DNA from: Bacteroidales bacterium | GTDB taxonomy: Bacteria > Bacteroidota > Bacteroidia > Bacteroidales > WCHB1-69 | Direction: 5' to 3' | Assembly (NCBI GenBank): GCA_017540505.1 | Contig: JAFYAW010000033.1 | Coordinates: 1 to 32,270 of the forward strand | Length of the DNA: 32,270 nt | Part shown: positions 1-32,270 of the stretch, one piece after another | Numbering within the stretch: position 1 is the stretch's first letter | Layout of the letters: the number at the start of each line of letters is the position of its first letter | Notes under the pieces: generated by a model | The model's database searches: none | What the model was told of the DNA's origin: nothing | The model's input: the letters and a program-made list of their open reading frames with translations, nothing else | Position numbers and translations under genes: made by a program

Positions 1-699
1 ACTCGTTGCCACGGGAGCCAGATTAGGTTTACCCGTCAGGTCGTTGTACGCGCCGCTGGTAGCGACAGGGGCCAGGTTGGGTTTGTTGGTCAGGTTATTG
101 TAGTTGCCGTCGAAGCCCGCAGGCAGTTTCACGAAGCTGCCGCCCGTCAGGTAAATGGTGTCGTTGCTGATGGTCAGAATCTGCGATTCGGTGAAGGTGG
201 GCCGGTTCGTGAGGTCGTTGTAATCACCGCTGGTCGCTACGGGGGCGAAGTTGGGGATGTTGCTCAGGTCATTGTAGTCGCCGGTGAATCCGTTGGCGGC
301 CTCCTGCGCGAACAGGGCGTAGGGCACGCTCAACAACTGCTGCACACTGGTGATGCTGTAGCTGATGCCGCCGTCCGGATCAATCTCCGACTTCAGGAAA
401 TAGGGGCTGTTGGCCCAGTTGATATGCTCGAAGGAGCCGCTGACGGCGTTACCGCCGCCAATCACCACGGTCATCAGACCGTTGGCGTTAGTGGTCGTAC
501 TGTGGTTTTCCACATACACGGGCGTTCCGGATTCGGAGCCTTGTAGAATGGAAATCCGTACAGATACGTTATGGTTGGTAATCAACACGTTGCCGCTGTT
601 GCGCACGACGGCTTGATAGGTCATTTTCTGCGGGGTCTGCGCCAACAGAGCCGCTACGGAGAAAACGACAAAGCTTAAAAGAAGGAAAAATCTTTTCAT
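1..699 (-). CDS. Secreted surface protein with YNDLTNKP-type repeats (3' end outside window)
   Basis: Only the first 233 codons lie in the window; the gene runs off at base 1 with no stop. The start is the ATG at 697-699. It gives a clear signal peptide (MKRFFLLLSF, hydrophobic run, cut near LLAQ). After it comes a conserved N-terminal module (TPQKMTYQAVVRN; later WANSPYFLKSEIDPDGG and SVPYALFAQEA), then at least four copies of a short repeat around YN(D/N)L(T/S)xxP, separated by APVATSG. Bacteroidota often encode large exported proteins of this layout, resembling tail-fibre or collagen-like adhesins; this is known of the family, not shown here. Function is therefore only surface-exposed, possibly adhesive. 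The missing C-terminus would show whether it carries a T9SS sorting domain. A hairpin terminator separates it from the gene upstream. Confidence 0.8.
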   Translation of the reverse strand, partial: MKRFFLLLSFVVFSVAALLAQTPQKMTYQAVVRNSGNVLITNHNVSVRISILQGSESGTPVYVENHSTTTNANGLMTVVIGGGNAVSGSFEHINWANSPYFLKSEIDPDGGISYSITSVQQLLSVPYALFAQEAANGFTGDYNDLSNIPNFAPVATSGDYNDLTNRPTFTESQILTISNDTIYLTGGSFVKLPAGFDGNYNNLTNKPNLAPVATSGAYNDLTGKPNLAPVATS

Positions 700-729
700 A
701 TCGGTGTTGTTTTTAGTTTTTATTCTGAT

Positions 730-766
730 AAAAAGAATCCCTGCAGACTATGGGCCTGCAAGGATT
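730..766 (-). terminator. Intrinsic terminator after the small T9SS protein gene
   Basis: An 11-bp stem (736-746 with 756-766, one G-T wobble) closes a 9-base loop. Read on the minus strand it is followed by a T-rich run at about 730-735. It lies between the stop of the gene at 829-1314 and the start of the gene at 699, so the two are probably transcribed separately. Confidence 0.65.
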
Positions 767-776
767 AGTGAAGTTA

Positions 777-818
777 CAATTATCAATTGCTAATTATTAT
801 TGTTAATTGTAAATTGTT
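777..818. repeat. Degenerate heptamer array, about six units
   Basis: AT-rich stretch with a 7-bp period; units resemble CAATTAT or AATTGTT. It sits just beyond the stop codon (829-831) of the T9SS gene. It belongs to the family of heptamer arrays found at other gene junctions in this window. Confidence 0.6.
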
Positions 819-828
819 GACTGATAGG

Positions 829-1314
829 CTACATTCTGTTCTTCACCACCTTGAAGGTCTTCAGCAGGTTTTTGCCGTCCAAGACGCGCAGCTGATAGGT
901 TGCGGAAGGGTAGGCGTTCATGTCGATTTCGGTTTCCAAATCGGTGACATCGATAATCCGAAGTAGTCTGCCGTTGTTGTCGTAGAGCTGCGCCTTCAAT
1001 CCCTCGGCGGGAATCTCATAGTTGCGGATGCGCAGGTGGACCACGTTACGGGTGGGGTTCGGATAGACAATGGCCTCTAACGTGATGCCAGGATGGTTGT
1101 CCACACCCACGGTCTGGATTTCGTAGGGCTGTTGCACCCCTTCAATGATGTAGGTGTTGCCGTTCTGTATCCGTTGGATGGCGGGTTGGCCGATGGTGTA
1201 AGTGGCGCTGCCGCCGCTGCCAGTCGCTGTGCCTCCCAAGGGCACAATGTCTGATTGCGACATGGCCGTTATACCAATAAAAAGAATAGAGAGAGTAAAA
1301 ATCGTTTTTTTCAT
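829..1314 (-). CDS. Small secreted protein with T9SS type A C-terminal sorting domain
   Basis: 161 residues. A signal peptide (MKKTIFTLSILFIGITAMSQ) is followed by a short Gly/Ser/Thr-rich segment (GGTATGSGGSATYTIGQPA) and a stretch ending EGVQQPYEI. From about residue 82 to the end lies a typical T9SS sorting domain: the YPNPTRN motif, then Y-DNNGRLL and a final TFKVVKNRM-like strand. Such domains carry proteins across the outer membrane, where they are usually cleaved and the cargo attached to the surface. Here the cargo is only about 60 residues, so the protein is mostly export signal. Very similar short proteins often sit beside repeat-rich surface proteins in Bacteroidota, which fits the neighbour at 1-699. 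Its promoter box lies at 1356-1363. Precise role unknown. Confidence 0.85.
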   Translation of the reverse strand: MKKTIFTLSILFIGITAMSQSDIVPLGGTATGSGGSATYTIGQPAIQRIQNGNTYIIEGVQQPYEIQTVGVDNHPGITLEAIVYPNPTRNVVHLRIRNYEIPAEGLKAQLYDNNGRLLRIIDVTDLETEIDMNAYPSATYQLRVLDGKNLLKTFKVVKNRM

Positions 1315-1355
1315 ACTATGGGAATTTTATTGGTTAATCGTTTTTATTATGGCTG

Positions 1356-1363
1356 CAAAGATA
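1356..1363 (-). promoter_or_regulatory. Bacteroidetes -7 box for the T9SS protein gene
   Basis: Reads TATCTTTG on the minus strand, matching TAnnTTTG. It lies 42 bases upstream of the ATG at 1314 and directly abuts the T-tract of the terminator of the preceding gene. No clear -33 TTTG is visible. Confidence 0.6.
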
Positions 1364-1395
1364 AAAAAAAACAGCCGTGCTAACACACGGCTGTT
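1363..1395 (-). terminator. Intrinsic terminator after the radical SAM gene
   Basis: A perfect 10-bp stem, AACAGCCGTG (1370-1379) with its complement (1386-1395), and a 6-base loop, followed on the minus strand by a run of T residues (1364-1370). It ends the operon that starts at 7897. The T-tract runs straight into the promoter box of the next gene. Confidence 0.85.
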
Positions 1396-1417
1396 AATAA
1401 AAATCGGTGATTGTGAA

Positions 1418-2707
1418 TTAAAAAGCGTTGAAGTGGCTTTTGCTGCGGTCCACGTCCTTGCCGAAGCTCTTGTTGGCGAGCTTGCGGTTGCGCGGGCGGT
1501 AGGTGCCGTCTTCCATCTCGCGTAGCATCACCTTGGTGAAGAGCTTGAACATCTTTTCCTCTTGGGTCTCATCGTGATAGAAGGCACTCCAGGCGTATTC
1601 GTACAGCTCCTGAAGGCGTTCGGGCGACATGTGCTTGGGCTGATAGACCACCTGTCCGGCGTTGTAGTGGTCCCAGTCGTGATCGAAAATGCGCCCTTGT
1701 CGCATCAGGTCGTCGTAGGCCTTGGTGTGCGGGAAGGGGGCCAGGATGGTGAACTCGGCCAGATCGAGGTCTATCTTCAGCAGGAAGTCGATAAGGCGCA
1801 GGATGTCATCCTCGGTCTGGTTGTCCAGGCCGAAGAGGATGGTGCCCTCCACCCCGATGCCATAGTCGTGGTAGCGTTTCACCCGCTCCTTGATGTAGTC
1901 GGAGGTGTCATACACGGCCTGATACACGTACCATGCGCCGGCTTGTGCGGCGAGGTCCAGCACCTTCGGGTCGTCCTCAATGGTGTGGCTGATCCACTTC
2001 TTCTTTAGTGGTATCATCTCCCGGAAGAGGTCCATCTCCCATTGCTTGTCTTGGGCCAGCGAGTTGTCCACGATGAAAAGCCGGTTGTTGTCGATGGTCT
2101 CCAAGTCGGCGATGGTCTGGTCAATGGGCCGCGGGCGGAAGCATCGGCCTCCAAGGTAGGAGACGGCGCACGGGTAGCAGCTGAAACGGCATCCGCGGGA
2201 GGCGTGGAAGAGATCCACCATCTGCACACCCTTGTGGTTGTAGAGTTCCCGTTTGTAAAGGTCGCGGCGGGCGGGCCCCACCAGCGCAATGTCGGGCTGG
2301 TGCCCCATATAGTTATAGACCTTCTTGAGACATCCGTTCTGTAAATCCTGGAAAACCTGCTCCTGACGGCCTTCGGATTCGCCTAAAAAGATGCTGTCCG
2401 CATGTTGCAGGGTCTCCTCCGCATGCAGCATGGTGGAGATGCCGCCGAACATGACGGGAATTCCCTTGGCCCGGTAGGCGTCGGCAATGGCCCAGCCCCG
2501 CTTCACCTGTGTGGTGAGCATCATCGAGATGGCTACCACATCGCATTCCTCGTCCATGTCCAAGTCCTCCACGTTCTCGTCCGTGAAAGAGACGTCAACG
2601 TATTCGGGCAAGGTGGCTGCGAAGACCACAGGGCCGTGCGGCGGCAGGTTGAAGGTGGTCTGCCCAGGCAGTTTCTTCCATTTCGGATAAATCAGTTTCA
2701 GTTTCAT
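1418..2707 (-). CDS. B12-binding-type radical SAM protein
   Basis: 429 residues. The N-terminal 130 residues look like a cobalamin-binding Rossmann domain (MKLKLIYPKW, then VVAISMMLTTQ, VMFGGIS and FLGESEG). The DxHxxG motif of base-off cobalamin binders is not visible. The radical SAM cluster motif CxxxCxxC is present as CRFSCYPC (C173, C177, C180). It is followed by FIVDNSLAQ and GTILFGLDNQTEDDI, typical of the TIM barrel in B12-type radical SAM enzymes (often methylases or cyclases acting on unreactive carbons). No close functional assignment is possible. It is the last gene of an operon with an FAD oxidoreductase and an MMPL/acyltransferase exporter, so a lipid or polyene substrate is likely (inference). 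It is separated from the FAD gene by 113 bases of heptamer repeats and ends at a strong terminator. Confidence 0.88.
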   Translation of the reverse strand: MKLKLIYPKWKKLPGQTTFNLPPHGPVVFAATLPEYVDVSFTDENVEDLDMDEECDVVAISMMLTTQVKRGWAIADAYRAKGIPVMFGGISTMLHAEETLQHADSIFLGESEGRQEQVFQDLQNGCLKKVYNYMGHQPDIALVGPARRDLYKRELYNHKGVQMVDLFHASRGCRFSCYPCAVSYLGGRCFRPRPIDQTIADLETIDNNRLFIVDNSLAQDKQWEMDLFREMIPLKKKWISHTIEDDPKVLDLAAQAGAWYVYQAVYDTSDYIKERVKRYHDYGIGVEGTILFGLDNQTEDDILRLIDFLLKIDLDLAEFTILAPFPHTKAYDDLMRQGRIFDHDWDHYNAGQVVYQPKHMSPERLQELYEYAWSAFYHDETQEEKMFKLFTKVMLREMEDGTYRPRNRKLANKSFGKDVDRSKSHFNAF

Positions 2708-2718
2708 ATCTTTTTTTT

Positions 2719-2833
2719 GCTATTGGCCTTTAGCTGTTGGCTATTGGCTATGTGTAATGTATAAATTGTTAATTTTTAATTCTTTGTTCTATTTTTCAGC
2801 CAATTACTAAGGGCTAATAGCTAATGGCTAATT
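2719..2833. repeat. Three consecutive five-unit heptamer arrays
   Basis: The gap between the radical SAM and FAD genes is almost entirely 7-bp tandem units: 2719-2753 (five units like GCTATTG), 2762-2796 (five units like TTAATTT) and 2799-2833 (five units like GCTAATR). Each block is exactly 35 bp. The last block runs into the FAD gene, and its fourth unit supplies that gene's TAG stop (2821-2823). The 2723-2745 segment matches the array at 22370-22392 on the other strand at 22 of 23 bases. Confidence 0.85.
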
Positions 2834-4323
2834 TCTATCTCATCAATAATCTTATTCAACCCTAAAAATTCCGCGCAGGTGAGGGCGGCTCCGATGGTCA
2901 CGCCCAGAATGCCGTGCGAGTTGATGTTCTGGCCGGTCATGAAAAGGTTCGGAATCTTGGTCCGCTGCGACACTAATGTCTGCGTCGGGAAGTTCTTGTC
3001 GCGGATGATGCCGTACATGGATCCGAAACGGGTGGCCGTGTAGTCGCGGTAGGTGAGGGGTGAGGAGGTCTCATACCCCTCGATGGAGGATCGGATGCCA
3101 GGGAAGGATCGCTCCAGCGTGTCGAGGAAGTGCTCGGCGGTGCGCTCTTTGAACTCCAGATACTCTTCCCCTCGCTGCCCGACCTTCGTGTTGGCCCATT
3201 TGGCCACCTCATCAAACTGCATGTACCCGATGAGCTCGGCACTCTGTGCCCATTGCTGCCCGTCTTGCGCGCACTGGTGCATGAACAGGTAGCTGCGCAA
3301 CGGATCTCCAGGCTTCCGGTCGTTGGCCTTCCACACATCTTCATTCTTATAAAAATAGTAGTTGTAGTTGAGGTAGGGTGTGGCATTTTCCTTGAATTTG
3401 ATATAGACGGTGAAATTGGAGATGGTGTTCTCCAATCCGTGGATGCGGTCGCGGTAGGCCTTCCGTATGAGATGGGAGTCGATGATGTCAATGGTGGCTT
3501 GCGGGTGGAAGTTCGAGATGATGGAGTCTGCTTCGATAATCTCCCCGCTAATCAGTTCCACGCCCGTGGCCCGCGTGTCGTTGCACAGGATGCGCTTGGC
3601 CTCGCTGCGGGTGCGGATCTCCCCACCGAAGCGGCGGATGGAATTCGCCAGGGATTGTGCAATACAGTCGCTGCCGCCCACGATGCGCCAGGCACTCTGA
3701 ATGTAGAAGTTGTTGATGAGTGCGTGGATATAGGTCGGCGTCTTGTCACGCACGCCCGCGTAAAGGGGCAGATTGCCCGCCAGCACGTCCCGCAGGGACC
3801 GGTTGTCCGTGACCGAGGCGATGAAGTCGTTGATGCTCGTCTTGATGTAGTCCGCCTCGATGAAGACGTTCTCCTCCACTTTTCTTAAATTGTATAACGG
3901 GGAGGCATCGGCGATGGCCTGCAAACGACGGGTGTACTCGCGCAGATCCTCGCGGTTGTCTGGGAATTGCTGTGCAAGGGTGTCCACAAAATGGTCATAG
4001 CCCGATGCATATTGGTAGTGCCGGCCCGCAATCGAAAACACATCATAACCGCTCTCATCCAAACGGCTGATGGGCACATCGTCCAACAGGTTCAGATAAT
4101 GGAAGAGACGGTGCAGGATCTGTCCGGGCAACATGCTGCCGATGTAGTGCATTCCCGTGTCGAACTTGACCCCGAAGCGTTTGAAGGTCTGCAGACACCC
4201 GCCAATTTGGGCATTCTTCTCCAACAACAGCACCTTGTAGCCGTTTTTGCTGAGGATATAGCCGCAAACCAATCCTCCCAACCCCGTGCCAAGTATGGCA
4301 ATATCGTATCTGTTACTGGACAT
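2821..4323 (-). CDS. FAD-dependent oxidoreductase, retinol saturase / phytoene desaturase (CrtI) family
   Basis: 500 residues, a normal length for this family. The N-terminal FAD-binding fold has GTGLGG (12-17) with an acidic residue at the end of the second strand (E35), then QIGGCLQTF. The motif FDTGMHYIG near residue 55 is typical of RetSat-like members. The C-terminal FAD motif is at about 458-486 (NLFMTGQNINSHGILG). Members desaturate, saturate or isomerise polyenes or fatty chains; the direction here cannot be told. The ATG overlaps the end of the MMPL gene by 11 bases, indicating translational coupling. The last residues (ISH) and stop codon are made by a heptamer repeat, so the C-terminal tail has been shaped by the array. 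In related clusters (aryl polyene, dialkylresorcinol) such oxidoreductases accompany MMPL/acyltransferase fusions, but those clusters also carry ketosynthases, absent here. Confidence 0.88.
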   Translation of the reverse strand: MSSNRYDIAILGTGLGGLVCGYILSKNGYKVLLLEKNAQIGGCLQTFKRFGVKFDTGMHYIGSMLPGQILHRLFHYLNLLDDVPISRLDESGYDVFSIAGRHYQYASGYDHFVDTLAQQFPDNREDLREYTRRLQAIADASPLYNLRKVEENVFIEADYIKTSINDFIASVTDNRSLRDVLAGNLPLYAGVRDKTPTYIHALINNFYIQSAWRIVGGSDCIAQSLANSIRRFGGEIRTRSEAKRILCNDTRATGVELISGEIIEADSIISNFHPQATIDIIDSHLIRKAYRDRIHGLENTISNFTVYIKFKENATPYLNYNYYFYKNEDVWKANDRKPGDPLRSYLFMHQCAQDGQQWAQSAELIGYMQFDEVAKWANTKVGQRGEEYLEFKERTAEHFLDTLERSFPGIRSSIEGYETSSPLTYRDYTATRFGSMYGIIRDKNFPTQTLVSQRTKIPNLFMTGQNINSHGILGVTIGAALTCAEFLGLNKIIDEIEISH

Positions 4324-7300
4324 GGTGCTGCTTTTTTTCGGTTATTGAAGAAAGAAGGTCTTGCTCGTCGATGACAAAATCGAACGATGATTCATTGGGG
4401 AGCTCGGAAGTGTAGTGCAGGTTTTCCGGCACGGAGAAACAATGGGATGCTAAGGCGATGCAGTTGTCGTCGGCATCGTACGCAGTGACGTCTATATGTT
4501 TGCGCAACAGGGCGGCCGTCAGGGAAAGCTCGCCGTTTCCGCAATGCTTGTAAAGCACGCGGCTGCCGTCGGGTATCGGCGCCAGCGCATCGACCAGTTC
4601 CTGCACCCAAACGAGTTTACGGCGGCAGGAAACCTCCACCGCCTTGCCTTTGTAAATATAGTTGTGGTAAACGATATCTTTCAGATACTCTGGAGTTTCA
4701 CAATGCTCCTTCAAAGCGGCGAATTCCTGGGTGAAATAACGGCGGAAGAGTCGGCTGGTCTCCAGTGTGGTTTTTCCGTTTCGGAAATCAGCATCGTTGG
4801 GACGGATGCGCTCCCGGATGGAAATCGTGATGATGCCGCGATGGATGCAGGTGTCGTGCTTGGGGAACATGTCTCCGATGCCGTGCATGATAATGGGCAG
4901 GATGTCCAACCCCATCTTGTCGGCCAGGTGGAATGCTCCCTGATGGAAGCGGAGGATTTCGTGGTCAAAGGAACGGGTGCCTTCGGGGAAGACCAGCACG
5001 GAATACCCCTTATCAATCATCTGCTTGATCTTAGGAAAGTTGGAATCCAATCCGTACGACGCGGGAAGGAAGTCGGCGTTCCGGACGATGCGCCTGTACA
5101 ACGGGGTGTTCCAAGCCCAGTCGTTGGTCAGTACGATGATCTTGGGATGGAGCATGAGCAGGTACATCAGGTCGAAATGCGACTGGTGGTTGCTGACGAT
5201 GACGGCTGGCTTCTCAAAGGTCTCATCGAGAGGGTTGTCAATCGTGAATGAGGAATTCGGGATGACACGTGCGGTTGAATAGAGCAGTTTTCGCAGCAAT
5301 TTATGGTATTTCAACTTGTTGGCGTCATTGCGTTTGCCGAGCACCAACCAGAAGAAGCCGCCGGCGGACAATACCAGCACGCCGAAGAAAAAGTAGGGGA
5401 ACCCGATGACGCTTGTGAACAGGCTGCGGAGCGTGACTGGCTGGCGGCGGGGTTTGCCCTTCCGCATGGTCAGCCACTTGAACACCAACGGTGGGATAAT
5501 GTAGGCCATCATCACCACGGAGAACATCCCGATGATGGTAACCTGCGCCAAAGAGCGCATGGCCGGATGCTTGGCAAACACCAACATCCCGATGCTGATG
5601 AACATGATGGAGGCCGACAGTATGATGGAATTCTTGAACTGCGCTAACATCTTGCGCCCGTAGGCGTACTCGTACAGAAGCCCTTCCGTCACAAAGATGG
5701 AGTAGTCGTCGCCCATACCGAAGATGAAGGTGGCTAAAATGATGTTCACAATGTTGAAACGGATGCCCGTCATGCCCATGATGCCCAAAATCCAGATCCA
5801 GGCAATGAAGAGCGGCAGGAAGGCCATGAGGCTGATTTCCAGTCTTCCGAAAGAAAAGAGCAGGAAGGCAAAGACGATGATTCCGCAGATGTATAGCACA
5901 TAGTTGAAGTCGGAGGAGAGCGCCTCCACTAACCGCGAGGCGATGGAGGTGTCGGTGAAGGCGAAACCGTTATCATGCTCCAATATCCTATTCAGGTCGA
6001 TGTCGATGTTTTCACTATTCTCTTTTTTTACTTTCAAGATGTTGTAAATCATCACCTTGTCTTCTGTCTGCACAATGTAGTTGGTGGCTAACGGTTTCCA
6101 AATCGGTAGGAAGAAGCCGTTGTCTTGAATCCTGTATGTGCGTGCGATGACTTCCTTGCACGGGACAAAGGCTCTCGGGTCGAATCCGTTACGCAAGGCC
6201 GCTTGGTCCAGATCGGCAAAAAAGGCTTCGCGCCTGCCTTCCCAGAAAGCGTTCCACTGCGCAAGCCGTTGCCGCTGTGTCTCTTGGGATGGGATGAAGT
6301 GCCCGATGCCGCTGTAACGGACAATGGCAGAGGGATGGATGCTATCGACTAATGTCAGTTTGCCCAGAGCTGTTTCTTGATTCGAAAGCGCTTCGTCCAA
6401 GGTTTTCCCCTCGGCGATGACATATACCGTGTTGACGGTGGTGTCGCTCTCGGCGCGCAGCTTGTCAAAGGACGCCTGCTGCTCCTTCGTCATGTAGTTG
6501 ATATGGTGCATGTCAGTGTCGAAGGAGGTGCGCGAGCTGAAGATGTAGAACACGATGGTCAACGCGATGATGATCCAGAAAAGCCCACGGATGTTCTCGA
6601 AACGGAATTCAGCCACCTGCCGGAAGGCAAGGTCGCGGTTCGTGCCTTGGAAATGCTTCCCCGTCAGGTGTGGTAGGAAGATGAGCACGAACAGGATAGT
6701 GCCGGCTAACAGCAGGGCGGAAAAGAGCCCGAGGTCCTTCATGGCATCGGAACTGATGAAGAGAAGGCTGAGGAAAGCTCCCACCGTGGTGATGTTGCCG
6801 ATCAGCAACGGGTTGACAATGTCTTTGAGTATCTGCGTTTTATCATCGGTGCGCTTGAAATGTGACAGGAAATGGATGGGGTAGTTGATGGCAATGCCTA
6901 AGATGATGGAGGCCACTCCGATGGCGATTATGGACACCGGATTCTTGACGAATGCGATGAATCCTAAGGCAAACAGCGCCCCGAAGGAGATTGATACCAG
7001 AATCATCAGGATGCTGCGGAAATTGCGGTAATAGTAGTAGAGTAGGGCGACGATGAACAGCAAGGCTATGCCAATGGCCATGAAACTGTCCTTCTTTATC
7101 TGTTTGGAGTTGGTCAGCGACACCTGTGAGGCTCCAAAACAGGAGATGCGCACGCTGCCCTGTTGCAGTTCCACCTCCCGCATGGTCTGGTCGATCAGGT
7201 GCACAAGCTGGCCGTTGCGCTTGGTTTCACTCAGCGGATAGTTGGAGGTCACAATCACTTGGGCTTCTTTCCCGTCTTTGCTGAAAATATGTTCATTATC

Positions 7301-7897
7301 CGTCTGATAGCTGTCGTCGAGTTTGAATTCGGACAGGGCTTGCAGCACGTTGGAGGAGAAGAAGAGCGGGTCGCGCTGGATCATCGGCCGCATCATGGGC
7401 ACGGGCGAGGCGAGGAGCTGTCGGTCTGTAGCCAGTTGTGCGGCGATGTGCTCGGGCGTTACCAATGTGTCCATGCGGCGGTAGTCCTCATCCGTGAGGA
7501 AGTAGGGTAGATTGTCCAATACAAAGGACATTATACCTTCCACTTCTTGGTCGTCCACCTGATAGCGCACCTGCTTGATGAGACCGGAAGTGTCAGCCTC
7601 GGTCAGCTTCTCGGCCATCCTGTCAGCCACCGAGGAGAGAAGATCCAGGTCCGCCTCTGAGGCGGTGTCCTTCATGGCGATGCTGATGACCAGCTTGTTG
7701 TCGCCGCCAAGATGTTGGTAAGCCTCGTTTATGCGCTTGTTTTCGCGATTGTTAGGCAGGAAACTGCCGATGTCTTCCACAAAATGGAGACGCAGCGCCG
7801 ACAGCACACATAAGGCCACAACCAGCAGAAGGGTGAACCATAGCGCGGAACGGTGTTCGTCAAAAAAATGATATATTTTGAGGAAAAAAAAATTCAA
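4313..7897 (-). CDS. Trifunctional MMPL-family exporter / lysophospholipid-type acyltransferase / methyltransferase-like protein
   Basis: 1194 residues. Residues 1-810 form an RND/MMPL transporter: TM1 (about 17-36), a periplasmic domain, a TM bundle (about 272-410), TM7 (about 437-455), a second periplasmic domain and a second TM bundle (about 666-808). The proton-relay motif of the second half is intact (GMGDDY, D731-Y732), but the equivalent in the first half is GIAINY, with N338 in place of Asp. Residues 823-855 are another membrane segment leading to a PlsC-type acyltransferase with NHQSHFD (903-909) and FPEGTRS (970-976). The last 85 residues resemble the start of a SAM methyltransferase (CGNGELS, then YDAD) but are short and may be inactive. 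The start is TTG at 7897; an in-frame stop lies 12 bases upstream and the next ATG would lose TM1. First gene of the lipid-type operon; probably acylates and exports a lipid (inference). Confidence 0.9.
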   Translation of the reverse strand: MNFFFLKIYHFFDEHRSALWFTLLLVVALCVLSALRLHFVEDIGSFLPNNRENKRINEAYQHLGGDNKLVISIAMKDTASEADLDLLSSVADRMAEKLTEADTSGLIKQVRYQVDDQEVEGIMSFVLDNLPYFLTDEDYRRMDTLVTPEHIAAQLATDRQLLASPVPMMRPMIQRDPLFFSSNVLQALSEFKLDDSYQTDNEHIFSKDGKEAQVIVTSNYPLSETKRNGQLVHLIDQTMREVELQQGSVRISCFGASQVSLTNSKQIKKDSFMAIGIALLFIVALLYYYYRNFRSILMILVSISFGALFALGFIAFVKNPVSIIAIGVASIILGIAINYPIHFLSHFKRTDDKTQILKDIVNPLLIGNITTVGAFLSLLFISSDAMKDLGLFSALLLAGTILFVLIFLPHLTGKHFQGTNRDLAFRQVAEFRFENIRGLFWIIIALTIVFYIFSSRTSFDTDMHHINYMTKEQQASFDKLRAESDTTVNTVYVIAEGKTLDEALSNQETALGKLTLVDSIHPSAIVRYSGIGHFIPSQETQRQRLAQWNAFWEGRREAFFADLDQAALRNGFDPRAFVPCKEVIARTYRIQDNGFFLPIWKPLATNYIVQTEDKVMIYNILKVKKENSENIDIDLNRILEHDNGFAFTDTSIASRLVEALSSDFNYVLYICGIIVFAFLLFSFGRLEISLMAFLPLFIAWIWILGIMGMTGIRFNIVNIILATFIFGMGDDYSIFVTEGLLYEYAYGRKMLAQFKNSIILSASIMFISIGMLVFAKHPAMRSLAQVTIIGMFSVVMMAYIIPPLVFKWLTMRKGKPRRQPVTLRSLFTSVIGFPYFFFGVLVLSAGGFFWLVLGKRNDANKLKYHKLLRKLLYSTARVIPNSSFTIDNPLDETFEKPAVIVSNHQSHFDLMYLLMLHPKIIVLTNDWAWNTPLYRRIVRNADFLPASYGLDSNFPKIKQMIDKGYSVLVFPEGTRSFDHEILRFHQGAFHLADKMGLDILPIIMHGIGDMFPKHDTCIHRGIITISIRERIRPNDADFRNGKTTLETSRLFRRYFTQEFAALKEHCETPEYLKDIVYHNYIYKGKAVEVSCRRKLVWVQELVDALAPIPDGSRVLYKHCGNGELSLTAALLRKHIDVTAYDADDNCIALASHCFSVPENLHYTSELPNESSFDFVIDEQDLLSSITEKKQHHVQ

Positions 7898-7918
7898 AAT
7901 CGCTTTTTTTTAAAGGCG

Positions 7919-7926
7919 CAAAAATA
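7919..7926 (-). promoter_or_regulatory. -7 box for the MMPL operon
   Basis: Reads TATTTTTG on the minus strand (TAnnTTTG), 22 bases before the TTG start at 7897. It lies only 9 bases from the divergent -7 box of pgi. No clear -33 box. Confidence 0.5.
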
Positions 7927-7935
7927 CAAAATTTC

Positions 7936-7943
7936 TATCTTTG
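7936..7943 (+). promoter_or_regulatory. -7 box for pgi
   Basis: TATCTTTG, an exact TAnnTTTG match, about 75 bases before the pgi ATG. The leader between them is AT-rich. The -33 region is weak. Confidence 0.6.
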
Positions 7944-8017
7944 CAGCCTCTGTTTTATGTTAGAAGTATAATATTTTGAAAATTAATAATTTAAATTATA
8001 ACCTATAAATTATTGTT

Positions 8018-9322
8018 ATGAAGATTTCTTTACAAGATGCCCTCTTTGCTGTTTCCGAAGCCGAGTTGAAGGCCCAAGCCCCTGCGGCGGAAGCCGCCTA
8101 TCTGGAAACGGTCAACAAAACCGGCAGGGGAAATGATTTCCTTGGCTGGGTGAATCTGCCTCAGGAGGTTTCTGAATCGGAAGTTATGGAAATAGAGTCT
8201 GTTGCCGCACGCCTGGCTGCCAAGTCGCAGGTGGTGGTGGTGATCGGCATCGGTGGCTCCTATCTGGGTGCCCGCGCCGTCATCGAAGCCCTGCAGCACA
8301 GCTTCAGCCCTATGTTGCCGAACGAAAAGCCGCAGATTGTCTATGCTGGCAACAATATGAGCGAGGATTATCTGCACGATCTGTTGGATGTGCTCGCCGT
8401 AAAGGATTACAGCCTTGTGGTGATTTCCAAGTCCGGCACCACGACGGAGCCCGCCATCGCCTTCCGCATCCTCAAACAGCATTGCGAGCAGAAATATGGC
8501 GTGGAGGAGGCCCGTCGGCGTATCGTGGCTATCACCGACAAGGCCCGTGGTGCCCTCAAAACCCTCGCCGACCAGTCCGGCTATCCCACCTTTGTGATCC
8601 CCGATGATGTGGGCGGACGCTATTCTGTGCTCACTCCTGTGGGCCTGCTCCCGATTGCCGCCGCAGGCTTCTCCATCCGCAAACTGCTGGACGGTGCCCG
8701 CGCAATGCGTCAGCAACTGATGGAGGCGAAATCCTTCGACACCAACCCGGCTATGCAGTATGCCGCTTTACGTAATGTTTTGTATAATAAGAATCTGAAA
8801 GTGGAACTGATGACCTCCTTCGAACCCAGATTCTTCTATCTGATTGAATGGTTCAAACAACTCTTCGGCGAGAGCGAAGGCAAGGAACTGAAGGGTATCT
8901 TCCCGGCAGGCGCCATCTTCTCCACCGATCTGCACTCCCTTGGCCAGTATATCCAAGACGGCTCCCGCCAGCTCTTTGAGACGGTCCTGACCGTGGAGAA
9001 TGCGCATCATACGGTTCCAATTCCTTTCGATGAGCAGAATACGGATGGGCTTAATTATCTGCAACACAGAAGTATAAATGAGATTAACCATATTGCACAG
9101 CAGGGAACCTGCCAAGCACATGTGGATGGCAAAGTGCCGAATATCCGCATTACCATTCCTGAAATCAACGAGTTCTATCTCGGCGAACTGATCTATTTCT
9201 TTGAGATGAGCTGTGCTGTCAGCGGTTATATGCTGGGCGTCAATCCGTTTGACCAGCCCGGTGTGGAGGCCTACAAACGCAATATGTTCACACTATTGGG
9301 AAAACCGGGTTACAGTAAGTAA
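8018..9322 (+). CDS. pgi: Glucose-6-phosphate isomerase
   Basis: 434 residues, the short bacterial form (near 445 in Bacillus-type enzymes). Interconverts glucose 6-phosphate and fructose 6-phosphate in the cytoplasm. Visible family motifs: GIGGSYLGARA (77-87), the phosphate-binding SKSGTT (137-142), GGRYSVLTPVG (from 199) and, in the C-terminal half, GIFPAGAIFSTDLHSLGQ. All the expected SIS-domain elements are present and there is no frameshift. The ATG at 8018 begins the conserved N-terminus and follows a promoter box at 7936. The downstream symporter gene starts 34 bases after the stop, and that gap is a heptamer array, so the two may be cotranscribed. Confidence 0.97.
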   Translation: MKISLQDALFAVSEAELKAQAPAAEAAYLETVNKTGRGNDFLGWVNLPQEVSESEVMEIESVAARLAAKSQVVVVIGIGGSYLGARAVIEALQHSFSPMLPNEKPQIVYAGNNMSEDYLHDLLDVLAVKDYSLVVISKSGTTTEPAIAFRILKQHCEQKYGVEEARRRIVAITDKARGALKTLADQSGYPTFVIPDDVGGRYSVLTPVGLLPIAAAGFSIRKLLDGARAMRQQLMEAKSFDTNPAMQYAALRNVLYNKNLKVELMTSFEPRFFYLIEWFKQLFGESEGKELKGIFPAGAIFSTDLHSLGQYIQDGSRQLFETVLTVENAHHTVPIPFDEQNTDGLNYLQHRSINEINHIAQQGTCQAHVDGKVPNIRITIPEINEFYLGELIYFFEMSCAVSGYMLGVNPFDQPGVEAYKRNMFTLLGKPGYSK

Positions 9323-9323
9323 T

Positions 9324-9358
9324 CGCAAACCGTAAACCGTTAATTGCAAACCGTTAAT
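9324..9358. repeat. Five-unit heptamer array filling the pgi-symporter gap
   Basis: Five contiguous 7-bp units like CGTAAAC or CGTTAAT. They start 2 bases after the pgi stop and end inside the ATG of the symporter gene (9357-9359). There is no room for a ribosome binding site other than the repeat itself. Confidence 0.8.
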
Positions 9359-10859
9359 GCAAATCTTCATCTTCTCGTTTTTCCTCTTCTATGTGGTGCT
9401 GTTGTTCGTGATCACAGGAATCACTTCCCGGAAAGCGGACAACCAGACCTATTTCACGGGCAACCGGAAGTCGCCCTGGTTTGTGGTGGCGTATGGCATG
9501 ATTGGCAGCTCGCTCTCCGGCGTGACCTTCATGTCGGTGCCGGGTGATGTTTATACGACCCAGTTTACATACCTGGGGGTTGTACTTGGCTATATTCTTG
9601 GTTATGTGGTGATTGGGACGATTCTTCTGCCGTTGTACTATAAGTCTGGAGTGACCTCCATTTACGAGTATTTAGGGTCGCGGATAGGGAATGAAGCGCA
9701 CAAGACAGGATCGGTGCTTTTCTTTGTGTCGCGTCTTCTCGGATCGGCCTTGCGCATGTATCTCGTGATCTTCGTTCTTCAGGTCTTTGTCTTCGACGGC
9801 TGGCATATCCCGATTTGGTTGACTGCCATTGTGATGATTGCTATCATCCTGCTGTACACCTTCCGCGGCGGTCTGAAAACCGTGGTTTGGACGGATATGT
9901 TGCAGACAACCTTCCTGATAGGGGCTCTGCTTGTCACTATCATTGTGATCATGAAGGATATGGGTGGCTCCTTTTCCGGACTGTGGCAAGCCATGTCGGA
10001 TGTGGGCAAGGATGGCACCGACTGTCGCACGATTGTGAATACGGATTGGCGCAACAACAGCTATTTCCTGAAACAGATTATCGGCGGCATGTTCATCACT
10101 ATTGCCATGACGGGGCTGGATCAGGATATGATGCAGAAGAATTTGTCCTGCAAAACGTTACGTGATTCCCAACGCAATATGTTTTCTTTTACCCTTATAT
10201 TGGTGGTGGTCAATGTGTTGTTCCTCCTCTTGGGCGGGATGCTGCTGGTGTTCGCCAAACGTAACGGCATTGACGTGGCGAGCATGCCCACTGACAGGAT
10301 CTATCCGGAAATCGCGTTCAAGTATTTGGGCAAGTTCGGGGCGCTGGTCTTCGTGTTCGGTCTTATCTCCGCCGGATTTTCCAGTGCGGACGGGACGTTC
10401 ACGGCTTTGACCACGACGGTGTGTTACGACATTCTCGGCATAGAGAAGCGTTTCCCGTCGGCACAGGCGCAGACACGGGTGCGCAGGCTGGTGCATCTGG
10501 CCATATCCATGCTTTTCCTGATTGTGATTATCGTGGTGGCCAACCATCATAACGATGCGCTGATCCGCATCATCTTCACGGTGGCCTCCTATACGTATGG
10601 CCCCTTGCTTGGTCTCTTCGTGTTCGGCATCTTCACTCATCGGGAAATCCCCGCGTCGAGACGCTTCCTTATCCCGCTGATCGCCGTTCTGATTCCCACG
10701 CTCTGCTATATTGTGTCGTCCCATTCCGTGGAGTGGCTTAACGGTTATAAGTTTGGCTATGAATTGCTGATTGTCAATGGTTTGCTTGTGTTCTTCACGC
10801 TGCTGGCCATCAGCCGCCCTCAGCCATCCGCAGTAAGTGAGGAATCTGTTAGTCATTGA
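9357..10859 (+). CDS. Sodium:solute symporter (SSS family)
   Basis: 500 residues with about 13 hydrophobic segments, beginning at the very N-terminus (IFIFSFFLFYVVLLFVI), as usual for this family. The SSS signatures are visible: KADNQTYFTGNRK after TM1, GMIGSSLSGVTFMSVPGD in TM2 and FRGGLKTVVWTD in the middle (compare the GGLxAVxxTD motif). Imports an organic solute using the sodium gradient; the substrate cannot be told from sequence (sugars, sialic acid, amino acids and vitamins all occur). Linkage to pgi hints at a sugar but is weak. The ATG overlaps the last unit of the heptamer array. The C-terminal 20 residues are hydrophilic. Confidence 0.93.
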   Translation: MQIFIFSFFLFYVVLLFVITGITSRKADNQTYFTGNRKSPWFVVAYGMIGSSLSGVTFMSVPGDVYTTQFTYLGVVLGYILGYVVIGTILLPLYYKSGVTSIYEYLGSRIGNEAHKTGSVLFFVSRLLGSALRMYLVIFVLQVFVFDGWHIPIWLTAIVMIAIILLYTFRGGLKTVVWTDMLQTTFLIGALLVTIIVIMKDMGGSFSGLWQAMSDVGKDGTDCRTIVNTDWRNNSYFLKQIIGGMFITIAMTGLDQDMMQKNLSCKTLRDSQRNMFSFTLILVVVNVLFLLLGGMLLVFAKRNGIDVASMPTDRIYPEIAFKYLGKFGALVFVFGLISAGFSSADGTFTALTTTVCYDILGIEKRFPSAQAQTRVRRLVHLAISMLFLIVIIVVANHHNDALIRIIFTVASYTYGPLLGLFVFGIFTHREIPASRRFLIPLIAVLIPTLCYIVSSHSVEWLNGYKFGYELLIVNGLLVFFTLLAISRPQPSAVSEESVSH

Positions 10860-10933
10860 GTTTTAACATGTAAATAATGTATAATCGGAACTGTTTTATA
10901 AACCTTTTTATTAACCACTTAAATTAAACGCTT

Positions 10934-11644
10934 ATGAAAAAGTATTTCGCTGAAATGGTGGGAACGTTCGTTCTCACGTTACTTGGCTGCGGAACGGCTA
11001 TGTTCCTCGGTTGTGCCACTCCTGCGGGCGTGGTCGGTACGGCTATTGCCTTCGGTCTTTCCGTGGTGGCAATGGCTTACACTATCGGCGGCATTTCCGG
11101 TTGCCACATCAATCCGGCCATCACGCTTGGAGTTGCCCTTTCGGGACGTATGAGCTGGAAGGATGCCATCGGCTACTGGTGCGGCCAGATCATCGGTGGT
11201 ATCATCGCCGGTGCTGTCCTGTTGGCTCTTGTCAACATCGTGACTCCGTCGGCCTGCGGTATTGCAGAGGGCATGACTGGCCTTGGCTGTAATGGTGTTG
11301 CCAATGCGGGTGGTCCGCTGGGTGCCTGCCTCGTGGAAATCATCGCCACCTTCATCTTCGTGCTGGTGGTGCTGGGTACGACCGATGAGAAAGTCGGTGC
11401 CGGCAACTTGGCTGGTCTGGCTATCGGTCTGACGCTGATCCTGATCCACCTCGTATGCATCAATCTGACGGGCACTTCCGTGAACCCCGCCCGTTCCATC
11501 GGACCGGCCCTGTTCGCTGGTGGCCAGGCTTTGTGCGACCTGTGGGTGTTCATCGTGGCTCCGCTCATCGGTGCAGCCCTTTCCGCTTTGGTCTGGAAAT
11601 GCTTCAGCTGCGACAAATGCTGCTGCAAGAAAGATCAGGAATAA
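10934..11644 (+). CDS. aqpZ: Aquaporin, AqpZ-type water channel
   Basis: 236 residues, six TM segments and two NPA boxes (60-62 and 184-186). The residues lining the selectivity filter match the water-specific AqpZ type: F40, H172, T181 and R187 by alignment to the known E. coli F43/H174/T183/R189. A glycerol facilitator would have smaller residues there, so water rather than glycerol is expected. The C-terminus has a cysteine- and lysine-rich tail (CFSCDKCCCKK), unusual and possibly a metal-sensitive or disulfide-prone cytoplasmic end. A strong terminator follows 18 bases after the stop; 74 bases separate it from the symporter upstream. Confidence 0.95.
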   Translation: MKKYFAEMVGTFVLTLLGCGTAMFLGCATPAGVVGTAIAFGLSVVAMAYTIGGISGCHINPAITLGVALSGRMSWKDAIGYWCGQIIGGIIAGAVLLALVNIVTPSACGIAEGMTGLGCNGVANAGGPLGACLVEIIATFIFVLVVLGTTDEKVGAGNLAGLAIGLTLILIHLVCINLTGTSVNPARSIGPALFAGGQALCDLWVFIVAPLIGAALSALVWKCFSCDKCCCKKDQE

Positions 11645-11662
11645 TCCTTTGTGGAATTCGTT

Positions 11663-11694
11663 AAAAAAAGCCGCTCGGAAGAGCGGCTTTTTTT
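11663..11694. terminator. Intrinsic terminator after the aquaporin gene
   Basis: Perfect inverted repeat: an A-run plus GCCGCTC (11663-11676), GGAA loop, and GAGCGGC plus a T-run (11681-11694). Symmetric A and T tracts mean it could act on both strands. Confidence 0.92.
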
Positions 11695-11747
11695 GTGTCT
11701 GTTTTGTTTGTCTCTCCGTGGATCAATTCCTGTTTTGTTAATTTGAT

Positions 11748-11755
11748 TATCTTTG
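11748..11755 (+). promoter_or_regulatory. -7 box for uvrC
   Basis: TATCTTTG, an exact match to the Bacteroidetes -7 box, 83 bases before the uvrC ATG. The leader contains an octamer repeat (11781-11804). The -33 box is not clear. Confidence 0.6.
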
Positions 11756-11780
11756 CAGCCGAGTAAGGAACTGATATGAT

Positions 11781-11804
11781 AAGAAGTTAAGAAGTTAAGG
11801 AAGT
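11781..11804. repeat. Short octamer repeat in the uvrC leader
   Basis: Three 8-bp units (AAGAAGTT twice, then a degenerate AAGGAAGT). The period is 8, not 7, so it may not belong to the heptamer family. Confidence 0.5.
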
Positions 11805-11838
11805 GAGAATATAGACACCATAAACACGAAAAATCCCT

Positions 11839-13623
11839 ATGAGATTAATCCCTGAAAATATACTCTTGATTCTGAAATCGCTGCCGGAGAAGCCCGGAGT
11901 CTATCGCTTTTTGGATGAGACGGGGACGATTATCTATGTGGGGAAGGCCAAACGTCTCAAGAGGCGTGTGTCATCCTACTTCACCAAAGAACATGATTCT
12001 TCAAAGGTTCGGATGCTGGTGACCAAGATCCGCGATATCCAGACCACGGTGGTGGATACGGAATGGGAGGCACTGCTGTTGGAAAACAGCATGATCAAAC
12101 AATTCAAGCCACGGTATAACATTATGCTGAAGGATGACAAGTCCTATCCGTGGATTGCTGTGACCAAGGAGGAGTTCCCCCGCGTCTATCCGACCCGACA
12201 TCCGGAGCCGGACAGTATGCGCCTGTTCGGGCCGTATGCCTCTGTGAAGCACATGAACGCCCTGTTGGACACGATCAACGACCTGTTCATGCTGCGCACC
12301 TGTCGCCGGCTGGTTCGTCAGGAACGGCCCTGTATGCAGTATCAGCTGAAGAAGTGCCCGGCCCCCTGCTGCGGCAATATCACGGCGGCGGAATACCAGC
12401 AAAATATAGAGAAGATTGTAGAGATTATCAAGGGCAACCGCCGACAGGTCATCACTCAGCTCAAGGAGGAGATGATGACCTGTGCCGAACGCTGGGAGTT
12501 TGAGCAGGCGGCCGTTCTGAAACGGAAAATCGAATCGCTGGAGCAGTTTGTGGCTAAGTCGGTGGTGGTGAACCCTCAACTGACGGAGACGGATGTGTTC
12601 GGCATGGAGGATGATGGCAACTGCGCATACGTCAGCTTCCTCCGCATCGTGGATGGTGCCGTCGTGCAGGCGCAGACGCTGGAAATCGAACATGCGCTGG
12701 ATCGCGACCGTGAGGATCTGCTCTGGGATGCTCTTTTGGAGATGCGCGACCGTCTGAACGGTCTTTTCCCTACGGTCATTGTGCCATTCCTGCCATCCAT
12801 AGAGCAGGACGACTGGACATTTTTGGTCCCGCAGCGTGGGGATAAGCGGAAATTGCTGGAATTGGCCGTGCGTAACGCCCATTTCTATATGTTGGAGAAA
12901 AAGAAACGACAGGATCTTGTCAATCCCGAACGTCGGAGCCAGCGTGTGTTGCTGGCCCTGCAGCAGGCGTTGGGCATGAAAACCCTGCCCCGCCATATTG
13001 AGTGTTTCGACAACTCGAACACACAGGGTGAGGACCCCGTGGCCGCCATGATTTGTTTCCTGGACGGCAAGCCCGCCAAAAAGGAGTATCGGCATTATAA
13101 TATCAAAACGGTGGTGGGGGCTGATGATTTTGCCACCATGGAAGAGGTGGTCTATCGGCGTTATCATCGGCTGTTGGAGGAGGAAAAACCCCTTCCGGAT
13201 CTGGTGGTGATCGATGGCGGGAAAGGACAGCTCCATGCCGCATATCAGGCTATTTGCAGTCTCCATATAGAGGACCGGCTGATGCTGGTGGGCATTGCCA
13301 AGCGGTTGGAGGATATTTACAAGGTGGGGGATGATCTGCCCGTGTATATTGACAAGAAATCGGAGGCGCAGAAGCTGCTCCAGCAGGTGCGCGATGAGGT
13401 TCACCGTTTCGGCATCACGCATCATCGCAAGCGCCGGTCGAAAACCAGTATCGCATCGGTTTTGGATGAAGCTCCGGGCATCGGGCGCGTGCTCAAGCAG
13501 CGTCTTCTGTCGGAGTTTAAGTCCTTGAAACGCATCCGGGCGGCCTCCGAGTCGGAGCTGGCTGCTGTAATCGGGCCGAAGAAGGCGGCAGATTTGTATG
13601 CTTATCTGAAAAAGAACGAATAA
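11839..13623 (+). CDS. uvrC: Excinuclease ABC subunit C
   Basis: 594 residues, normal for UvrC. In nucleotide excision repair it makes both cuts around a UvrB-bound lesion. Domains in order: GIY-YIG nuclease at the N-terminus (GVYRF, then IYVGKAKRLKRR), a cysteine-containing segment (RPCMQYQLKKCPAPCCG) near residue 160-175, the UVR domain that binds UvrB (ERWEFEQAAVLKRKIESLE, about 210-230), the RNase H-like nuclease (ECFDNSNTQG and VVIDGGKGQLHAA) and C-terminal helix-hairpin-helix DNA-binding repeats (APGIGRVLKQRLLSEF). All are intact. Transcribed alone from the 11748 promoter and ended by a shared terminator. Confidence 0.98.
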   Translation: MRLIPENILLILKSLPEKPGVYRFLDETGTIIYVGKAKRLKRRVSSYFTKEHDSSKVRMLVTKIRDIQTTVVDTEWEALLLENSMIKQFKPRYNIMLKDDKSYPWIAVTKEEFPRVYPTRHPEPDSMRLFGPYASVKHMNALLDTINDLFMLRTCRRLVRQERPCMQYQLKKCPAPCCGNITAAEYQQNIEKIVEIIKGNRRQVITQLKEEMMTCAERWEFEQAAVLKRKIESLEQFVAKSVVVNPQLTETDVFGMEDDGNCAYVSFLRIVDGAVVQAQTLEIEHALDRDREDLLWDALLEMRDRLNGLFPTVIVPFLPSIEQDDWTFLVPQRGDKRKLLELAVRNAHFYMLEKKKRQDLVNPERRSQRVLLALQQALGMKTLPRHIECFDNSNTQGEDPVAAMICFLDGKPAKKEYRHYNIKTVVGADDFATMEEVVYRRYHRLLEEEKPLPDLVVIDGGKGQLHAAYQAICSLHIEDRLMLVGIAKRLEDIYKVGDDLPVYIDKKSEAQKLLQQVRDEVHRFGITHHRKRRSKTSIASVLDEAPGIGRVLKQRLLSEFKSLKRIRAASESELAAVIGPKKAADLYAYLKKNE

Positions 13624-13624
13624 A

Positions 13625-13652
13625 AAAAGAGCCTTCCAACGGAGGCTCTTTT
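13625..13652. terminator. Bidirectional terminator between convergent uvrC and the OmpA-like gene
   Basis: Stem AAAAGAGCC (13625-13633) with GGCTCTTTT (13644-13652), extended by TCC/GGA around an AAC loop. A and T runs on both sides serve uvrC on the plus strand and the gene at 13673-14755 on the minus strand. Confidence 0.85.
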
Positions 13653-13672
13653 ATATTTCAACGGAATGTCCG

Positions 13673-14755
13673 TTATTTCACTTGGACATTGTCAATGACG
13701 ATTCTTCTGTCCTTGGCGGCCTGCAAACCGTAAACCGTGACGCGCTGGGCGGTAGAGGTTTCAGCATGGGCAACCTCGCCTTTCGGGTTCTTGTAGATGG
13801 TCAAGCCGGATTTCTGTCCCGTGATGTAGGGAGCCAGCTTGCCGCCGTTGGCCTGCTTCATGTAGTTGAGCACGCTTTCGATACGGCGGGAGGAGAGGTG
13901 CATGTTGTAGTCGCTGTTGCTGAGCGGGCTGGCGAAACCGCTGATGTTGAAGGAGACGCTGTAGCCGGCTTCCAGCACTTCCACGAGGGCGTCGGTCAGC
14001 TTCTGCAGACGGTTGTAACCCGTGGCGATGGAGTCGTCGAAGAAGGTACGGACTTCGTTCTCGGCTTGCGATTTTGCATTGCCGGTCAAGCCGTTAGCCG
14101 CTTCGGTGATGTATTTGGATCTCTGATTCATATAGTTGTCATAGAGGCCCTTGTACTCTGTGCTGGTGTAGTCTTGTTTGGTGCGCGGGTCCGGACGGTC
14201 GTTCTCGAAATAGAGGGTGATGGGTCCGATGGATCTGACTTGTTTCTTGGTTTCAGCCAGTTTGACCTTCGCCTCTTCCTCCTCCATGGAGAAGGTGACC
14301 GGGATTTGCAGGATCATGTCCTGTGCGGTGCAGCTTTGGGTGGCCGGACACATCTTCGGGAAGGACTTGACCACGCGGATGGCTTCGTCGTCCATCTCCT
14401 TGTAGCCGGAGCTGGTCACCAGTTCGACATCGGTGATGGTACTGTCGGCCAAGACCTTGGCTTGTACGATAGCCGTACCGGAAGCACGTTGGCTTTTCAG
14501 GTTCACCGGATAGACCTTTGTCTTGTTGATGTAGCGGCACATGGCCTTGTTTCCACCCTTGAAATGCGGAAGGGTTAACGCGGCGGTCGGCGTTTCATGT
14601 TGTCCGATTGCAACAGCGATGCCCTTTTTGCAGGACCCCGAACTCTTGCCTCCGTAAATGAAAGTGTCATTGTCGCACTGCGCATATGTTATTGATGCAG
14701 CGCACGTTAAGACAATAACCATGACCAATGAGAGAAAACTGTACACTCTTTTCAT
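13673..14755 (-). CDS. Secreted hybrid of a TonB C-terminal domain and an OmpA-like domain
   Basis: 360 residues with a signal peptide ending SITYAQ (about 26). Residues 72-156 fit a TonB C-terminal fold: GTAIVQAKVLADSTITDVELV, then GYKEMDDEAIRVVKSFPKMCP and ILQIPVTF. Residues 176-355 fit an OmpA-like domain: ITLYFENDRPDP, FNISGFASPLSNSDYNMHLSSRRIESV (261-296) and AQRVTVYGL near the end, with a long insert (186-260) before the glycan-binding part, as known from other Bacteroidales proteins. With no transmembrane anchor it should be periplasmic, bound to peptidoglycan. The TonB-like part lacks an inner-membrane helix and so probably is not an energy transducer; it may be a structural or partner-binding domain. 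Promoter at 14787. Confidence 0.78.
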   Translation of the reverse strand: MKRVYSFLSLVMVIVLTCAASITYAQCDNDTFIYGGKSSGSCKKGIAVAIGQHETPTAALTLPHFKGGNKAMCRYINKTKVYPVNLKSQRASGTAIVQAKVLADSTITDVELVTSSGYKEMDDEAIRVVKSFPKMCPATQSCTAQDMILQIPVTFSMEEEEAKVKLAETKKQVRSIGPITLYFENDRPDPRTKQDYTSTEYKGLYDNYMNQRSKYITEAANGLTGNAKSQAENEVRTFFDDSIATGYNRLQKLTDALVEVLEAGYSVSFNISGFASPLSNSDYNMHLSSRRIESVLNYMKQANGGKLAPYITGQKSGLTIYKNPKGEVAHAETSTAQRVTVYGLQAAKDRRIVIDNVQVK

Positions 14756-14786
14756 ATGTTATGTAATTTTATAATTTTCGCGGTTG

Positions 14787-14794
14787 CAAATATA
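14787..14794 (-). promoter_or_regulatory. -7 box for the TonB-C/OmpA gene
   Basis: Reads TATATTTG on the minus strand (TAnnTTTG), 32 bases before the ATG at 14755. The region upstream (14795-14978) is AT-rich and holds no gene I can support. Confidence 0.6.
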
Positions 14795-14978
14795 CATTTT
14801 TTTTTAATTATAGTGTTCGTAAAAAAAATAGTTCCAAACAATGGATTGTAAATAATCCGACTGTTTATGACGAATGGGTTTGCCGGAGTGTTTCTTGCGT
14901 CCTTGCAATGCCTTCGCGACATTCCCGCTTGTATCTTTGACAAAACAAACGTTGCTTAAAGGGAAGGGATTCGAGTCT

Positions 14979-15458
14979 CTATTTTTGACTCTTTCCCTGA
15001 AGAAATTCCGAGAATCCCTCAGGAACAGGCTTCTTCATCATGATGCCTTGTGCGTCAGAGTACATGACGTAGATGTTGGTTCTCGTTTCGATGGTGCGGT
15101 AAATCTTGTCGTAGCTGATGTTGGAGGATCCGTTTTTCGTGGCCGCCTCAAAATGATCGTCATAGAAGCGGAACTCGCACTCCTGACCAGCAATCAACTT
15201 GTTTTGCATGAACACTTTGGCCATCCGCTTGTCGGTACCGAAAAACAGGTACCAGTTGAAAATAATCAGATAAAATCCGCCAATTGCCGCCCAGACATAG
15301 CTGCCATGTACCAAACAAAGCACTATCAGGGCAACCAACAGCACATTCAATATGGTTAGTGTGACAATGATTTTTTTGTTTCTTAGTCGAAGAGCCCGGT
15401 TGAACCGTATGAATTCCTCTTTCGAGTAGAGACTTCTTATGGTATATAGAGGTTCCAT
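14979..15458 (-). CDS. YcxB-like small membrane protein
   Basis: 159 residues. Two hydrophobic segments at about 31-50 and 54-72, followed by a soluble C-terminal domain with the pattern of YcxB-like proteins (FRFYDDHFEAATKNGSSNISYDKIYRTIET, then YVMYSDAQGIMMKK). The family has no established function. It starts 5 bases after the stop of the secreted esterase gene, so it is cotranscribed as a second gene. The link in function to the esterase is unknown. Confidence 0.75.
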   Translation of the reverse strand: MEPLYTIRSLYSKEEFIRFNRALRLRNKKIIVTLTILNVLLVALIVLCLVHGSYVWAAIGGFYLIIFNWYLFFGTDKRMAKVFMQNKLIAGQECEFRFYDDHFEAATKNGSSNISYDKIYRTIETRTNIYVMYSDAQGIMMKKPVPEGFSEFLQGKSQK

Positions 15459-15463
15459 AGATG

Positions 15464-16582
15464 TTAATTTTGTCGTTTTATCACCTTTGTCATTGCACCG
15501 TCACCGACCTGCACGAAATAGACACCGTTGGGGTAGTGGGAGATGTCGATTCGTATGGTTTGTGGCAGTGATGTGCACATCGTTTCTACAACATCCAATA
15601 TTTTCCCATGCACATCGTAAATGCGGATTTCAGGATGCGACAATTGGGGACCCGAGGTCTGTATGTGGAGGATGCCATCCGTTGGGTTCGGCCAAATCTG
15701 GAAATGATCCGTCTTGCGGTTGGGGATTTCTGATGTGTTGTTGTGGCCTGTGAAAAAATCGTAAATGATATCGTTGTAGCTAACATCATATTGATTGGCG
15801 TTGAGGTACCAAGTATGGGTGCCGCCTACCACCTTCAAATGTTGCAGGTCCGTGCCGCAGTTGTAGGTGTAGCGGATGAAGCGCAGACCGTCATTCTTGA
15901 GGTCGGGAAGCGTGTCTATCGTGGGTTCGCCCGAGCAGCCGTTAGCGTTCTGCCAGTAGTCCATAATAGCATCCACCCCGAGACCGAGGTTCATACCGAA
16001 AGCAGTAGAGTAACCGTTGTAACCCACCACGTTGTCATTGGTGCCGTGGATGTGGAGCATCCGCACGGGCGCGACGGGCGTCTGGGCAGCATCCACACTG
16101 GAAATCAGTCCACTGACAGCCACGCACGCCGCGATTCGGTCACCGTGTTCAATGGCCATACGGTGCGTCATAAAGCCGCCCATAGACATGCCTGCGAAGA
16201 AAACGCTGTCGGTGTCGAGCTGATACTGTACCGTCAGCGAGTCGAGGAGGGCCATCAGGAAACCGGAGTCATCAATGCTGCTGCTGGCCAGACCGGCATT
16301 CCACATAGTGCCAATTCCTTGGTCAAGGGCCTGCGGCAACACAATCATCCAATGATACTCCTCCGCAATCTGGGCAAAATTGAAGCCTTGGTCGTAATTG
16401 GAGATGTTGTCCCCCAGACCGTGGAGGAAGAACAGCACGGGAAGTGTACCGTTATGGTTAGCCGGGGTGCGTACAAGATATTCGCGTTCCACGCCCTGCC
16501 AGGTGAAGTGCTGGATTTGGGCGGAGAGTTTGCCGAACAGGATAACTGCCAATAAAAGGCTGATGGATAGGATTTTTTTCAT
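15464..16582 (-). CDS. T9SS-exported serine esterase, PHB depolymerase / feruloyl esterase-like (CE1-type)
   Basis: 372 residues from the ATG at 16582; the longer reading frame to 16630 adds 16 residues that break the signal peptide and overlap a promoter box. Signal peptide MKKILSISLLLAVILFGKLSAQ. The alpha/beta-hydrolase domain (about 25-280) has the oxyanion motif FFLHGLGDN, nucleophile S133 in GMSMGG, and likely acid D183 (HGTNDN) and base H256 (GGTHTW). Residues 293-372 are a T9SS type A sorting domain (IWPNPTDG, IYDVHGKIL, NGVYFVQVG). It should act at the cell surface or outside, on ester bonds of polymers such as polyesters or acylated or feruloylated glycans; the substrate is not shown. 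Confidence 0.87.
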   Translation of the reverse strand: MKKILSISLLLAVILFGKLSAQIQHFTWQGVEREYLVRTPANHNGTLPVLFFLHGLGDNISNYDQGFNFAQIAEEYHWMIVLPQALDQGIGTMWNAGLASSSIDDSGFLMALLDSLTVQYQLDTDSVFFAGMSMGGFMTHRMAIEHGDRIAACVAVSGLISSVDAAQTPVAPVRMLHIHGTNDNVVGYNGYSTAFGMNLGLGVDAIMDYWQNANGCSGEPTIDTLPDLKNDGLRFIRYTYNCGTDLQHLKVVGGTHTWYLNANQYDVSYNDIIYDFFTGHNNTSEIPNRKTDHFQIWPNPTDGILHIQTSGPQLSHPEIRIYDVHGKILDVVETMCTSLPQTIRIDISHYPNGVYFVQVGDGAMTKVIKRQN

Positions 16583-16601
16583 AGAATGAAAATTTTTGCG
16601 G

Positions 16602-16609
16602 CAAAGACA
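16602..16609 (-). promoter_or_regulatory. Probable -7 box for the esterase gene
   Basis: Reads TGTCTTTG on the minus strand, one mismatch from TAnnTTTG, and lies 20 bases before the ATG at 16582. It supports this start over the one at 16630. Confidence 0.4.
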
Positions 16610-16662
16610 ACTAATTTCCACAGATTTCAAGAATCAGTTGAAAACAACAAATAGGTTTCTCC

Positions 16663-18378
16663 TTATTGCTTCAACCATTCTAGTGCCTTTTCCAGCAATT
16701 CGTCACGGCCCTCGCGGATGCCCTGGACGGTAGGCCAGACGTAGATGTCGGGGATGATGCCCACACGCTGTGTCTCTGTGCCGTCAGGATAATAGACGCC
16801 GATTCCGGAGAAATAGGAACAGACCTTGCCCGGAAGCCGGATTCCCACCACATCGCCATCCGCGCCCGATGTGGTGTTGCCGATAACGATGCTGTTCGGG
16901 AGCGTGCGGTACATCATCGTGCAAAACTCCGCGTGGCTTTGCGACATCTCACTGATGAGAATGACAATCTTGCCTGCATAGGCATCCTTCCCTTTACCGG
17001 TATAACTGGGTTTAAACCAATTAAAAGCACCGGGATTGCTTAAATCTGGATATGTAGCCTTGAAAAACGGCCTCGATTTGTCGGACAAGACCTTGTATAA
17101 TCTGTAGTTGACGGTCTCGTTCGGATACTCCCTCAAATCCAGAATCAGCCCCTTTGTGGTGTGCAGGGTGTCCGCTATGCGTCCCACCCATTCTCCGGAA
17201 ATGTCATCCATAGAAACATATCCAATGCTGTCGCCCAAATCTTTATAGCAAATGCTATCAGTCTTGAATTCGAAACCGAATTCTTCATAGTCATATCGCG
17301 AAACAGTGGTCTTTTTCTGAATGCCATCCGATACGAAGGTGGTGTTGACAGTCGGTTCAGAACCGTTACATATATGCCAAGTCAGCTGACGGAGCTTGGC
17401 ACGGTGGTTGGATGCTGCATAATAGGGTGACAAGCTGTCAACCCACCAGGAAACAGGTTTCCCGTCAAGATGCGTGATGACATCCCCAATATGCGGCCCG
17501 GCACTGTCGATCTTGTCCGGGTTCCAATAGGAGGAGACCACCATGGTGTCATTTTGCAAGAATTTCACCCTGAACGGAGGATAGTACACATCCGACGATT
17601 TTGACGGTTTTGAAGACCAAACCGCCCCGTGTGTGTCGTCTATCAGGGCAATCAGATGCCTGACAGTGCTCCAATAGTTTTTATTGTCTTCGGCCAAAAT
17701 GAAGGAAGGAATATGATTCTTCATCACAGTATTCCAGTCCGTATCCATCAGATACCGATACGGGAAAAAATAATACACCATATTCCAGTAACGATACAGG
17801 GCCAGCAATCTGAACCCGGCATCGGGGCTCTCCATCTCTGCATAAGGATTCTCATTGTTGAACTGCGCATTCTTCACCCAGAGGGATGAATAGGTCACAT
17901 AGTAATAGCCGTTATTGCGGTTCTGATAGACATTCATCAGTGTTTTGTAGAGCTTTGGAGACAGTTTGTCCGGGTTGATCCACGCCAAATCCGGTTTTAT
18001 GAACGCATTGGTGTCAACGGGTTTGACGTCTTTGTTGACGGGGATTTTACCATAATGAAGAATCCATTTGGCCAAATATGCGTCACGCTGCTTGTTGTCG
18101 GATGCCTGCAGATAGCCGGGCAGCATCCGGAAAAGCTCGTAATCCCAGTTGTACACGCCTTTGGAAATAGTCGGGTGGTGATACTTCAGGAATCCCCAAA
18201 CGCGTCCTAAAAGTTCAAGGTTGTCCACCAGTTGCGGCGTTATCTCGGGAAAAACTATGTTGGAACCGTGGTCAAATGCCGTGTCTTGGACTGCGCCAGA
18301 CTTGTCGGATGGCGTTTGTGCGAAAGAGAGGGTTGCACAGAAAAGGAGAACGAGGGTGCAGAAGAAATGTTTTCTCAT
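16663..18378 (-). CDS. Secreted S41-family (C-terminal processing-like) peptidase
   Basis: 571 residues with signal peptide MRKHFFCTLVLLFCATLSFAQ. Residues 45-250 are a long N-terminal helical region seen in secreted Bacteroidota S41 members (LGRVWGFLKYHHP, YYFFPYRYLMD). A PDZ-like part follows (IGDVITHLDGKPVSWW, about 296-313). The S41 catalytic core starts near 385 (SIGYVSMDDI, LILDLREYPN). S481 in the S-H-A-E sequence (481-484) aligns with the family's nucleophile in SxxE. Then GNTTSGADGDV and the final GIIPDIYVWPTVQGI. Role: a periplasmic or outer-membrane peptidase, substrate unknown. The gene starts 9 bases after the small membrane protein's stop, so it may be read from the toxin-antitoxin operon upstream or from an unseen promoter. 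Confidence 0.87.
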   Translation of the reverse strand: MRKHFFCTLVLLFCATLSFAQTPSDKSGAVQDTAFDHGSNIVFPEITPQLVDNLELLGRVWGFLKYHHPTISKGVYNWDYELFRMLPGYLQASDNKQRDAYLAKWILHYGKIPVNKDVKPVDTNAFIKPDLAWINPDKLSPKLYKTLMNVYQNRNNGYYYVTYSSLWVKNAQFNNENPYAEMESPDAGFRLLALYRYWNMVYYFFPYRYLMDTDWNTVMKNHIPSFILAEDNKNYWSTVRHLIALIDDTHGAVWSSKPSKSSDVYYPPFRVKFLQNDTMVVSSYWNPDKIDSAGPHIGDVITHLDGKPVSWWVDSLSPYYAASNHRAKLRQLTWHICNGSEPTVNTTFVSDGIQKKTTVSRYDYEEFGFEFKTDSICYKDLGDSIGYVSMDDISGEWVGRIADTLHTTKGLILDLREYPNETVNYRLYKVLSDKSRPFFKATYPDLSNPGAFNWFKPSYTGKGKDAYAGKIVILISEMSQSHAEFCTMMYRTLPNSIVIGNTTSGADGDVVGIRLPGKVCSYFSGIGVYYPDGTETQRVGIIPDIYVWPTVQGIREGRDELLEKALEWLKQ

Positions 18379-18387
18379 ATAAGGAAA

Positions 18388-18603
18388 TTACTTTTTATTG
18401 ACAACCCATATCAAAAGACCTAAAATGGCAAGATTGCTTATGACGAGTGCAACGGCCATTCTGTTAAGGTGTGCATAGTAAGTTGCTTCAGTTAAAGCGT
18501 ATTTACCATCAAGCATAGCCGATAAATAAATCATAAGTTCTGCTAATACCGCTAAGAGCAAAACTAAGAATAAAGAAATAATAATGATTTTGCGCCGTTT
18601 CAT
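18388..18603 (-). CDS. Small two-TM membrane protein behind a toxin-antitoxin pair
   Basis: 71 residues, not recognised. It has a basic start (MKRRK), a first hydrophobic helix (IIIISLFLVLLLAVLAELMIYL) and a second near the end (VALVISNLAILGLLIWVV), closing with KK. The short loop between (DGKYALTEATYYAHLNRM) is hydrophilic. Both ends are basic, so both probably face the cytoplasm. The ATG lies 23 bases after the antitoxin stop, in the same direction, so it could be a third gene of that operon. AT-rich like the pair upstream. It may be an unrelated passenger. Confidence 0.65.
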   Translation of the reverse strand: MKRRKIIIISLFLVLLLAVLAELMIYLSAMLDGKYALTEATYYAHLNRMAVALVISNLAILGLLIWVVNKK

Positions 18604-18626
18604 TTACAAATGTATTGAAATATTCG

Positions 18627-18902
18627 TCACTTGGCAATCTCAATAATAGGTACACCAAGTGCTTGTTGAATCAAAGCGACTGTCTTGCAAGTGAAATTGT
18701 GACCAAAAGAGAACCATCTTGATACCTCAGATTCTTTTTTGCCGGTCAGTTTTGCTAAATCGCGTTTGGTCATACCTTTTTCTTGCAGAATTTGATATAT
18801 CTTTTCGGAGATACTGAAATTCAAGTCAAAAGCGGCGCGCTCTTGTGGCGTTATAGAGTCGTGTGCTTCTTGTAGAATGGGTGAAAATATCCTTGTGTTC
18901 AT
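18627..18902 (-). CDS. XRE-type HTH antitoxin
   Basis: 91 residues. Residues about 31-85 form a Cro/CI-type helix-turn-helix (EKIYQILQEKGMTKRDLAKLTGKKESEVSRWFSFG). The N-terminus (FSPILQEAHDSITPQERAAFDLN) is a short extension typical of antitoxins of Bacteroides HigA type. It starts 8 bases after the stop of the toxin-like gene, giving the toxin-first order of HigBA systems. It should neutralise the toxin and repress its own promoter, at 19416 (inference from family). Confidence 0.82.
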   Translation of the reverse strand: MNTRIFSPILQEAHDSITPQERAAFDLNFSISEKIYQILQEKGMTKRDLAKLTGKKESEVSRWFSFGHNFTCKTVALIQQALGVPIIEIAK

Positions 18903-18910
18903 ATCAATTG

Positions 18911-19390
18911 TTATGATAACTGAAATACTTTTCCTTCAATACCTGTGATTACATTTTTTTCGATAGTTATGGTACCATCCTTCTGTGCTTCAGCAAGTAA
19001 TTTGTCGAATTCTTGTAGATCCATCACATAACCGCTTAATTCAGTGCTTTCCTCGTAAGTGCGTGTGCTTTTTATTCCTCCGTTGCCAACTATAAGAATT
19101 TGGTCGGATATACGAAGACAATATAATCTTAGTTTACGAGAATCGATAGATAGAGCCGCCACTCTGTCGCTCATGTTGCCTTCTGGACGGAAAAAGCGTT
19201 CGAATGCTCCAACTGCAACGATTTTTTCTAATGCTAATATGATGTTTTTGTAATCGTTATTAAGAGTGGCATCGTTTTTGAATTTTTTCACAAAAGCCTC
19301 ATATTCGCTAATGGCATTGCCATCAAAGCAGATAGAGTATAGGCTGACGTTGTCTGTTTGTTCCAGTGTCTTGAGAGTTACTCTTTTCAT
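18911..19390 (-). CDS. RelE/HigB-like toxin
   Basis: 159 residues, longer than classic RelE (about 90-110). The core strands are recognisable: VGAFERFFRPEGNMSDRV, then KLRLYCLRISDQILIVGNGGIK, in which YCLRI and GNGGIK match the conserved parts of the RelE/ParE or Gp49-like families of Bacteroidales. The N-terminal 50 residues and a C-terminal tail (GTITIEKNVITGIEGKVF) are extra. Likely acts as an mRNA interferase at the ribosome (family inference). First gene of the operon; the promoter box is 26 bases upstream. The segment 18388-19605 is visibly more AT-rich than the genes around it, suggesting horizontal origin. Confidence 0.7.
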   Translation of the reverse strand: MKRVTLKTLEQTDNVSLYSICFDGNAISEYEAFVKKFKNDATLNNDYKNIILALEKIVAVGAFERFFRPEGNMSDRVAALSIDSRKLRLYCLRISDQILIVGNGGIKSTRTYEESTELSGYVMDLQEFDKLLAEAQKDGTITIEKNVITGIEGKVFQLS

Positions 19391-19415
19391 ATTTTTGTCT
19401 TTTTTGAAAACGTGG

Positions 19416-19423
19416 CAAAGATA
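19416..19423 (-). promoter_or_regulatory. -7 box for the toxin-antitoxin operon
   Basis: Reads TATCTTTG on the minus strand (TAnnTTTG), 26 bases before the toxin ATG at 19390. The rest of the 215-base gap (19391-19605) is AT-rich with no gene or clear operator palindrome. Confidence 0.6.
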
Positions 19424-19605
19424 ATCTTTTTATTGAGATGTTTAACATATATGTGAATTTTTTCTCAATCGGCAATTAACAAGGGCTCCATAAAGCGTAT
19501 TGACATAATTCCATAGGTCGTCACATTTTGTGATATCCTATTCTCTTTGCTGTATTTTTGGGGCATTATGTTTTAGAAGCGTGTTTCAAATCGAAAAGTT
19601 GAAGA

Positions 19606-19953
19606 CTATTTCCTCTTTTTCGAATACTTTCCCTTTACAATCTCATACGAGTTCCGCGTCAGCTCTTTGAGCAGCTCCGTGTCAATGGTTTGCAGGTCGA
19701 TGCCGATCCAGTACTTGGTGTTGAAGTGGTTGTCGGGAGGCTCCACGCCTTCAGCGGTGGCAAGCAGCTCTGTAATGCGTTCTGTCTGGCACTTCACCAC
19801 CACGGTAAACTCGTGGAGGTCACAATAGCAGAAGGTGTGTCCGCAGACGTAAAACACTAACAAGGTGTCTCCGCCGGGCATCTTCGCGAAGGGCAGCTTC
19901 TCCTCCACCTCGCCCAACGACAGGCAAAACTCACGAAATTCTTCAATGTTCAT
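19606..19953 (-). CDS. MmcQ/YjbR family protein
   Basis: 115 residues. The YjbR/CyaY-like fold is indicated by MNIEEFREFCLSLGEVEEKLPF, the central VVVKCQTERITELL, then NTKYWIGIDLQTIDTELLKELTRNSYEIVKGK at the end. Length and motifs are complete. Members are described as DNA-binding or as having an unclear role. It starts 17 bases after the stop of the DUF2442 gene, so it is the third gene in the DUF4160/DUF2442 operon. The unusual cluster VCGHTFCYCD holds three cysteines. Confidence 0.85.
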   Translation of the reverse strand: MNIEEFREFCLSLGEVEEKLPFAKMPGGDTLLVFYVCGHTFCYCDLHEFTVVVKCQTERITELLATAEGVEPPDNHFNTKYWIGIDLQTIDTELLKELTRNSYEIVKGKYSKKRK

Positions 19954-19970
19954 AAGGTGTGTTGTAGGTT

Positions 19971-20294
19971 CTATTTTTCAGAATTATATGAAGCATTGTC
20001 CTCCGCCACAAAACTCTCAGCTGTTTCGCGCGCTTCATACACCGCAACACCTTTTTCGTAAAGGTATTCGGGGGCAATGTCTATGGAATTGTTCTCCCAA
20101 GTCACGGTCCAACCATCCAATGCGATGTTGTTGAATTTTTGTTTGTCCTGCAATGGGCTGAAAATAGGGAACTGTTGAATAAGAGGCTTGCAGTCAAAGG
20201 TTTTCACACTACCGTTGTTGAAAGTCAGCCGCAGCGTATAATTGTCAAGCACTTCTGCCGCGACAACCCATATAATATTATTGATTTCTTCCAT
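19971..20294 (-). CDS. DUF2442 protein, putative antitoxin-like partner
   Basis: 107 residues. The DUF2442 pattern is clear: VVAAEVLDNYTLRLTFNNGS, FDCKPLI, FNNIALDGWTVTW and SIDIAPEYLYEKG. The ATG lies 1 base after the stop of the DUF4160 gene, so the two are tightly coupled. DUF4160 and DUF2442 genes are commonly adjacent and are suspected to form toxin-antitoxin-like pairs; this is not proven. A charged tail of about 25 residues follows the domain. Confidence 0.85.
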   Translation of the reverse strand: MEEINNIIWVVAAEVLDNYTLRLTFNNGSVKTFDCKPLIQQFPIFSPLQDKQKFNNIALDGWTVTWENNSIDIAPEYLYEKGVAVYEARETAESFVAEDNASYNSEK

Positions 20295-20295
20295 T

Positions 20296-20553
20296 TTACT
20301 CTAAGGGTTTAATTGATTTCAAAGGTTCGCCATTTTCCATTCGTCTCCAGTTTTCCCATAACTCATCTTTGTGCAAATCCATCCATTCATATACAAATTC
20401 TAAAGCCCTTCTGCTCATAGATCCAGTCATTTTGCCTGTGGAGATGTCAATAAGAGCGCGAAATTCGTTATATCTGACATGAAAATGTGGTGGGTTATGA
20501 TCTGGGAAATACATGGTGATGATAATGCCATAGAATCTACTAATTTCGGACAT
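20296..20553 (-). CDS. DUF4160 protein, putative toxin-like partner
   Basis: 85 residues from the ATG at 20553. The open frame extends to 20943, but that part is antisense-frame noise within the next gene, and the promoter box at 20574 sits inside it. The DUF4160 motif is visible: SRFYGIIITMYFPDHNPPHF, HVRYNEFRALIDI, then MSRRALEFVYEWMDLHKDEL. First gene of a trio with DUF2442 and YjbR genes. Function unknown. Confidence 0.85.
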   Translation of the reverse strand: MSEISRFYGIIITMYFPDHNPPHFHVRYNEFRALIDISTGKMTGSMSRRALEFVYEWMDLHKDELWENWRRMENGEPLKSIKPLE

Positions 20554-20573
20554 GATGGATGTTTTTAGTGCGG

Positions 20574-20581
20574 CAAAGATA
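20574..20581 (-). promoter_or_regulatory. -7 box for the DUF4160 operon
   Basis: Reads TATCTTTG on the minus strand (TAnnTTTG), 21 bases before the ATG at 20553. It decides in favour of the short DUF4160 start. Confidence 0.65.
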
Positions 20582-20644
20582 TGGAAATTTTGGAATTCTG
20601 TATAGTATTTTTTTAAGTTTACATGCTTTCCGTAAATGCAACAA

Positions 20645-21790
20645 TCAATGCAATCCGTCAATGTCAATGCCAACAAAATCGCCTTTGCGGTCAAAGGTGT
20701 AGGCCGCCCACATCTTGTAGTAATCAATGTCTGGATAATACCAGATGTGGATGACGTAGTGTTTGTCCACGACTTCCAGTGAGATAAGCTTCCCGTATTT
20801 TGGGAAGTCGCGTCCGCGACGGGACATGTCGTCGTGAATGTAGGACAGCATCTTCTTGATGTGCGGCACCTTTTGCCATTGATTTTCCGGAAGATCACCG
20901 CAGAACAAATCCTCCGCACCCGTGAACAACCACGTCCCATCATCTCGATATCCTTTTTGAATGCTATTGCTGAAAATCAAGTAATATAACTGGCCTTTAT
21001 GATGCACTTCAATGTAAGCATTCGTGGTGTCGTGAGGGTTCTCGACCTTCGTCTGCACTTTTTTAGGTAACTGGTTGTATGTTATGGCCTCTTCTCGATA
21101 CAGGGTTCCATTTCTGAAAATGCAGTTACGGATTAATCCATGCGGCTCTTTGTTACGCCCCATTACTGTTTTGATTTCCGGACCGTTGACATAATAGTTT
21201 AGAATTTGTCCTTTTGACAGGTTGAGTACGGCATTCCAATAATCGTCTCCGCCGTCGCAAACCATTAAATATCTGTTGTTCAGACAGTCGAATTCTTCTG
21301 GAATGGCGAAGTTGATGCTCGCACAAGTGTCACCGTCTTCTTCCACATAAAAGATATATTGACGAGCGTATTGATAAAACCTGGGAGCCGTGAGGGCGCG
21401 ACGAATAATTTGAGAAGAGTCGGCTTTAAGATCCAGTTCATTGGCCAACAGGATTTCAGCCCGCTGCACCTCCTTCAGCCCTGCATGGATGGCGATGCCC
21501 TCCGAGGAGTTGGATGTATGTTCCCAAATCGCTTTATAACCATGGAAGGGGCGGCTGTCGTGGAGATCCAGTAAAAAACCGACAGTACCCTTGTCGTTAC
21601 GACATTCGTAAAACGTGATGCTTGTGTCGATATAGGAGCATAGTTGTTTGGCTATGGGGCTCTTGTAACTTGAGGTGTCACGTGTTGCCAAAGAGATTTC
21701 CGTTACGGAAATCGGTCGCAGGTGCTCCAACTCCTGGGCGATCACATCTCCTATCGAAAATAACACAATAATAAGAAAGAGCTCCCTCAT
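20645..21790 (-). CDS. Secreted protein of unknown function
   Basis: 381 residues from the ATG at 21790; an upstream TTG in frame (21808) overlaps the promoter box and would add six residues before the signal peptide. Signal peptide MRELFLIIVLFSIGDVIAQ. I do not recognise the rest. It is a mixed alpha/beta soluble protein with no membrane segment after the signal, rich in Tyr, Asp and aromatic pairs (for example FAIPEEFDCLNNRYLMVCDGGDDYWNAV is not matched to any family I know, and the C-terminus reads DRKGDFVGIDIDGLH). There is no T9SS domain or lipobox, so it should be periplasmic. It has its own promoter and sits alone. Confidence 0.75.
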   Translation of the reverse strand: MRELFLIIVLFSIGDVIAQELEHLRPISVTEISLATRDTSSYKSPIAKQLCSYIDTSITFYECRNDKGTVGFLLDLHDSRPFHGYKAIWEHTSNSSEGIAIHAGLKEVQRAEILLANELDLKADSSQIIRRALTAPRFYQYARQYIFYVEEDGDTCASINFAIPEEFDCLNNRYLMVCDGGDDYWNAVLNLSKGQILNYYVNGPEIKTVMGRNKEPHGLIRNCIFRNGTLYREEAITYNQLPKKVQTKVENPHDTTNAYIEVHHKGQLYYLIFSNSIQKGYRDDGTWLFTGAEDLFCGDLPENQWQKVPHIKKMLSYIHDDMSRRGRDFPKYGKLISLEVVDKHYVIHIWYYPDIDYYKMWAAYTFDRKGDFVGIDIDGLH

Positions 21791-21805
21791 TGTCACTTTT
21801 TGGAG

Positions 21806-21813
21806 CAAAGATA
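21806..21813 (-). promoter_or_regulatory. -7 box for the secreted protein gene
   Basis: Reads TATCTTTG on the minus strand (TAnnTTTG), 16 bases before the ATG at 21790. It supports that ATG over the TTG at 21808. Confidence 0.6.
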
Positions 21814-21913
21814 CAAAATATTTCTATTTGTAATGAGAATATTTTAAAATTATTCCTGTTCGAAATAGAAATATTGTGTTCATTTTGGAATGTGGTGCAG
21901 TGGCGATGCGGTT

Positions 21914-22219
21914 TTAGCAATCCTTGTCCGTCACCTCCTCGGCATTGAGCACGAAGGCGCGGAGCCCCTGCTGCTCGGCGGAGAGGTCCAGCTCGTGGAT
22001 GTCGTGGAGCAGCGGCCGCACTTTCTCGTCCGGCACGAAGGCCAGCACGGCGGAGTTCAACGTCGGCCAGGCATGGGTGCCATAATGCGGCTCGCCATCG
22101 TGGCTGCCACGGCCCTGCACCTCGTTCCAGAAGGTGAACCCGCGGATTTCGTTTTTGTCCAACACTTCCATGATTTCATCATAGAAGGCTTGATATAGCG
22201 ATATGAAGACTGCTTTCAT
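21914..22219 (-). CDS. PG0541-like transporter-associated protein
   Basis: 101 residues, soluble. The sequence (FISLYQAFYDEIMEVLDKNEIRGF, WNEVQGRGSHDGEPHYGTHAWP, LAFVPDEKVRPLLHDIHEL) resembles the small protein I recall downstream of the RND pump in P. gingivalis (PG0541), and the size and alternation suggest a PII-like ferredoxin fold (inference). Such PII-like partners occur in other metal or drug efflux operons, where they may sense a ligand. It lies 181 bases after the RND gene, and that gap holds hairpins and a heptamer array, so its expression may be uncoupled from the pump. The histidines (H61, H66, H69 region) could bind metal; not tested. Confidence 0.78.
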   Translation of the reverse strand: MKAVFISLYQAFYDEIMEVLDKNEIRGFTFWNEVQGRGSHDGEPHYGTHAWPTLNSAVLAFVPDEKVRPLLHDIHELDLSAEQQGLRAFVLNAEEVTDKDC

Positions 22220-22253
22220 TTTATTTGGATTGGTTAGTTGTATATTATCGTCT

Positions 22254-22319
22254 CCCCCACGCTGCGGCTTCGCCTTGAGTGGGGTTATTTGCGCTTCGCG
22301 CGTTTTGCCTCTTCGAGGC
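22254..22319. repeat. Composite intergenic element with TTC-loop hairpins
   Basis: Three hairpins in a row: CCCCAC with GTGGGG (22255-22260 / 22279-22284) enclosing GGC-TTC-GCC (22266-22274); GCGC-TTC-GCGC (22291-22301); and GCCTC-TTC-GAGGC (22307-22319). It is GC-rich against an AT-rich surrounding. It lies between the RND gene and the PG0541-like gene. Confidence 0.7.
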
Positions 22320-22366
22320 TGTTTGAGGAATGTGTTTCAATATATTATGTTTTAAGTTTTTCAATA

Positions 22367-22401
22367 GCTAATAGCCAACGGCTAAAGGCCAAAGGCTAAT
22401 T
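22367..22401. repeat. Five-unit heptamer array after the RND gene
   Basis: Five contiguous 7-bp units of the form GCYAAnn, with units 1 to 5 in perfect 7-bp register. The last base is the first base of the RND gene's stop (22401-22403). The 22370-22392 part matches the minus strand of 2723-2745 at 22 of 23 bases. Confidence 0.85.
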
Positions 22402-25400
22402 TACACTTCGTTCACGCCTAGGGCTTTGTTCCGTTCGCGGCGGGCACGGCGGCGTGCCTGCCCTTTCTCGGACCACTCGGCGAACTTGCTGTACAGGATC
22501 GGGATGAGAATCAAGGTCACGAGCGTGGAGACGGTAAGACCCCAGGCTACGACCATACCCATGGAGTTCCACATCTCGGCACCCTCGCCTTTATCGATGG
22601 CCAGCGGAATCATACCGAGCACGGTGGTGAGGGTGGTCATCAGGATGGGACGCAGACGGGACCGGCCGCCGGCGACCACGGAATCCTTGATGCTCATGCC
22701 ACGCTCACGGCATAGGCTGGTGTAGTCCACCAGCACGATACCGTTCTTGACCACAATACCGATCAGCATCATCGCGCCGATGAGGGCCATGATGCCTAAT
22801 GCGGTGTGCGTCACGGCCAGACCGATGAACACGCCGGTGAAGGCGAACGGGATGGAGAACATGATGACGAAGGGATAGGTGAAGGACTCGAACTGGGCGG
22901 CCATGACCACATACACCAACATGACGATGAGTGCCATGAGGGTGAACATGTCTCCGAAGGCATCCTGCTGGTCTTCCCACGTACCGCCGATCTTGTAATC
23001 CAGCGTGGGCGGGATGTCCATCTGGTCCAACTCGTGCTGGGCGGAGGCCACCAGCTCGCTCAAAGCGGCGCCCTTGGCTACCACGCACGACACCTTGACC
23101 ATACGCTCGCGGTCCTTACGGACGATGGTCGGCGGGGTGAAGGTCTCTTCCACATGGCCCACGTCGCCCACGCGGATACCCTGGCCGCGGCTGTTGTACA
23201 TCAGGATGTTCTCGATGGCGTGCACGTCGTCGCGGAACTCGGGGGCGTAACGCACGCGGATGTTGTACTCGTCGCCGTCCTCACGGAACTGCGAGGCCGT
23301 GTAACCGTTGAAACGGTTGCGCACATAACTGGCTGCCGTAGTGGAGTTCAGACCATTCTCGGCTAATTTCTGGCGGTCGAAAACGACTTCCAGCTCGGGG
23401 GTGTATTCGTCACGGCTGATCACCACTTCGGAGCAGCCTTCCACGTTGCGCATCCGCGCGGCAAGGTCGGCGGCGAACTGGTCGGTGGTGTTGAAATCGT
23501 AGCAGTACAGCTCGATATCCACAGTCGATTGTCCGCCCATGTTACCTTGGCCGGTGGTGACCGTGGAGGAGACGATTTCAATATGCTGCCGCAAAATGCC
23601 ACGGATACCGTCAGCGATTTCCGTGATGAACTTATTACGCTCGGTCTTCTTCACCAAACGGATGTTGTACGAGAGCAGGTGCGTGCCGTTGTCACGCATC
23701 AGGCTCCAGGTGTTGTCTTCATCGGGCATACCCACGGAATAGTTGATGGATTTGATCTCGTCCGGGTATTTCTCACGGATCTCCTCCACAATCCGGTCTC
23801 CCAAGGCCTTGGTGGTCTCCACACGGGTGCCCTGCGGCAGTTTCACGGTGACACTCAGTCGGGCGTTGTCCTGCGTGGGGAAGAACTCCGTAGGGATGAC
23901 GGTCAGCAGCGAGAGACTGGCTCCGAACACGGCGAAGGCGATCAGCACGACAGTCTTGCGGTGGTTGACGCACCAGCGCAGCAGATGGGCGTACCAGTTG
24001 TCCAGCCGGTTGAGGAAGTTCTCAATGGGGGTGTAGATGGCATTGAACCACTTGCTCTTTTTCGGGTTTTTCTTCAACAGGAGAGAGCAGAGCATCGGCG
24101 TCAGCGACATGGCCGCCGCCAAGGAGACGGCAATCACGATGGTGACAATCCAGCCCAAGGATTTGAAGAGCACGCCGGCCATACCGGTGAGGAAGGTCAA
24201 GGGCAAGAACACGGCGATGATCACCAAGGTGGAGGCGATGATGGAGAGCGAGACCTCACTGGTAGCGAACACAGCCGCCGCCTTGGGCTTCGAGCCCCGC
24301 TCGATATGCGTGGTGATGTTCTCCAGCACCACAATGGAGTCATCCACCACCATGCCGATGGCGATGGAAATGGAGGATAGGGAGATGATATTCAGGGTGT
24401 TGCCTGTGGCCAACAGGTAGATGAAAGCCGCAATCAGGGAGACGGGCACCACAATGGCGATGATCAGGGTGGCCCGCCAGCGACCTAAGAAGAAGAGCAC
24501 CACAATGACCACTAACAATAGGATGATGAGGATGGTCTCCTCCAAGCTGTCGATGGTGTTGGTGATGTTGTCGGAGTTGTCCACCAGGACGTTCAGCTGC
24601 ACGTCGGCGGGCAGGGTCTTCTTGATGTCAGGCAGCTGCTCCAACACCTTCTTACAGATTTTCACGGTGTTGGCACCTGTCTGCTTTTGGATGATGACCA
24701 TGGCACCGCGCTGGCCGTCAGTGTAGGATTCCTGCATGCGCTCCTGCAGAGTGTCTTTCACAACCGCCACATCTTTCAGGAAGATGTTCTTGTTGTTGAA
24801 ACTGCCGACCACGATGTCTTCCATCTCGTCCGCGCTGTTGAACTCGCCGTCCACACGCATGGAGTAGGTTTTGGAACCCACGTCCATGATACCCAGGGAG
24901 ACGTTGCGGTTCTCCGCACCCAACACGGAGGCGATGGTCTCGATGGTGAGGTTGTAACTCTCTAACTTGTAGGGGTCGCAATAGACCTGGATCTCACGTT
25001 GGGGGGCGCCGGCGATGGATACGGCACCCACGCCGCTGACACGGCTCAAGGGTGAGGCAACCTTGTCGTCCAGAATCTTGTACAACGCTTGCGTGCTCTG
25101 GTCCGACTGCACCGACAGCATCATGATAGGCATGTCGTCGGCGCTGAACTTGAACAGGTAGGGCTGGTTGGCACCGTCGGGCAGCGCCGACTTCACCATA
25201 TCCAGCTTGTCGCGTACGTCGTTGGTCTTCTGATCAATGTCCACACCATATTCAAATTCCAGATATACAATGGAATAGTTCTCCTTGGAGTTGGAGGTGA
25301 TGTGCTTCAGGTCGCTTAGGGTGTTGAGCACGTTCTCAATCGGCTTGGAAACGTTGTCCTCAATGTCTTCCGCGCTGGCTCCGCCGTAAACGGTCAGCAC

Positions 25401-25538
25401 CATGATGGTGTTGCCGTCCATGTGCGGGAACAGGTCCACCGGCAGTCTGGTCATGGAAAAGATGCCGATGATGATGACGGCGATGTATATCAACCCCGTC
25501 ATGATGGGTCTTGCGACAGATTTCTGATATAAGCTCAT
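22401..25538 (-). CDS. RND efflux pump inner-membrane subunit (HAE1/AcrB-like)
   Basis: 1045 residues, a full-length RND pump with 12 TM segments and two large periplasmic loops. TM1 starts at SVARPIMTGLIYIAVIIIG. TM4 carries the proton-relay pair D399-D400 (VVDDSIVVLENI). Conserved pieces include PVDLFPHMDG, TVYGGASAEDIE, VGDVGHVEETF and, in TM11-12, RSRLRPILMTTLTTVLGMIPLA. Substrates cannot be told. Gene order TolC, MFP, RND matches the xepCAB-type operon of P. gingivalis. A gap of 150 bases made of heptamer-like repeats separates it from the MFP gene. The C-terminus is basic (KGQARRRARRERNKA). Confidence 0.95.
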   Translation of the reverse strand: MSLYQKSVARPIMTGLIYIAVIIIGIFSMTRLPVDLFPHMDGNTIMVLTVYGGASAEDIEDNVSKPIENVLNTLSDLKHITSNSKENYSIVYLEFEYGVDIDQKTNDVRDKLDMVKSALPDGANQPYLFKFSADDMPIMMLSVQSDQSTQALYKILDDKVASPLSRVSGVGAVSIAGAPQREIQVYCDPYKLESYNLTIETIASVLGAENRNVSLGIMDVGSKTYSMRVDGEFNSADEMEDIVVGSFNNKNIFLKDVAVVKDTLQERMQESYTDGQRGAMVIIQKQTGANTVKICKKVLEQLPDIKKTLPADVQLNVLVDNSDNITNTIDSLEETILIILLLVVIVVLFFLGRWRATLIIAIVVPVSLIAAFIYLLATGNTLNIISLSSISIAIGMVVDDSIVVLENITTHIERGSKPKAAAVFATSEVSLSIIASTLVIIAVFLPLTFLTGMAGVLFKSLGWIVTIVIAVSLAAAMSLTPMLCSLLLKKNPKKSKWFNAIYTPIENFLNRLDNWYAHLLRWCVNHRKTVVLIAFAVFGASLSLLTVIPTEFFPTQDNARLSVTVKLPQGTRVETTKALGDRIVEEIREKYPDEIKSINYSVGMPDEDNTWSLMRDNGTHLLSYNIRLVKKTERNKFITEIADGIRGILRQHIEIVSSTVTTGQGNMGGQSTVDIELYCYDFNTTDQFAADLAARMRNVEGCSEVVISRDEYTPELEVVFDRQKLAENGLNSTTAASYVRNRFNGYTASQFREDGDEYNIRVRYAPEFRDDVHAIENILMYNSRGQGIRVGDVGHVEETFTPPTIVRKDRERMVKVSCVVAKGAALSELVASAQHELDQMDIPPTLDYKIGGTWEDQQDAFGDMFTLMALIVMLVYVVMAAQFESFTYPFVIMFSIPFAFTGVFIGLAVTHTALGIMALIGAMMLIGIVVKNGIVLVDYTSLCRERGMSIKDSVVAGGRSRLRPILMTTLTTVLGMIPLAIDKGEGAEMWNSMGMVVAWGLTVSTLVTLILIPILYSKFAEWSEKGQARRRARRERNKALGVNEV

Positions 25539-25625
25539 ATTTTACGTTGTTTGCTGTTGGGTGTTAGGGCTTTGAACAATGAACTATGACTATGAACTTT
25601 AGGTGTTGAAAATAGGTGTCCCCCC

Positions 25626-25695
25626 TCAACTATCAACTATTAATTATTAATTGTTAATTGTTAATTGTTAATTGTTAATTGTTAATTGTTATTTG
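25626..25695. repeat. Ten-unit heptamer array between the RND and MFP genes
   Basis: Ten contiguous 7-bp units, from TCAACTA (two) through TTAATTA to six exact TTAATTG and one TTATTTG. The first three bases of the last unit are the MFP stop codon (25689-25691). The flanking 25546-25607 is also built of degenerate 7-bp units (for example GAACAAT, GAACTAT, GAACTTT, with one 6-bp unit). Confidence 0.9.
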
Positions 25696-26708
25696 TTCTC
25701 CACATTCACTTCCAGACCGTCTTTCAGGCGGGCGAGGCCGGTGGTGGCCACGAGGTCGCCGTCCTGTACGTCGCCGGAGAGCAGCTCGTAGGCATTGCCC
25801 AAATGGCGTCCGGTTTCCACCCGGATGAAGGATACCTTGCCGTCTTTATAAACATATACGTAGCGGTTGCCGGAGCCTTGTTGGCGGAAGATGGCCTCGT
25901 CGGGGACGACCACGTGGTGCGAGGTGCCGAAGTTCACCGTCACGCGGGCGTACATGCCCGGGCGCACGCGACTGTTGGCGTTGGGTAGCTGCACCTCCAC
26001 GGGGAACGTGTGCGTGGCACCGTCGATGGTCGGGTAGATGAGGCTGATGCGGCCCTTGAACTCCTCGTCGCCGTAGGCGTCCACCTTGACCGAAACGGGC
26101 ATCCCGACCTTCACCTTCTGGAACAGGGATTCCGAAAGGTTGATTTTCATCTTCACGGGGTTGATCTGCTGGATGGTGACCACCGGAAGTCCGCCGTAAA
26201 GATCTCCGCTGTCATAGTTGCGGGCGGAGACGACGCCGTTGATGGGGCTGATCAGCCGGGTGTTCTCCAACAGGTTGTCGTAGGTGGTCTGCGCCACGTC
26301 AAGCTGGGTCTTCATCGCGTCCCAGTCGGCTTTGGAGGTGCCGCCAACCTTGTAGAGCTCGTCGATACGGTTGAAGCTGGCCTTCAGGTTGTCGAGCTGC
26401 ACCTTGGCCTGCTTGAGGCTGTTCTCGTTCATCTGCACAAGGACCTTGCCCTTGCTCACACGGTCACCCACCTCCACGTAGATCTTGTCGATGCGTCCGC
26501 CGGTCAGGGGGGCGATGTTGTTCACGGCTTCCGCCTCCACGGTTGCTGTGTATTCGTAAACCTGGTCCACATCCTGTGCGCTGACCTGCTGCGTGCGGAT
26601 GGTTATTTTCTGATTGCTGATGGCCGCGTCTTTGTTCTTGTCTTTGCAGCCGGCACACCCCATCACCACGAGGGCTGTCAGGGCCATGATCTTTATCGTT
26701 CTCTTCAT
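25689..26708 (-). CDS. RND efflux periplasmic adaptor lipoprotein (MFP)
   Basis: 339 residues. A signal peptide with a lipobox ending at C18 (VVMGC) suggests anchoring to the inner membrane by lipid. Membrane fusion domains in order: beta-barrel start (DVDQVYEYTATVEAEAVNNI), lipoyl half (GRIDKIYVEVGDRVSKGKVLVQM), a helical hairpin (KQAKVQLDNLKASFNRIDELYK), second lipoyl half (ISPINGVVSARNYDSGDLYGG) and membrane-proximal domain (VRPGMYARVTVNFG). Joins the RND pump to TolC. The stop codon lies inside a heptamer array. Starts 45 bases after the TolC stop. Confidence 0.94.
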   Translation of the reverse strand: MKRTIKIMALTALVVMGCAGCKDKNKDAAISNQKITIRTQQVSAQDVDQVYEYTATVEAEAVNNIAPLTGGRIDKIYVEVGDRVSKGKVLVQMNENSLKQAKVQLDNLKASFNRIDELYKVGGTSKADWDAMKTQLDVAQTTYDNLLENTRLISPINGVVSARNYDSGDLYGGLPVVTIQQINPVKMKINLSESLFQKVKVGMPVSVKVDAYGDEEFKGRISLIYPTIDGATHTFPVEVQLPNANSRVRPGMYARVTVNFGTSHHVVVPDEAIFRQQGSGNRYVYVYKDGKVSFIRVETGRHLGNAYELLSGDVQDGDLVATTGLARLKDGLEVNVENK

Positions 26709-26753
26709 ACTATATATAATTATAGGTAGATTTTATTCTTGTTTTAAAAAATA

Positions 26754-28091
26754 TTATTGGCCGATGCCCAACGTGGCATCCAAATTAGCCTTGGCTGTGA
26801 TGTAGTTGTACAACGACTGGCAGTAGGTGAGCTGCGTGTTGGTGAGGGTCAGCTCCGCATTGTTAAGGTCCAGCCATGTATTCATGCCCACCTCATACTG
26901 CTTCTTGGCGATGTCATAGGCTTTCTGCGCCTGATTCATCGTCTCGCGGTTGGCGGCAAGGTCGTCCATGGCCTGCTGCATGTCGTTCAGGTAGCTCTGC
27001 ACGCCGATGCGCAGGTTGCGCTCCACATCCAACCGCTGGTCTTTCATGTTGTCGATGTTCAGATTGGCCTGTTTGAGTTTGTAGGAGGTGGAAACCCAAG
27101 AGATGATGGGCACCTGCAGCGACAGGGCCACGTAAGAGTAGGGGTAGTTGGTGAATTTCTGGCCGTCGTCGCCCATGCCGGAATACTGGAAACTGCCGGC
27201 CAAGGCCAACATGGGACAGGTGGACCCGATGATGATTTTTTTTGATTGCTCCAGCTCTTGGATGCCGAGGTCCAACTGACGCAGGGCCGAGTTGTAGGCA
27301 AGCTGGATGTCTTTTTCGTCGGGCATGGTGGCGTTCAGCACGCTCTCTTCATAATCGGAAAGCATGCCTTCGAAGATCACCGGCTCGTTGATGTCCATGC
27401 CTAACAGCACCTTGAGGCGCATGTTGGCCAAGCGTACGGCCTTGGCTGCCGAGTTGACGGCGGGTTTCTGGTTTTGCAAAGCCACGTCGGAACGCAGTTT
27501 CTCGAATTCGGAAACCAATCCCTGGTTGTACGTGTTGGTGACCAACTGGTTGCTGGCCTCCATGGTGGCGTAGCTCTGTTGCAGTACGTCGTAGGACTGT
27601 TTGGCCAACAGGTAGATGAAATAGGCCTGTTTTACCTGATTTACGAGTTCCAGTTTGGAAGAACGTGCAGCTTCCAGGGCCATTTCAATATCCATGGAGG
27701 AGAGTTTCAGATTGGACCATAATGCCGGGGCGATGATGGGCAGGCTCAGGTTGGCGCCGACGGAGTAGGTGTTGTCACGACCCACCTTGATGTTCATCGT
27801 CTGGCCACCCATGTCCATGGACATCGTCTGTTTGAGGAGCGTCCGGTTGTAGTTGGCCGCTATCGACACATCCGGGAAAAGGGCGGCGATCTGCTCTTTC
27901 TTGTACCATTGCTTGATCTGAACGTCGCGGTCGGCAATGCGCATCGAAGGCGCTTCCGACAGGGCAATCTCGATGGCCTTGTCCAGATTGATGTGGACGG
28001 AGTCCTGCGCGCTGACAGGATGGAACCCCATCATCAGGATACAGCACAAAATCAGAAATCCTGTCACATAATGTTTCCCAACTTTTGCCAT
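26754..28091 (-). CDS. TolC-family outer membrane efflux protein
   Basis: 445 residues with signal peptide ending VSAQ. Two TolC-type repeats of helices and strands (INLDKAIEIALSEAPSMRIADRDVQIK; LVNQVKQAYFIYLLAKQSYDVLQQS; and the second half LQLAYNSALRQLDLGIQELEQSKKI) form the barrel-tunnel. First gene of the efflux operon, so here the outer membrane factor is made first. Promoter at 28168-28198 with a nearby palindrome. Together with the MFP and RND it makes a tripartite pump. Confidence 0.94.
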   Translation of the reverse strand: MAKVGKHYVTGFLILCCILMMGFHPVSAQDSVHINLDKAIEIALSEAPSMRIADRDVQIKQWYKKEQIAALFPDVSIAANYNRTLLKQTMSMDMGGQTMNIKVGRDNTYSVGANLSLPIIAPALWSNLKLSSMDIEMALEAARSSKLELVNQVKQAYFIYLLAKQSYDVLQQSYATMEASNQLVTNTYNQGLVSEFEKLRSDVALQNQKPAVNSAAKAVRLANMRLKVLLGMDINEPVIFEGMLSDYEESVLNATMPDEKDIQLAYNSALRQLDLGIQELEQSKKIIIGSTCPMLALAGSFQYSGMGDDGQKFTNYPYSYVALSLQVPIISWVSTSYKLKQANLNIDNMKDQRLDVERNLRIGVQSYLNDMQQAMDDLAANRETMNQAQKAYDIAKKQYEVGMNTWLDLNNAELTLTNTQLTYCQSLYNYITAKANLDATLGIGQ

Positions 28092-28167
28092 TTCTTTATA
28101 TATTAGTTTTATAACTTATTGATACACTTTTAATTGAATAGTTTTCTCCATTAAAAAGAAACGGCGG

Positions 28168-28198
28168 CAAAGATAGTGTTTTCATTGGGAAAAATCAA
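28168..28198 (-). promoter_or_regulatory. Promoter of the efflux operon
   Basis: The -7 box TATCTTTG (28168-28175, minus strand) and a TTG -33 box (28196-28198) are 20 bases apart, close to the consensus TTTG-N19-TAnnTTTG. The best-matched promoter in the window; 76 bases before the TolC ATG. Confidence 0.75.
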
Positions 28199-28204
28199 GA
28201 GTTG

Positions 28205-28221
28205 TGTGTAATTTTTACACA
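28205..28221. promoter_or_regulatory. Candidate operator palindrome upstream of the efflux promoter
   Basis: TGTGTA-N5-TACACA, a perfect interrupted palindrome just upstream of the -33 box of the efflux operon and within the divergent region. It may bind a dimeric regulator; no regulator gene is in the window. Confidence 0.4.
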
Positions 28222-28324
28222 ACACAACTGCGGATTCGGTTACAATGCACAAACCGCCAAACAAAAGCCATAGTCAATGGGAGAAATGATTCATTCCACC
28301 CTCGCAAATCCGCGTGAAAAAATG

Positions 28325-28332
28325 TATTTTTG
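28325..28332 (+). promoter_or_regulatory. -7 box for the FG-GAP-like protein gene
   Basis: TATTTTTG (TAnnTTTG), 22 bases before the ATG at 28355. It supports that ATG over the longer frame from 28277. Confidence 0.5.
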
Positions 28333-28354
28333 CCGTCTCAAAAAGCTATATCCC

Positions 28355-28912
28355 ATGTTGCTCCGCACCGCCATAGTATCGCTGTTGTGCTGCCTGTGTA
28401 CAGGTTTGTGCGCCCAGACGTTCGCGCTGGAGCGGGCCAACGACACGTGCAGTGTGCTGGTACTGACCACGGACTCCCTGTCGGATGAGTGGCGGCTGCC
28501 CTATCCGGTCTATCAGTTCCGTGTTGGCGACGTGGATGGCGATGGAGTGGAGGAGGCCTTGGTGGGCGTGGTGAAGGCCACGAGGTTTTATCCCGAGCCG
28601 GGAAACAGACTGTTTGTCTTCAAAAACCGTGATGGAAGGATCCGTCCCCTGTGGTTGGGATCGCGGTTGGGCGAGGAACTGGTGGACTTCTGCGTGGCGG
28701 ACGGCAAGCTGGTCAGTATCGAGAAATGCCGGAACGGACAATATAATCTGAACGAATGGGAATGGTCCAGGTTCGGCCCACGGTTTTTGAGATATATTAT
28801 AACAAATGTAACAGCAGAAGAAGTGAAACAAACATTTTATCAATATGAAAAGAATACTGGTTACCGTCATGCTGTCGATGCTCATCCTTATGGGATGGAG
28901 CCAAAAAGGTGA
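28355..28912 (+). CDS. Secreted FG-GAP/VCBS-like protein of unknown function
   Basis: 185 residues from the ATG at 28355; the longer frame (28277) adds 26 residues ahead of the signal peptide and spans the promoter box. Signal peptide MLLRTAIVSLLCCLCTGLCAQ. Then a calcium-loop-like motif DVDGDGVEE (about 51-59), as in FG-GAP/VCBS repeats, followed by VVKATRFYPEPGNRLFVF and IRPLWLGSRLGEELVDF, a conserved beta-propeller-like stretch. The last 23 codons overlap the next gene in another frame (68 bases). The domain itself seems to end before the overlap, so the tail may come from loss of an older stop. Role unknown. Confidence 0.7.
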   Translation: MLLRTAIVSLLCCLCTGLCAQTFALERANDTCSVLVLTTDSLSDEWRLPYPVYQFRVGDVDGDGVEEALVGVVKATRFYPEPGNRLFVFKNRDGRIRPLWLGSRLGEELVDFCVADGKLVSIEKCRNGQYNLNEWEWSRFGPRFLRYIITNVTAEEVKQTFYQYEKNTGYRHAVDAHPYGMEPKR

Positions 28913-31232
28913 GAAGAAACACTACATCCTTCCCGGCAACGGAAAGATTGATGTGGAGATGCTGAACAAGAAGATAGATCTGAATATGGATATCTCCAAT
29001 CTCAGTATCAATGAGTTGCGGGTGCTGCGCAATGCGTTCTACGCCCGTCAGGGATATGCTTTCATGATGTCAGACTTGCGGTCGGTGTTTTATCAGACCA
29101 CGTGGTACCGAGATACGATGTGGGGCAGATGGTATCTTGAAGATGAGGCTGCCTACGAAAATAAAGAGATGCCGGGGTATAAGTTCACTAAGGAAGAGGA
29201 AGCCTTCATGGCTAGGCTCAAAGCCAGGGAGAATGAACTGAAGAAGCACAATTTCGCCGATGGCAAACCGATGACAGACAATCTCATAAACCGCTTCCAG
29301 ATTGAGAATCCCGACCCGAAGCTCACGGATATGCTCACAAAACAGGGCTTTGCTATCGTGCCCGACACCTACGACCAGCTGTTCCAGGTGTATGAGAACA
29401 ACGACTATCATGACTTCCCCAGTTTCGTCACCACTGACCTCTATCTGCAGCTTTACCACATGTATTTCGACTGCATGTTGCGCAAGGCCGAGGAGGGCAA
29501 ACTCTTCGATGCCTTGTTGGACTTCTGCCGTAAGGGCTATCGCGAGAGCACGCGCGCTATTAAAACCCCCGTCAATAAGCAGGAGAAGGCACTCGCCGAA
29601 TACAGCCAGGCCTATTTCGCCATCGCGTTGCATCTGCTTAACCCCAAAGAGGATTGCCTCGTCGCCCCGCAATACCAGACGATGGTAAATGATGAGGTGG
29701 CGAAATGCACGGCCGCTACCACGGATTTCTCTCCTTTCATGGAATATATGGAGGTGAAATTCCCCTACGCCCTGTTCCGTCCCCGCGGGCATTACACCCG
29801 CGATGAGAAGTTGCAGCACTATTTCCGCGGCATGATGTGGTTGCAGACGGCCGCCTTCGATACCGACAAGCCCTCGATGATGCGCAGGACCGCTTTCTTG
29901 GCCAAGACTATTTGCGGAAACGCCGAGCTGAACGCCGCCTTCAAGGCCATCTTCGATCCCATGACGTTCATCATGGGCCAGCCGGACAATGTCACCCTGA
30001 TGCAGGTATATGAGATTCTGAAACGGTACGACTATGCCAAGGTGATTGGGAATGACAAAGTGTTGCAGAAATTCGTCGCGGAGGTGGATGTTTTGGCGGA
30101 GCGGCAGACGCGAATCCGTCCGAAGTTCGAACTCTCCGGCCATAACAAGGTCAACCTGATGCCCCAACGCTACCAACCCGATGCCGAAGTGCTGCAGGAG
30201 ATGTACGATTGGAAGAGCCAGGTGTCGCAGCGTTTTTGTCCGAAAGGCATCGATTTCTTTGCTGCGGGAGGCAGTGCGCTTGCCCTCCAGTTGGACAAGG
30301 AAGGGGAGACCTGGACAGGGTTTGACACGAACATGAGTCGTATGCAGAAGCGGATGGGCGAAATCAACTGGAAGGAGAATATCGCTGTGCGCTGGCAGCA
30401 GGTGCTCATAGAACTTGCCAAAGGTCATCATCCGGCGGGTGCCCCGTATTTCATGGCCGGTCCCGCATGGGGGAAGAAAGACCTGAATGCGGCTCTTGCT
30501 TCCTATGCCGAGCTGAAACACGACGCCATCCTCTATGCCAAGCAGCCGGATGGCGCCGAATGTGGCGGCGACGGGCCGGATGACCCCATCGTGAAAGGGT
30601 ATGTGGAGCCTAATGTCGGCTTTTGGACGGCGGTGATTGACCTGCTGTATGCTACGAAGGAGGCTTTTAGCGCTTTCGGAATCATGACCGATGAGATGCT
30701 CTCCCTGACTGAAGACATGGCCGAAGAGGCGCAGTTCTTCCTGAATTGCAGTAAGAAAGAGCTCGCCGGCAAGAAGCTGAGCGATCAGGAATACCGTCAG
30801 ATTGAAATCGTGGGTGCCGTGTTCGAGAATATGACGTTAAGTATGATGCGTGGCGAGAACGATTATCTTAACAGCTGGGATGAGGTGAAAAATGCTGACC
30901 GCAAGGTGGCGGTGGTTGCCGATATCTATACTGCTAACGGCAAGAATATCCCTATTGAAAAACAGGCTGTACTCTATAATGGGATTGGCCCCTCCGATGT
31001 CATCTATGTCATCGTGGAGATAGACGGCTACCTCTACCTCACCCGCGGTGCAGTCTTCTCCTATCGGGAGTTTCACAACGCCCTCAGCACGCCCCGTCAC
31101 ACCGACGAGGAGTGGCAGAAGATGTTGGAAACCAAGCCCCGCCTCGGTGTCCCAAAATGGATGGAGAGCATCACTGCCCCCATCAAGGTGCCGAAGGATA
31201 ACGATTTGATTTATTACAGTTCGGGGTGTTGA
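28845..31232 (+). CDS. Secreted YARHG / DUF3160 protein
   Basis: 795 residues with signal peptide MKRILVTVMLSMLILMGWSQ. Residues about 50-87 are a YARHG-like domain (LSINELRVLRNAFYARQGYAF, then VFYQTTWY), an extracellular or periplasmic module thought to bind cell-wall components. From about 150 to the end it matches DUF3160 (FPSFVTTDLYLQLYHMYFD, VEVKFPYALFRPRGHYTRDEKLQ-like stretch, RFCPKGIDFFAAGGSALALQL, YVEPNVGFW, and RGAVFSYREF). Function of DUF3160 is not established. The start overlaps the previous gene by 68 bases; the signal peptide fixes it. Followed after 66 bases by a CapA-family gene in the same direction. Confidence 0.85.
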   Translation: MKRILVTVMLSMLILMGWSQKGEKKHYILPGNGKIDVEMLNKKIDLNMDISNLSINELRVLRNAFYARQGYAFMMSDLRSVFYQTTWYRDTMWGRWYLEDEAAYENKEMPGYKFTKEEEAFMARLKARENELKKHNFADGKPMTDNLINRFQIENPDPKLTDMLTKQGFAIVPDTYDQLFQVYENNDYHDFPSFVTTDLYLQLYHMYFDCMLRKAEEGKLFDALLDFCRKGYRESTRAIKTPVNKQEKALAEYSQAYFAIALHLLNPKEDCLVAPQYQTMVNDEVAKCTAATTDFSPFMEYMEVKFPYALFRPRGHYTRDEKLQHYFRGMMWLQTAAFDTDKPSMMRRTAFLAKTICGNAELNAAFKAIFDPMTFIMGQPDNVTLMQVYEILKRYDYAKVIGNDKVLQKFVAEVDVLAERQTRIRPKFELSGHNKVNLMPQRYQPDAEVLQEMYDWKSQVSQRFCPKGIDFFAAGGSALALQLDKEGETWTGFDTNMSRMQKRMGEINWKENIAVRWQQVLIELAKGHHPAGAPYFMAGPAWGKKDLNAALASYAELKHDAILYAKQPDGAECGGDGPDDPIVKGYVEPNVGFWTAVIDLLYATKEAFSAFGIMTDEMLSLTEDMAEEAQFFLNCSKKELAGKKLSDQEYRQIEIVGAVFENMTLSMMRGENDYLNSWDEVKNADRKVAVVADIYTANGKNIPIEKQAVLYNGIGPSDVIYVIVEIDGYLYLTRGAVFSYREFHNALSTPRHTDEEWQKMLETKPRLGVPKWMESITAPIKVPKDNDLIYYSSGC

Positions 31233-31243
31233 TATGTGGTTAT

Positions 31244-31298
31244 ATGTAGGGTGTCATATTATGGCAATGTAGGGCCGTCATATTATGGCGGCCCTACA
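31244..31298. repeat. Duplicated element with a strong palindrome
   Basis: Two near-copies of a 22-23 bp unit (31244-31265 and 31267-31289) sharing ATGTAGGG and TCATATTATGGC. The second copy, with the bases after it, forms a 10-bp stem TGTAGGGCCG (31268-31277) with 31289-31298 around an 11-base loop. There is no T-run, so it is not a standard terminator; it looks like a REP-type element. Confidence 0.7.
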
Positions 31299-32228
31299 AT
31301 GAAATTATGTATTATGTTATTATATAACGGTTTCTGGTATCTGTTGCTTACGCTACTGCTGTCCTTTCAGGGTGGTCAGATACAGCCTGCCTGTCCGTCG
31401 GGTGGTGATACGCTTACGGTTGCCTTTACGGGCGACATCCTCCTTGACAGGGGCGTGCGTCGGCAGATTGAGAGTCGCGGCATAGAAAGCATTTTCGATG
31501 TGAGGGCGGATTCCCTGTTCCGCTGTTCCGACATTGTGGTGGGGAATCTGGAATGTCCTGCCACCACGCTGAACACGCCGATGATGAAGAAGTTCGTGTT
31601 CCGTGCCGAGCCGGAATGGTTGGAGGCGTTGCGCGCTCATGGTTTCACCCATCTCAATCTGGCCAACAACCATACCGTGGACCAAGGTCGGCGAGGATTG
31701 GTGGACACTTGGCACAATGTGGAGCGGTATGGCATGACGGCCGTCGGGGTGGGCAATACGATGGCGGAAGCCGCACAGCCCGTCCTGTTGGCGGAGCATC
31801 CCCGGAAGGTTTGGCTGATTGCTTCGTTGCAGCTGGCATTAGAACATTTCCCGTATCTCCCCGAGGCACCTTCCGTCAACCAGGAGTCCATCGATTCCAT
31901 GCTGGTCCGCATCCGGGCGTTGCGTGAGGAGGACAGCACCGCCGTGATCTTAGTGTCGTTGCACTGGGGGCGGGAACACACCTTGGAGCCGGTGCCGATG
32001 CAGCGCAGTGTCGCCCGCCGCCTGATTGATGCCGGTGCTGACGCCCTGATCTGTCATCACACCCACACGTTGCAGACCATTGAGCAGTATCGCAGCAAAT
32101 ACATCTACTACAGTCTCGGCAACTTCATCTTCGACCAACGTCAGGACATCAATCGCCGCACGTGTGTTCCGCAGGTTATGATCACGTGGGACAGCGTTTG
32201 GGTGAGGGATAATCTCCTTAGTATGTAA
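31299..32228 (+). CDS. CapA-family (PgsA-like) metallophosphatase-fold protein
   Basis: 309 residues from the ATG at 31299. The frame is open from 31236, but those 21 codons run through the duplicated element. A hydrophobic start (GFWYLLLTLLLSF) acts as signal or anchor. CapA motifs in order: FTGDILLDRGV, VVGNLECP, HLNLANNHTVDQG, LVSLHWGREH, ICHHTHTLQ and YSLGNFIFDQ, all consistent with a calcineurin-like metal centre. CapA proteins take part in poly-gamma-glutamate capsule formation, but most family members outside Bacillus have no proven role. It closes the FG-GAP/DUF3160 group. Confidence 0.9.
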   Translation: MKLCIMLLYNGFWYLLLTLLLSFQGGQIQPACPSGGDTLTVAFTGDILLDRGVRRQIESRGIESIFDVRADSLFRCSDIVVGNLECPATTLNTPMMKKFVFRAEPEWLEALRAHGFTHLNLANNHTVDQGRRGLVDTWHNVERYGMTAVGVGNTMAEAAQPVLLAEHPRKVWLIASLQLALEHFPYLPEAPSVNQESIDSMLVRIRALREEDSTAVILVSLHWGREHTLEPVPMQRSVARRLIDAGADALICHHTHTLQTIEQYRSKYIYYSLGNFIFDQRQDINRRTCVPQVMITWDSVWVRDNLLSM

Positions 32229-32242
32229 GTTCCATTAGTTTT

Positions 32243-32270
32243 AAGTTTCAAGTTTCAAGTTTCAAGTTTC
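32243..32270. repeat. Heptamer array running off the window end
   Basis: Four exact AAGTTTC units in tandem up to the last base, with a degenerate unit before (32236-32242). It lies 14 bases after the CapA stop. The true length is not visible. Confidence 0.85.

What the first reader, a model, noticed from the sequence alone, without database searches (positions are those of the whole stretch)
2719..2833. Intergenic heptamer arrays: a repeat family keeping a 7-bp period and mostly a five-unit length but changing sequence between loci
Seen directly: 777-818, 2719-2753, 2762-2796, 2799-2833, 9324-9358, 22367-22401, 25626-25695 and 32243-32270 are tandem 7-bp units. Five of these blocks are exactly five units (35 bp) and one is ten. 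The unit differs by locus (GCYAAnn, CGTAAAC, TTAATTG, AAGTTTC), so this is not simple slippage of one repeat. Heptameric STRR repeats are known from cyanobacteria; I know of no formal description for Bacteroidales. Because 7 is not a multiple of 3 and most units contain TAA or TAG, an array puts stops in all three frames, which could be a fail-safe for translation readthrough (inference). A DNA-binding protein or a copying mechanism that counts units is another possibility.
Basis: partly seen in the sequence, partly recalled or inferred. Interest (0 to 1): 0.78.

Follow-up and report, generated by a model that had tools for sequence, protein, structure and literature searches.

The report
Polar heptamer arrays at gene edges
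In a group of ruminant-gut bacteria, many gaps between genes carry short runs of a 7-letter DNA word that hug the end or start of a gene, mostly point one way, and can be replaced by a different 7-letter word in a relative, so spacing, place and direction seem to matter more than the letters.

Summary
In 372 kb of this genome, period 7 gives 35 arrays (27 intergenic) against 0 in simulated intergenic sequence; periods that are not multiples of 3 or 7 give 0-3. Three of the eight listed blocks are weak, and "five units" is not strict (commonest run: four). Arrays hug gene edges, above all stop codons (79 of 129 stop-side arrays within -25..+5 nt), with a strand polarity that array-free gap DNA lacks; it holds in the main family and in the others. 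Main-family inverted pairs came 21:0 in one order, yet cognate arms pair no better than swapped arms. That family, GCYAAHR, is a strict degenerate code whose neighbouring units are near-independent draws. Orthologous gaps carry different families in relatives. The code recurs patchily in 53 of 393 genomes of the order. Closest known: GGGAATC/GGGGAYT heptamers of Xanthomonas and Nostoc (PMC4692102), with the same polarity, there linked to G-quadruplexes; the main families here lack G-runs. Best reading: slippage-born, fast-turning gene-boundary arrays, probably kept for a signal on the strand leaving the gene. Function is unproven.

The parts
2719..2753 (-). GCYAAHR array (four units at 2719-2748) just upstream of the start of the B12-binding/radical-SAM-like gene 1418-2707(-); start-side arm
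   Evidence: present with small changes in L078 and in G018 locus L209
2762..2796 (.). weak AT-rich period-7 stretch between the two arms
   Evidence: 2730-2790 scored as one stretch
2799..2833 (+). GCYAAHR array overlapping the stop of gene 2821-4323(-); stop-side arm, inverted relative to 2719-2753
9324..9358 (+). weak CGYAAAC/CGTTAAT units filling the gap between the PGI-family gene and the sodium:solute symporter-family gene
   Evidence: period 14; ortholog in L078 has period 7
22363..22401 (+). GCYAAHR array directly after the stop of the AcrB-family efflux gene 22401-25538(-); absent in G018; other heptamer families stand there in several congeners
25626..25697 (+). ten-unit TCAACTA/TTAATTG array overlapping the stop of the HlyD-family gene 25689-26708(-); looks young; two units shorter in G018
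32237..32270 (+). AGTTTCA array starting 9 nt past the end of the PGA_cap-family gene, cut by the window end
777..818 (.). weak, indel-containing TAATTGT-like stretch after gene 829-1314(-)

Best explanation
These are gene-boundary heptamer arrays: dispersed short tandem repeats of 7-bp pitch. Step 1 (shown): arrays change length in whole 7-nt units, as slippage would do, and some are copied between loci; turnover is fast enough that the same stop codon carries different unit families in related species. Step 2 (supported): mature arrays are not free to drift. In the commonest family positions 1, 2, 4 and 5 are fixed and positions 3, 6 and 7 vary almost only as Y, H and R, with neighbouring units drawn nearly independently. 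Arrays sit at gene edges with a polarity: the strand that reads out of the gene is the G-richer one, at starts and at stops alike. Step 3 (inferred, about 0.3 by itself): because a polymerase leaving a gene in either direction copies that same strand, the array probably works as a boundary signal on transcripts leaving the gene (sense tails past the stop, antisense tails past the start), read by a factor or structure that needs about four units at 7-nt pitch. The factor is unknown.
For: Birth and turnover: two units' difference between G000 and G018 at 25626, one or more units in other pairs; long near-identical arrays (window 25626; L075 AATAATT); copied arrays with flanks; different families at orthologous stops in congeners and, in 1 of 14 orthologous clusters, between G000 and its sister G018 (L060:15674, flanks 95% identical). 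Code: of 184 middle units, G 179, C 180, A 183, A 183 at positions 1, 2, 4, 5; position 3 C 109/T 74; position 6 A 46/C 64/T 74/G 0; position 7 A 131/G 50. Adjacent units identical 0.173 against 0.154 (sd 0.016) by within-array shuffle. Polarity, C>G on the inward strand: stop-adjacent 58 to 18, start side within 80 nt 34 to 3, background none; by gap type 69:28, 12:3, 23:3, 11:0; without the commonest family 45:12 and 24:3, and without the stretches picked for it 45:16 and 31:2. Inverted pairs 21 to 0 (not all independent). In other families of the order 11 to 2 within 40 nt. Run length peaks at four units. Xanthomonas and Nostoc G-rich heptamers show the same polarity (PMC4692102, section 13 read).
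Against: No expression, binding or mutant data. The polarity at stops has exceptions (18 of 76 untied) and weakens away from the edge: 13:8 at 6-30 nt, 10:5 at 31-80 nt, 7:9 beyond 80 nt at both edges together, and 7:6 beyond 40 nt in the other families, duplicates dropped. Several families are interchangeable, which is odd for one reader. GCYAAHR and TCACTRW co-occur across the order hardly above chance (8 genomes, 5.1 expected), which argues against one dedicated machinery. The low core divergence between sister species is helped by requiring a perfect core on one side.
Confidence: 0.4

Rival explanations
1. Neutral slippage repeats: 7-nt replication slippage and recombination make the arrays; they survive only where harmless, and the polarity just reflects what is tolerated (A/C-rich leaders before starts, stop-rich tails after stops).
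For: Unit-sized length changes, near-identical arrays, fast turnover; heptamer excess in bacteria has been put down to polymerase slippage (PMC4692102 discussion).
Against: Strict per-position code with near-independent neighbours; run length peaked at four rather than falling off; clustering at the stop codon rather than across the gap; 21:0 pair order.
Confidence: 0.25
2. Protein-binding heptad arrays: a DNA-binding protein with 7-bp pitch (as ParB/omega on pSM19035 parS) coats arrays of four or more units at gene edges.
For: Fixed positions plus degenerate ones and a mode of four units resemble parS heptads, where four contiguous 7-bp repeats are needed (PMC9499535, abstract and passages).
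Against: Pfam RHH_1 found in 0 of 40 genus genomes while 8 of 14 control genomes had it (other RHH families were not tested); many unrelated unit families; strong polarity, whereas different orientations of four parS repeats worked alike.
Confidence: 0.18
3. Fail-safe stop arrays: units carrying a stop codon, repeated at a pitch that is not a multiple of three, close all frames around a gene.
For: All three sense frames closed in 52 of 79 stop-adjacent arrays (antisense 30; array-free 11%) and 25 of 38 start-side arrays (antisense 16); together 77 against 46 of 117, sign test p 3.3e-5; at stops, families other than F1 44 against 23 of 58, p 7.5e-4; genes with an array within 5 nt of the stop end in TAG more often (37 of 79 against 217 of 936).
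Against: The commonest family shows no sense preference at stops (8 against 7 of 21) and no excess of the stop-making letter; start-side families other than F1 reach only p 0.12 (22 against 15 of 29); GGGAATC repeats of Xanthomonas, which share the polarity, hold no stop codon in the printed direction (my reading).
Confidence: 0.1
4. RNA or DNA hairpin: the inverted arms pair across the gap.
For: Inverted pairs in one fixed order, 21 to 0; 22 of 142 arrays have a complementary stretch in their gap at score 10 or more, while no array's mean over ten shuffles reached that.
Against: Cognate arms are no more complementary than swapped arms (10.1 against 11.4, sd 0.6); most of the 142 arrays have no such partner; some gaps combine different families (L104, L123).
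Confidence: 0.05
5. Mobile-element ends: arrays are terminal repeats of a MITE, or are spread by a Y1 (RAYT-type) transposase.
For: Some arrays are dispersed copies with flanks; Y1_Tnp is present in 36 of 40 genus genomes and absent from three array-poor ones.
Against: G060 lacks a Y1_Tnp match (genome 90% complete) but has 179 array matches, and the array-poor G007 has four Y1_Tnp matches; arms of a pair are not copies of each other; by eye I saw no shared core between the arms at different loci (not computed).
Confidence: 0.04

Closest known systems
G-rich heptamer repeats GGGAATC (Xanthomonas) and GGGGAYT (Nostoc/Anabaena), PMC4692102 (sections 10, 13 and 16 read, plus passages)
   Same: 7-bp unit with fixed and variable positions, mode of four units, dispersed, about 90% intergenic in Xanthomonas, overlap with stop codons, near ORFs on the strand leaving the gene at both ends, convergent inverted pairs (Xanthomonas; few in Nostoc), length variation between relatives, few between divergent genes
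   Different: the main families here have no fixed G-runs; many unit families in one genome instead of one; different families at orthologous gaps, whereas most Xanthomonas repeats stay between the same genes; another phylum
TAACTGA direct repeats of marine Beggiatoaceae, some Cyanobacteria and five Bacteroidetes, PMC4679880 (abstract and passages read)
   Same: intergenic heptamer direct repeats next to genes; already seen in Bacteroidetes, including Paludibacter, with other heptamer repeats noted in Gramella and Aequorivita gaps
   Different: one fixed unit there, mostly before start codons in the main genome studied; here many degenerate units, mostly at stops
Heptamer-derived satellites such as (GATAGRA)n of Chloroflexus, PMC6749651 (passages read)
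   Same: dispersed heptamer tandem repeats in a bacterium
   Different: polarity and gene-edge placement not seen in the passages read; not compared
Cyanobacterial STRR heptamers (recalled; Calothrix heptanucleotides are mentioned in PMC4692102)
   Same: tandem heptamers in intergenic DNA
   Different: no STRR sequence was compared here
parS heptads of plasmid pSM19035 bound by the RHH ParB/omega, PMC9499535 (abstract and passages read)
   Same: contiguous 7-bp repeats with fixed and degenerate positions; four or more needed
   Different: plasmid centromere of fixed sequence WATCACW; no RHH_1 match found in the genus

Membership tests
G-rich heptamer SSR (Xanthomonas/Nostoc type) | tandem 7-bp units, dispersed and mostly intergenic | tested here: met
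   (27 of 35 intergenic)
[quoted passage not shown]
   with exceptions; rule as printed in PMC4692102 section 13
G-rich heptamer SSR (Xanthomonas/Nostoc type) | convergent inverted pairs | tested here: met
   21 to 0 for the GCYAAHR family
G-rich heptamer SSR (Xanthomonas/Nostoc type) | G-tracts of three or four able to form G-quadruplexes | tested here: not met
   fixed cores of the families read lack GGG; single units with GGG and a minor GGGATTT-type unit exist
TAACTGA repeats | unit TAACTGA | tested here: not met
   not among the common necklaces of the sampled stretches; no genome search for TAACTGA was run
TAACTGA repeats | mostly just before start codons | tested here: not met
   129 stop-side against 44 start-side arrays
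parS/omega heptads | unit WATCACW | tested here: not met
   the TCACTRW family shares only TCAC
parS/omega heptads | RHH ParB protein | tested here: inconclusive
   RHH_1 0 of 40 genomes; other RHH models not searched
REP/RAYT elements | linked Y1 transposase | tested here: not met
   G060 has arrays without a Y1_Tnp match (genome 90% complete)
Cyanobacterial STRR | STRR consensus units | not tested
   no STRR sequence was compared

The most novel reading that the evidence does not exclude
There is a general bacterial class of polar gene-boundary arrays in which the pitch (7 nt), the length (about four units), the place (gene edge) and the strand polarity are kept, while the unit sequence is replaceable. 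The Xanthomonas and Nostoc G-rich heptamers would then be one dialect of it, G-quadruplexes would not be the cause, and some part of the transcription or RNA-decay machinery would read spacing and strand composition rather than a fixed sequence.
Probability: 0.25. Interest if true: 0.8.

Novelty: new variant of a known kind. Interest (0 to 1): 0.52.

Why it matters
Heptamer repeats have been reported in Xanthomonas, Nostoc and Beggiatoaceae and discussed in terms of G-quadruplexes, translation control or polymerase slippage. Here the same place and polarity occur without fixed G-runs, with many interchangeable unit families, and families differ at the same stop codon between related species. 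That separates what is kept (pitch, place, polarity) from what is not (sequence), and turns an old puzzle, why seven, into something testable by deleting or inverting a single array.

Tried and rejected
RAYT/Y1 transposase as the agent: presence first seemed to follow the arrays, but G060 lacks a match and has 179 array matches. Hairpin pairing: cognate arms no better than swapped. One co-inherited machinery for all families: GCYAAHR and TCACTRW overlap in 8 genomes, 5.1 expected (my counts from the tables). Pure slippage: hard to square with the near-independence of neighbouring units. Hypermutation at position 6 of GCYAAHR: suspected after one array with 7 of 7 changes, but over 43 pairs it differs at 35 of 171, close to four-fold sites (22.3%), so it looks merely free. 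Known RNA families: no match in the window at gathering threshold. Intrinsic terminators: in window 1-10000 none of six hits fell on an array. Paper searches for heptamer, heptanucleotide or 7-bp repeats with Bacteroidales, Bacteroidetes, rumen or bacteria (listings seen, one search showed 12 of 75) gave no paper that by title or abstract start describes these units; only the held open-access library was searched.

Full report
What was checked. The window is contig C14 of an unnamed 2.51 Mb genome in 51 contigs. Named contigs encoding its closest relatives of one window protein are ruminant-gut Bacteroidales MAGs. I scanned the window and 340 kb of two long contigs for self-similarity at every period from 2 to 30. 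Period 7 stands alone: 35 arrays, 27 intergenic, mean 0.0 in five first-order Markov simulations of the 58 kb of intergenic sequence. Periods 14, 21 and 28 are its harmonics; 9, 12, 18 and 27 lie almost wholly in coding sequence; periods that are not multiples of 3 or 7 give 0-3.

Where they lie. With a simple codon-usage gene caller of my own (start sites are approximate) I placed arrays in 79 stretches, 1.5 Mb, of this genome and congeners. 23 of the 79 (L052-L074) had been picked because they held GCYAA arrays; they gave 34 of the 173 arrays. 20 more (L132-L151) surround orthologs of the window genes. 136 of 670 gaps of 30-600 nt hold an array: 114 of 495 co-directional, 10 of 75 convergent, 12 of 100 divergent. 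Of 173 arrays, 129 are nearest a stop and 44 nearest a start; 79 of the 129 lie within -25..+5 nt of the stop codon, often containing it. Genes with an array that close end in TAG 37, TAA 28, TGA 14, against TAA 509, TAG 217, TGA 210 in the rest.

Polarity. Read into the nearest gene, arrays have more C than G: 58 to 18 at stops (within 5 nt), 34 to 3 at starts (within 80 nt); array-free gap DNA shows little or no skew (C .198/G .196 and .191/.176). It weakens with distance and is gone beyond 80 nt (7:9, both edges together). By gap type, within 80 nt: 69:28 and 12:3 for stops in co-directional and convergent gaps, 23:3 and 11:0 for starts in co-directional and divergent gaps. It does not rest on one family or on the picked stretches: without the GCYAAHR family (F1) 45:12 at stops and 24:3 at starts; without the picked stretches 45:16 and 31:2. 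An earlier count on this genome alone, by F1 motif, gave 29 inward and 9 outward of 46, 8 being set aside. F1 inverted pairs within 200 nt, in all loci then held, come in the order TTRGC..GCYAA 21 times and never in the other; several of the 21 are orthologs or share an arm, so they are not all independent. In six genomes of other families of the order, 30 loci gave 49 array placements: 16 without a usable flank, 1 in coding sequence, and within 40 nt of an edge 14 rule-following and 2 rule-breaking, or 11 and 2 after I dropped duplicates by hand (G069 3:0, G218 6:0, G388 2:1, G395 0:1; G247 and G113 gave none so close); beyond 40 nt it was 7 to 6.

The code. In F1, a unit flanked by two perfect units is G 179/184, C 180, Y (C 109, T 74, A 1), A 183, A 183, H (A 46, C 64, T 74, G 0), R (A 131, G 50, other 3). 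All 12 GCYAAHR words are used. Adjacent units are identical in 0.173 of 243 pairs against 0.154 (sd 0.016) in within-array shuffles and 0.102 (sd 0.019) in a global shuffle, so neighbours are nearly independent draws, not fresh copies. Other families show the same style, as I read their tables: TCACTRW (56 middle units), CTCTMAW (35), ACAATKN (30), CGYAAAY (21). Of 173 arrays 52 hold F1 units and 79 more hold one of eight other named families; 42 hold none. An octamer family of similar style also exists.

Turnover. The gap between gene 2821-4323 and gene 1418-2707 holds AATAATT, AGCTAAT, AATAGTT and TTAGAGA units in different relatives, and a close match to the window in L078; L080 lacks the middle gene. 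The efflux-operon gap 25539-25688 holds TAACAAT, TTRGC/GCYAA, GGTTATD, other units or none across 30 loci (one of them the window's own, one not reaching the start, four without the upstream gene's end). The neighbouring gap 26709-26753 has no array in the window and G018 but AACTCCT, ATTCATA, TAATTGC, AACTGAC, TAACTAC or CTACTCT arrays in congeners. The efflux gene, ending in NEV in the seven genomes where an array lies within 5 nt of its stop, is followed there by at least four families. Against the sister species G018, 14 of 87 array clusters had an ortholog in the stretches I held: one swapped an F1 pair for a CAGTGAW pair (L060:15674, flanks 95% identical), one lost its array (22363), one differs by two units (25626), one by a unit (L068), three are kept with substitutions (L038, L040:2702, window 2730), one is reworked (L035:18279), two have long insertions in one species (L035:4627, L072), and four are in coding sequence. 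In 43 F1 pairs among four sister species (10 further pairs rejected as dissimilar; some may be redundant) differences were G 9/169, C 8/170, Y 24/170, A 4/170, A 5/170, H 35/171, R 25/172. Four-fold sites differ by 22.3%, second codon positions by 2.4%, aligned intergenic sites by 10.1% between G000 and G018. Since one side was required to have a perfect core, core rates see one branch only; even doubled, the two A positions stay about four times below H, and the G and C positions about twice below.

Spread. GCYAANN arrays occur in 32 of 35 congeners. The stricter GCYAAHR pattern occurs in 53 of 393 genomes of the order and 41 of 204 genera, patchily within genera (for example 0, 33, 0, 0, 141 overlapping matches in genus g34; matches are not arrays, and a start-of-array pattern found only 4 in the genome with 141). 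The reversed pattern occurs in about 22 genomes, by my count, with up to 33 matches. TCACTRW arrays occur in 38 of 393, its reverse in about 17; the F1 and TCACTRW sets share 8 genomes, 5.1 expected (my counts).

Mechanism. Length changes in whole units and long near-identical arrays point to slippage-type birth; some arrays are copied with their flanks. The code, the peak at four units, the clustering at stops and the polarity suggest selection afterwards. Hairpins are disfavoured because cognate arms pair no better than swapped ones (10.1 against 11.4, sd 0.6), although 22 of 142 arrays do have a complementary stretch in the gap. Fail-safe stops fit several families but not F1. Since a polymerase leaving a gene through either end copies the same G-richer strand, I favour a boundary signal on outgoing transcripts. 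That step is inference; no reader was found (RHH_1 0 of 40; Y1 transposase not required).

Against the known. The Xanthomonas and Nostoc heptamers share pitch, mode of four units, intergenic place, stop-codon overlap, polarity and, in Xanthomonas, convergent pairs (PMC4692102), but are G-runs of one family and mostly stay between the same genes. TAACTGA repeats (PMC4679880) are of one family and in the main genome studied lie mostly before starts. parS heptads (PMC9499535) are a protein-bound precedent for 7-bp pitch and a four-unit minimum. I file this as a new variant of gene-edge heptamer repeats, and note that it weakens the case for the G-quadruplex as the general cause of the polarity.

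Noticed in passing
L040:2374-2420, 8203-8240, 16609-16644; L041:2550-2589, 11549-11582: Heptamer arrays (ACAATTC type) inside coding sequence, in a C-terminal LYPNPNNGQFTINNEQFTINNVNVYDVYGKLL-like stretch that looks like a type 9 secretion sorting domain (name recalled, not tested on these proteins); 21 nt, three units, keep the frame and encode a 7-residue repeat.
   Followed up: partly
window:22255-22330: Chain of palindromes (CCCCAC..GTGGGG, GCGCTTCGCGC, CCTCTTCGAGG) that recurs, with changes, in a different gap in several congeners (L106, L110, L112, L121, L125 by eye; L110 by pattern): a dispersed palindromic repeat.
   Followed up: partly
window:11780-11804 and several gaps of the sampled genome: An octamer array family (about ARYTAAGR, e.g. 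GTTAAGGAACTAAG) is among the commonest intergenic words beside the heptamers.
   Followed up: no
L054 and L061 (ends of contigs C16 and C6): The same sequence of about 110 nt abuts a conserved GGTCAACCTTATTCAGGCATTAACA module beside F1 arrays at two contig ends; perhaps the end of a mobile element.
   Followed up: no
G035: F1 matches in G035 lie almost all on one strand of their contigs (15:0:1 with the looser pattern); they are few arrays on four contigs.
   Followed up: no
window:31244-31289: A 24-bp tandem duplication near the start of the PGA_cap-family gene.
   Followed up: no
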